From positions 1 to 41,687 of IMG/VR virus record IMGVR_UViG_3300025889_000255: a stretch of DNA of 41,687 bases; one strand, written 5' to 3'. The position numbers and the translations under genes are program-made. The notes under the pieces were generated by a model. That model made no database searches. It saw nothing but the letters and a program-made list of their open reading frames with translations, and had not been told where the DNA came from. This DNA is from a virus. Of this stretch, positions 1 to 41,687 are shown one piece after another (the first letter of the stretch is position 1; the number at the start of each line of letters is the position of its first letter).

Positions 1-126
1 CAAATATCTTCCATTATTTTAAAATTTAAACGTTTGCTAACAATAAATAAAAATGAATAGCGCAGGTTAGCGTTCTGCTTCTAATCACTTGTAGCTGTGC
101 GCTACTACATTTTATTAGGGTCGTTA
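1..126. repeat. 126-bp direct repeat, copy 1 (window left end)
   Basis: Bases 1-126 are identical to 40553-40678. The match stops at base 127 (T here, G at 40679). The block holds the first 14 bases of the small gene that is complete at 40369-40566 (its ATG is at 14-12 on the minus strand) and most of an attC-like hairpin. Because it reaches the window edge, its true length is unknown. It shows either a second copy of the element or an alternative closure of a circular genome. Confidence 0.95.
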
Positions 127-131
127 TCGGC
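32..131. repeat. attC-like hairpin, copy 1
   Basis: Read on the plus strand, GTTTGCTAAC (32-41) opens and GTTATCGGC (123-131) closes an imperfect inverted repeat. Inner arms are AATAAATAAAAATGAATAGCG and, on the other side, CGCTACTACATTTTATTAGG, with AGCGCA pairing to TGCGCT around a loop of about 30 nt. An RYYYAAC-like start, a GTTRRRY-like end, arms with bulges and a variable loop are the known architecture of integron attC sites. Assignment to that family is an inference from architecture only. Confidence 0.6.
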
Positions 132-237
132 AATTACCACCATTCGTCAAGTTGCCTTTTAAACTCTTCAATTATTTCCTCTTTAGTTACCTCTCCCTTT
201 TCTACGGCTTCCTGTATTTCTCCTTTAGTAAGTTCTT
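124..237. repeat. 114-bp direct repeat shared with the right window end, copy 1
   Basis: Bases 124-237 are identical to 41574-41687. The match starts at TTATCGG; the base before it is G at 123 and A at 41573. It covers the 3' part of the small gene at 134-316. Together with the 1-126 repeat it gives two different circle lengths, 41450 and 40552 bp. Confidence 0.95.
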
Positions 238-316
238 CATCTTCCTTTCTATCGTAGTAGAGAAAATCTCTAGCCAGATCATTTGCATTTGCAAGTATTA
301 ATTCTCTTCGTGTCAT
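134..316 (-). CDS. small acidic protein of unknown function (array unit)
   Basis: Sixty residues, highly charged, starting MTRRELILANANDLAR and ending DEWW. The C-terminal half is a run of E/K-rich helices (TKGEIQEAVEKGEVTKEEI). No family recognised. I chose the ATG at 316; a longer frame to 343 would need a TTG inside the neighbouring hairpin. The gene is enclosed by GTTATCGGC (123-131) and GCCGATAAC (333-341), a perfect 9-bp inverted repeat, so it looks like one unit of the small-gene array. Its 3' part recurs at the right window end. Confidence 0.7.
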   Translation of the reverse strand: MTRRELILANANDLARDFLYYDRKEDEELTKGEIQEAVEKGEVTKEEIIEEFKRQLDEWW

Positions 317-332
317 TTCAATAAATTTAAAA

Positions 333-400
333 GCCGATAACAAACAATAAAATCCATACGCCTATCGGCTTGACGTATTTTATTTGGGTCGTTAAAGATC
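333..400. repeat. attC-like hairpin between two small genes
   Basis: On the plus strand GCCGATAAC (333-341) and GTTAAAGATC (391-400) bracket arms CAATAAAATCCATACG (345-360) and CGTATTTTATT (374-384), which pair with a CC bulge around a 13-nt loop. The right arm plus TGGGTCGTTA closely matches the same part of the 32-131 site (ATTTTATTAGGGTCGTTA), so these are members of one repeat family. It overlaps the stop codon of the gene at 392-571, as attC sites commonly abut cassette genes. Confidence 0.6.
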
Positions 401-571
401 CGGATTTTTAGCTTCTATTTCTTCAATCAATTTGTCGTAACATTCTGGATGGCAATTCATTTCAATCTCATTCTCTTCAAATAATTGCTCTTGACACTCA
501 GAACAGTATACCGGAAGCTCTGAATATTCCTGTTCTAATTCAAATTGTCTGTCTACTGGTATGTTTTCCAT
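392..571 (-). CDS. small Cys-rich, possibly zinc-binding protein
   Basis: Fifty-nine residues starting MENIPVDRQ. It carries CSEC near residue 23 and CHPEC near residue 40, a Cys/His spacing compatible with one zinc site, as in small zinc-ribbon proteins. The rest is acidic. The ATG at 571 is preferred over an upstream TTG at 622 because a good Bacteroidota promoter lies at 600-631, which would put the longer start inside the promoter. It has its own promoter just after the late-operon terminator, so it begins a transcription unit that runs into the small-gene array. Confidence 0.7.
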   Translation of the reverse strand: MENIPVDRQFELEQEYSELPVYCSECQEQLFEENEIEMNCHPECYDKLIEEIEAKNPDL

Positions 572-592
572 AATTTCCTTTGTTTTGTTAAG

Positions 593-620
593 TATACTAC
601 AAATGTAACATAAATGTTTC
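593..620 (-). promoter_or_regulatory. 28-bp shared promoter element, copy 1
   Basis: Bases 593-620 match 38615-38642 at 25 of 28 positions. Both copies lie directly upstream of a small minus-strand gene. The core on the minus strand is ATGTTACATTT followed by AGTATA. A weaker relative lies at about 9922-9943, upstream of the capsid protease gene. A shared promoter or operator is the likely reading. Confidence 0.6.
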
Positions 621-631
621 AATAAACCAAA
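600..631 (-). promoter_or_regulatory. Bacteroidota-type promoter for the gene at 392-571
   Basis: On the minus strand TTTG (631-628) is followed after exactly 20 bases by TACATTTG (607-600). This fits the known Bacteroidota consensus of TTTG at -33 and TAnnTTTG at -7. It places the start site some 20-30 bases before the ATG at 571. Confidence 0.7.
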
Positions 632-652
632 TAAAGTTTAATTATTTTGCAT

Positions 653-678
653 AAAAAAACCCCGGTTGTTAGCCGGGG
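653..678 (-). terminator. intrinsic terminator ending the late operon
   Basis: On the minus strand CCCCGG, a 7-nt loop CTAACAA, CCGGGG and then seven T residues. This is a textbook rho-independent terminator. It lies just downstream of the holin-like gene at 703-885 and upstream of the promoter at 600-631, so it marks the end of the long structural transcript. Confidence 0.9.
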
Positions 679-702
679 CGCAATAAGACAAACAAAGAAA
701 GT

Positions 703-885
703 CTATTTCTTTTTCTTCTTTTTCGGTTTCAATTGCTCATATAATGTAAATAAGACTGTTATAAGCCCTACAATCGCACTTGTTAACTCGACGGTTATAT
801 CCTTTGGTAATTGATAGATAATCGCTACAACGCTAATTAAAGCCGTAATTAAAGCAATTAATTGTGTTCGTTTAATAGTCATCAT
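703..885 (-). CDS. holin-like small membrane protein
   Basis: Sixty residues from the ATG at 885. Two hydrophobic stretches (about residues 8-25 and 33-50) are separated by a short polar turn (PKDIT), and the C-terminus is KPKKKKKK. Two membrane segments and a basic tail in a protein this short are typical of phage holins, which make membrane lesions at the end of infection. It is the last gene before the late terminator, a usual place for lysis genes. No endolysin is recognised next to it, so the holin call rests on topology and position. Confidence 0.6.
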   Translation of the reverse strand: MMTIKRTQLIALITALISVVAIIYQLPKDITVELTSAIVGLITVLFTLYEQLKPKKKKKK

Positions 886-904
886 ATATAGTTTAAGTTT
901 ATAA

Positions 905-1327
905 TTATGGTTGTGCAGGCCATTGAGGGTTATTAGGATCAAATCCTTGCTGTTCTGTCATATCTCTCAGAGACTGCCAATAAGCTATCCATGAATCAAA
1001 TTCAGCCTTAATAGAAGGGTCAACAAGATACAATTCCTGTTGTAAAAATCTGTTATACCTCCATTCGGTATCCCTAAATAATTTACTCCTTTGCTTATCA
1101 AATGAAGCTTTGTCGAACTTGACGCTATTACTAACTATAACATATTTAGCCCCATCCCACCTATGCCACTCCTTTGATAGTTCAACCCTGCGTAGCTTTA
1201 CCTTTACACCTTCTGGCGCGTCTGTCCGTATTGAATGAATATTTGAGTCATACTTACCATCTGTTGTTAAATCAGAAAAAGAAGCTGCTATTACATCGCC
1301 TGTGCTATTTTCAATTATTACTTTCAT
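905..1327 (-). CDS. putative tail-fibre assembly / Caudo_TAP-like protein
   Basis: A 140-residue protein. The C-terminal part, with RDTEWRYNRFLQQ, a middle helix containing IAYWQSLRDM, and the end DPNNPQWPAQP, has the layout of phage tail-fibre assembly chaperones: an RD-x-x-L-like start, a Y/W-x-x-LRD helix and a terminal PxxWP. It sits immediately after the 572-residue fibre gene, as such chaperones usually do. The N-terminal half (VIAASFSDLTTDGKYD) is a small beta-rich domain I cannot name. Confidence 0.6.
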   Translation of the reverse strand: MKVIIENSTGDVIAASFSDLTTDGKYDSNIHSIRTDAPEGVKVKLRRVELSKEWHRWDGAKYVIVSNSVKFDKASFDKQRSKLFRDTEWRYNRFLQQELYLVDPSIKAEFDSWIAYWQSLRDMTEQQGFDPNNPQWPAQP

Positions 1328-1329
1328 AT

Positions 1330-3048
1330 CTATAAATTATCATCATAACCCCTAACAACTATAAAAGCGTCTGCAATTGCATCACTTACTAAATATTCTA
1401 TTACCTGAGTAGAATTAGTGTGCAATGTACCTTGACTACGCATCGATGAATCTACGGCAAAATCGCCGCCTTGCCTTACGAAACTATGTGTCGGTGTTGC
1501 GCCTGTGCCACCATCCGTTCTAATGTCCAAATAATCAGTGTCATTATTAGGTAATATCCCCCATTGGAAATAGCCAAACGTCGAAGTGCTTGGTATGTAA
1601 CTTGAGCAATCAACATTAGTAAAAGATGTTGCGCCGCCAGCAGTTAGTACTTGAGTAGTTGACCCATCTTCATCATACATTATTTTTTTACGTCTACCTG
1701 AACCACTAGAATAGAATTTAAGAAAATCGCTTGACCCGTCATTTCTAACTGCTCCAACGCGCCTAAATGTATCATATCCACTAGGTAGCGTTGGACTCGT
1801 TGAACTAGTAGACAACAATCCTGCCTCTGCTAATACATCAGCATTGTCATAAATAACATAAACATAATACCAAGTGTTTGAAGCCTCCGATCCTGTATCT
1901 AAGCCATTTGCACCACTTGTTGTAATTGCAACGTTTTGATTAGAGGCTAAAACTATATCATCTGTATCTGTACTATCTCGACAACTTCCGGCCTCAATTT
2001 GAATTGTGGTTGCCGAAACATAATTAACCTTCAATTCAGTTAAATAATCTGTAGGCAATCCAGCCGCACCTCCTGAACCGTCCAAATCAATACTATGCTC
2101 CGTACCTGCCCCATCTTGGAAGTATAATAAATTATCTGATTTTGGGTATATCTTACCGTAATTAGTTAATGCTGAAGGTGTCGTAGTTTCTGTTAAAGTA
2201 ATTACACCGTCTATTTTTAAATCGTTTGTAAAGGTTGATGTTCCGTTAGGGTCTAAATCAATATCAACAACACCTCCGGAGTCTTTTATTTGTACACTTG
2301 CATCACTGGTGCCAGTGGCACCTATTATTATTGATCCGTCCTCTGTTATTCTCATTCTTTGATATAAAGTACCGCTCCCTCCTTGGCAAAGGAAAATTAA
2401 TTCTCCTAATTCGTCATTTGCTGTATTTGTATCTATATGCCCTCTAATTTGGGCGTAAATAGTCTCATTATCACTAGCATCGTCTCCGACAAAATCCAAA
2501 TGAGCTATATCTGATCCGTTTGCTTTTATATCACTAGCTATTTTTACAACACCAGCCGAAGCACCTCCGGAAAATGTTATGTCATCAGTTAATGTAGCAA
2601 CTACGCTTGTAGGGACTGTGCCACTACCATCATATATGCCACCTGAACCTGCACCGGTCGTTGCTACCCAATCCGTTCCATCAAATCTATATTCACGATT
2701 AGCATCTTTGTCGTATAGCGTATCGCCCTCTGAAGGTGTGTAATTCCCCCAATTATCCTGATCTTCAGAATATTCAACTATATCATTTATAGCGGCTCCA
2801 TCCCAACCAGAATCAACAACCGACGAAGCAACTTCAATTAATATATACCTATCACCATCAACTTCTGTGGGCGGTGCCGCGTTAATGTCTGCTAAATCTA
2901 ACACTGATAATTTCCAAGGGTTACTACTCCATTCTAATTCTGCGTTTAAATTGCGCCTTAATGTGTCTCCATCACTTGCAGTTACGAAATCCTTTGGTGG
3001 GTGAATTTGGCTATTCTCAATACTTTTATGATCATTTCTTGCTCCCAT
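1330..3048 (-). CDS. putative tail fibre / virion surface protein
   Basis: A 572-residue protein, glycine-, serine- and threonine-rich with alternating short beta segments. Residues about 60-150 contain VDGDRYILIE and YRFDGTDWVATTG, as in phage proteins with DUF2793-type fibre N-termini. The middle (SVQIKDSGGVVDIDLDPNG, FTNDLKIDGVITL) resembles repeat-rich fibre shafts, and the C-terminal part looks like a globular receptor- or sugar-binding domain. Neighbours on both sides are virion and fibre-assembly genes. It could be a tail or a head fibre. Confidence 0.65.
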   Translation of the reverse strand: MGARNDHKSIENSQIHPPKDFVTASDGDTLRRNLNAELEWSSNPWKLSVLDLADINAAPPTEVDGDRYILIEVASSVVDSGWDGAAINDIVEYSEDQDNWGNYTPSEGDTLYDKDANREYRFDGTDWVATTGAGSGGIYDGSGTVPTSVVATLTDDITFSGGASAGVVKIASDIKANGSDIAHLDFVGDDASDNETIYAQIRGHIDTNTANDELGELIFLCQGGSGTLYQRMRITEDGSIIIGATGTSDASVQIKDSGGVVDIDLDPNGTSTFTNDLKIDGVITLTETTTPSALTNYGKIYPKSDNLLYFQDGAGTEHSIDLDGSGGAAGLPTDYLTELKVNYVSATTIQIEAGSCRDSTDTDDIVLASNQNVAITTSGANGLDTGSEASNTWYYVYVIYDNADVLAEAGLLSTSSTSPTLPSGYDTFRRVGAVRNDGSSDFLKFYSSGSGRRKKIMYDEDGSTTQVLTAGGATSFTNVDCSSYIPSTSTFGYFQWGILPNNDTDYLDIRTDGGTGATPTHSFVRQGGDFAVDSSMRSQGTLHTNSTQVIEYLVSDAIADAFIVVRGYDDNL

Positions 3049-3049
3049 C

Positions 3050-3550
3050 CTAATAAGTTATAAATCCGTATTTATTTACATTCCTTTCGCCGCAACCATA
3101 TAAAGGGTATTTAGTGCTATCGTCTTCTTGCTCATCCTTAATAAACTGGTCGGCTTGCTCTTCAAAGTTTCCTGCATCAGCCAACATTTGATTTCTTACC
3201 AGACCTTTGCCTGTATTACCTGAAGCGTTACTAAACTCATTAAAATCCGACATCGTGCCACTATTAGAAATATGGTCGTTTATCATTGGCAACCGCTCAT
3301 AAACAACGTAATGAGCTAACATAGGCTTTAAATAGTTATCTAATAAAGCTGTATTATCAGCTGTTAAAGTGGTGTTTTCAACCTGATCGGTTATTTCTTC
3401 GTAGAAGTCATCACCTAAAAACGGGCGTATATATTGCCTTTGCGCTTTTAAAATCCACTTAGATAAATATCTCGGCTCAAACCCTGCTTTTAAAGGTATA
3501 GCCAAATCAATTATCTCTGTTGTTGTTATTATTTCTGTTGTTGATGACAT
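3050..3550 (-). CDS. putative head-tail connector (gp6-like)
   Basis: A 166-residue, largely helical protein. The segment YLSKWILKAQRQYIRPFLGDDFYEEI, given here in two parts as YLSKWILKAQRQYI and RPFLGDDFYEEI, followed by a helix with DNYLKPMLAHYVVYERLP, resembles head-tail connector proteins of the HK97 gp6 fold that are common in Bacteroidota phages (DUF6712-like). Such proteins form a ring below the portal. Its place between fibre genes and the portal supports a virion role; the precise assignment is from pattern only. Confidence 0.5.
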   Translation of the reverse strand: MSSTTEIITTTEIIDLAIPLKAGFEPRYLSKWILKAQRQYIRPFLGDDFYEEITDQVENTTLTADNTALLDNYLKPMLAHYVVYERLPMINDHISNSGTMSDFNEFSNASGNTGKGLVRNQMLADAGNFEEQADQFIKDEQEDDSTKYPLYGCGERNVNKYGFITY

Positions 3551-3551
3551 A

Positions 3552-4541
3552 TCATTGTTTTAGTCCAAGTTCACCCGAAAATCTACACCGGACATTCGTA
3601 TCAGCCTTATCCGTTGTTGCTTCAAACCATAAAATGCTTTTTTCGCTAACAACAAAAGGTACAGGCGGCCTCACATCAATATGATTACCGTCTGACGTGT
3701 CTAAAGAATCTCTGTATATTTCATATTCTGCCGTAGAGGCATCAGAATAAACATATCCTAAAAGATCAACCTTCGGAGTTTGACCAGTTGGTTTAATAAT
3801 GTTAAAATATAACCACTCTGCATTAAATTGATAGCCTGAAGGAACATAAAAAATACATTGTTGAGTTGTCCCTTGCCCCACTGGCATTTGTGCCATTGTG
3901 TAACTGCTTGAGTTGGCCGTTATTGTAATAGTTCCTTCGTTTTGTTTATTGGTTGCATTAGCTTTAAATATAGCAACCCTATTAATGCCTATCCATTGAG
4001 TTGTAGTTGTGATAGTATTAGTACCGTCCATTTCTATTATTTCAATTTGACTTTCCCAATTTTCATCTACTCCATAAACAATAATTTTTTGACAATGAGA
4101 GCCTAAAACAGTATCATTTGCGCTTGTGCTTACTATATCAATAGTTTCGCCACTTGTTAAGTATTGAAAAGCACCGCCCCAACTTGCTATAAGTTCAGTT
4201 CCAACGTCAATATCATCATTATATCCGAATTTATTCCAAGTTTCATAACCTGTTATATTTCCCATTGCTACTTCTGTATGAAAATCTAAAGATAACCCAG
4301 CATCCAAATAAGCAATTAAAGTAGCATGTAACACAGTGTTATTTGAGCTTGATGGTGTTGTAACATTACTTGAATCTAATGTAACAGGTTCGCCCCTCTC
4401 GTTGGATATATCTGTTATTTCTACTTTATTATTAATTAATTCTATACGTGTTGATCCTTTAGGAAACATTTTTATATCTCCCTGTGGATTACCTAAATCG
4501 ATTTGAATATTCGATGTGTTATTTGTTATTACTATTCCCAT
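3552..4541 (-). CDS. putative fibre protein, paralogue A
   Basis: A 329-residue protein. Its first 80 or so residues (FPKGSTRIELINNKVEIT, RGEPVTLDSSNV, NNTVLHATL) are clearly homologous to the start of the next upstream gene at 4569-5546, while the rest differs. A shared N-terminal anchor with exchanged C-terminal domains is the usual design of phage fibres and decoration proteins. The C-terminal part is beta-rich (IEIIEMDGTNTITTTTQW). It follows paralogue A's partner by a 27-bp gap. Confidence 0.6.
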   Translation of the reverse strand: MGIVITNNTSNIQIDLGNPQGDIKMFPKGSTRIELINNKVEITDISNERGEPVTLDSSNVTTPSSSNNTVLHATLIAYLDAGLSLDFHTEVAMGNITGYETWNKFGYNDDIDVGTELIASWGGAFQYLTSGETIDIVSTSANDTVLGSHCQKIIVYGVDENWESQIEIIEMDGTNTITTTTQWIGINRVAIFKANATNKQNEGTITITANSSSYTMAQMPVGQGTTQQCIFYVPSGYQFNAEWLYFNIIKPTGQTPKVDLLGYVYSDASTAEYEIYRDSLDTSDGNHIDVRPPVPFVVSEKSILWFEATTDKADTNVRCRFSGELGLKQ

Positions 4542-4568
4542 TTTTTTTGTGACCTTTTAAGTTATAAA

Positions 4569-5546
4569 TTAAGGAGGTGCTGGCATTGATATTGTAAAGT
4601 ATGTTATATTTACTGTAAAATTGCCCGTTCCCGGTGCTGTATTAGTTATTCTTAATTCCTCACCTGCTTGTCCCATTGCTATAATCCCTGAACCGTCACC
4701 CTCTCGAAAACTCTCTCCTGCAACAACGCTTGAATTAGAAAATAATAGGTCTGCGACAGATGTTCCGTTTGTTGGAGCCGCCGGAGTTGTTGACGCTCCG
4801 AATCCGATTCTAATATTTGTAGCTGTCATATCAGAGCTAGGTACAATTTGATAAGATGTTATTACATATCCCGTTCCCGTTACAGCCCCCAACATATCAA
4901 CATTTGTATTAGCGTCATCGGCCAAGAATACCTTTCTTTGCACATTCGAATGACCACCTATTACAAATTGAACACCTGTACGATCATATAAAGCCCTTAC
5001 CCTGTCACCTTCTGCAACCTCTGAAGAATCATTATAATCACCAGCGTAACCGCCTATTTTTACAGGGTTACCAGAATCAACAGCATCATTAGCAACATCT
5101 CCGGTCACTGGATAATCGTCTTCATCACTTGCCCTAGTTGTCGGTAATGATCCAGATTTAGTTGTTTGCCCTAAAGAGGGGATTTTGTCATTTATTTGAT
5201 CTAAAAACGTAGCAGAACTATAAGTATTATTATCTATGTTGTCTAAAAAAGTAAAACTATTAATTTGATTTTGAGCCGTTGCAAGTAAAGAAGAACCAGA
5301 ACCCGATCCAGTGTCTAAATAACCAGATAATGTAGTATGTAAAACTGTATTATTCGCACTCGCAGGAGTTTGTACATTACTTGAATCTAATGTAACAGGT
5401 TCGCCTCTTTGATCTGATATGTCAGTTATAATTACCTTGTTTCCTATTAAATCAATTTTAGTAGCTCCCTTTGGAAAAGTTTTTACATCACCATTGCCCA
5501 TTGATATTGATATGTGTGAAGTATTATCTGTTATATTTATAGCCAT
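4569..5546 (-). CDS. putative fibre protein, paralogue B
   Basis: A 325-residue protein whose N-terminal 80 residues match the gene at 3552-4541 (FPKGATKIDLIGNKVIIT, RGEPVTLDSSNV, NNTVLHTTL). A central linker (about 95-135) has NQINSFTFLDNIDNNTYSSA, and the C-terminal half is beta-rich with GHSNVQRKVFLADD and VNITYFTISMPAPP. The two genes look like a tandem duplication followed by replacement of the distal domain. They lie between the connector and the portal, so a capsid- or neck-attached fibre is as likely as a tail fibre. Confidence 0.6.
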   Translation of the reverse strand: MAINITDNTSHISISMGNGDVKTFPKGATKIDLIGNKVIITDISDQRGEPVTLDSSNVQTPASANNTVLHTTLSGYLDTGSGSGSSLLATAQNQINSFTFLDNIDNNTYSSATFLDQINDKIPSLGQTTKSGSLPTTRASDEDDYPVTGDVANDAVDSGNPVKIGGYAGDYNDSSEVAEGDRVRALYDRTGVQFVIGGHSNVQRKVFLADDANTNVDMLGAVTGTGYVITSYQIVPSSDMTATNIRIGFGASTTPAAPTNGTSVADLLFSNSSVVAGESFREGDGSGIIAMGQAGEELRITNTAPGTGNFTVNITYFTISMPAPP

Positions 5547-5547
5547 T

Positions 5548-5991
5548 TTACCTTCTTTTATTTGCTAATTCAATTATTTTTTTATTCAAACTTTTTTGTA
5601 AACCCATACGCTCTTCATGGTGTCTATTATCCCTCTCAGCTAATTCTTTGTAAGCATCTTGCATATTATCATCTATCTTTATAAGTCCTTCTTTTAAATC
5701 AGTTAAAACAACTAATAAAGTATCTCTGTTCTCAGCACTTAACGCTTCATTTACATTGTGCTGAAGGCTGGAGGCTCTTTTTTCAATAGTACTACCATCA
5801 ATAGTAACGCCTTTTACTTTATCAAGCATCTCCATAGTTATATCCATCGCCTCAAATCCTGATATTTGTATTTTTTTCGGTGTTAGGTATTTAATAGAAA
5901 ACATTATAACCAATAGACAAATAATCATACCAATTACTATCGGCACTTGATCATAATTACTCAGTGTCTCCACTTGTGCTAGTATCTCCAT
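5548..5991 (-). CDS. membrane-anchored coiled-coil protein
   Basis: A 147-residue protein. A single hydrophobic segment at about residues 18-35 (VIGMIICLLVIMFSIKYL) is followed by a long charged helical region ending LNKKIIELANKRR, likely coiled coil. The ATG at 5991 lies inside the portal gene (35-bp overlap), suggesting translational coupling. One N-terminal membrane anchor plus a coiled coil is the topology of an i-spanin or of a membrane-bound accessory protein. I do not recognise a family. Confidence 0.6.
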   Translation of the reverse strand: MEILAQVETLSNYDQVPIVIGMIICLLVIMFSIKYLTPKKIQISGFEAMDITMEMLDKVKGVTIDGSTIEKRASSLQHNVNEALSAENRDTLLVVLTDLKEGLIKIDDNMQDAYKELAERDNRHHEERMGLQKSLNKKIIELANKRR

Positions 5992-7282
5992 TTTCTGTTA
6001 AAATTTCACGGTCTTCTAAATCAATTAATTCTTCTCCCAGCGTCCCTTCTATAGGCTCAAATCCTAAAACTCCCCGGCCTTCATCTATTGTTAAACACTT
6101 ATTCACTTCTATGTTATTTGCTAAACTTAACGGAGCTAGATTTTGAACATCTACTTTAAAGTCCTTACCAGCAATCCTAAGCATCTTATTAAATAATCTA
6201 TTTAACGGCTTCCTATAATCTGGTACAACCTTCATATTCATTGCTAAATCATATTCATTTCTTATCTGTTGGTTACTTCCTAAGCTTCCAGGTTCCGCCA
6301 ATCCTGTTAAACTTCTATACCAACCATGAGCTGTCACTAGTTGTTGATCAGCCATTTTGTCTAAAATCTGAAAATCACCATCTGTTATTTGATCAAATAA
6401 TTGAACGTTTGCTGCTTGGTCTGGATTATCCAACAACTGCATCAACAACTTGCTATTATTCCCTTCACCAGTGAATTTGGCAACGAAATCATTTATCATA
6501 TCTTCAGGTGTTTTACCCTCTGGGGGTTGCCCAAAAAACTGAATCAATCCCGAAGGCATGAAGCCGTTATCGAAATTATCTATATTGAATTTTCCTACTC
6601 TGTAATTTATATCTACCCAACCGGACAGAACCGCTGCGATGTAATCAGGTAATCCATAATAACGCATACCCGGTACTCTACGCTTAACCATTAATAAAAA
6701 ATTAGGCTGTGTATCAGTCCCATTGTACATGGGTATTGGTTTCATACGGCCTTGTTGATCTTTATCTAATTTTCGATTATTCTTTATTGTTGCCCAATCC
6801 GGAGAAATATAAGCCGTATCAATTACCCCTTCATTATTTTCATATCCCAATCTTATATCTGTAGCGTCTTTATGGAAATAAAATACATTCCCGTCCTTTC
6901 GTACGCCTTCAATAAAACAAGCTCCAAAAGCGATATAGTCATAAGCGCACATTTCATATAACTCGTCTAGCGTTTCATCCCTTAGATTAACCCCATCAAC
7001 ATAAGCCTGATCACCTTCCTTCAGTTCAATTTCTTCTGAATCTTTGAAATAGATTAATCCATTACCCGTTGTTAGTGTGGTTTTAGAATTAATGATACCT
7101 GAATTAGTACCACTCCTTAAAATCTTTGTAGCTAAATTATTTGGAAATGAATTATCCGTGTCTTTGTAAAAAAGAACCCAATCAGTTTGCTTCTGATCTT
7201 GTCTTGTGTCGGCTTCTTTAGGTATTTTACCTACACTCGCAGTAGCGTAAATAGTTCTCTGTACTGTCTTTGTCTTTGCCAT
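5957..7282 (-). CDS. portal protein
   Basis: A 441-residue protein with the composition and order of phage portals: an N-terminal clip-facing part with NNLATKILRSGTNSG, then TTGNGLIYF and a conserved YDYIAFGACFIEG, a wing with GMRYYGLPDYIAAVLSGW, and a C-terminal stem/crown containing MKVVPDYRKPLNRLFNKML. It forms the dodecameric vertex ring through which DNA is packaged. Portal placed downstream of the major capsid gene is unusual; normally it follows terL. An intrinsic terminator-like hairpin lies just before its ATG (7287-7313). Confidence 0.8.
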   Translation of the reverse strand: MAKTKTVQRTIYATASVGKIPKEADTRQDQKQTDWVLFYKDTDNSFPNNLATKILRSGTNSGIINSKTTLTTGNGLIYFKDSEEIELKEGDQAYVDGVNLRDETLDELYEMCAYDYIAFGACFIEGVRKDGNVFYFHKDATDIRLGYENNEGVIDTAYISPDWATIKNNRKLDKDQQGRMKPIPMYNGTDTQPNFLLMVKRRVPGMRYYGLPDYIAAVLSGWVDINYRVGKFNIDNFDNGFMPSGLIQFFGQPPEGKTPEDMINDFVAKFTGEGNNSKLLMQLLDNPDQAANVQLFDQITDGDFQILDKMADQQLVTAHGWYRSLTGLAEPGSLGSNQQIRNEYDLAMNMKVVPDYRKPLNRLFNKMLRIAGKDFKVDVQNLAPLSLANNIEVNKCLTIDEGRGVLGFEPIEGTLGEELIDLEDREILTENGDTSTSGDTE

Positions 7283-7286
7283 AAGT

Positions 7287-7313
7287 AAAAAAGGGGAGAG
7301 TTAACCCCTCCCC
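7287..7313 (-). terminator. terminator-like hairpin between tail-tube-like gene and portal
   Basis: On the minus strand GGGGAG pairs with CTCCCC across a short loop and is followed by six T residues, 5 bases before the portal ATG. It has the form of an intrinsic terminator. As the portal needs expression, it may act as a partial terminator that lowers portal level relative to capsid and tube proteins. Confidence 0.6.
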
Positions 7314-7319
7314 ATTATT

Positions 7320-7862
7320 TTATTGTTCGAATTTTGTGCTATCGGTAGTATCTCCGGTGAACTCTCTTTGAAGTTCTGCCGCCTTACCAGTCAAATGAAT
7401 GACATATCCGTTTTCATCTTGCAAGTCAGTGCCTAATAACTCATCTAAGGTTACTAATAAAGCCGCTTTTTCTTCCAAGATTTCATCATAACCACCTACA
7501 AAAAACTTTTGATTATAATCTTCGTAAACCGCTACTACCTTACAAGTTGTTTTCAATTCCTGAAGTATAGCCGCTTTCACTTTTTCCATTTTTGGAACAT
7601 GAAATTCACCTTCTACTTCCTGAACATCTGACCCGTTCTCACTGTTTCCAGTAGATCCGAAACCACCTGTAAAGTCGTTAAATTCGAATTTATAAAATTT
7701 TACTGTTGTTGATGTTAGTGTAACCGCTGTGTACTCATGATCCGTTGCTCCGGCTGTAAAATCTGTTATGTTGTCCCTTTCGGTTAACCACAGATTTTTG
7801 ACTCCTCCCCTGCGTTTCTCGTCACCACATGCTACATCTAAACCTCCTGATAATTGTGTCAT
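7320..7862 (-). CDS. virion protein, possibly major tail (tube) protein
   Basis: A 180-residue protein. The start (LSGGLDVACGDEKRRGGVK, then NLWLTERDNI) and the later TSTTVKFYKFEFN and FFVGGYDEILEEKAALL resemble the tail-tube-like proteins of Bacteroidota phages, which begin with a GG-x-D-x-x-C motif and end with a GY-x-x-x-LTG segment (here GYVIHLTGKA). It lies between the major capsid and portal genes. A head-stabilising protein is an alternative. Confidence 0.45.
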   Translation of the reverse strand: MTQLSGGLDVACGDEKRRGGVKNLWLTERDNITDFTAGATDHEYTAVTLTSTTVKFYKFEFNDFTGGFGSTGNSENGSDVQEVEGEFHVPKMEKVKAAILQELKTTCKVVAVYEDYNQKFFVGGYDEILEEKAALLVTLDELLGTDLQDENGYVIHLTGKAAELQREFTGDTTDSTKFEQ

Positions 7863-7884
7863 AATTTTTAACTTTAAAAGGTTA

Positions 7885-8901
7885 TTAAATAGCGATACAC
7901 ATTAGCTCGTCTTCGACATATTGAACGCCTTGAATCCATTTACCTTTACGGTAAACCAATTCATTCAATTTGTCGTACCAAACTTCCATTTCTGCGTTTG
8001 CGTCATTTACATCTGCACCAATTACAATATTATCAGGCGTAGTATACAAAATAGCATTATCACCAATTTCTGCTTGGAAAGGGTTTGCAGCATCAGCTAA
8101 AGCGTCATCCCATTCAGACATTTCAACTAACTGAACTCCTCTGTAACTTAAAGAAACTGTACCGTCTTGCAATCTTTGCAAGCCTGAATCAGTAGAAGTA
8201 TTTTCTAAAGTTTTCCAGTAATTATCCCAAATAGTCGCAGTTACATAAAACCTTTTATCTGATCTCGGTATAGCTCTTAAAGTAGCTGGCTGATTAGTCC
8301 AAATCTGTTCTAATGCCTCTTGCGCTCCATCTGCTACTAATACACCTGCTCCATCTTCGATGTTAGAATCGTTCGACATGTCAATTGAATAACCTAAAGA
8401 ACTTGAAGCGTCTATTAATAGTCTCCAAATACCGTCACAAATTCCATAGAATGAGTCTGCATCTGCATCATCACCAAACCATAAAAGTTTCTGATTGTCT
8501 TCTCTAACTGCTCTCTCGGTTTGCTCCTGCATAATAGTATCAACTACTGTTCCTATCATGTCGTTTCGGTCAGTGCCAGTTTTCAAAAACTCCTGAAAAA
8601 TAGTATTATCGAAAGCATCTGAACACTCTTCAAGGTTAAACTTAACTTTACAACCGGTGATAGTCTTATCGTCTATAGTAGTGGTTCCCACAGCCGTAAA
8701 ACCACAATCCGTATCTGCTCTTAAAATCTTTTGCAGTCGTCTTGGTAAGTAGATATTTACTTTGTCCCGTAAATCAGGAATAAATTGAAACTCTCTATAC
8801 AAGTCTTTGCCCTCTAATTGAGGTTGAAAGAATAACTTTGTTAGAAATTCTTTACCAGCATAAGTATGCGTAATGTTTGATGTTAATTGATTAGTTGCCA
8901 T
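7885..8901 (-). CDS. major capsid protein
   Basis: A 338-residue protein of the HK97-like type. Features are an N-terminal arm with AGKEFLTKLFFQPQLEG, a long helix with VDTIMQEQTERAVREDNQ (spine helix), a P-loop-like turn, and a C-terminal part with YRGVQLVEMSEWDD and ILYTTPDNIVIGAD, a typical A-domain pattern. It follows the ClpP-like protease/scaffold gene directly (7-base gap), the canonical protease-capsid order. Confidence 0.85.
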   Translation of the reverse strand: MATNQLTSNITHTYAGKEFLTKLFFQPQLEGKDLYREFQFIPDLRDKVNIYLPRRLQKILRADTDCGFTAVGTTTIDDKTITGCKVKFNLEECSDAFDNTIFQEFLKTGTDRNDMIGTVVDTIMQEQTERAVREDNQKLLWFGDDADADSFYGICDGIWRLLIDASSSLGYSIDMSNDSNIEDGAGVLVADGAQEALEQIWTNQPATLRAIPRSDKRFYVTATIWDNYWKTLENTSTDSGLQRLQDGTVSLSYRGVQLVEMSEWDDALADAANPFQAEIGDNAILYTTPDNIVIGADVNDANAEMEVWYDKLNELVYRKGKWIQGVQYVEDELMCIAI

Positions 8902-8907
8902 ATCTGT

Positions 8908-9915
8908 TTAATTTAAACCTAGTCTGTTTTGAATTTTTTTAACTTGTTGATTTACCAAGCTTGAAAATTGAGGCTCTTTTTTATCTTTTGTTTTAACGTC
9001 ATCCTCTTTTGCTGGTATGACCGTTTCTTTAGCTTCATACTTCGCTATCTTAGCTCTTAATTCTGCCATTTCAGTATCCTTTTCTGATAGCTCTTTCTTT
9101 TTGTTTTCTATTTCGGCTTCTTTTTCTGCTGTTACAGCTTCGATTTGTGCGTTTGTAGCGTCCGCAATCGCTTTAATTTCTTCGTCAGATAAACCTTCTT
9201 TTTTCTCCTCCTTCTCTTTTGGAGTTATGAAAGCAAGGATTTTATCCAAAGCACTTTTTTCTACCTTTTCGGTAGTGTCTTCTTGATTTTCCATTGTTTT
9301 TGTTTTAATGTTTTGAAATTTATTAGGAATGTCAGGATATTTTTTATCCCTTACTTTATTCATTACCGTTTGTGTTACATTCTGGACGTTTTCAGGCTCA
9401 ACAATTTTATCAATCAATCCAAAAGCTTTAGCCTCTTTTGCATCAATCCACTTATCCTCATCCATCAAGCTTTTAATTGCGCTTTTTCTTTGCCCCGTCT
9501 GCTTTTTGTAGATGTTTACTATTGCGTCCTGAAATTTATCTAAGTTATCAGCTTCCTTTCTTAATTCATCAGCACTCCCCATTGTCATAGTCCAAGGATT
9601 ATGAACTAAAATAGGTGTGTTTGAGCCTGCCTCTACCTTATCCAAGGCAGCCGCAATAACAGTCATTGAACTAGCGGAAGGGCCAGTATATCGGCCTGTA
9701 GTTGTTCCCTTAAAAGTTTTTAGAAAATCATAGATAGCTAGTGCGTCCGTTAAAGAACCACCTAATGAAGCCATGTTTAAATGAAGTGAATCGGCCTCCT
9801 GTGCTTTTACTTCGTTTATAAAGCTATTAGCAGTAACTCCGAAAAATCCTATATCTTCGTTGATGTCAATTGTAACATCATTATTTACTTTATTAAGTAC
9901 ATACCATGAATCCAT
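8908..9915 (-). CDS. ClpP-like (S14) prohead protease fused to scaffold region
   Basis: A 335-residue protein. Residues 1-180 are a ClpP fold: LNMASLGGSLTDALAIYDFL, the serine in TGPSASSMTVIAAAL, the histidine in TPILVHNPW, and the acidic residue near DEDKWIDAKEAKAFGLID. Phage enzymes of this class mature the prohead by cleaving scaffold and capsid delta domains. Residues about 205-335 are a long charged coiled coil (KEGLSDEEIKAIADA, ENKKKELSEKDTEMAELR), fitting a scaffolding domain in the same polypeptide. The major capsid gene follows. Confidence 0.85.
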   Translation of the reverse strand: MDSWYVLNKVNNDVTIDINEDIGFFGVTANSFINEVKAQEADSLHLNMASLGGSLTDALAIYDFLKTFKGTTTGRYTGPSASSMTVIAAALDKVEAGSNTPILVHNPWTMTMGSADELRKEADNLDKFQDAIVNIYKKQTGQRKSAIKSLMDEDKWIDAKEAKAFGLIDKIVEPENVQNVTQTVMNKVRDKKYPDIPNKFQNIKTKTMENQEDTTEKVEKSALDKILAFITPKEKEEKKEGLSDEEIKAIADATNAQIEAVTAEKEAEIENKKKELSEKDTEMAELRAKIAKYEAKETVIPAKEDDVKTKDKKEPQFSSLVNQQVKKIQNRLGLN

Positions 9916-9965
9916 GTAGCAATTATACTACACTTACATACAAAGGTGTATCCCCTTTTTACTTA

Positions 9966-10292
9966 TTACTTTTTTTCTGCATGTTTCACGCAGCAATATC
10001 TAAGGGTATGATCGTTGATTTTTGACTTTATTTTCTTACCTGTTAGGTCGTATTTTTCCTCGCCATCCATTAAAAAGTCCCATGTTGAACCAGTTGAATT
10101 TGCTTTATATTCTTGATAGTCATGTACAATAGCAAAATCTCTCACCCTACTGGTCGGTGCAATGCCTTTATCTATCAAATGATAAATAGTGTTCTCTAAA
10201 CTTGCATTTTCACCATATCTTTTGATTAAATCCTTGGTGAAATTTTTAATAAAACTGTCAATTACTTCTCTGTTTAATTTTTTGTTAGCCAT
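9966..10292 (-). CDS. unknown protein
   Basis: A 109-residue protein from the ATG at 10292 (MANKKLNREVIDSFIKNF). Helical N-terminal half, then SRVRDFAIVHDYQEYKAN and a C-terminus with LRYCCVKHAEKK. The longer frame to 10325 would use a poor start deep inside the gene at 10274-10444, with which the chosen start still overlaps by 19 bases. No family recognised; it belongs to a cluster of small genes between tape measure and protease. Confidence 0.6.
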   Translation of the reverse strand: MANKKLNREVIDSFIKNFTKDLIKRYGENASLENTIYHLIDKGIAPTSRVRDFAIVHDYQEYKANSTGSTWDFLMDGEEKYDLTGKKIKSKINDHTLRYCCVKHAEKK

Positions 10293-10444
10293 TCTATCGC
10301 CTTTTTTACTGTACACCCAAAACAAACCTTTCCTTGCTTTGTCTCAGATTTCCATAATAACCAAATTTGTTTCTGAATCTTAAAATCCGTTTCAGGATTT
10401 CCAGTTAATTGGTCAAGTAATTTCCTACCAGATTCTTTTGGCAT
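10274..10444 (-). CDS. small unknown protein with CxxC
   Basis: Fifty-six residues, MPKESGRKLLDQLTG to KAIEWLTKN, with KVCFGCTVKKAIEWL near the C-terminus. Its ATG at 10444 lies inside the upstream gene (stop at 10425) and its end overlaps the next gene, so the cluster is translationally coupled. No family recognised. One CxxC could pair with the Cys motifs of the neighbouring small proteins. Confidence 0.6.
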   Translation of the reverse strand: MPKESGRKLLDQLTGNPETDFKIQKQIWLLWKSETKQGKVCFGCTVKKAIEWLTKN

Positions 10445-10643
10445 AGCTTATAAAATATTTTAAAACTTTTCCTAAGTGCCGCGAACAACCCATACAACAT
10501 TTATCGCCTACAGTTATTTCGTATATTTCACACAACCCTTTTATAGCCGCAAAGTCCGGGCGTATTTTACCACTAACTTTTATCGCTGCTAAATGGGCTT
10601 GAATTTCTTCTTTATAATCTTCTACCACTTTCCTATCGGACAT
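10425..10643 (-). CDS. small unknown protein with CCxxC
   Basis: Seventy-two residues, MSDRKVVEDYKEEIQAHL to YAKRIW. The middle has KCCMGCSRHLGKVLKYFI; a metal-binding or redox role is possible but not shown. It overlaps both neighbours (22 bases upstream, 20 downstream). No family recognised. Confidence 0.6.
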   Translation of the reverse strand: MSDRKVVEDYKEEIQAHLAAIKVSGKIRPDFAAIKGLCEIYEITVGDKCCMGCSRHLGKVLKYFISYAKRIW

Positions 10644-10816
10644 CGTTCTAATTTTATTGCTGTCTTATTTTTAATGTCACATAAACATACCACGCATTGA
10701 TCGCGTTTAGCAAATGTTATACCCAATAATTTAAATTTGCCCCTCTTCTTTGGGCAATCATTGCATATTTCACGCCTTTTTTCTTTTAATTCTTTGTCTG
10801 CTTGCTCGAATATCAT
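10622..10816 (-). CDS. small Cys-rich (zinc-ribbon-like) protein
   Basis: Sixty-four residues from the ATG at 10816, right after the tape-measure stop; a GTG at 10828 would add four residues. Cysteines occur as ICNDCPKK, then CVVCLC and RCPIG. Four or more Cys in CxxC pairs fit a zinc ribbon, of the type often found as tiny genes in phage tail regions. It starts the three-gene Cys-rich cluster between tape measure and protease. Confidence 0.65.
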   Translation of the reverse strand: MIFEQADKELKEKRREICNDCPKKRGKFKLLGITFAKRDQCVVCLCDIKNKTAIKLERCPIGKW

Positions 10817-10817
10817 T

Positions 10818-13610
10818 TTAAAAACCACTTTCGTTTTGAATTACTCGTACTTGTTTTTGTGCGTTTGTTATTGCTCCCTCGCTTACTACAACCGGAATCG
10901 CACCAATAGCAGTTATAACCGCTTGTGCTATCCTTGATTCCATACCGTCCATATCTAACCCTTGTTGATTATTTACAAAGTTCTGATTTACTTGTGGCCC
11001 GTTTACATTTGGACTACTCAGCGGTGTAACTTGAACCCTTTCCTGCCCTCCGGGATTATCACCGACTAATAATAGTTCGGGACCATCTGTTATAAAGTCA
11101 CCGCCTAAAGCTAACGGGGTAGCTCTAATTGCCGCTGCACGAGCTAATCCCTCGCCTAATGCTAGTGCCGCTAAAGGTAAAGTAAAAGGTGGGCCTGGAG
11201 GTGTCGCTAATGCTCTACCACTTGCTAAAAATGCGGAAATAACCGCCTGTTGTGCTTGTAAGTTTCTGCTTTTCTTAGCTGCTTTTAGCTCTAAATCCGA
11301 TCTTTGTTTATCAAACTTTTTGCCGATAGCTATTTTTTCAGCATCGGTTAAATTCTCATTATCTAGCGCAGCCTCCCTTTGAGCTTCTAAAGCGTCAACT
11401 TGCGCGTTAGTTTCTCTATCTAATCGTTTCTGAAGATTTTGAAATACTATATTGTTAACTTCTTCAGTTATATTACCTATTGTGTTTTTTAAATTTTGAG
11501 CTAAAGCAGTTTGTGCTTCTTCATCTAAAGAAAATACTCTTTGCAAAAAGTTCTCCTCAGGAAGTAATTCTTCTAAAGGCTCTATTATAATCTCTGGCTT
11601 TACTTCAAAATCTAAATCCTCTAAAGGCTCAAAGTATTTTTCAAATGCCTTCTTAGCGGCTTCGTTAGCTTTCTTTGCCGCTGAATCTGCCTTTGCTTGG
11701 TCGGCTGTTGTTGTTTTAAATCCTTCAACAAATCCTTCACCTGCTACTGTTCCAGCTTCTGTCCCCGCTTTTTCGGCTGGCTTAAATAAAGCTTCTTTAC
11801 TGATTTTCTCAATAGGTTTCCTTTGTTCTACCGTTGCCTCGAAAGCCTCCGTGTAATTTGTTGCCACATTTTTACCGAAGTCTATTATTGTAGCCTTAAT
11901 ATTTGTGAAGCCCTCAGAAAATGAACTTTTTATAGCCTCAAAATCTAAAGTAAACACACCCTTTAATATACCGCCTACAGATTTAGCCGCATCAAAGAGA
12001 ACACCAAAGTTTAATACAACTGCATCAATTATCGTGCTAACTTGAGCGCCAAAAAACTCAACAGCCGCCCTTGCTATTGCCGATTCATTATAAAAGTCAA
12101 TAAAGAAGTTTATAACGTCAACCCCTACATCAATTAACTTAACTAAGCCCTCTAACAAGAAAGCCTGTAATTGATCGGTTAATCCGCTTAATTCGTTGCC
12201 CGTAAGGTCAAAAGCGGCTACTATTTGTTGTTGTGCTAGTTCAATTCTTTGGTTAGCGTCTAATAACTCTAATTGTGATTGTGTATATTTATCGGTATCA
12301 TCAACTAATCCTTCTATTTCACCGTCTACATCTTTTAAAGTTTGTAAAAATCTCAACCCTGCATCTTCACCAGCACCACCGAATACATCTGCTAAAACAG
12401 TTTGCAATCTGTCTGCCTCTATTCCCCCCTGATTTAAAGCTGTTGAAACTTGTTTTAAAGCTTGAGCCGTGCTAATAGAACCATCCCTAACACCTCTCAA
12501 TAACTTGTCGGAGAACTCCTTACCAAAAGCATCATTTAAAGCGTCTTTAGTTGCGGTTGTTTGCTCTCTAATTCTTAGTCCGAATTCCTTTACAGCGTCT
12601 ACACCTTTATCTGAAAATATACCTTCTTTTACTTCCTGTGTAGCTATTGTTATAAATTCTTCAGCACTAAAACCAGAAGCTTTAAACTGCGTAGGGTATT
12701 CCCTTAGCTTATCTAAAAACTCACCATTTGCATCTGCACCAGCTAAAAAACCTTTATTAATTAAATCTAACGCCTCAGCTCCGCTTATACCAAATTCTTT
12801 AGATAAAGTGTTAGAAGCTAATAACACCTCATTAAATTCTTTACCAAATGTATCAGCTGTTGCCTGTATGCCTGATGTTAATTTTTGTAACTCGTTATCT
12901 GTAACACCAAATAATTTCTGAACCTGTGAATTTGCCTTATTTACTTCTTTGGTAAGGTCTAATAATGCGTCTGTTGCTACGACTGCCCCCGTTGCTACCG
13001 CGCCCGCTGCTATCCCCCAAACACCGCCAAATTTACTGATTTGAGGTATTATATTTTTAAGTAATCCACCAGCATTTTTTAAATTACCTCCCCCAAAATC
13101 TAAACCTTTCAACTGGTCTGCTAATCCTGAAATAGCACTACCATAATCGCCAACACTTCTAAAATTATCACCTAACTCTTTATCAAATTGTTTTAACTCA
13201 GTGGTAACTTGAGATATTTCTGTTTTTAAATCATTGGCCTTTTTATTGGTTTTATCAAAAGCGTTTGGCAAAGCCTTTAATTCGGCTCTTAATGCTTGGT
13301 TTCTTTTTACTAGATCGTTATAACTTCCACTTGTAGCCTCAACTGCTTGACGGGTTTTAAGAAAGTCCTTTTGTTGTTTGTTTAGCTCTGAACGGGTTTG
13401 TTTTATTTCAAGATTTGTTTCTGCAATTTCTTTATTCAGCCTATCAAAATCTTCAGCACTCTTTTCTACCGAGTTATCTTTTAGCTCTGCATCTAATTGT
13501 TTCTTCTGATCTGTAAGTTCTTTTAACTGCTTATTAAGTCGTAAAATATCACTACTTAATTGATCATCACCTTTTAACTCAATCCTAAATCCTACTACTT
13601 TTTCTGCCAT
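10818..13610 (-). CDS. tail tape-measure protein
   Basis: A 930-residue protein. Residues 1-155 are coiled coil (LKELTDQKKQLDAELKD, LNKEIAETNLEIKQTRSEL). A hydrophobic, glycine/alanine-rich stretch follows at about 190-215 (GVWGIAAGAVATGAVVATD), then the repeated helical core (FGGAGEDAGLRFLQTLK) with a second hydrophobic region near 800. This is the normal layout of siphovirus tape measures, which fix tail length and are ejected with DNA. By the rule of about 0.15 nm per residue the tail would be near 140 nm (inference). Confidence 0.9.
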   Translation of the reverse strand: MAEKVVGFRIELKGDDQLSSDILRLNKQLKELTDQKKQLDAELKDNSVEKSAEDFDRLNKEIAETNLEIKQTRSELNKQQKDFLKTRQAVEATSGSYNDLVKRNQALRAELKALPNAFDKTNKKANDLKTEISQVTTELKQFDKELGDNFRSVGDYGSAISGLADQLKGLDFGGGNLKNAGGLLKNIIPQISKFGGVWGIAAGAVATGAVVATDALLDLTKEVNKANSQVQKLFGVTDNELQKLTSGIQATADTFGKEFNEVLLASNTLSKEFGISGAEALDLINKGFLAGADANGEFLDKLREYPTQFKASGFSAEEFITIATQEVKEGIFSDKGVDAVKEFGLRIREQTTATKDALNDAFGKEFSDKLLRGVRDGSISTAQALKQVSTALNQGGIEADRLQTVLADVFGGAGEDAGLRFLQTLKDVDGEIEGLVDDTDKYTQSQLELLDANQRIELAQQQIVAAFDLTGNELSGLTDQLQAFLLEGLVKLIDVGVDVINFFIDFYNESAIARAAVEFFGAQVSTIIDAVVLNFGVLFDAAKSVGGILKGVFTLDFEAIKSSFSEGFTNIKATIIDFGKNVATNYTEAFEATVEQRKPIEKISKEALFKPAEKAGTEAGTVAGEGFVEGFKTTTADQAKADSAAKKANEAAKKAFEKYFEPLEDLDFEVKPEIIIEPLEELLPEENFLQRVFSLDEEAQTALAQNLKNTIGNITEEVNNIVFQNLQKRLDRETNAQVDALEAQREAALDNENLTDAEKIAIGKKFDKQRSDLELKAAKKSRNLQAQQAVISAFLASGRALATPPGPPFTLPLAALALGEGLARAAAIRATPLALGGDFITDGPELLLVGDNPGGQERVQVTPLSSPNVNGPQVNQNFVNNQQGLDMDGMESRIAQAVITAIGAIPVVVSEGAITNAQKQVRVIQNESGF

Positions 13611-15949
13611 TATCCCGGAATTGTAACTGCTTTAATTGTGTTATCATCACTATCATACACTGTTACATGTAAAATAGCTGTATTTGTGCCGCTTAATGTT
13701 ATCTCTGCCCAAACAGGTATTGAATCAGGCTTTATGCTATTCTCTAAACCAGGGCTATAAATACTTTCTTCGCCAAAAGGCCCATTTCCTATCCCATCGT
13801 CTTGATTGGTATCAATAATTGCACTTTCTCTATTTTCATATTTAATCAACTCAAATCTATATGTATTAGGATTTTGAGGCGTAACGTCTGCAATTTCATT
13901 TATTAAATAATATCCTTTTAACTCTGGTGGGTTACTTAAATATAACGGCTCTCTCGATAAATCTCCATTTTCATATTGTTGAATTCTGCTTTCTCTGAAT
14001 TTAAAAAAGGCATTTACAAATATTCCCTTTTCAATTACATTTAATTGAGAGGCATAAAAAGTGCCAACCAATCCATTTTGACCATTGTATTTTAAATCCC
14101 AATCGGTAGTTCTGTCACCAAAACTTAAACCCGTAGGAATGTTGCTAATTAAAGAACCCTCCCAATTTAATTGAACACTACCTTGAACATCTACATTCCT
14201 ATACACTATTCTTTCTTCAAAATCAGTGTCGAACTCAGGAACCGCCCCGTTTTCTTTTGTTTCCTTCCATAATCTAGCTAATAAAGGGCTTTGATTAGTA
14301 AGTGAATTAGTTCCTACAGTGGTATCTTTTATGTAGTATGTAAATGCAAATGTTGGGTTTTGGCTTTTCTGCTCACCTTCTTTAAAACGATCTGAAAAAG
14401 TATGTTTGTAACTTCCATAGCTTTCCTCAACCGCCTCATTAACTTTCTTTAAAAAATCATCTTTGTTATCTTCTTTATACTCATATCTTATTTCGCGCTT
14501 ATAGTCACTTAAAAACCCGACCGTATAGGATTTACCAATATCTAAATCTTGAGTAAAATCATTCGCCTCACTTATTGCTTTATAAAATCCGTCTTGATTT
14601 ACATCACTTATATCATCCCAATTATCAAAAGGCTCAACTATTACGGTTTTTTCAGACACATTCGTTTTCCATACCAAATTAAAGCAGTGAGTTAAACCGT
14701 TGATATATTTTATTATTTCAGTGTCAGGTAATTGCTGTGCTAAATTTACATTTACGCCTCTAATAAATTGTGGACTCATTAAATTAGATAATGTCGTACC
14801 TGTTAACATCGATATTTCTACATTAGCTAAAGACTTTATCTGTGTATACTCAAATCTATAAGCAAATGTAACCTCGTCACCGACTTGTAATGTTAAAGCA
14901 GTAGGTTTTACTATTAAATCTTCTACTGAAGAAAATCCAGGTGTACTCGTTGAAGTTCCATTTATCCAAAATATTTCTATTTCCTCAATCAAAGAACCGT
15001 TTAACCTAACTTGAAGATAGTTATTATCAGGCGCGCTCTGTACGGCCTTAACATTTAAACTTAATTCAAAGTCGTATTTAGCGTATTCAATAGCCGTAAA
15101 TTTATCCGTTGATACATTAAACACACCCGCATTATCCGTTGACTCAAACTCAATAGGGTTTATAGTTCCTCCTAAATCAACATTAAAAGCCTTTGACCCA
15201 AAATTAACGTCTTGGTCAGTTGTTTTAGTAGCTGTAAATTGATTTGTGTCCAATGTACTTTGTGGATGTTTGAATCCTGTACCCGTAAAAAGCCTAAATA
15301 ATTCACCAAATTGTGCGCTATCAAAAAAATTACTTGATACCTTATAACCTACATTTAAAAATGCTTTATCAATAATAGACTTAAAAAATATACCCGGCCT
15401 TAAATCTTCAACGCTTACCTGTCCGGATACGTCCCATTTACCATAATTTGTAATAGGATAATAGTAATCTAAATTTGTTGCTGTCCAGCTAGCTTCAATT
15501 GTTGTCTTGTCAAATGTATGAGAACCCCAACTCAATTCGTTTAATCTTAATCCGTTGAATTGATCGACCCATACAAGGTTGTCACCTGTTACCCTGCATT
15601 TATAAGACCTAACGCCTTTACTTGTGGTAATATCTATCACTTTAAAATTACCATTCATGTACGGGATACCATCAACCTTAACGACACAAGGCTTTAATGC
15701 CTTCATATCTTTAACATCGTCTATGTTAGTATCATAGATATGTTGTAATAATAGGTTATTAGCGTGTGAACCAGCTACGGAAAAATCTTTTGAATAAGAA
15801 CCGCCTCGCCAACGGTTATTTGTTGGTGTAGCGTTTTTAATATCTGCTATACCATAGGTTAATGATAAAGGAAAGGCGGTTGAATCTTGAACCTCAAGAA
15901 TCCCTTCTATTGAATTATCACTATCTCGTATTTCAACTGTAACCCCCAT
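13610..15949 (-). CDS. tail tip / baseplate-type structural protein
   Basis: A 779-residue, beta-rich protein. The start (VEIRDSDNSIEGILEVQDS, LSLTYGIADI) followed by RWRGGSYSKDFSVAGSHANN and a domain with CVVKVDGIPYMNGNFKVID resembles large tail-tip proteins that follow the tape measure in Bacteroidota phages. It abuts its neighbours (13610 and 15949 shared), indicating a tight tail operon. A hub or tail-associated adhesin role is likely; a catalytic domain is not visible. Confidence 0.6.
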   Translation of the reverse strand: MGVTVEIRDSDNSIEGILEVQDSTAFPLSLTYGIADIKNATPTNNRWRGGSYSKDFSVAGSHANNLLLQHIYDTNIDDVKDMKALKPCVVKVDGIPYMNGNFKVIDITTSKGVRSYKCRVTGDNLVWVDQFNGLRLNELSWGSHTFDKTTIEASWTATNLDYYYPITNYGKWDVSGQVSVEDLRPGIFFKSIIDKAFLNVGYKVSSNFFDSAQFGELFRLFTGTGFKHPQSTLDTNQFTATKTTDQDVNFGSKAFNVDLGGTINPIEFESTDNAGVFNVSTDKFTAIEYAKYDFELSLNVKAVQSAPDNNYLQVRLNGSLIEEIEIFWINGTSTSTPGFSSVEDLIVKPTALTLQVGDEVTFAYRFEYTQIKSLANVEISMLTGTTLSNLMSPQFIRGVNVNLAQQLPDTEIIKYINGLTHCFNLVWKTNVSEKTVIVEPFDNWDDISDVNQDGFYKAISEANDFTQDLDIGKSYTVGFLSDYKREIRYEYKEDNKDDFLKKVNEAVEESYGSYKHTFSDRFKEGEQKSQNPTFAFTYYIKDTTVGTNSLTNQSPLLARLWKETKENGAVPEFDTDFEERIVYRNVDVQGSVQLNWEGSLISNIPTGLSFGDRTTDWDLKYNGQNGLVGTFYASQLNVIEKGIFVNAFFKFRESRIQQYENGDLSREPLYLSNPPELKGYYLINEIADVTPQNPNTYRFELIKYENRESAIIDTNQDDGIGNGPFGEESIYSPGLENSIKPDSIPVWAEITLSGTNTAILHVTVYDSDDNTIKAVTIPG

Positions 15950-17544
15950 TATTTACCTAGTATTATTCTCTCATTAGCATATGTATAATCAATTCTTAAC
16001 TGTACCAACCCATCTTCAACCGTTTGCACTGAGTTTCTTGTAACTGTTACTGGTATAAATTCGCTGTTTACTTCGATATATGTCGCCCTATCTTCGAATA
16101 ATTCCTCTAACCATATCAATTCATTGTCCTTTAATGGTAGCGTGAAGGCTTGATATTGTATGTTCGAAGTTCCTCCAAGTGTTGTTTTACCTCTGCTTTC
16201 TACTGTAAAGTCTTTAGTTAATGGCTTATTGTAGCTTTTTTTATTCACTCTAATGCCTCTATTCTCACTTTGGAAGGTGTAAGAATCTAAGCCGCCTAAT
16301 CTATTTTCCCAATGAAACCTAACCTCATGATTTAGACATCTATCAGATATTATATATGTTACAGTTTCAGATAGTGTTGATATGGTTTTAATACTTATGT
16401 TATCAACCGAAACAAACCCTGACGTTACCGTTGCGATTATTTCAATATCTGCATTACTTATAACTGAGTCAGTGGTGAATTCTTGAGAGAAACTTAACGA
16501 CTCTGGACTCAATCCAGTACCTATCATATCAACAATATTAACATCGTTGAATTGTACTAATGCCTTAGTTGTATTAGTAATGAATAAACCGTCACCAGTG
16601 TATATGTAATCTTGATTTGTGGATAAAGTCAAGGTTTGACTTAAGACATCACCTGTCCCGAAAACGGAATTAGTCGCAACACCGCTTCCTATTGTCCAGT
16701 TGCCGCCTTTTGTCCAGTTTGCATCGACAGCAAAAGTTCCGTTTGTAATTTCCTCACTACCTAAACTAACAATCCTTACCGTATAGCTTTTAGTAGTCGA
16801 ATCAATTATTGGTTGAACACCTGATCCGTAAGTAGTATCTAATGTTGCAGCGTTTAAATTTACCGGCCCTACTGGAATATCGGCCCTGTCATATGTTGCC
16901 AAATCTGAAGCATCAATATAAGAAACCGTTTCAACACCGCTCGTATTTGTTACGGCTACCCTTAGATATAAATCTGTATGCGCTGTAGAGTCAAAAGCAC
17001 TTAACCACTCATTATCTTCTAATCTTATTTTTCTTGATGTAATAGGAAAAGGAGAATTAGGAGAATTATTAGTTAAGAATCGATCAGATGAACTATTCAA
17101 ATCAAATATTCCAAATGTTTGTGATTGCTCCCTCGGTAAGAAAGAATTTAATACATTAGTACTAACACCGACCGGGCTAATTGTTGAACCCTCGACTAAT
17201 CCCCCACTTGCCGTACTGACTAGCTCAGTAAAAGTCGGGTTAATACTGTAAAAAGCTTCGTTTGCATCTAGTATTGTAAACGTATCAATTATAGGCATAC
17301 CATGACCACCTTCTTCAGTTGTCAAATAACCCCCAAGATTACTTTCAACTATCTTTTGAAAGTCAAAAATAAAAGTATTCGTATCTCCAATTTCAGGGTC
17401 TAATATGATAATAGCATCCGGGTCTAGGTCAATATAACCTTTCATTCTGACAATATCCGCATCATCTGAGCTTACCTCATACCATACTTGTTTTCCTAGT
17501 GGACTAGGTGACGTTACCCTACTATCTACACTTATATTACCCAT
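15949..17544 (-). CDS. tail structural protein (distal-tail-like)
   Basis: A 531-residue beta-rich protein. The C-terminus (LPLKDNELIWLEELFEDR, then YIEVNSEFIPVTVT and LRIDYTYANERIILG) is a pattern seen in tail proteins adjacent to the tape measure in Bacteroidota prophages. Residues about 90-330 are low-complexity, Ser/Thr/Asn-rich, perhaps a sugar-binding insertion. It is placed just before the 779-residue tail protein. The exact position in the tail is not evident. Confidence 0.55.
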   Translation of the reverse strand: MGNISVDSRVTSPSPLGKQVWYEVSSDDADIVRMKGYIDLDPDAIIILDPEIGDTNTFIFDFQKIVESNLGGYLTTEEGGHGMPIIDTFTILDANEAFYSINPTFTELVSTASGGLVEGSTISPVGVSTNVLNSFLPREQSQTFGIFDLNSSSDRFLTNNSPNSPFPITSRKIRLEDNEWLSAFDSTAHTDLYLRVAVTNTSGVETVSYIDASDLATYDRADIPVGPVNLNAATLDTTYGSGVQPIIDSTTKSYTVRIVSLGSEEITNGTFAVDANWTKGGNWTIGSGVATNSVFGTGDVLSQTLTLSTNQDYIYTGDGLFITNTTKALVQFNDVNIVDMIGTGLSPESLSFSQEFTTDSVISNADIEIIATVTSGFVSVDNISIKTISTLSETVTYIISDRCLNHEVRFHWENRLGGLDSYTFQSENRGIRVNKKSYNKPLTKDFTVESRGKTTLGGTSNIQYQAFTLPLKDNELIWLEELFEDRATYIEVNSEFIPVTVTRNSVQTVEDGLVQLRIDYTYANERIILGK

Positions 17545-18067
17545 TTGAATTTTTTTGCAATAGTCTTACAATATTTTCAACAATTACTTCAGCTTCTTTG
17601 CCTATCGCTTCCTCTGTTCGCTTTTCAATTAATGGCTCTGATTGTTTTAATACCGTGGTTAACCAAGCTGTTCGCCTTCCTGTTTTAGAAAATCTAAAAG
17701 ACCCCTTTCCGTTTGGGGTCTTACGTCCTGTTGTTGGTATTCCTTCGCGCCTTATTGCCTCTTGCATTGCAAATGCAATTTGTCTAGTTGTTTTATTTGG
17801 GCTTGATATTCCTTTTGTTCTAATCCATTTTATTAACACTGAAACAGGAGGCGGTTTGCCCGGTTGCCTTTTCTTTTCGAGAGCTAAACCGTAACGATTC
17901 ATTAACCCTTCAATTGCTATTCCTCCCGGTATGTCTTTTACTGGGTTTTCAAAAGACTTTATTAATGAGCCTGTAGCCCTGTGTCCTTGTGAAATAATTT
18001 CAGCGGCCTCCAAGTTTAGAAGCTCTTTGGCTAATTGCTTATATGATATTTTTGCAGCTTCTAACAT
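17537..18067 (-). CDS. HK97 gp10-like neck / tail-completion protein
   Basis: A 176-residue basic protein. It has an N-terminal helix, RATGSLIKSFENPV, a domain with GLALEKKRQPGKPPPVSVLIKW, and a C-terminal amphipathic helix. Such small basic proteins with an S/T-L-x-x-S motif early on are typical of the HK97 gp10 head-tail joining family. Its ATG overlaps the stop of the 44-residue gene as TAATG, which indicates translational coupling. Confidence 0.5.
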   Translation of the reverse strand: MLEAAKISYKQLAKELLNLEAAEIISQGHRATGSLIKSFENPVKDIPGGIAIEGLMNRYGLALEKKRQPGKPPPVSVLIKWIRTKGISSPNKTTRQIAFAMQEAIRREGIPTTGRKTPNGKGSFRFSKTGRRTAWLTTVLKQSEPLIEKRTEEAIGKEAEVIVENIVRLLQKNSNG

Positions 18068-18201
18068 TAGTTAACACAAGTTACAATGAAAGGTAAAGCA
18101 CCTCGACTTAAATATATTTCATAACATAACGGAATTGTTAAAGTCACACGATTACTGTCTATAACAAAAGTAACTGGCCATTTTTCTTTCTTCTTTTCCA
18201 T
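18067..18201 (-). CDS. small unknown protein in neck operon
   Basis: Forty-four residues, MEKKKEKWPVTFVID to LPFIVTCVN, with hydrophobic beta-like stretches (VTLTIPLCYEIYL). Both ends use TAATG overlaps with neighbouring genes, which argues strongly that it is translated. No family recognised. It looks soluble and beta-rich rather than membrane-spanning. Confidence 0.65.
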   Translation of the reverse strand: MEKKKEKWPVTFVIDSNRVTLTIPLCYEIYLSRGALPFIVTCVN

Positions 18202-18683
18202 TAATAGTTAAATGTTCCCGTTGTGCATTCGTCTGGCACTTGTAATAAAAATGATATTTCGTAACCGTACAAATTTTGGTCACCCATATTTTCAATGAAT
18301 TCACCTATTGGTCTTTCTTCGCTGTCTCCTGTTAATCTGAACCATGCCTCGTCACTTGTTTTTTCTTTGGCTCTTGAATCGAACTCCAAAAGGAAGTGAA
18401 TCCCTAAAGCTTCCAATTCGCTTTGCTTGGCTGCTCTATCTGTTGCCACCTTCTCAGCTTCTAAGTAATCATCGTAAACACCAAACGTAATTGTATATAC
18501 CTTATATTGATTCCTACGGCTTTGCGTTGTTGTTTCCCTGATAGTATGTAGCATTAAAACAGGATAAGTCACTTCTAGCCAAGCGTCCTTGTTCCAAGGG
18601 TAGTTGTATTTAAATGTGTTCACCCCTACTTGCGCGTCTGCAATGGTTTCAAATTCCGTTACTACTTCTGTTACTGTTGCCAT
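18201..18683 (-). CDS. putative tail terminator / neck protein
   Basis: A 160-residue protein with alternating strand-helix character: TYPVLMLHTIRETTTQSRR, YKVYTITFGVYDDYLE, and a C-terminal beta part (GYEISFLLQVPDECT). The size, a central YTITFGVYD strand and the position just before a gp10-like gene fit the minor tail/tail-terminator class. The stop codon overlaps the next ATG (TAATG). Assignment is by context. Confidence 0.5.
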   Translation of the reverse strand: MATVTEVVTEFETIADAQVGVNTFKYNYPWNKDAWLEVTYPVLMLHTIRETTTQSRRNQYKVYTITFGVYDDYLEAEKVATDRAAKQSELEALGIHFLLEFDSRAKEKTSDEAWFRLTGDSEERPIGEFIENMGDQNLYGYEISFLLQVPDECTTGTFNY

Positions 18684-19444
18684 TATATATTAAACCAATT
18701 TGGTACTACTTTAATTTTTCTCCCTTGAAAATAACTTACTCCGGGATTCTCTTTAATATCGTAATTTTCATACTCATTTACAAATTGTTCAGCTTTCCAA
18801 TTGATACTGGCCGCTGCATTTTTAAACTTATTTCTTATATCTGTTCTAATCATTGAGTAATGATGCATTACCATTTCCTTTTCATCAAACCCTTTATAAC
18901 TTTTATACGGTGCAATACCACAACTTGGATCAACTCGCACTGGAAAACGTGAACATATCTTTGTTTCAGGCGTTAATTTATTAATGAAAGGCATGTAATA
19001 ATCTTCCATAGGTGTTAATTGCCAAGTCGGATTTTTATAATATGTATACATTTTAGTCCAAGTTACATCAAATTCATTACTTTTTAGATATTCTTTTGCA
19101 GCTTTAAACTCAAAAGGGTTATAGTAATGGTCACAGGCCGACATCATAAAGTGTGTACAACCTTCTTTACGTAGAAAATCAATGGCTTGGTTGTGCTTTA
19201 TTCGTTCGTTCTTCTTTGTTGCCTGCCAATCATTACGAGGTTTGTACTTTAGAACACGTATCTTATCGCTTAAAATATCTCTGTTCTCTTCATACCACTT
19301 TTCAAATTCATCGCTTTTATGGCCTCTGTTTGATGTTGTCTGATAGTGTAGTAATACAACGTCAACATATGGTAGTATATTTCTAATGGCTCCGTTTAAT
19401 AATTCGGTTCCGTTGTATATGGTGTAGAATATTCCTAATCTCAT
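18683..19444 (-). CDS. glycosyltransferase-like protein
   Basis: A 253-residue protein with a GT-A-like N-terminus (RLGIFYTIYNGTELLNGAI, VDVVLLHYQTT), then a helix with HNQAIDFLRKEGCTHFMMSACDHYY, where the SACDHYY segment takes the place of the DxD metal site. It lacks a strict DxD, so a relaxed or different activity is possible. It starts inside the preceding gene (4-base overlap), closing the sugar-modification island. Confidence 0.6.
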   Translation of the reverse strand: MRLGIFYTIYNGTELLNGAIRNILPYVDVVLLHYQTTSNRGHKSDEFEKWYEENRDILSDKIRVLKYKPRNDWQATKKNERIKHNQAIDFLRKEGCTHFMMSACDHYYNPFEFKAAKEYLKSNEFDVTWTKMYTYYKNPTWQLTPMEDYYMPFINKLTPETKICSRFPVRVDPSCGIAPYKSYKGFDEKEMVMHHYSMIRTDIRNKFKNAAASINWKAEQFVNEYENYDIKENPGVSYFQGRKIKVVPNWFNI

Positions 19445-20184
19445 GTGAATAATTTAGTCCAAATATTAACTTGTTTCAAATACATATCTTTCGTGCTTTC
19501 ACCTGCTCTAAATCCTTGCTTTGGTCTATTGATAAAATCATCGTCAAAGTCTTCTGAAAGTATTTCTTTAATCATGCTCTTACCTACATCTTCGTATTTT
19601 GATACCTTGCTATCTAAAAAAGGATAACGGCTCTCTACGTTGAAATACATACCCATCTTGTCCATTTTACGTAAATGGTGGTGTGTTAGTAGGTGCAAAT
19701 CTTGTTTCTTCTTTGCTTCGTTGCTTATAGCCTCGATTGGCTGCATAAATCCACGTGGATAATCGGGTGTGTTATAGTATGTGTAACCCCCGAATAGTTC
19801 ATCTGCTCCACAACCGGACATGCAAACTCTAGAACCTAATAAATGTATATGAAGAAATAAATAATAATTTATACTAGCTGCGTAGTATGGTTCTTCCCAG
19901 ATTTCAATCATCTTTTCAAGATCGATCTCATCATATTTTGCTGGTATACTGTAAAATTCTATTTCTTTTTGGGTGTATCTGAATTTACTTTCAACCTCGT
20001 AAAGGTAGTCCGATCCATCGTCTTGTATGTTAATTAGCTTGCAATTATAGATATCACCATTATCCCTCAAAGCCTTAACTATCAAAGTAGAATCTAAACC
20101 ACCAGAAACAGGTACAGCCATATTGTCAACCGTCCTTATCTTGACTGCTCGCTTGAAGTCGTTATAAAAGTTAGTAGTTATCAT
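19441..20184 (-). CDS. asparagine-synthetase-type amidotransferase domain (C-terminal half of split AsnB)
   Basis: A 247-residue protein equal to the synthetase domain of AsnB. VPVSGGLDSTLIVKAL is the ATP-pyrophosphatase PP-motif, and CMSGCGADELFGGY is the second conserved block; SRYPFLDSKV and RPKQGFRAGE follow. In AsnB relatives of O-antigen clusters this domain transfers ammonia to a sugar carboxylate (uronamide formation). It lacks the glutaminase half, which is encoded separately at 20350-20880. The frame overlaps the small membrane gene by 14 bases, so three proteins are co-translated. Confidence 0.8.
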   Translation of the reverse strand: MITTNFYNDFKRAVKIRTVDNMAVPVSGGLDSTLIVKALRDNGDIYNCKLINIQDDGSDYLYEVESKFRYTQKEIEFYSIPAKYDEIDLEKMIEIWEEPYYAASINYYLFLHIHLLGSRVCMSGCGADELFGGYTYYNTPDYPRGFMQPIEAISNEAKKKQDLHLLTHHHLRKMDKMGMYFNVESRYPFLDSKVSKYEDVGKSMIKEILSEDFDDDFINRPKQGFRAGESTKDMYLKQVNIWTKLFT

Positions 20185-20353
20185 AATAAGACATTAAGAA
20201 AACCATTAACACTGATACGCCTACGGTTACAGATATGACTAATAATGTACTATCTATATAATACCCTATTAATAATCCTATTCCACACACTATAATCAAA
20301 GTTAATAATGATAAGCCAGTGTCTATTAATGCTTTTCTCATTCTATCACTCAT
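20171..20353 (-). CDS. small two-span membrane protein between the AsnB halves
   Basis: Sixty residues with two hydrophobic segments (LSLLTLIIVCGIGLLIGYYI and LLVISVTVGVSVLMVFLM) separated by DST. It begins with ATGA overlapping the glutaminase stop and ends overlapping the synthetase start, so it is stitched into one operon. No known AsnB includes such a part. A membrane anchor or scaffold for the two halves is an inference; a holin-like function is possible but less fitting in this context. Confidence 0.65.
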   Translation of the reverse strand: MSDRMRKALIDTGLSLLTLIIVCGIGLLIGYYIDSTLLVISVTVGVSVLMVFLMSYYDNY

Positions 20354-20880
20354 AATTCAGTTGCGTTTGTGACATTTCCGTAACCCCTTGTTGGTAGTTG
20401 ATGAAATTTAATCTCTGGTAATGATCGTAAATTACTACTATATATTATCGAATCTTCATAATAAGCCCTATACATTGACCTAATTTTGAAATGATCTGTA
20501 AAAGTATAGTGTTGATGTGTGATTTTGTTGTATAAAAATATAGCAAATTGCCCTTCAAAGAGTTTAATTATACTTTCGCCATACTTTTCAAAGCCGTAAA
20601 TTATAGTTTCGAAATCTGAATCGTACTTAAAATCATACATGTATAGATAATCATGGTTCAATTCTCTGTAGTTATAGATTTGGCCGTTGAATAATAACAC
20701 CCAATTATCCGTTTCCATAGGCAAAGGTATCTCATCCTTTCCGGTTATCTGTAACCGAGTTTGCATTAACTGAACATAGTCGTCTTGATACATTCCTGAT
20801 CCATCTGGACCACGTTCAATTAATGCTTCTGGTATTTCTTTATACCTATAATCTCCTACTACTGCTAGAATTCCGCACAT
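20350..20880 (-). CDS. glutaminase domain (N-terminal half of split AsnB)
   Basis: A 176-residue class II amidotransferase (Ntn) domain. Cys2 follows the initiator Met (MCGILAVVG) and is the nucleophile. Further conserved blocks are RGPDGSG, MQTRLQITG, LLFNGQIYNYREL, SDFETIIYGF and DHFKIRSMYRAY. It releases ammonia from glutamine for the synthetase encoded at 19441-20184. Length matches the isolated N-terminal domain of bacterial AsnB (about 200 residues). Confidence 0.8.
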   Translation of the reverse strand: MCGILAVVGDYRYKEIPEALIERGPDGSGMYQDDYVQLMQTRLQITGKDEIPLPMETDNWVLLFNGQIYNYRELNHDYLYMYDFKYDSDFETIIYGFEKYGESIIKLFEGQFAIFLYNKITHQHYTFTDHFKIRSMYRAYYEDSIIYSSNLRSLPEIKFHQLPTRGYGNVTNATEL

Positions 20881-21431
20881 TACAATCTCTTTTTTAATTT
20901 TCTAACAGGCACACCTCCATAAATACTATTCTCATCTAAGAATTGTTTTTTTGTTACACAACTATTCATCCCTATAATAACCCGTTTAGGTATTTCAACT
21001 CTTTGGTGAACACTCGCGTTCATTCCGATCATTACACCACTGTGAAGCGTAGCAAAACCACCGACCGAAGCATTACATCTTAGGCTTACATTCTGATATA
21101 TCACAGCATCATGTCCAACGTGACTATTCTTTAGAAACTCGCAATTACTCATTATAACCGTGACATTCTCTGTCGCCCCGTCAATTGTTACCTGTTTGTA
21201 AATTCTGCAATTATCTTCTATGTGAACTTTGCCGGAATGCTCCTTAAAAAATTCTCTACTCTCTGGAATATCCCCAATAATACAATGGCTTCCTATATGG
21301 TTGTTGTTTCCTATCTTAACATTTGGGCCAATAACAGTAAAAGCTCCTATATAATTGCCTTTTCCTAATATAGCGTTAGGGCTTACATAAGCCGTTTCAT
21401 GGATAGTATTTTCCTTGCTATGATATATCAT
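20880..21431 (-). CDS. hexapeptide-repeat acyltransferase (LpxA-like fold)
   Basis: A 183-residue protein of left-handed parallel beta-helix repeats: NAILGKGNYIGAFTVIGPNV, KIGNNNHIGSHCIIGD, VIIGMNSCVTKK and a C-terminal YGGVPVRKLKKRL typical of sugar O-acetyl or N-acyl transferases. A catalytic histidine is probably in SHVGHDAV. In this island it most likely acylates a sugar intermediate. It shares its last base region with the glutaminase gene (20880). Confidence 0.75.
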   Translation of the reverse strand: MIYHSKENTIHETAYVSPNAILGKGNYIGAFTVIGPNVKIGNNNHIGSHCIIGDIPESREFFKEHSGKVHIEDNCRIYKQVTIDGATENVTVIMSNCEFLKNSHVGHDAVIYQNVSLRCNASVGGFATLHSGVMIGMNASVHQRVEIPKRVIIGMNSCVTKKQFLDENSIYGGVPVRKLKKRL

Positions 21432-22053
21432 ATCCTAAATATTCTAGTTGTTTGTTAAAGTATTCAATATCGTTTGGTCTTTTCTTATAAAAATTCTTGT
21501 CTTTATTTATAGACACATTACTAATTTTTCTTTGTAAGTAGTTTTTTTTATTCGAAACATAACTATATCCGGGGGTAAAATCAGGATAATCACTAAATCT
21601 ATGTACTTTATCTAAGTTAAAGTGCTTCATTAATTCGTACTGAACTATGTTTGGACGGTTAATTATATCTTCATACCATACAGTGGAGCTAATATATTGA
21701 GGATATTCTCTCATTTGTTGTATGGCATCTATCCATATTAACGGATTCCAATAACCCCAATCATCCCAAAAACTTTTAACTACATCTCGACCATCCCTTA
21801 CAACGTTGATAATCTTAATGTCATTCTTCGATATTAACTCCAATTGTCTTTGTGTTTCTTCCTTCTTTTGTATCTGACTAAATACCGTGAATTCCGATCG
21901 TTTTCCAACTAAGCAATTAGTTGTTGGCTTAACTCTTACAAAGTCATCAATTGAAACTTCTTCATTTATATGTTGAATACCTGAAAATGCATGCATTAAC
22001 CTACCTAGTAAAGTGGTTCCTGACTTTGCACAGCCTGTTATAAATATCTTCAT
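21418..22053 (-). CDS. sulfotransferase family protein
   Basis: A 211-residue protein. FITGCAKSGTTLLGRLMHAF is the 5'-phosphosulfate (PAPS) loop, and INVVRDGRDVVKSFW is the 3'-phosphate (RDGRD) motif. These two signatures define PAPS-dependent sulfotransferases. The acceptor is likely a glycan, given the glycosyltransferases on either side. Such genes are known in marine Bacteroidota glycan clusters but are uncommon in phages. Confidence 0.75.
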   Translation of the reverse strand: MKIFITGCAKSGTTLLGRLMHAFSGIQHINEEVSIDDFVRVKPTTNCLVGKRSEFTVFSQIQKKEETQRQLELISKNDIKIINVVRDGRDVVKSFWDDWGYWNPLIWIDAIQQMREYPQYISSTVWYEDIINRPNIVQYELMKHFNLDKVHRFSDYPDFTPGYSYVSNKKNYLQRKISNVSINKDKNFYKKRPNDIEYFNKQLEYLGYDIS

Positions 22054-22820
22054 AACTTTTTACCACACGTTGGGCAATTCTTAGGATCACCCCAAATTTG
22101 TGCAGCTAATTTTTTTGGTAAATTATCAAATAGTAATTTCTTACCGTCTACAAATTCAGTATTATCCCATAGTGCAAACGGTGTCATATTGGTACTACTC
22201 TTTATATCTAATCCGAAGCCGTTAAAGTCCCTAAGAAAAAAACTTTTCTCTATTGGGTTTAATCCCTTAACGCTTCTATACCTTCTATCAAATGCGGTGT
22301 CTAAAACCCCATGCAGCTTGTCGTTATACCACGGTTGATAACCTAATCCTTCCATTATTCTATGTGATAACATTCTACCGGCTCCGCAAGCATGCCCTCT
22401 ATTAGCGTTTTTATTATAGCCCTTCCAATATAACCCTCGTTTTGTCTCAGTGTCGAAGAAATAAAAGTCTTTTACACTGATATAATCAGTGCCTTTTAGC
22501 ATTTCTTCATAGTACTTTTCTAACATTGAGGCCCCTATTACATCATCCGACCCAATTAATAGACAGTAATCAGGGTTATGTTGTCTGGCTTTTATAGCCG
22601 CCTTGTTCATCTTCTGGCCTAATGCTCTGTTAGGGTGTTCAGTATACAAGAATCCGTGAGCTTCTACCATGTTTTTAGAATCTTCACCCTCTGAACCTGT
22701 TATACTTACTGTGATATTTAAACGTCCTTTAAAATGCTTCTGTAGCATCTTAACGCCTTGAGCGAACATTTCAAATACTTCTGGACGTTTCCAGACCGCT
22801 GTTATTATTGTTAGGTTCAT
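22050..22820 (-). CDS. GT2-family glycosyltransferase
   Basis: A 256-residue GT-A fold protein. NLTIITAVWKRPEVFEM starts the nucleotide-binding beta strand, ALGQKMNKAAIKARQH follows, and LLIGSDDVIGASML carries the SDD acid pair that acts as the metal-binding DxD. The C-terminal segment ends NCPTCGKKL, a possible CxxC. It overlaps its neighbours by 4 bases. Confidence 0.75.
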   Translation of the reverse strand: MNLTIITAVWKRPEVFEMFAQGVKMLQKHFKGRLNITVSITGSEGEDSKNMVEAHGFLYTEHPNRALGQKMNKAAIKARQHNPDYCLLIGSDDVIGASMLEKYYEEMLKGTDYISVKDFYFFDTETKRGLYWKGYNKNANRGHACGAGRMLSHRIMEGLGYQPWYNDKLHGVLDTAFDRRYRSVKGLNPIEKSFFLRDFNGFGLDIKSSTNMTPFALWDNTEFVDGKKLLFDNLPKKLAAQIWGDPKNCPTCGKKL

Positions 22821-23251
22821 TTATTTAATATTTCTATTAAGTCCATAAGATTAGGAGCTTTCTTTTCTGCATTGTCTTTTATCCATTCTCTGATTTTTTC
22901 CTTTTTAATATAAAGCTCCAGATCATAACCTTGTTTCTTTTCCTTCTCTACCAGTTCACCGTTTATGGCTTTGTTCATTATCTCAATCTCTTCCTCAGTT
23001 ATTTCAGATCGATCTGATTTACGTATATAATCATTACCCTCATTAGACCGTTGTATAACAAGTTCTATCCGTTTAGGTTCTTCCTCTACTTTCTCGAATA
23101 ATTCATCAGTGAAAGTCCCCTCAAAATATAAACCAGAATTTGTAGCTGGATAAGAGTAATAGTCTATACCCCTTTTTGTATATTCCAAATCTCTTCTATC
23201 TTTATTGATCAACTTTTTATACTCTTCCTTTATCTTATACCGATTTTCCAT
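22817..23251 (-). CDS. unknown charged protein
   Basis: A 144-residue, Lys/Glu-rich protein (KEEYKKLINKDRRDLEYTKR, then KEKIREWIKDN). Mostly helical by composition with no visible membrane segment. It is co-translated with the downstream glycosyltransferase (4-base overlap) and with the upstream 140-residue gene (17-base overlap). Function unknown; perhaps an accessory protein of the sugar island. Confidence 0.55.
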   Translation of the reverse strand: MENRYKIKEEYKKLINKDRRDLEYTKRGIDYYSYPATNSGLYFEGTFTDELFEKVEEEPKRIELVIQRSNEGNDYIRKSDRSEITEEEIEIMNKAINGELVEKEKKQGYDLELYIKKEKIREWIKDNAEKKAPNLMDLIEILNK

Positions 23252-23657
23252 TGCTGTATTCGTTTAAAATATTTCTTAATGTTTTATACGCTTGCAATTT
23301 GTGTTCGTCGCTTTGCCATGCTTTTTTAACATCCTTGTCTTTGATAGCTATTACCATTCTCTTTAAATCCTTTGGAAATTTATCCTTGCTATCCATAGCT
23401 AATTTTAAAATCTTTTTCCAATTTGCCTTCATGTGCTTGAATTCTTCCTTGAATCTTATTTCAGCTTCTTTCATTTTGTCTTGGAGTTGAAGTAATAAAG
23501 CTTCCTTTTTCTTGACCTCTAACTCAAGATTAAACACAGTTTTATCAGTCTCATAAAGTGCGATCATTACAGAATCACCAGCCTTATAAGCCTTAATTCC
23601 ATTCTTTGTAATCTCTATTTCTTCCTTATACTCGTCAATCCTTTCTTTGTAATCCAT
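23235..23657 (-). CDS. unknown coiled-coil protein
   Basis: A 140-residue, strongly charged protein with long helices (KKEALLLQLQDKMKEAEIR, KVDKAW-like repeats of K and D near the end). Coiled coil likely. Overlaps the next upstream gene by 23 bases and the next downstream by 17. No family recognised. Confidence 0.55.
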   Translation of the reverse strand: MDYKERIDEYKEEIEITKNGIKAYKAGDSVMIALYETDKTVFNLELEVKKKEALLLQLQDKMKEAEIRFKEEFKHMKANWKKILKLAMDSKDKFPKDLKRMVIAIKDKDVKKAWQSDEHKLQAYKTLRNILNEYSNGKSV

Positions 23658-23898
23658 TGTCTATTTTTTTACACATTTCTTTTATAAATACTATTGCTGA
23701 ATGCTCGTTTTTTTCTTCATTCCAAAACGGATCATTGTCTTTTCCCTCATCCCAATCATTCAAAATATAAAATACCTTTTCACTTGACTGTAAGTATGAA
23801 TATAAAATATCGTTTACATCTACATCATACCCCGTTTTATCCTCAAAGCTTTGACAATCGTTATCTATTATATCATATAATTCCTTAGTTAATTGCAT
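23635..23898 (-). CDS. unknown acidic protein
   Basis: An 87-residue acidic protein (MQLTKELYDIIDNDCQSFE to NGLQRKD) with a central DVNDILYSYLQSSEKVFYIL helix and a DWDEGKDNDPFW segment. No family recognised. Overlaps the downstream gene, so it belongs to the same operon. Confidence 0.55.
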   Translation of the reverse strand: MQLTKELYDIIDNDCQSFEDKTGYDVDVNDILYSYLQSSEKVFYILNDWDEGKDNDPFWNEEKNEHSAIVFIKEMCKKIDNGLQRKD

Positions 23899-23912
23899 TT
23901 TTTAAGTTTTAT

Positions 23913-24110
23913 TTAAAATTCATCAACTATTTTAGTTAAGCAATCTTTACAAATACATAGCGCATCACCACATAAAGGCCATATTGTTGCAAGTACCTTA
24001 TCTTCATCACAACAATCACATGGCGATTTATCTGCACGAATATAACCTAAAGCGACTTTTTTAAATGTTTTATTGTCCTTTGTAATCTCCTTATCGTAAA
24101 TATTACTCAT
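23913..24110 (-). CDS. small Cys-rich, zinc-binding-like protein
   Basis: Sixty-five residues with CDCCDEDK, then CGDALCICKDC. Eight Cys in clustered CxxC-like pairs suggest one or two zinc sites. The N-terminal part is basic (TKDNKTFKKVALGYIR). It lies just before a glycosyltransferase gene in transcription order after it. No family recognised. Confidence 0.55.
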   Translation of the reverse strand: MSNIYDKEITKDNKTFKKVALGYIRADKSPCDCCDEDKVLATIWPLCGDALCICKDCLTKIVDEF

Positions 24111-24115
24111 AAATT

Positions 24116-24847
24116 CTATTTATATAAATCTAAATTATCGTCCCATCCTGAATATTCATGTCTAACTAATAAGCTGGTATCTAAATAGCAAGGTATCTTT
24201 TTTTTCATGCAATCAATATAGAATAGACTGTCTGAAAATACACTCTTGTCCATACGTGTTTCGTTATCTGCAACCTCAGACCTGAACGGTATTTCTCTAA
24301 GAACTTCTGAATGTATTAACGTACAGCCTATTCCACAAGCAAAAACCTTGACCAATTTACCCGTAACTCTATGTAATGTTTCTTTTGTGTCAACTAATCT
24401 TGTTTGTAAATAGCTATTCTTACCTATGTGTTGGTCATTTGCGTCCAGCCAACAGATTGTAGGGTCACCCCCTTTATATTGTACTAAATAAGGGGCGGTT
24501 ACAACTGGTTTATTATTAAGAACAAGTGATAACAGTGTGTCACGCTGTGGAAAAACGTCTGTCTCTAAAGAAAAGAGGTAATCATAACCGCCCTTTAATA
24601 CGTAATATCTTATTAAATTCTGACAATCTGTAATGTAATCAACTACATTTCCTTCCGGCTTTACATGTATACAGTAAATACCCCTGTCAAGTATTTTGTG
24701 GTAATACTCTTCATCGTGTGAGTTATCAACTAGCATTACCGAGTAACTAGGATAATCCAAGTTTAACACGGTATCCGCCCACTTATCAAAGCAATAATCC
24801 TTCTTATCGCTGGTTGGTGCTGCTAGTAGTATTTTAGGTAGGCTCAC
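24116..24847 (-). CDS. GT2-like glycosyltransferase
   Basis: A 243-residue protein starting with PKILLAAPTSDKKDYCFDKW and continuing through SVMLVDNSHDEEYYHKIL and YDYLFSLETDVFPQRDT. ETD takes the place of DxD in the metal site. A histidine-rich segment near the end (LLVRHEYSGWDD) is typical of GT2 enzymes. It is the first gene of the sugar-modification island in transcription order and starts inside the tail-chaperone-like frame. Confidence 0.7.
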   Translation of the reverse strand: MSLPKILLAAPTSDKKDYCFDKWADTVLNLDYPSYSVMLVDNSHDEEYYHKILDRGIYCIHVKPEGNVVDYITDCQNLIRYYVLKGGYDYLFSLETDVFPQRDTLLSLVLNNKPVVTAPYLVQYKGGDPTICWLDANDQHIGKNSYLQTRLVDTKETLHRVTGKLVKVFACGIGCTLIHSEVLREIPFRSEVADNETRMDKSVFSDSLFYIDCMKKKIPCYLDTSLLVRHEYSGWDDNLDLYK

Positions 24848-25095
24848 TTTCTTTTTTTCTTTGGTGTCTTTGCTTCTAATAAATAATGATCGTATAATAA
24901 ATAGGTCATGACTTGGTAAAATGGCATCTTCTCAATTTCTTCCATCTTTGTAATGTCTCCTTTCGATGCTTGAAACAAACTATTGTACCAACCGAAACTA
25001 CTTAGCTTTGACTTTTTGCCTCCCCCTCCGAATAAATCTTTGTAGTTCTTTTGTATTTTTTCGTTTGTCTTATCGAAAAAAAAACCCATTGCCAA
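24844..25095 (-). CDS. tail-chaperone-like frame B (frameshift partner)
   Basis: An 83-residue frame (83 aa from its own ATG at 25095), with GGGGKKSKLSSFGWYNSLFQ and MPFYQVMTYLLYDHYLLEAK. It overlaps the 232-residue gene at 25002-25700 in the -1 frame over 94 bases that contain a run of nine T residues. In lambda, protein GT is made by such a -1 frameshift from G. I expect this part to be the T-domain of a fusion of about 285 residues; use of its own start is the alternative. Confidence 0.55.
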   Translation of the reverse strand: MAMGFFFDKTNEKIQKNYKDLFGGGGKKSKLSSFGWYNSLFQASKGDITKMEEIEKMPFYQVMTYLLYDHYLLEAKTPKKKRK

Positions 25096-25700
25096 ACAAC
25101 GTCCATTGATAAATCCTTGAATATCTTAGCCCTTACATTAGTTTTGTCTGGATCGTATTCTTCGCCTTCGGGTCTGCAACTTATAGCCATTTGTTTTGCT
25201 ATTACATCAAACCTACCCTTTCCCAACTCCTTTAGATTCTGCTCTTGCTGAAACATATAAATCATACTACCAAATGATTCGCCACCCATGTAAGCTATAT
25301 TACCGTTTATGTCTTGAGTGTTTTTAGGGAATAGATATTCCAATCCTTTGAACTCGAAAGACTCTAGGTTCTGATCCTTTAAGCTTTCGCCTAAGGTCTG
25401 ATTTAACTTGATGTAAACTGCAAAGAAGTCTTTTTTATTAATCTTCAGAGCTTCACTATGTGTTAAACCGGACCAGAAACAAATGATCTTTAGGTAGTAC
25501 GTCGGGAATACGTTCAGTATTTCAACGTCCGTAATGGTGTTGATTTCTGTTTCGTCCTTCAAATTGAACACCTCAATAAAGTCCTTTTGCAATTCCTTTA
25601 CTAAATCTTGGTATTGCGCAAACTTACTGATAGTTATTTCAGACCAGTTTTGAGGTGTGCTAAATTCTTTATCGCTTCCTTTGATTGTCCAGTGGTGCAT
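25002..25700 (-). CDS. tail-assembly-chaperone-like frame A
   Basis: A 232-residue, mostly helical protein (QDLVKELQKDFIEVFNLKD, EILNVFPTYYLKIICFWSGL). Near its end the frame reads VWQWVFFSIRQ across the T9 run at 25084-25076. Reading -1 at this point yields VWQWVFFFDKTNEKIQ and continues into the 24844-25095 frame. Size, overlap and slippery run fit the lambda G/GT arrangement. No direct homology is claimed, and it lies far upstream of the tape measure because the sugar island is inserted between. Confidence 0.5.
   Translation of the reverse strand: MHHWTIKGSDKEFSTPQNWSEITISKFAQYQDLVKELQKDFIEVFNLKDETEINTITDVEILNVFPTYYLKIICFWSGLTHSEALKINKKDFFAVYIKLNQTLGESLKDQNLESFEFKGLEYLFPKNTQDINGNIAYMGGESFGSMIYMFQQEQNLKELGKGRFDVIAKQMAISCRPEGEEYDPDKTNVRAKIFKDLSMDVVWQWVFFSIRQTKKYKRTTKIYSEGEAKSQS
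25076..25084 (-). promoter_or_regulatory. T9 slippery run, candidate -1 ribosomal frameshift site
   Basis: On the minus strand GGG is followed by nine T and then CG. In frame A the codons are GTT TTT TTT TCG; a slip of one base back gives TTC GAT and enters frame B. T-TTT-TTT is a permitted X-XXY-YYZ heptamer. This is the classic signal type for tail-chaperone fusions. Confidence 0.55.
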
Positions 25701-26027
25701 TTACTTCCACTCTTTATAACCTGTTCTCAAACCTCTTACAACGTCACGTAATTTACGTGCCTTCGGTGTTCTTCCTAATTGTTGATATTTACTTTGGATT
25801 GAACCTAAAGTCTTTAGAGCGTCCTTTAATTCGTTGTCAACGTCTGACTCGTTTAATGGTTTATTTTTAATTTCTTCTGCTAATGGTTTAGAATAATGCT
25901 CTACATTATCTTTCTGAACTTGCTCAATATCCTTGCCTGTCATAAATAATTCAGAACCGCCTGAAGCGATTTCATCCTTACTAACCTTATTAACCGTTTC
26001 CTTCTTAGTTGTTTTCTTCTTAGCCAT
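25701..26027 (-). CDS. unknown protein next to terL
   Basis: A 108-residue, Lys/Glu-rich protein (MAKKKTTKKETVNKVSKDE to GYKEWK). Mostly helical, no membrane segment. It lies between terL and the tail-chaperone-like gene; a head or tail assembly role is only suggested by position. A 160-bp spacer separates it from terL. Confidence 0.55.
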   Translation of the reverse strand: MAKKKTTKKETVNKVSKDEIASGGSELFMTGKDIEQVQKDNVEHYSKPLAEEIKNKPLNESDVDNELKDALKTLGSIQSKYQQLGRTPKARKLRDVVRGLRTGYKEWK

Positions 26028-26189
26028 GATTTTATGATTTTGTTAAAAGTTAATTATGTTTTACCGGTGTTTTGTGTGACTTCACCCTCTGAATTTTGAG
26101 GATTTCGCAATATAATTCTTTTTTATGGAATTAATTAGATGAGATTTTAACATGTTCCTTCGTTTGTCTGCACTAATATAATAAATTTT
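26028..26189. other. spacer between terL and the next gene
   Basis: About 160 bases between the terL stop and the ATG at 26027. It contains only frames of 16 and 23 codons and a weak CCTC/GAGG hairpin near 26085. I see no convincing promoter or terminator. It is the longest non-coding stretch of the late region. Confidence 0.5.
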
Positions 26190-27444
26190 CTAAGCATATG
26201 CATTTATTCTGCCTACTGGTTTTCCAATTTTATTTAAACAAACATACCTAACAGCGTCTATCCCGTGGTTAAATCGGTCTATTGGTTTGTTAATAACATT
26301 ACCATCTTTGTCTGATTGCCATGTATAATTCCTAAATTCCTTGATTAGATTAGTTGAGCGTTTAGTTATATTGATCTTATACCTTTTCATTATATCAATA
26401 CCGTTCATGATACTGTCCTTTCCTTTGTGTGCACCCTTTATAAACCATCCCATACGGTGCAATTCCTCAATACTCTTTGGTTCTGCTGAATCTGCTATTA
26501 TCTGAGAACGTCTATTCAATCCAATATCCTTGTACTTATTACTTAAATCACCATTCGTCAAGCCTCTATCGTATAGTAATTCGTCAAGCCATAACTCACC
26601 ATTTGCATAAGTAACGTCTATTAATGTTGATGGATCGTTTGTAAATCCAAAGTCTTGGCCGTACGCTTTCCATTTATACTCTGTAGGCATATCATCTACT
26701 ATAACAAAATTACTTAGCACCAATCCTTCCAACATCCCTACTTCACCAAGTCCGTAAACCCTCCACCAATTAACATCACTTTTACGCGCTTCAATTGATT
26801 TAATAATCTCAGGTGCTAAAGCATCATTATCTAAGTATGTCGTTTTTAAAAACGCCGTATCTGGCCTTGTAATAACTTTCTCATGCGCCCAAAAGCTTGA
26901 CACCGGATTATAATCTAAATAAACTCTTTTCTTTGTTCTAACCTCTAACTGGTTGAATGATTCATATGAGGTATTATTACACTCATTCATAAACAATATA
27001 TCCCTACGCGCACCCCTTAGTTTTGCGTGGTCATCAACTGAGAAAAATTCAATCACCGAGTTATTGACCTGATAAGTATTGTTTGTTTTGTTGTGATTAT
27101 CCCTTACATATAAGTCATTCTCCTTTAGTATGTTGAAAAAGTCACGCATTGCCCCCCTTCTTAAATGTGGCATACTCTCAGACACCACAGAAGTTAATAG
27201 GCCGTCAACGTTATTAGATATAAAATAAAGGTTTTGTAGTATTGAATAAGTCACGCATTGCCCCCCTTCTTAAATGTGGCATACTCTCAGACACCACAGA
27301 AGTTAATAGGCCGTCAACGTTATTAGATATAAAATAAAGGTTTTGTAGTATTGAATAAGTCTTACCGGAGCTAGTGCCGCCTTGAGAGACGTTAATTCGT
27401 GCGTTTAATTCCTTGTGTTTCCAGAATGATTTGGTAAATATCAT
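26190..27444 (-). pseudogene. terL: terminase large subunit, split by a 109-bp duplication
   Basis: The packaging ATPase-nuclease. The N-terminal fragment (27214-27444) has the Walker A loop VSQGGTSSGKTYSIL. The C-terminal fragment (26190-27254) has the Walker B-like DILFMNEC and the nuclease residues in YGQDFGFTND, IIADSAEP and FNHGIDAVRY. The frame is broken because bases 27141-27249 are repeated exactly as 27250-27358; 109 is not a multiple of 3. Removing one copy restores a 381-residue protein. A GTG at 27254 could start the C-terminal part, but it lacks Walker A. The duplication may be real, or an assembly or read-merging error. Confidence 0.85.
27141..27358. repeat. perfect 109-bp tandem duplication inside terL
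   Basis: Copy 1 is 27141-27249 and copy 2 is 27250-27358; they are identical. The junctions are GAAAAAGTC and GAATAAGTC on one side and AAGTCACGC versus AAGTCTTAC on the other, with a shared AAGTC that could have primed slippage. The duplication shifts the reading frame. Confidence 0.95.
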
Positions 27445-27899
27445 AAATCCTTACCGATACTGTTTAAATCGTTTAGTTCTTCTTTAGAATTGACTATTAT
27501 ATTAATCCCTTTACCTGTTATTTCTTGCTCTATCTTATCACCGTATTTTTTAGGGTTCATCTTGCCTATTTTCCACTTTACAGCATCGTATTTCAATCTT
27601 TGGTGCTGTATTTTTCCAGTGTCAACTCTTGTTATTGTATTCCCTTGTTCGTCCGTTATCGTGTAACTACAATCTTCGTTAACAATATCATCTATTTCAT
27701 CAAATTTTAAGTGCGCCCTCACATTTAAAACGCGCGCGTATTGTTTTGCTTTCTCTATATCTTCCTCTATCCAACTAAAGAACGTTGATGAGCTGGGCAT
27801 GTCGTCTCCTTTTAATATTTTCCTTATTGGTTCTCCTTGTGCTATTGCTTCACATGCTCTGTTTACTATCTCTGTCTTTTGTTTGTCGCTGTATGCCAT
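27441..27899 (-). CDS. terS: terminase small subunit
   Basis: A 152-residue protein. The N-terminus has a helix-turn-helix (IVNRACEAIAQGEPIRKIL, SSSTFFSWIEED), followed by a helical oligomerisation region and a C-terminal part with KWKIGKMNPKKYGDKIE. This is the layout of Sf6-gp1-like small terminases, which recognise the packaging site. It overlaps the terL start by 4 bases. The headful mechanism of this family agrees with a circular assembly. Confidence 0.75.
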   Translation of the reverse strand: MAYSDKQKTEIVNRACEAIAQGEPIRKILKGDDMPSSSTFFSWIEEDIEKAKQYARVLNVRAHLKFDEIDDIVNEDCSYTITDEQGNTITRVDTGKIQHQRLKYDAVKWKIGKMNPKKYGDKIEQEITGKGINIIVNSKEELNDLNSIGKDL

Positions 27900-28258
27900 T
27901 AGTTCGCTATTTTAGAATTGTTCTTATAATTTCTCCAAGTTTCGATTAAATCATTTCGCGCATCTATTATTTTGGCGGCATGTTTTATTTTAGGTAAAAT
28001 TTCAGATAATTTATGATCGTCTTCAAGATCAGGCCCTTGGTACTCTTTATCCCCGTTAATAAGCCTAACTATATATCCATCATATTGTTTATCATGCAGA
28101 TACATGTAAAATTCTCTCCCTTTATCTGATAATTGAAAGTGGACATAAAATTTAAGGATGGGTCTTACTCCGTCTATTCGTTCAAATGAAATATCGCTTA
28201 TGCTGATTATTTTATCTAAGTCAATATGTTTGTCTAAACATTTATAAATCGCTTCCAT
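27899..28258 (-). CDS. unknown protein before terS
   Basis: A 119-residue protein (MEAIYKCLDKHIDLDKIISI to NNSKIAN) with an alternating helix/strand pattern. Its end (AATAGCGAACTAATGG) is shared with the end of a tiny upstream gene, see the repeat entry at 28529-28546. Starts at ATG 28258 after a TAATG overlap with a small membrane frame. No family recognised. Confidence 0.6.
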   Translation of the reverse strand: MEAIYKCLDKHIDLDKIISISDISFERIDGVRPILKFYVHFQLSDKGREFYMYLHDKQYDGYIVRLINGDKEYQGPDLEDDHKLSEILPKIKHAAKIIDARNDLIETWRNYKNNSKIAN

Positions 28259-28382
28259 TATAAAAAGGTTTTAATTAATTTACTTACCCAATAATACACT
28301 CCCGATCCTATTAAAAACATTGTTACAGCTCCCAATACTGTCCATATTGAGCTGTCTTTAATTTATTAATTAGTCTTCTCAT
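28258..28382 (-). pseudogene. small membrane peptide with an apparent one-base frameshift
   Basis: From ATG 28382 the frame reads MRRLINKLK and then leaves the hydrophobic frame. One base further back, it continues KDSSIWTVLGAVTMFLIGSG and VYYWVSKLIKTFL to a stop that overlaps the next ATG as TAATG. Adding one A to the AAA at the join would give a 41-residue single-span peptide with basic ends. It may be a sequencing indel in a homopolymer, a real mutation, or an alternative ATT start at 28362. Confidence 0.45.
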
Positions 28383-28531
28383 TAGTTAGCGCTTATATTA
28401 GTTTCAATTCTTACATAATGTGTACTACATTCTGCACTCCACTTAAACCCCTTAGATATACTTTTTTCGATATAATCTAAGGTAGAAAATGATAATATTA
28501 ATTTAGGATATGTCTTTGTTTGTTGTTCCAT
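28382..28531 (-). CDS. small unknown protein
   Basis: Forty-nine residues, MEQQTKTYPKLILSFSTLDY to NISAN. The stop (TAA) overlaps the next ATG as TAATG, and the start uses the same overlap form with the upstream gene's end, so it is probably translated. No family recognised. Confidence 0.55.
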   Translation of the reverse strand: MEQQTKTYPKLILSFSTLDYIEKSISKGFKWSAECSTHYVRIETNISAN

Positions 28532-28546
28532 TAGTTCGCTATTCTA
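28529..28546 (-). repeat. short junction repeat shared with 27897-27914
   Basis: On the minus strand AATAGCGAACTAATGG occurs here and again at the start of terS (27897-27912). In both places it contains the end of one gene and the ATG of the next. A shared junction of this size suggests module exchange or duplication at gene borders. Confidence 0.5.
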
Positions 28547-28643
28547 TTTCTTGTCCACAGCAATCGAAAGCTTTTTGTATTATCTCAAATTCCACGAACT
28601 TAGGATATGTTGCTTGCTTTACTATGTCGTCTATAGATTTCAT
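28539..28643 (-). CDS. tiny unknown protein
   Basis: Thirty-four residues (MKSIDDIVKQATYPKF to CCGQEIE). Context and the shared junction suggest it is real. Function unknown. Confidence 0.4.
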   Translation of the reverse strand: MKSIDDIVKQATYPKFVEFEIIQKAFDCCGQEIE

Positions 28644-28662
28644 TTATACTAATTTACGAAAT

Positions 28663-28719
28663 TTATTTTAGAATGTTTTCGTTTACGTATTCTTGCCAAT
28701 CTATTTCGTCGGGTATCAT
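28663..28719 (-). CDS. possible 18-residue peptide
   Basis: MIPDEIDWQEYVNENILK. It sits in the 28259-28750 stretch of tiny frames and may be a leader or a chance frame. Listed for completeness. Confidence 0.2.
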   Translation of the reverse strand: MIPDEIDWQEYVNENILK

Positions 28720-28750
28720 CTTTCCTTTTTGTTGAGGTTAACAATATGGT

Positions 28751-29062
28751 TTAAAATTCAGAGGTGCAGATAATATCTATGATAGTGTTTTGATCTGCAT
28801 ATTCTTGAAATGTCATTTGTATTTTGTAGCCGTTGATATAGCCATCTTCTTCTGTTTTATCCTCACTATACTCATTAGGATCAACAATAAATTTGTCTTT
28901 CCACTCAGATTGCGGTATATCAATTATGTTAATATCATCTAAATCAGATTCAATACATCCTGTATGGCGCATGTAAAATTCTTTAGCATCCTCCATGTCT
29001 TTGGCGTAAATCCAATCAGTAGGGAATGCGTTTTCTTGTGATTCAAATTCGAATATTTTCAT
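28751..29062 (-). CDS. unknown acidic protein
   Basis: A 103-residue acidic protein (MKIFEFESQENAFPTDWIYA to DIICTSEF). Has EFYMRHTGCIESDLDDIN and a C-terminal beta/alpha part (YKIQMTFQEYADQNTI). No family recognised; single gene in a region of small phage-specific genes. Confidence 0.55.
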   Translation of the reverse strand: MKIFEFESQENAFPTDWIYAKDMEDAKEFYMRHTGCIESDLDDINIIDIPQSEWKDKFIVDPNEYSEDKTEEDGYINGYKIQMTFQEYADQNTIIDIICTSEF

Positions 29063-29092
29063 CCTTTCTTTGTTTAGGGTGTTAGGGTTTGG

Positions 29093-29341
29093 TTAATAAA
29101 AATCACTCTGTTTTATTTTCTCATTATTACTATTCAATACGCCTATTTTCATGAGGTAATCTTTTGCATTGACATTAATTTTACGGCAAAATTGATCGTA
29201 TAGACTATTAGTTTTATAATCATAGTAACACCACCAATAATTATCTGTATTAAAAACCATCAAAGTATCTCTTTTTTCAAATGTTATATCTTGTTTTTTA
29301 TTCGGGTCTAATCTTTTTAAACTTTTAGGTATATCTTCCAT
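29093..29341 (-). CDS. unknown protein
   Basis: An 82-residue protein (MEDIPKSLKRLDPNKKQDIT to IKQSDFY) rich in Tyr and Trp near the middle (DNYWWCYYDYKTNSLYDQF). Lies 193 bases downstream of the DnaA-like gene at 29535, with the candidate structured RNA in the gap. No family recognised. Confidence 0.55.
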   Translation of the reverse strand: MEDIPKSLKRLDPNKKQDITFEKRDTLMVFNTDNYWWCYYDYKTNSLYDQFCRKINVNAKDYLMKIGVLNSNNEKIKQSDFY

Positions 29342-29534
29342 TCTATTAGGGTTTATTCTTTGTTAGATGTTATTTAATTAGTTTAAATCCGTTGTTTTCA
29401 ATTTCCCATCGCCAGTAAAAAGCAAGTAGGGCGACACCGCGACAGTGAATTCTCCGAAAGGAGACACCCTACTTATTGCTTTATGGTCGATAAAATTTTT
29501 CATGTTTTCGCGGTGTTAATGTAAATATACTTAA
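29342..29534. other. 193-bp non-coding region with structured element
   Basis: No frame of note on either strand. It holds the three-way-junction element at 29419-29482 and an extra inverted copy of the 9-mer ACACCGCGA (29434-29442) as TCGCGGTGT (29508-29516), which could pair with it and break the small hairpin P2. It follows the stop of a DnaA-like gene. Confidence 0.7.
29419..29482 (-). ncRNA. candidate three-way-junction RNA or replication structure
   Basis: Base pairing predicted by eye: P1 AAAGCA/TGCTTT plus AGTAGGG/CCCTACT with a 3-nt bulge (29419-29431 and 29467-29482); P2 CACCG/CAGTG around CGA (29435-29447); P3 TCTCC/GGAGA around GAAA (29451-29464). In the minus strand P2 pairs fully with one G-U, which favours a minus-strand RNA; P3's C(GAAA)G tetraloop favours the plus strand. 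It could be an RNA or a DNA cruciform near an origin. Confidence 0.45.
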
Positions 29535-29990
29535 TTATTTCTTATTTCTCTCATAAACATCGTATTGATTACTTAAAATTTTTTCAACCTCCGCAAATGG
29601 TTTAGAAAATTCAATCTTTCCTTTAGTAGAATGAAGTAATTGAGGTACTTTTCTTACCGCGTGGATTACTGTAGAATGATCCATAGCCTTACCGTTAACA
29701 ACAAAATAATAACCTATACCCTCATATGTCATTCTAGCATTAACATAAAGTAAATATTTCACAGCAAATCTGATATAAATACATTCTCTTTTTCTGGTAA
29801 ACCTCTTGTTTTCAGTTACTTTTAATACATCTATAGGGTTTTGTTTGAAAATCAAGCAACATACGTTCAAAATGTTTTCGAAATTATAAGGGTCTATTAG
29901 TGAATAACTTCGTGTTTTAGATTCGCTTTTTTCTTTTACTTTTACTTTGAAATTAGACGGTTTTTGTTGGGTTAAAATTGTCAAATTCAT
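29535..29990 (-). CDS. DnaA domain-IV-like DNA-binding protein
   Basis: A 151-residue protein. The C-terminal half has RFAVKYLLYVNARMTYEGIG and KAMDHSTVIHAVRKVPQ. DHSTVIHA closely matches the DnaA-box-recognition helix of bacterial DnaA (usual form DHTTVLHA). The protein has no AAA+ part, so it would only bind DNA. A role in recognising a phage origin or regulating host DnaA is likely. Confidence 0.7.
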   Translation of the reverse strand: MNLTILTQQKPSNFKVKVKEKSESKTRSYSLIDPYNFENILNVCCLIFKQNPIDVLKVTENKRFTRKRECIYIRFAVKYLLYVNARMTYEGIGYYFVVNGKAMDHSTVIHAVRKVPQLLHSTKGKIEFSKPFAEVEKILSNQYDVYERNKK

Positions 29991-30018
29991 CTCTATTTGG
30001 TTTATGGGTTAAATAATG

Positions 30019-30048
30019 TGTCTCAGCTGGTTACTGGGACATTTTTTT
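30019..30048 (+). terminator. terminator-like hairpin on plus strand
   Basis: TGTCTCAG, a 7-nt loop, CTGGGACA and seven T residues on the plus strand, just after the minus-strand stop at 30047. No plus-strand gene precedes it. It may stop antisense transcription or be used as a structured leader of the DnaA-like gene. Confidence 0.5.
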
Positions 30049-30304
30049 ATACTCGCTTCCATCCTAGAAAAACTTCAATTTCATCTCTAGTTTGTGGGTT
30101 TAATTCCCAAGTATCTACTTGGTCGTAATTTTCGCATATAACCATTCTTAATAATTGTTTTGCTTCTTTTAATCTCTTATCCTGTTGTTTTGTATTAACC
30201 TCCTTTGCGTAGGCTTCTGCAAATTTTGTCATTGCTTTAATAACTTTTGGATGTTCTGTGTATATTAATCCAGCAGTTTCATATAAAATTTCTTCTTTTG
30301 TCAT
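30047..30304 (-). CDS. unknown protein
   Basis: An 85-residue charged protein (MTKEEILYETAGLIYTEHPK to VFLGWKRV). The second half has ENYDQVDTWELNPQTRDEI. Lies 57 bases from the DnaA-like gene. No family recognised. Confidence 0.55.
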   Translation of the reverse strand: MTKEEILYETAGLIYTEHPKVIKAMTKFAEAYAKEVNTKQQDKRLKEAKQLLRMVICENYDQVDTWELNPQTRDEIEVFLGWKRV

Positions 30305-30360
30305 TGTTTCTATTTATTTAATTTTGTTAATAATTCTACGCAACTAATCTTATCTCAAAC

Positions 30361-30371
30361 GTTAGCACACA
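30361..30371. repeat. left end of an array-type unit (GTTAGCACAC)
   Basis: GTTAGCACACA at 30361-30371. The right end of the same unit is GTGTGCTGAC at 30561-30570, its inverted copy with one mismatch. The small gene 30372-30542 lies between them. The same arrangement is found in the array at 39.7-41.6 kb, about 9 kb away. Confidence 0.6.
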
Positions 30372-30542
30372 TTAAAGGTGGTCAATCTCTATTTCGTGCC
30401 ATTTTTTACCATCAGTAGTATATTTGTTTTCTACTAAATCATAGACTATCATTTCTAAATCAGCATTAAAGTGATTTTCAGCCTCAAACCATTTAGTTAA
30501 AAATGGCGAGTAAGTTTCTTTTGTTGTTATTAAGTATCTCAT
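30372..30542 (-). CDS. small unknown protein (isolated array-type unit)
   Basis: Fifty-six residues, MRYLITTKETYSPFLTKWFE to EIEIDHL. Enclosed by GTTAGCACAC and GTGTGCTGAC. The stop codon lies 2 bases inside the left repeat, as in the other units. No family recognised; the central NADLEMIVYDLVENKY is helical by composition. Confidence 0.65.
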   Translation of the reverse strand: MRYLITTKETYSPFLTKWFEAENHFNADLEMIVYDLVENKYTTDGKKWHEIEIDHL

Positions 30543-30560
30543 ATTTTCAAATTAATTAAC

Positions 30561-30614
30561 GTGTGCTGACAAGGTGTAAAAAAACATTGAAACGTTTTTT
30601 ATTTTGGTGTTAGC
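30561..30614. repeat. attC-like hairpin
   Basis: Plus strand: GTGTGCTGACAAGGTGTAAAAA at one end and TTTTTATTTTGGTGTTAGC at the other (30561-30614), around a loop of about 10 nt (CATTGAAACG). The right end TTTTTTATTTTGGTGTTAGC follows the same pattern TTTTATTnGG(R)TSGTTAGC seen at 126, 384, 39761 and 40670. Closely follows the stop codon of the HNH gene. Confidence 0.6.
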
Positions 30615-30616
30615 AA

Positions 30617-30850
30617 TCATAGGTTTTTAAGGTGTATTTCCCTTGCTTTTTCGTTAAATTCTTTTGATTCATGGCACTTTACATGGCATTCGCGGCAAAC
30701 ACCTATTAAGTTTTCAATTACGTTTTTTCCTTTTCCTCTACCGTCAATATGATGAACGTCAATACATTTTTTGTTATCAATTTCGCATGGTATCCAATCA
30801 TCAATACCGTATCCGAAATAATCCATATAAACTTTAGTGTGCTTCTGCAT
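30617..30850 (-). CDS. HNH endonuclease
   Basis: A 77-residue protein. CIDVHHIDGRGKGKNVIENL and VCRECHVKCHE give the HNH core (HH, N, H) with Cys pairs for structural zinc. Phage HNH proteins next to RusA often support replication, packaging or recombination. Start overlaps the RusA gene end (30834). The attC-like hairpin begins right after its stop. Confidence 0.75.
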   Translation of the reverse strand: MQKHTKVYMDYFGYGIDDWIPCEIDNKKCIDVHHIDGRGKGKNVIENLIGVCRECHVKCHESKEFNEKAREIHLKNL

Positions 30851-31166
30851 AATGCTCTATATCAAATTGAATAAATTCTTCTCCCTTCTTAACTTTAACC
30901 TTTTTGATATTAATCTCAAATATGTACCGATCATCAAAATTATAACGCTTGCATAAGATATCTTGAAACGGCTTTACCGGGTTATCAATATCACTGCTTA
31001 AACTCATACCGAATACATACGATATCTTATACGGTGGTTTTGGCACTTTAGCGGTCGGTAGTGTGTATAACAATTCTTTTTCATAGGATTTGTACACTTG
31101 GGTTTTAAATCGCTTGCCCTGCCAAACTTTGTTTACGCTTAATGGCTTTATTTTGATTGTGTGCAT
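30834..31166 (-). CDS. rusA: RusA-like Holliday-junction resolvase
   Basis: A 110-residue protein. IKPLSVNKVWQGKRFKTQVY and MSLSSDIDNPVKPFQDILCK match the RusA family, including the acidic residues in DIDNPVKPF that bind metal. It resolves recombination intermediates and branched replication products, acting with the RecT-type annealing protein encoded upstream at 37454-38398. Confidence 0.8.
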   Translation of the reverse strand: MHTIKIKPLSVNKVWQGKRFKTQVYKSYEKELLYTLPTAKVPKPPYKISYVFGMSLSSDIDNPVKPFQDILCKRYNFDDRYIFEINIKKVKVKKGEEFIQFDIEHYAEAH

Positions 31167-31217
31167 GTTAAATTATTTCTGGTAAATTGCTGCTTTCTTT
31201 GTCTCGTCTGTCATGGT

Positions 31218-31499
31218 TTATGGGTTTATAAAATTACCGTCAGAGTCATAATGAGACAATACATATTGCCTTAACCTGTATGATAATTTGCATGTTTTGT
31301 TTTTTATTTGAGCGTATACATCATCTAAAGTGTATTTGCCTTTCATGTAATCTAATACTGAATTCTTTTTATCTATCATCCTTCGCTGTGATGGATAAGG
31401 CTGCGAACTCCATTCATTGTCATTATCAGGATTAACATAAAACCCTTCAAATTCCTTCATGTCAGATCCGTCTTTCGATTTTCCGTAGTATATAGGCAT
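31218..31499 (-). CDS. unknown protein
   Basis: A 93-residue protein (MPIYYGKSKDGSDMKEFEGF to DGNFINP). The segment QRRMIDKKNSVLDYMKGKYT is helical and positively charged; the rest is polar. No family recognised. Located in the replication cluster, 12 bases from the second DnaA-like gene. Confidence 0.55.
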   Translation of the reverse strand: MPIYYGKSKDGSDMKEFEGFYVNPDNDNEWSSQPYPSQRRMIDKKNSVLDYMKGKYTLDDVYAQIKNKTCKLSYRLRQYVLSHYDSDGNFINP

Positions 31500-31510
31500 A
31501 ATTCACTTAT

Positions 31511-31852
31511 TTAAACTGTTAAAAAAATAGCCTTACAAGGATTACACCTTACTTTTTCGTTTTTTGGAATCAACTTTCTTAGTATAGAAACAGCTTCAGA
31601 GTTAACAACATTATCTACCTCAATAAATCCTTTCATGGTGCTTACTGCGTTATAAAAGGTTGAATGTTTTCGATTGATTAATAACATTATTTTTTTTACA
31701 GAAGCACTTAAATAAGGTCTTAACTCCTGACAACAATAACAATACATGTTTCTTGCGTACTGTATTTCATACTTTTGAGATTCGCTTTTAATATCTTCAA
31801 TTGATATTCCGGTTTTATTACTTACTGCTTTTAATATGGTTTCTGGTCTCAT
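31511..31852 (-). CDS. second DnaA domain-IV-like DNA-binding protein
   Basis: A 113-residue protein. The first half (LKAVSNKTGISIEDIKSES, YARNMYCYCCQELRPYLSAS) and LLINRKHSTFYNAVSTMKGF correspond to the DnaA box-binding fold, with KHSTFYNA in place of the DHTTV motif. Together with 29535-29990 the phage carries two such proteins. The motif is weaker here, so the assignment is less certain. Confidence 0.6.
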   Translation of the reverse strand: MRPETILKAVSNKTGISIEDIKSESQKYEIQYARNMYCYCCQELRPYLSASVKKIMLLINRKHSTFYNAVSTMKGFIEVDNVVNSEAVSILRKLIPKNEKVRCNPCKAIFLTV

Positions 31853-31864
31853 GGGTTTGGGTTT

Positions 31865-32476
31865 TTACTCTTGGTTTTTGTTTTGTTCTTGAATCTTCTT
31901 TTTTTCAATATTTTCCTGTGTGTACGTTCCTAGATTTAATTTCATCCTTTCAACGTCTAGTTTGTTTTTAGTTGATGTGCGTTCGTTTGTGTCTACTTTT
32001 TTATAATAACTGTTAGTTACTTGCTGTATGTAGCTCCTTTCTTGATCATATTTGACAATCCATTCATGTATCATTGGCCCGTCTAATCGATTAAAAGACT
32101 TCCCGTAACGACCTGCTTTTGCATTTCTAACAAATAACGCGAAGTCCTGAACTCGATAATGAAAATAATCCTTCATCAACGTTAATGTTAAATCGACTAT
32201 CTCAGCGTCTTTTAATTTCATTTCAGGGTTTACCTTGTAATAACTATTTAAATCGCTTAGAAGTGAATAAATGTACTTCCTCGTTGATTTCTTATCCTCT
32301 CTTGCAAGTGTACTAATCTGAGGCTGATCTCTTATGAGTGCCATATTTGGATTTCCATCTTTCACGTATTTATCCAACATATCGTTGAATTCAAACCTGT
32401 CCTCTTCAATCTGGCATTGCATCAATTGCTGCGAATCCTGCTGATTTTCCGTTGTTGTTAATTTGTTGTTCTGCAT
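31865..32476 (-). CDS. unknown replication-linked protein (DUF6633-like)
   Basis: A 203-residue protein. Mostly helical, with DFALFVRNAKAGRYGKSFNR and LDGPMIHEWIVKYDQERSYI, which resembles an unnamed Bacteroidota family usually encoded beside phage and plasmid replication proteins. It overlaps the winged-helix gene by 71 bases. A helicase-loader function is possible but not shown. Confidence 0.55.
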   Translation of the reverse strand: MQNNKLTTTENQQDSQQLMQCQIEEDRFEFNDMLDKYVKDGNPNMALIRDQPQISTLAREDKKSTRKYIYSLLSDLNSYYKVNPEMKLKDAEIVDLTLTLMKDYFHYRVQDFALFVRNAKAGRYGKSFNRLDGPMIHEWIVKYDQERSYIQQVTNSYYKKVDTNERTSTKNKLDVERMKLNLGTYTQENIEKKKIQEQNKNQE

Positions 32477-33146
32477 CTGTACTTAATTTAGCGTCGTTTT
32501 TTTTCAAATCTCGAATCATCCAATTTTTGGCCGTAGCTATCCAATTAGTTTTTTTGTTGTCATTATCTGACCAGTTTTTAATGGCTTCGTAGTAGTACGC
32601 ACAATCGAAGCATTGGTATTTTTCATCTTCGTACACCTTAGAAGCAAATTTTTCATAATCAAAAAATTCAGAATCAGTAAATAAGTGAGAGAGAGTTTTT
32701 TTCTTTTTCTTTTTTTCTATTGTTGGTTTGTTGGTTTGTTCCTTGTTTGTTTGTTTATCTATACCAACCGTGCTTTGATAGTGATTCGATGGTTGCCTTG
32801 ATGCATGCTTCGATAGTGCTTTGTCAAGTGCTTCGTTGTTTTTTGGCCTACCAACTTTCAACGAAATGATATTACTTGAATACTGATTTTTACTTTTTTG
32901 TATCATTTTAATATATCCAAACCCAACTAAATCATTTAATCCTTTAGAGAAAGTATGCCAGTTTTTAACACCTATTGCATCCATTACCATTTGAGAAGGG
33001 AATCCAAATTTCTCCTTCCATCCTAATCTGTTGCAATGCTCGATAGCAAAAAATAATATTGCTGTGTGTAATGGCCTAATCTTTTCTGGATTATCGAAAC
33101 AGAAATTAAACCACTCTCTTGATAGATCGTAGCTATTCAATTTCAT
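32406..33146 (-). CDS. winged-helix replication protein
   Basis: A 246-residue protein. Residues 20-85 look like a winged helix (PLHTAILFFAIEHCNRLGWK, FPSQMVMDAIGVKNWHTFSK). A low-complexity linker (ASRQPSNHYQSTVGIDK, then a K-rich KKKKKK stretch) leads to a DnaD-like C-terminal part (YYYEAIKNWSDNDNKKTNWI, ATAKNWMIRDLKK). Phage replication initiators of this shape open the origin and recruit host helicase. It overlaps genes on both sides. Confidence 0.65.
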   Translation of the reverse strand: MKLNSYDLSREWFNFCFDNPEKIRPLHTAILFFAIEHCNRLGWKEKFGFPSQMVMDAIGVKNWHTFSKGLNDLVGFGYIKMIQKSKNQYSSNIISLKVGRPKNNEALDKALSKHASRQPSNHYQSTVGIDKQTNKEQTNKPTIEKKKKKKTLSHLFTDSEFFDYEKFASKVYEDEKYQCFDCAYYYEAIKNWSDNDNKKTNWIATAKNWMIRDLKKNDAKLSTDAEQQINNNGKSAGFAAIDAMPD

Positions 33147-33339
33147 TAATCGCTGTTTTTAGTGTCTTGGATAATTTAATCGCTGTGGCCTTATCTAAGC
33201 ATATGAATTGACTGTTATAATCATTGTCTTGCCCCGTATCTTCTATGTCGATAAATATCAGATTACCAGTGTTCGCAAAACAACGAAGCTGAATTTGATC
33301 ATTTTCGTAATCACAGAATAGTAGTTTAACATTTGCCAT
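33133..33339 (-). CDS. unknown protein
   Basis: Sixty-eight residues from ATG 33339 (MANVKLLFCDYENDQIQLR to KTAINEIE). I reject the longer TTG start at 33402 because it lies inside the terminator hairpin 33363-33408. Beta-rich start, helical end with DKATAIKLSKTLK. No family recognised. Confidence 0.6.
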   Translation of the reverse strand: MANVKLLFCDYENDQIQLRCFANTGNLIFIDIEDTGQDNDYNSQFICLDKATAIKLSKTLKTAINEIE

Positions 33340-33362
33340 AAGAATTTTATTTAAAAATCCAT

Positions 33363-33408
33363 AAAAAAAGCCCTTTGAATCTCGACTGCATTCGAAACCC
33401 AAAAGGCT
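33363..33408 (-). terminator. intrinsic terminator / attenuator
   Basis: Minus strand: AGCCTTTTGGGTTTCGA pairs with TCGAGATTCAAAGGGCT (a few G-U pairs) around ATGCAG, then seven T residues. It ends upstream transcription about 24 bases before the ATG at 33339, so that gene is either read through by chance or controlled by attenuation. Confidence 0.75.
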
Positions 33409-33428
33409 TGTAAAAATTTATTTATATA

Positions 33429-33444
33429 GTTAGATGCAGCTAAC
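33429..33444. promoter_or_regulatory. 16-bp near-palindrome GTTAGATGCAGCTAAC
   Basis: The sequence is symmetric except for one A/G pair (GTTAG n TGCA n CTAAC). It may be an operator for a phage regulator, or another member of the GTTAG/CTAAC family of short inverted repeats. It lies between the 33469-33484 element and the terminator. Confidence 0.45.
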
Positions 33445-33468
33445 ATAAAAATTTCAAAAGAACTTGAG

Positions 33469-33484
33469 TATAAATATAATACTT
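33469..33484 (-). promoter_or_regulatory. 16-bp shared element, copy 1
   Basis: TATAAATATAATACTT on the plus strand, identical to 36788-36803. Both copies are followed by a 100- to 130-base leader with GTTAG-type repeats. Copy 2 is part of a promoter with a correctly spaced TTG; copy 1 has no such TTG. Confidence 0.55.
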
Positions 33485-33489
33485 TTTGT

Positions 33490-33843
33490 TTAGTTATTTG
33501 AGGTTAATTTATCAGGATTTTCAAAAATATTTCCAATAATTTCTAATCCCGCTTCACTGAAGTTTGATTGAGAGTTGTCAAGGTTATTTATCGAATGATA
33601 TTGCCATTCATTATCCCATCCAACAACATCAATGGTTTCATCTTCAAATATTACTATATCTTTGTCGCAAACCTCTTTACCATTAATATCTCTCAATCCT
33701 ATGTATTGCATCCATATTAACCCCGGATCAAACATCAATATCCCACTCATTAAATCTTCAATGTCAAAGTTATCAACAATCATTTTCTCACCATTCCAAG
33801 CCCTGAATTTTAATTCCCTCCAAACTTCTTTATTTGTTTTCAT
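33490..33843 (-). CDS. YopX family protein
   Basis: A 117-residue protein. WRELKFRAWNGEKMIVDNF, IWMQYIGLRDINGKEVCDKD, and LEIIGNIFENPDK follow the signature order of YopX proteins, common in phages, function unknown (a beta-barrel fold). The motif end EIIGNIFENPD is nearly invariant in this family. Confidence 0.8.
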   Translation of the reverse strand: MKTNKEVWRELKFRAWNGEKMIVDNFDIEDLMSGILMFDPGLIWMQYIGLRDINGKEVCDKDIVIFEDETIDVVGWDNEWQYHSINNLDNSQSNFSEAGLEIIGNIFENPDKLTSNN

Positions 33844-33873
33844 TTATCTGTTTTTTTTATTTGGTTAAAAGGG

Positions 33874-34104
33874 TTAAAAATTATACTTCTTAGTAAACTC
33901 ATCAATACCAAGATATTCATCTATTCTATCATAGAACTTCGTGCCTAAATCATCTTTATTATTCCATAGCCAATTTGAAAAAGTATCTAAAGGCTCATTG
34001 TTTACATCCTTTTCAGCCATCTCTAATTCATAATCGTCTTTCATACTTTCGAATATTTGCTTTATTTGATATTCAAAAGTGTCATTAATTGTTGTAATAT
34101 CCAT
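33874..34104 (-). CDS. unknown acidic protein
   Basis: A 76-residue acidic protein (MDITTINDTFEYQIKQIFES to KYNF). Helical by composition, no motif recognised. Lies 31 bases from the YopX gene. Confidence 0.55.
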   Translation of the reverse strand: MDITTINDTFEYQIKQIFESMKDDYELEMAEKDVNNEPLDTFSNWLWNNKDDLGTKFYDRIDEYLGIDEFTKKYNF

Positions 34105-34152
34105 TTTTCAATTGTTTTATAGTTTATAATGTCCGTTATTACTTGTTGTTAA

Positions 34153-34458
34153 TCAATTGGTTGTGTTTTTGTTGGCAACCTCATGTCCGTTACCATGTCC
34201 GTTAAGCTTATCTCTAACTAATTCTAATCTTCCTAAATAATGCTTAAAACTTTCCTTTCCATTGCTGGCCCTTACTATTGTTAAGTGATTCTTTACGAAC
34301 TTTTCAATATCAGTAACCGTGGAACATGCATCTAATTTTATATTTTCAGGCCATTGTTTCACAGTCTTAAAGAAGGTTTCTAACTCGGTCAAATCCCACT
34401 TTTCTAATTCAGGTTTATAATTTCCTGTAGGTATTGTTATCCAATCTTCGTCTATCAT
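34153..34458 (-). CDS. DUF6965-like protein
   Basis: A 101-residue protein. LEKWDLTELETFFKTVKQWP, VTDIEKFVKNHLTIVRASNG and YLGRLELVRDKLNGHGNGHE match an unnamed small family widespread in Bacteroidota and their phages. The start overlaps the end of the helicase-methyltransferase gene, so the two are co-translated. Confidence 0.6.
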   Translation of the reverse strand: MIDEDWITIPTGNYKPELEKWDLTELETFFKTVKQWPENIKLDACSTVTDIEKFVKNHLTIVRASNGKESFKHYLGRLELVRDKLNGHGNGHEVANKNTTN

Positions 34459-36671
34459 AATAATTGTAATTGTGCTTTTGTTTCAATAGCAGATTTATGA
34501 TTCTTAACATTAATATTGTAATAGCTCTCTTTTAGCTCAATAGATATGCTTTTACGATTCATTTTTAAAGCCTGCCAACCTTCAGATCCAATGCCGCCAA
34601 ACGGACTTAAAACAGTTTCACCTTCATTTGAATATAGATGTAATATCCTTTCAATGGTATCTAACTGTAAAGGGCAAATATGCTTCTCATCGTTCGAGTC
34701 CCTTGCGGTTGTGTATTGTAAAGTTCGGCCATAATTGATATCCATCCAAACAGGAGAAGCGTATTTTTGCCATAGATCAACTGGTAAATAATCCGGCTTA
34801 GAAGAATCTGTATCCTGATGTGTAATAGGCGTTTCATTTTCTCCAGCATTTCTGAAAAACAAAATGTAATCCGGAATACCTACCCTTGACATTACAGAAT
34901 CCTTTTTAATTTGTTTATGTAGTAACCCTAATGTCTTAGTTCGCTGCATTTCTGTTACTGGGTTTTTCCATAATGTAGTTCTGGCATGGTAAATAAACCC
35001 TTCTTTTGTAAACATTTGCTCAATCATTCCGCTAAAATCTCTCAATCCAATGAATCCTTCTTTGCCTTTTTGAATAGGTAGATCCATACAATGAACGGCA
35101 CATATTCTACCGGGTTTTAAAGTTCTTTTCAATTGAGGAATCAAGTAGCTAAAATGTTCTTTAAATTGATTGTAATTAGACACATTACCCATATCTTCGG
35201 CCTTATCAGAGTAAACATACAACTCAGCAAATGGAGGGCTAAAAACAACTATGTCGGCACAATTATCTTCTAGTTTAGATGCTTCTTGTACACAATCTCC
35301 ATTGATACAATGATAATTATCGGTTTTGATTTCTTTGCTCATTACTTTTGCGGTTTTATTTGATGTATAATCGGCTTGACTTGAATATTTAGCCATTTCC
35401 TTAATCATTAATTTGTGTTTTGACTCTTTTAATAGGATGGTCTTTCTAACGTTGCCTTGGCTCTCAGGTATTAAAATATGTACCTTAACGTTATTCATTT
35501 GCCCGAAACGATAACAACGCCTTACAGCCTGATAAAACGCCTCAAATTTAAAGTCATAAGAACAGAAAACCATGTTAAAACAATTCTGATAATTCATTCC
35601 AAAACTTGCAATACTTGTCTTTGTTATCAACGTCCTGAATTCATTGTTAGCAAACCCTAGCAATTTATCAGCTTTATATTCTGGTTTGTCGCTACCCTGT
35701 ACATTAAATCCATCACTAATACGCTTCCTTAGCTCGTCTGTTTCAGCATTTTGCAAACCCCAAACTATCCATTGGTCATCATTGGAGTTAACTAATTCAA
35801 CGGTTTTATCAATTCGCTTATCAAATGATCGTCGCAAATCTTTATTTATATCCGTGGCACTTACTGCTACGTCACCAAATAAAGTACCGGATATGTTTTC
35901 AACTGGTATAATGTGTTCTATAAATTCAATACCTGGTAACTCGTAACCATCCATAGAAAAACCCAATGTTTCAGGATTATCTAAAGAAATTGACCACGTA
36001 CATACATATTTCCAAAAGTTATCCTTTGCATGTTTCCTTAGCCTCCATTTAGACGTTTCGCCCCCATCATGGACAAAGAACATGGATAACATTTCTAAGT
36101 ATGTCATAGCTCCTAAAAATTGGCTATGTTGGCCTAATTCCATATGATCGTTTGGGGAAGGTGTGGCGGTACATGCTAATCGATAAGGAGTATATTTAAA
36201 AGAGTCAATAATAAGACTCGATAACTTCCCGTCACGACCTTTTAAAATACTTGATTCATCTAACACAATACCAGAAAACACACTAACATCAATGTTTTTA
36301 AGTTGCTCGTAATTGATAATAAATATCCCGTCTAATGAATTTATAGGGTTTTCAATATTCGTATTAAGTTTTTCAATCTCAATACCAAACTTTTTAGCCT
36401 CCTGTATTGTCTGACCAACAACCGCCAATGGAGCTAATATTAAAACAGGCTTACCAGTGTGTTTAACAACCTCTTCGGACCACGACAACTGCATTAATGT
36501 TTTGCCTAATCCACAATCTGCAAAGATAGCAAACCGTCCTTTTTTCAATGATACTTTAACAATGTACTTTTGGAAGTCAAAGAGGTAATTATTCAAATCA
36601 GATTCATTAACATCGAATCCACTTTCAATATGTGTCTTTGTTTTGTTTTCTAAAAATTTATCATAATCCAT
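34455..36671 (-). CDS. SNF2-type helicase fused to DNA methyltransferase
   Basis: A 738-residue protein. N-terminal helicase part: FADCGLGKTLMQLSWSEE (Walker A), LILAPLAVVGQTIQEA, IVLDESSILKG (motif II), CTATPSPNDHMELGQ (motif III) and YQAVRRCYRFGQ (motif VI). C-terminal methyltransferase part: GDCVQEASKLEDN, then VFSPPFAELYV (SPPF for DPPY) and FGGIGSEGWQALKM (SAM site), which is the order of beta-class N4/N6 enzymes. It may modify phage DNA or remodel it during replication. Promoter at 36790-36820. Confidence 0.8.
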   Translation of the reverse strand: MDYDKFLENKTKTHIESGFDVNESDLNNYLFDFQKYIVKVSLKKGRFAIFADCGLGKTLMQLSWSEEVVKHTGKPVLILAPLAVVGQTIQEAKKFGIEIEKLNTNIENPINSLDGIFIINYEQLKNIDVSVFSGIVLDESSILKGRDGKLSSLIIDSFKYTPYRLACTATPSPNDHMELGQHSQFLGAMTYLEMLSMFFVHDGGETSKWRLRKHAKDNFWKYVCTWSISLDNPETLGFSMDGYELPGIEFIEHIIPVENISGTLFGDVAVSATDINKDLRRSFDKRIDKTVELVNSNDDQWIVWGLQNAETDELRKRISDGFNVQGSDKPEYKADKLLGFANNEFRTLITKTSIASFGMNYQNCFNMVFCSYDFKFEAFYQAVRRCYRFGQMNNVKVHILIPESQGNVRKTILLKESKHKLMIKEMAKYSSQADYTSNKTAKVMSKEIKTDNYHCINGDCVQEASKLEDNCADIVVFSPPFAELYVYSDKAEDMGNVSNYNQFKEHFSYLIPQLKRTLKPGRICAVHCMDLPIQKGKEGFIGLRDFSGMIEQMFTKEGFIYHARTTLWKNPVTEMQRTKTLGLLHKQIKKDSVMSRVGIPDYILFFRNAGENETPITHQDTDSSKPDYLPVDLWQKYASPVWMDINYGRTLQYTTARDSNDEKHICPLQLDTIERILHLYSNEGETVLSPFGGIGSEGWQALKMNRKSISIELKESYYNINVKNHKSAIETKAQLQLL

Positions 36672-36708
36672 ACGCCTAAATTAAAAAAGCCCTTACCTCA
36701 TGTCTATT

Positions 36709-36765
36709 GGCGTACGGACACAAGCTAAGAGCTTAGTATTTATTGATTTGATGTGTACGCCTAAC
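36709..36765. repeat. GGCGTAC/GTACGCC inverted repeat with CTAAC end
   Basis: Plus strand: GGCGTACGGACACA (36709-36722) pairs with TGTGTACGCC (36752-36761) with a GG bulge; TAAC follows (36762-36765), giving GCCTAAC, the standard R'' box of attC sites. The loop holds AAGCT-aag-AGCTT. No small gene lies inside, so it may be an empty unit or an RNA leader hairpin. Confidence 0.5.
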
Positions 36766-36787
36766 ATCTTAATATCTAAAGAACTGT

Positions 36788-36803
36788 TATAAATATAATA
36801 CTT
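36788..36803 (-). promoter_or_regulatory. 16-bp shared element, copy 2
   Basis: Identical to 33469-33484. Contains the promoter -7 box TATATTTA (36797-36790). Confidence 0.6.
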
Positions 36804-36820
36804 AATTATTAATAATTCAA
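36790..36820 (-). promoter_or_regulatory. Bacteroidota-type promoter for the helicase-methyltransferase gene
   Basis: Minus strand TTG (36820-36818), 20 bases, TATATTTA (36797-36790). Fits TTG/TAnnTTT(G) spacing. It would give a leader of about 115 bases with the 36709-36765 hairpin. Confidence 0.55.
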
Positions 36821-37024
36821 TGGTTGCTGTGGGTTTTCAATGTAATATTTAGCAATCTTCTTTTTACCGTCTTCAATTATTAATGTTTTTATAGGATGTT
36901 CATTTTCACGTAAATTTTTAATACGCGCTGAAAGCCTTCGAACATTATATAATTCTCTGGCTTGTGGGTCGGTAATCGACTTACCTTGCAATAGGTGTTT
37001 TAAAATTGTTTGGTTCTGGCTCAT
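36809..37024 (-). CDS. winged HTH protein (HTH_39-like)
   Basis: A 71-residue protein. LLQGKSITDPQARELYNVRR and LSARIKNLRENEHPIKT match the small phage helix-turn-helix family in which SLT-x-x-A-x-x-LYG is followed by RLAARIxDLR. It probably regulates phage genes. Next gene downstream is the helicase-methyltransferase, after the promoter region. Confidence 0.65.
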   Translation of the reverse strand: MSQNQTILKHLLQGKSITDPQARELYNVRRLSARIKNLRENEHPIKTLIIEDGKKKIAKYYIENPQQPLNY

Positions 37025-37058
37025 AGTTTTGCTTTAATAGTGTTTCTAATTATCTTGG

Positions 37059-37457
37059 TTAAGGTTCTAGTCTAGCTTTAATTTGATTGATCAATAATTC
37101 CATTCTGGTTGAATAAAAATCCTTCCACAATTCCTTTACTATCTCAGGTTTTTCATGTCCTTTCAATTCAGTTTGTTGAAATAAAACATACAAGGTATTT
37201 CTTAAACGTTGTGACTTGGTTTTTGTGTTATCGTAAAGATCGACCTCAGATTTATCTATTTCCTCCATTTCCTCGTCGCTCATGGTTTCTTTGTCGTATT
37301 TGAATACTAGTATACCAAAACCATTTTGAGCTTCTAAGATTGAAAGTTTTTGTTGTGTGGTTAATTCTTGAGTTCCGAATCTTAAAGAGAATGTATTATC
37401 CTTTTTAGAGTTTACACCTTCAAGGCCACCAACTAATACTATTTTTTTATCACTCAT
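37059..37457 (-). CDS. unknown protein paired with RecT
   Basis: A 132-residue protein (MSDKKIVLVGGLEGVNSKKD to NQIKARLEP). Beta-rich first half (TFSLRFGTQELTTQQKLSIL) and helical second half. It overlaps recT by 4 bases and is transcribed just after it; in related phages such a gene often accompanies RecT. Function unknown. Confidence 0.6.
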   Translation of the reverse strand: MSDKKIVLVGGLEGVNSKKDNTFSLRFGTQELTTQQKLSILEAQNGFGILVFKYDKETMSDEEMEEIDKSEVDLYDNTKTKSQRLRNTLYVLFQQTELKGHEKPEIVKELWKDFYSTRMELLINQIKARLEP

Positions 37458-38398
37458 AATCCTTGCTTATCTAATTTTTTTTGAATATCAGTTTGACTGT
37501 AATTATTACCGGAGTCAATCGGGTCGGGTTGGTTCTGTTTAAGCATTTCAATTATTTCGCTTGCTTCGTTTTGCTTCAATTCACCTGATGTAATTTCCAT
37601 TTCAATCCCTGCTTTCTGCTCGTCTGATATAATAGACGTTCTCAAAAGGCTGTTGATAAACGAAACTGTTGGTGAATCTATATCCAACATGTAATCATCG
37701 TTATCTAATTCAATGGCTTTGTTTAATTTTTCCCATTTTTCAGATTTAGGTAAGTATTTTGTGTGACGTCTTATAATCGCTTTACGGCACATTTCAACTT
37801 CATCCTTTATCCAAACACAAGTAGACATTTTCTTTGCTTCATACGTCTTCCAAGCTTCAGATTTAGCCCTTACAGTATCGTATATGTCCTGAATTCCTGC
37901 ACTTTCTGAATGGATAGTTCCGTCCGGAAGAGTAGCGAGCGAATAAACTGCAATTATTTTACCTTTCTCTTTTCCGTTTAGCCAATAAGGAACATGTTCT
38001 TTAACCTTTTCTTTAGATGCCATGTCAAATTTAATACGGTCACCTTCGTAAACAACCTGGCATTCAATACTGTTAACGCTTCCGGTATCTGTAATTAATT
38101 TCGCCAATCCTTGATACGATGCTCTGAACTGACACTCATACTTCTTTGTTTTGTTGTTCCAAGACGGTATAAGATAACCAAATGGATTTGTAGGGTTTAG
38201 GGTTAAACCTGTTTGAGCTACGTTTAAAACGGCTCCTTTGATCGAAATAGGATCGCACTTTTGTAATTGTGGGCTATTGTTGATTAACTGAACAGCAAAA
38301 GAACACTCTCGCATGAAAGTCTTTTCGTCTGTTAGTTGTATGAAATCAGACTTTATTAGGCTAAATTCCTCTTTTGCTTCTTTGATTATATTACTCAT
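37454..38398 (-). CDS. recT: RecT-family single-strand annealing protein
   Basis: A 314-residue protein. VLNVAQTGLTLNPTNPFGYL, CQFRASYQGLAKLITDTGSV, CQVVYEGDRIKFDM and VWIKDEVEMCRKAIIRRHTK are the core blocks of RecT. It anneals complementary single strands during phage recombination and replication. No RecE-type exonuclease is recognised nearby. RusA, encoded 6 kb downstream, would process the products. Confidence 0.85.
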   Translation of the reverse strand: MSNIIKEAKEEFSLIKSDFIQLTDEKTFMRECSFAVQLINNSPQLQKCDPISIKGAVLNVAQTGLTLNPTNPFGYLIPSWNNKTKKYECQFRASYQGLAKLITDTGSVNSIECQVVYEGDRIKFDMASKEKVKEHVPYWLNGKEKGKIIAVYSLATLPDGTIHSESAGIQDIYDTVRAKSEAWKTYEAKKMSTCVWIKDEVEMCRKAIIRRHTKYLPKSEKWEKLNKAIELDNDDYMLDIDSPTVSFINSLLRTSIISDEQKAGIEMEITSGELKQNEASEIIEMLKQNQPDPIDSGNNYSQTDIQKKLDKQGL

Positions 38399-38400
38399 TT

Positions 38401-38592
38401 CTATTTATCGTTTAAAGTTTCCTCTAATACCTCAATTCTTGCTTGTCTCACAATATGGCCTAAGTGCTTTTTAAGTACTTCTACACCGTTTTTATCTACC
38501 CCATGAACATCTCTCATTATTATTAATAAATGCTCTGTGCGTTCTTTGGATGTTCTTGGCTTTGATACTGGTTGTTCTTTACTTCCTTTCAT
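38401..38592 (-). CDS. unknown small basic protein
   Basis: Sixty-three residues (MKGSKEQPVSKPRTSKERTE to LEETLNDK), basic N-terminus and a helical centre (VEVLKKHLGHIVRQARIEVL). Transcribed from the 38615-38642 promoter element, three bases before recT. No family recognised. Confidence 0.6.
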   Translation of the reverse strand: MKGSKEQPVSKPRTSKERTEHLLIIMRDVHGVDKNGVEVLKKHLGHIVRQARIEVLEETLNDK

Positions 38593-38614
38593 TTTGGTTA
38601 TGGGTTTAATTAAT

Positions 38615-38642
38615 TATACTGTAAATGTAACATAAAGGTTTC
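38615..38642 (-). promoter_or_regulatory. 28-bp shared promoter element, copy 2
   Basis: Matches 593-620 at 25 of 28 positions. The -7-like box is TACATTTA; 20 bases upstream reads TTAG, weaker than the copy at 600-631. It would drive the recT operon. Confidence 0.55.
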
Positions 38643-38649
38643 ATCTATC

Positions 38650-38973
38650 CTAATTATTTGATAGAATAATTTGTAATCCTTCCATATTTTCTAATAAATC
38701 ACCTTCTAATTCTTGGTGCATTTCTAACAGATAAGAAAAAGGATGTCTTTCGGTGTTTATTGTATAGCTAACATACTCAGCTAATATGTCATTATTTTTT
38801 AACAACTCTTTTATGTTAGTAAAATGAACAATCATATTCACCTCTTTTTTCAACCAATTTAAATAGTTTATAGAGTTAATTGCTGTCTTACACCAAGCCC
38901 CATTATACATGAAGTCTATAATGATTGAATTTGCTGTGTGTTTAGTGCTTTGTATTATAATTTCTTTAGTCAT
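38650..38973 (-). CDS. unknown protein
   Basis: A 107-residue protein (MTKEIIIQSTKHTANSIIID to QIILSNN). Beta-alpha mix with INYLNWLKKEVNMIVHFTNI. Start overlaps the next upstream gene by 8 bases. No family recognised. Confidence 0.55.
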   Translation of the reverse strand: MTKEIIIQSTKHTANSIIIDFMYNGAWCKTAINSINYLNWLKKEVNMIVHFTNIKELLKNNDILAEYVSYTINTERHPFSYLLEMHQELEGDLLENMEGLQIILSNN

Positions 38974-39253
38974 TGTTCAGTTTTTTAATCGTTTCAATAA
39001 TGTATTCATGTCCGGGCTTTACCTCTGTTCCTTCGCATACTATACCACCGGGTTTAAATTTAGGAGCTTTAGGGGTATTGGCTTTTAGAAGTATCTCTGT
39101 TATTAACATCATTCTTTTAGCCATTTCGACCCATAGCTTTGAGGCTTTGGCTCTTCTTAAATTAGTCTCACTCTCATTTAACCTGATAGCATTTAACTTG
39201 TGTACTCGTTGATACCAATTTTCTGCCGTATCGTCAAATTCTTTCCTAGTCAT
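38966..39253 (-). CDS. unknown protein
   Basis: A 95-residue basic protein. Helical first half (MTRKEFDDTAENWYQRVHKL, LRRAKASKLWVEMAKRMMLI) and a beta-rich end (KFKPGGIVCEGTEVKPGHEY). Overlaps both neighbours by 8 bases. No family recognised. Confidence 0.55.
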   Translation of the reverse strand: MTRKEFDDTAENWYQRVHKLNAIRLNESETNLRRAKASKLWVEMAKRMMLITEILLKANTPKAPKFKPGGIVCEGTEVKPGHEYIIETIKKLNND

Positions 39254-39704
39254 TTTTGTCTTGATTTAAGATGTATTTAGCTATTAATAATTTTAATCCG
39301 TCCCTGTTTTCAAAACCCATTTCCAAAACACGCTCTCTAGCGTTTTTCATGATATAATCTATGTCGTGCATATCAAATATGCATTGATCAAGTTCGATTT
39401 TAAACTTCATTAGCTTAGTATATTCAATGTAAACGTCTTTACCATCGCTACGACCCACAATAACACCTTTAACGTCAAATTCTAAACCGTCTATATTACG
39501 GCATACTACCAATTCATTATGGACGTTATCGATGATTTCTTCAATTTTACTCTGTATCTTACTAGAGCTTAAACCGTTTCTAAACCTGCTTAACATTACC
39601 CTGCAAGAGCCGTGACTTTTGGATCGACCATCCTTCATTAACACCTCGTATAAATAAGGCATTTCGTTACGTTTAAAATCATTTAGTTTTTCTTTGTAGT
39701 TCAT
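39246..39704 (-). CDS. unknown protein, first gene of the recT region
   Basis: A 152-residue protein (MNYKEKLNDFKRNEMPYLYE to YILNQDKND). SHGSCRVMLSRFRNGLSSS and IIVG-like segments but no family recognised. Lies just after the small-gene array; the 68-bp gap before it contains an attC-like hairpin (39705-39772). Confidence 0.55.
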   Translation of the reverse strand: MNYKEKLNDFKRNEMPYLYEVLMKDGRSKSHGSCRVMLSRFRNGLSSSKIQSKIEEIIDNVHNELVVCRNIDGLEFDVKGVIVGRSDGKDVYIEYTKLMKFKIELDQCIFDMHDIDYIMKNARERVLEMGFENRDGLKLLIAKYILNQDKND

Positions 39705-39717
39705 ATTTAATTTTTAA

Positions 39718-39772
39718 TAAAGTGCATGTATAATTAATTGGAAGTGTATTTTATTCGGATGTTAGCCACAAT
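39718..39772. repeat. partial attC-like hairpin at array edge
   Basis: Plus strand: AATAAAGTGCA (39717-39727) pairs with TGTATTTTATT (39746-39756), followed by CGGATGTTAGCCACAAT. The right end fits the family pattern TTTTATTnGG.TSGTTAGC. There is no clear TAAC box on the left, so the left end may have decayed. Confidence 0.5.
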
Positions 39773-40141
39773 TTAATTTTTGACTATTTCGCATTCCATA
39801 AGTCCGTCATCATGGGTAAGTCTTTCTGTTAAAAATTCCCCAATGCTATCCCATATATCATCAGTCCAACCCTCTTTCAAAATGGTTCTAAACTCGTAGA
39901 AAGTATCAAAATCTTCATCCTGTATAAAGAAGCATCCAGAGTTTGCAAGTAATTTATGCTTACCATTTACATCTAAGCTAAAGTAATTTTCCTTAAAGTA
40001 TGGGTCACCAAAGTAAGCTACAAAAAAACCATTTTGAACCCTCGCTATTTTCCATTCAAAGTCATTTTCATCTTGGTAAGAATGGCATTCCAAGTATTGT
40101 CCCGCATTGGGGAATTTTTCTATTTCAGTTGAGTATATCAT
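39773..40141 (-). CDS. unknown acidic protein (array unit 1)
   Basis: A 122-residue protein (MIYSTEIEKFPNAGQYLECH to ECEIVKN), beta-rich with WKIARVQNGFFVAYFGDPYF and an acidic second half (GWTDDIWDSIGEFL). Largest gene of the array. Flanked by GTTAGCC (39761) and GCTAAC (40173), only 6 bases in common. No family recognised. Confidence 0.65.
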   Translation of the reverse strand: MIYSTEIEKFPNAGQYLECHSYQDENDFEWKIARVQNGFFVAYFGDPYFKENYFSLDVNGKHKLLANSGCFFIQDEDFDTFYEFRTILKEGWTDDIWDSIGEFLTERLTHDDGLMECEIVKN

Positions 40142-40160
40142 AAGTCAAAAATTAAACAGT

Positions 40161-40322
40161 TCACTTCGTTTTGCTAACACCGTATAAAGCAAATAATTTT
40201 ACTATGTCCTGCTCTTTAATTGGCTTTCGTAGTTTATACTTCATTATTAATTCAGTTGTTTGGTGGTCACTAATGTCATACCACCAATTCATTGCTTCGT
40301 CTATTTTCTGTTCTTTATTCAT
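40161..40322 (-). CDS. small unknown protein inside a large hairpin loop
   Basis: Fifty-three residues, MNKEQKIDEAMNWWYDISDH to ALYGVSKTK. It lies between GCTAACACCGTATAAAGCAA (40173-40192) and TTGCCTTATACCATACGTTAGC (40352-40373), which form an imperfect inverted repeat around it. The last 15 codons run through the first arm (TTATACGGTGTTAGC), so the repeat is partly coding. ATG 40322 is preferred over the upstream start at 40391. Confidence 0.65.
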   Translation of the reverse strand: MNKEQKIDEAMNWWYDISDHQTTELIMKYKLRKPIKEQDIVKLFALYGVSKTK

Positions 40323-40373
40323 AATTTTATTATTTAAGTCCGTAAAATTTCTTGCCTTATACCATACGTTAGC
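40173..40373. repeat. long inverted repeat enclosing a small gene
   Basis: Arms as above. In plus-strand orientation the order is ...CTAAC - gene - GTTAG..., the same as in an attC site, but with a loop of about 160 bp that contains a gene. It may be an attC-like site that has captured a gene, or two separate sites. Confidence 0.55.
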
Positions 40374-40593
40374 AAACATCATCCTTCTCATAAAAATATT
40401 GCTTTGATGCTATTCCGTTTTCGTCTATACAACTTAATTCATATTTAAGTTTATACCCTTTTATGTTCTCTTTTTTTGTGGTTAAACGAACTCTATCGTC
40501 ACCACATATTTTTATTTCACTTTCTTTAAAGTCAAACCTTTCTCCTTTGTTCCAAATATCTTCCATTATTTTAAAATTTAAACGTTTGCTAAC
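40368..40593. repeat. array unit with perfect 10-bp ends (GTTAGCAAAC / GTTTGCTAAC)
   Basis: GTTAGCAAAC at 40368-40377 and GTTTGCTAAC at 40584-40593 are exact inverted copies and enclose the gene 40369-40566. The 10-base ends differ from those of every neighbouring unit. In integron cassettes the 5' TTRRRY and the 3' RYYYAAC of the same cassette pair in this way. Confidence 0.75.
40369..40566 (-). CDS. small unknown protein (array unit 2)
   Basis: Sixty-five residues, MEDIWNKGERFDFKESEIKI to YFYEKDDVC. Beta-rich (RVRLTTKKENIKGYKLKYEL). The stop codon TAA is part of GTTTGCTAAC. Its first 14 bases recur at the left window end, confirming two copies of the upstream flank. No family recognised. 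Confidence 0.65.
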   Translation of the reverse strand: MEDIWNKGERFDFKESEIKICGDDRVRLTTKKENIKGYKLKYELSCIDENGIASKQYFYEKDDVC

Positions 40594-40678
40594 AATAAAT
40601 AAAAATGAATAGCGCAGGTTAGCGTTCTGCTTCTAATCACTTGTAGCTGTGCGCTACTACATTTTATTAGGGTCGTTA
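40553..40678. repeat. 126-bp direct repeat, copy 2
   Basis: Identical to bases 1-126. Here it continues as GTTAGCATTAATAAAA into the gene 40682-40876, whereas at the left end it continues as GTTATCGGC into the gene 134-316. Confidence 0.95.
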
Positions 40679-40684
40679 GCATTA
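40584..40684. repeat. attC-like hairpin, copy 2
   Basis: Same hairpin as at 32-131, closed here by GTTAGCATTA (40675-40684). GCTAACAATAAATAAAAATG pairs imperfectly with the CATTTTATTAGGGTCGTTAGC arm (given in part). The loop contains GGTTAGCGTTCTGC. Confidence 0.6.
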
Positions 40685-40904
40685 ATAAAAATGCCGTTCA
40701 AACCATATCTGCAAATCAAATCCAAATACACATATTTTATAACAATAGTCCGTAGGGCTTGCATACCATTGGTGTATACCTAATATCACCCAATCTCCAT
40801 TTCTAGAGTAGCTTTTTAGCTTCCATCTATTCATTAATGAAAGCCTTTTAAATTTTGTCTTATAATCTCTTTTCATCGTTTCGTCATTTTAAAATAATGC
40901 TAAC
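40675..40904. repeat. array unit with perfect 10-bp ends (GTTAGCATTA / TAATGCTAAC)
   Basis: GTTAGCATTA at 40675-40684 and TAATGCTAAC at 40895-40904 are exact inverted copies around the gene 40682-40876. The left border is the divergence point between the two circle closures. Confidence 0.75.
40682..40876 (-). CDS. small basic protein (array unit 3)
   Basis: Sixty-four residues, MKRDYKTKFKRLSLMNRWKL to IWFERHFY. Aromatic and basic (WVILGIHQWYASPTDYCYK). It starts 9 bases after the upstream gene's stop. Missing from the alternative closure. No family recognised. Confidence 0.6.
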   Translation of the reverse strand: MKRDYKTKFKRLSLMNRWKLKSYSRNGDWVILGIHQWYASPTDYCYKICVFGFDLQIWFERHFY

Positions 40905-41195
40905 ACAACCTAAAAAGCCATAGAAAAAACGGCTTTTAGCTTTGCTCATTAGCGGTAATTTAGGTTTATAGGTTATAATTCCTTCCCTTTCAGATTCAAT
41001 TTCATACCCTTCAATTCTAGGTGCATTTTCTTTAGTTAGTGGTTTATCATTACTTGATATTATTTCTGTCTCTCCGTCAAATCCCACGTAAAAACGATTG
41101 CTAATATCAAATAAAATCAATAACTCCTTTTTCATTTTAGGGTAGTTACCATCTTTTTCGTACTGCTCTAGCAATTCTTTTGCTTTATTTTTCAT
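40884..41195 (-). CDS. unknown protein (array unit 4)
   Basis: A 103-residue protein from ATG 41195 (MKNKAKELLEQYEKDGNYPK to GCVSIILK); the longer frame to 41279 would run back into the neighbouring gene. Helical start and beta-rich middle (FYVGFDGETEIISSNDKPLT). Its last codons contain GTGTTAGC, so the array repeat is partly coding. Lies between TAATGCTAAC (40904) and GTTATAGGGC (41221), i.e. in a loop-type position. Confidence 0.6.
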   Translation of the reverse strand: MKNKAKELLEQYEKDGNYPKMKKELLILFDISNRFYVGFDGETEIISSNDKPLTKENAPRIEGYEIESEREGIITYKPKLPLMSKAKSRFFYGFLGCVSIILK

Positions 41196-41220
41196 ATCCG
41201 TTACTGTTTTTATTAATAGC

Positions 41221-41457
41221 GTTATAGGGCATTTAAAGCCCCTCAATCTCATTATATCCATCTTCTTCAAAATCCTCAATATCTATTTTTATAATATCTC
41301 CTTTTGTTTCATACAAATATTCATGTAATTTGGTTGAATCAATTTGAAAGGTTTTAGTGCCGTCTTGTAGTCTTAAAAACTTACCTAAATCAAAATACTC
41401 TTTCTTTGTTTTATTTACTAATGTGTGGTGTACTCCCATAATAAAACGCCCTATAAC
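41221..41457. repeat. array unit with perfect 10-bp ends (GTTATAGGGC / GCCCTATAAC)
   Basis: GTTATAGGGC at 41221-41230 and GCCCTATAAC at 41448-41457 enclose the gene 41233-41439 as an exact inverted pair. Confidence 0.75.
41233..41439 (-). CDS. small acidic protein (array unit 5)
   Basis: Sixty-eight residues, MGVHHTLVNKTKKEYFDLGK to GYNEIEGL. The start lies 9 bases inside the right repeat; the stop codon lies 3 bases inside the left one. Contains FQIDSTKLHEYLYETKGDII and an acidic tail. No family recognised. Absent from the alternative closure. Confidence 0.65.
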   Translation of the reverse strand: MGVHHTLVNKTKKEYFDLGKFLRLQDGTKTFQIDSTKLHEYLYETKGDIIKIDIEDFEEDGYNEIEGL

Positions 41458-41487
41458 AAAATGTATAGCAAATAGCCGTTATTGGGC
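41448..41487. repeat. short attC-like hairpin (GCCCTATAAC ... GTTATTGGGC)
   Basis: A 40-bp element: 10-base arms with one mismatch around a 20-base loop AAAATGTATAGCAAATAGCC. Minimal form of the repeat family at the spacer before the last unit. Confidence 0.6.
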
Positions 41488-41573
41488 TGTAATTAAACTA
41501 TTTGCGTGTTTATAATTTTAATTTCTTATCTCAATGGTTCGTTCGTTAAATCGGCTACTATTCTTATACAACA
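41488..41573. other. 86-bp spacer before the last array unit
   Basis: No frame. Includes GCAAATAG-type inverted pieces (TTTGCGTG 41501, and CTATTTGC on the other strand nearby at 41466) and ATCGGCTACTATTCTTATAC before ACATTATCGGC. It may be a decayed hairpin. Confidence 0.4.
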
Positions 41574-41687
41574 TTATCGGCAATTACCACCATTCGTCAA
41601 GTTGCCTTTTAAACTCTTCAATTATTTCCTCTTTAGTTACCTCTCCCTTTTCTACGGCTTCCTGTATTTCTCCTTTAGTAAGTTCTT
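41574..41687. repeat. 114-bp direct repeat, copy 2 (window right end)
   Basis: Identical to 124-237. Preceded by ACA rather than GTCG, so the flank differs from copy 1. It runs to the window edge. Confidence 0.95.
41584..41687 (-). CDS. 3' part of the small acidic gene, second copy
   Basis: The last 34 codons of the gene complete at 134-316; the 5' end lies beyond the window. Identical in sequence. In a circular genome it is the same gene seen once, apart from the different flank. Confidence 0.8.
   Translation of the reverse strand, partial: ELTKGEIQEAVEKGEVTKEEIIEEFKRQLDEWW

Follow-up and report, generated by a model that had tools for sequence, protein, structure and literature searches.

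A probable integron-type cassette array without integrase in a phage most likely infecting Flavobacteriales

Introduction

What are the tiny genes that lie between inverted repeats in the phage genome studied here, and could they be integron-type cassettes in a genome without an integrase? The DNA is a single virus record (IMGVR_UViG_3300025889_000255), and its whole length of 41,687 nucleotides is referred to below as the window. In integrons, recombination crosses over at G|TT. The original prediction, which was made from the sequence alone, described an attC-like array without an integrase, and our analysis agrees with it on three grounds: the absence of PF00589 from the record, matches to a flavobacterial attC model (R2, see below) and one junction at G|TT. 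The accompanying claim that no phage array of this kind had been described cannot be upheld, since clusters of integron-type cassettes without integrase (CALINs) have been published for phages, among them one of flavobacteria (Qi et al. 2023, PMC9892861).

Results

The two ends of the contig overlap: positions 1-126 are identical to 40553-40678 and positions 124-237 to 41574-41687, and therefore the genome is circular or permuted. The array extends from 39761 to 41687 and continues onto 1-397 across the joined contig ends (Table 1). The unit predicted at 123-341 is present, but the overlap of the ends had been overlooked. It follows from this overlap that the unit is the one found from 41574 onward, read from a version of the array that lacks 898 nt.

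Table 1. Parts of the array in order across the joined contig ends, and the segment that differs between versions
Feature	Unit ends	Position	Strand	Remarks
Unit 0	GTTAGCCACA ... TTTTGCTAAC	39761..40178	-	ORF 39773-40141 (122 aa, unknown); ends only 6-nt complementary
attC-like site A, long form		40172..40374	+	AAC end 40178, GTT start 40368
Unit 1	GTTAGCAAAC ... GTTTGCTAAC	40368..40593	-	ORF 40369-40566 (65 aa); 10-nt exact complementarity
attC-like site h1		40587..40681	+	R2 25.7 bits, E 0.0013
Unit 2	GTTAGCATTA ... TAATGCTAAC	40675..40904	-	ORF 40682-40876 (64 aa); 10-nt exact complementarity
attC-like site h2		40898..40978	+	AAC end 40904, GTT start 40972; no R2 match
Segment with most of an ORF (ATG near 41190, stop near 40884)		40972..41220	-	From sequence; right-hand attC boundary unresolved
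Unit 3	GTTATAGGGC ... GCCCTATAAC	41221..41457	-	ORF 41233-41439 (68 aa); 10-nt exact complementarity
attC-like site h3		41451..41579	+	R2 29.1 bits, E 0.00023; R' is ATT, not GTT
Second copy of h1 (= 40553-40678), joined to TTATCGGC (short version)		1..126	+	R2 24.1 bits at 35-129
Unit 4	GTTATCGGC ... GCCGATAAC	123..341	-	ORF 134-343 (69 aa); 9-nt complementarity
attC-like site h4, last of the array		335..397	+	R2 only 10.4 bits, E 2.7
898-nt segment, present or absent between versions		40676..41573	.	Breakpoints both at (G/A)|TTA of attC-like sites

The units follow a common grammar, in which a GTTxxxxxxx start is complementary to the unit's own xxxxxxxAAC end and the extension varies between cassettes. 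The four pairs of ends that had been predicted, those of units 1 to 4, are all present. Three GTTA units with complementarity of at least 9 nt were observed in the long array, against a mean of 0.058 and a maximum of 2 in 500 dinucleotide shuffles. The same signature is found in the intI-carrying integrons of phage records, Vibrio MK672802 and Shewanella MZ568829. Several R' boxes deviate from GTTRRRY, and a complementary partner for GTTATAATT, in the segment at 40972..41220, was sought without success.

The folding of the sites agrees with the prediction in part. Of the hairpins proposed between units, 40584-40684 folds better than shuffles, but 332-402 and 41448-41582, judged by energy alone, show no such advantage, and the third one, which had been placed at 41448-41487, belongs to a site that in fact extends to 41579. 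The list of sites was also incomplete, the long site at 40178-40368 and the short site at 40904-40972 having been missed. The long site and 40584-40684 are the only two whose folds are more stable than those of shuffles (z -1.9 to -3.0). Site A has an arm duplex of -12.7 and fold z values of -2.4 (+) and -3.0 (-), its arms are similar to those of a Flavobacteriales site (L210 742-923), and its loop holds a small ORF (ATG near 40321, stop 40161). ORF 40884-41279 reaches into site h2 with its 3' end. A comparison of the window with Rfam gave no match. No convincing match of the cassette proteins was found in Pfam or PHROGs, and the sole match in tblastn against phage records was that of unit 4 to an Elizabethkingia phage (41.7%). 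Relatives of the neighbouring protein 39246-39704 were sought and none was found, and megablast of window positions 30001-41687 against phage records also gave no match.

To which class do the sites belong? In the real sites of the integron controls the attC top strand reads TAACAA ... CGTTA, and the window carries this pattern on the + strand, as in h4 (TAACAAACAATAAAAT ... TTTTATTTGGGTCGTTA) compared with Vibrio (TAACAAACAATTTAAG ... CTTAATTGGGCGTTA). In a blind genome-wide search for the pattern TAACA ... GTTA with pairing arms, h1, h2 and h4 lead the + strand, h1 being the best, h2 the second separate site (-8.7) and h4 listed fourth. When clusters of this pattern were sought over 1.84 Mb of loci, the scan returned the integron controls, the window, several related phages and one unexplained cluster, L105; the same scan of shuffles gave no clusters. 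L105 is an unrelated viral contig with three sites of attC grammar on + at 10548-11855. The gene strand was also considered as the attC top strand, and this was dropped, as the site sequence and the junction both place the top strand on +.

Two covariance models were compared. R1 is our own model, built from proteobacterial attC sites and two sites of Tetrasphaera phage TJE1. It was not significant on the window (h1 11.8 bits, E 0.68) and missed the related phages as well, and the sites of sedentary chromosomal integrons score poorly across models. The training sites of R2 came from Flavobacteriales chromosomes and from phages, among them Polaribacter phage P12002L; no site of the window was included. 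Its best matches on the window, all on + and all in the array, are three copies of two sites (h3, and h1 twice; Table 1), and the next match reaches 13.1 bits. The E-values of R2 are rough because its calibration was short; the held-out bacterial sites (L200, L201, L202 and L211) scored 25-78 bits. Since the proteobacterial model is not significant, the window sites belong to an attC class other than the one on which standard models are based.

We also observed two versions of the array. In the short version h1 is joined to unit 4 as GGGTCG|TTATCGGC, and the long version reads GGGTCG|TTAGCATTA ... ACAACA|TTATCGGC. The base preceding TTA differs between the versions (G vs A), as does the following base, and so the crossover lies within TTA or directly 5' of it, in accordance with G|TT. 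The h1 hairpin is entire in the short version, which is expected where + is the attC top strand. The short junction, flanked on either side by uninterrupted unique sequence, is present in the window and in L114, a contig from IMG/VR 3300006802_000788 (sample 3300006802) that is 99.9% identical and begins at window position 4. Both versions are known from metagenome assembly and not from reads or isolates. Together, the assembly overlap and L114 document a single event in which cassettes were gained or lost by a crossover that separates G from TT in R'; whether this was a loss or a gain cannot be told.

The direction of the cassette genes sets the phage arrays apart. The orientation of phage units was assigned from the site sequence and the longest ORF was scored. 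It ran opposite to the attC top strand in 18/18 phage units, so that an ORF along attC, a usual though not strictly defining trait of cassettes, was found in 0/18, compared with 77/80 bacterial units (24/24 and 53/56) and 12/12 control units (Proteobacteria and two of Tetrasphaera phage TJE1). The separation is also complete when arrays are counted instead of units (17 vs 8, Fisher p about 1e-6). The annotated cassette genes of phage P12002L are likewise opposite to their sites.

At E<=1, no match to PF00589 (tyrosine recombinase) was detected in the phage record. As a result, a complete integron, which requires intI and attI in one element, is not present; what the locus does have is a cluster of at least two attC sites (R'' AAC ... 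GTT R', paired arms) and no integrase. A search of viral contigs with the arm pattern gave 36 stretches, of which only L114, the same phage, was an array, and in bacterial genomes none of 35 matches lay in an attC-like context; the latter search did provide Bacteroidota genomes from which to start. Alternative arrays were sought in viral contigs with a 28-nt flank pattern near 39614, and none came to light. Related phages were reached through the helicase-methyltransferase fusion at window 34455-36671: similar arrays or single sites are present in L010, L011, L018, L030, L041 and L062, and the proteins encoded in cassettes of related phages include a C5 DNA methylase. No tyrosine recombinase was found in L010, L011, L018, L041 and L062, some of these records being fragments. 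By terminase, the nearest isolate phages are mostly Flavobacterium phages (44% identity), and a host among Flavobacteriales is most likely, though only inferred.

Some further observations were made on these phages. Viral contigs encode at least 80 relatives of the helicase-methyltransferase, several of them with arrays or sites no more than a few kb away. L011 contains, at 636-1400, two near-identical long attC-like bodies with different R'' ends, each with an extra GC-rich palindrome (ATGGTTTCAATGCG/CGCATTGAAACCAT). In the window itself, two large proteins beside the tape measure protein (10818-13610), at 13610-15949 and 15949-17544, have almost no family matches.

Sites matching R2 are common in bacteria of the Flavobacteriaceae group, where they were found in 53/60 sampled genomes (at most 45 per genome), and were absent from the 12 genomes tested outside Bacteroidota (0/12). 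The Bacteroidota tyrosine recombinase is mostly 350-390 aa long and matches TIGR02249 below the cut-off. The IntI patch is absent in 16/16 aligned bacterial recombinases and present in both IntI controls, and in a tree the placement of these proteins between IntI and Xer remained unresolved (support 54/26). Sites with unit complementarity of at least 9 nt occur inside the fetched flank of 10/16 recombinase loci; the upper bound for an adjacent site by chance is ~0.10 per locus, and shuffles of these loci gave no sites. L205 (Allomuricauda) has the classical layout, a recombinase followed by an array pointing away from it. Chromosomal integron-like arrays of Flavobacteriaceae and relatives were seen in L205 (8904-18006), L208-L214 and L222-L229, many of them beside a patchless recombinase. 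Published surveys reported few integrons in Bacteroidetes (PMC9024848). We found no description of a flavobacterial attC/recombinase system in the literature searched, which did not extend to preprints and subscription papers, and standard integron finders probably miss these bacterial loci.

Discussion

The anatomy of the array, the attC class of its sites and their orientation on + are shown by the data, and so is the coexistence of versions with an 898-nt difference at G|TT. We are very confident that the array is a CALIN and have good confidence that it recombines at G|TT. That the host provides the enzyme in trans is an inference without experimental support, which we mildly favour. As a whole, the reading of the locus as an integrase-less CALIN in a Flavobacteriales phage, with its cassettes mobilised in trans by a recombinase of the host, seems probable to us. 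The array is probably active, recombination by an integron-type integrase being inferred. Against this reading count the lack of significance with R1, the weakness of h2 and h4 or their absence from the R2 matches, the ATT of h3 and the other deviating R' boxes, the origin of both versions in metagenome assemblies, and the fact that the phage host and the role of the patchless recombinase are only inferred.

Could the array be a fossil, its cassettes old and fixed and its versions the product of deletion at TTA microhomology or of annealing by the phage RecT? The phage does have RecT and no integrase, some sites are degraded (h3 with its ATT, the weak h2 and h4) and the junction shares 3 nt. 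However, each breakpoint coincides with the base at which integrons cross over, in two sites that were recognised independently, and lies on the expected strand, and exact complementarity of 9-10 nt persists in four units, where drift would erode it; we consider a fossil unlikely without dismissing it. The doubt could also concern the junctions themselves, the short and long forms being an assembly artefact and not two real versions, as both contigs end at one graph branch and repeats of ~126 nt are near the assembly word size. We give this little credence, since the short junction occurs in the contigs of two records with continuous unique flanks and the graph branch requires both junctions among the reads.

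Two other readings leave integrons aside. Hairpins located between co-directional small genes of a phage might be terminators or processing sites, with a regulatory role for the complementary ends. This is very improbable, because the ends match inside each unit but differ from unit to unit, a pattern that regulation would not require, because the sites match an attC model and have no match in Rfam, and because the rearrangement cuts at the sites. It is scarcely credible that the genes belong to another kind of mobile element bounded by inverted repeats, transposon-like or inverton-like. Inverted repeats do flank each gene, but their boundaries are GTT/AAC with variable extension, neither a target duplication nor a transposase was seen, the sites match the attC model, and the junction keeps one whole hairpin, as a deletion by attC x attC recombination predicts.

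How would a CALIN of this kind work? Each cassette consists of a tiny gene and a single attC-class site, one strand of which would fold as a hairpin on which a tyrosine recombinase could exchange strands at G|TT. Such exchange would excise, insert and reorder cassettes while the ends of each cassette stay complementary. The enzyme may come from the host, and the likeliest candidate would be the recombinase without IntI patch that adjoins arrays of the same class in Flavobacteriaceae and relatives; that it carries out attC recombination is inferred, and no experiment links the two. As the cassette genes are opposite to attC, their coding strand is the strand that recombines, the attC bottom strand. 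In known integrons, placing the attC bottom strand on the lagging-strand template raises excision (PMC5371416). Perhaps replication and transcription of the phage are co-directional; this is untested, and it would make the bottom strand the lagging-strand template and increase excision. Replication-linked excision as an explanation of the reversed genes remains a hypothesis, and the direction of phage replication is not known.

Integrase-less phage arrays as a kind are already known. In the lytic-phage CALINs described by Qi et al. (PMC9892861), as in the window, attC-type sites lie between phage genes in phages without integrase, and sites of such phages, one of them flavobacterial, recombine with IntI1 in E. 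coli. The sites of P12002L are similar to those of the window (TAACACCGTATA...ACGTTACC) and its cassette genes too are opposite to the sites, whereas mixed directions were reported for this phage, for which only two sites were named. That study also leaves P12002L unconnected with any attC class of flavobacteria, with a recombinase of the host or with a junction at population level. In our own inspection of P12002L (L159, 30011-38933), there are several attC-class sites on + and all cassette genes are on -; a Mom-like protein and a DNA methyltransferase lie between sites.

The sedentary chromosomal integrons of Vibrio and Shewanella share with the window the R''/R' logic, complementarity within cassettes, the G|TT crossover and a top strand of TAACAA...CGTTA, but they have their own intI with the IntI patch, and their ORFs run along attC. 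The chromosomal arrays of the Flavobacteriaceae group (L205, L208-L214, L222-L229) have the attC class and the arms of the window and differ from it in their larger genes, in ORFs along attC and often in a nearby patchless tyrosine recombinase. Near-identical cryoconite phages exchange small gene modules, and an integron gene cassette is among the categories of their variable islands, although attC anatomy was not described there (PMC7468147). What looks new is the flavobacterial attC class with its recombinase partner and the reversed direction of genes in phages.

We can take the argument one step further only tentatively. It is possible, though we would not call it probable, that Flavobacteriaceae and relatives have a widespread, largely unrecognised integron system with a patchless recombinase, which phages parasitise by means of a separate, mirror-image cassette pool. 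As part of the same tentative proposal, the mirror-image arrangement may allow the genes to be transcribed with the phage operon and leave the recombining strand most exposed at replication.

If our reading is true, phages use the integron machinery of their hosts and shuffle small accessory genes inside one population. Bacteroidota, the findings suggest, have an abundant integron-like system, and current tools would probably pass over it, as they depend on the IntI patch and on attC models from Proteobacteria. The consistent reversal of the phage genes provides a testable rule on how replication, transcription and single-strand recombination are arranged.
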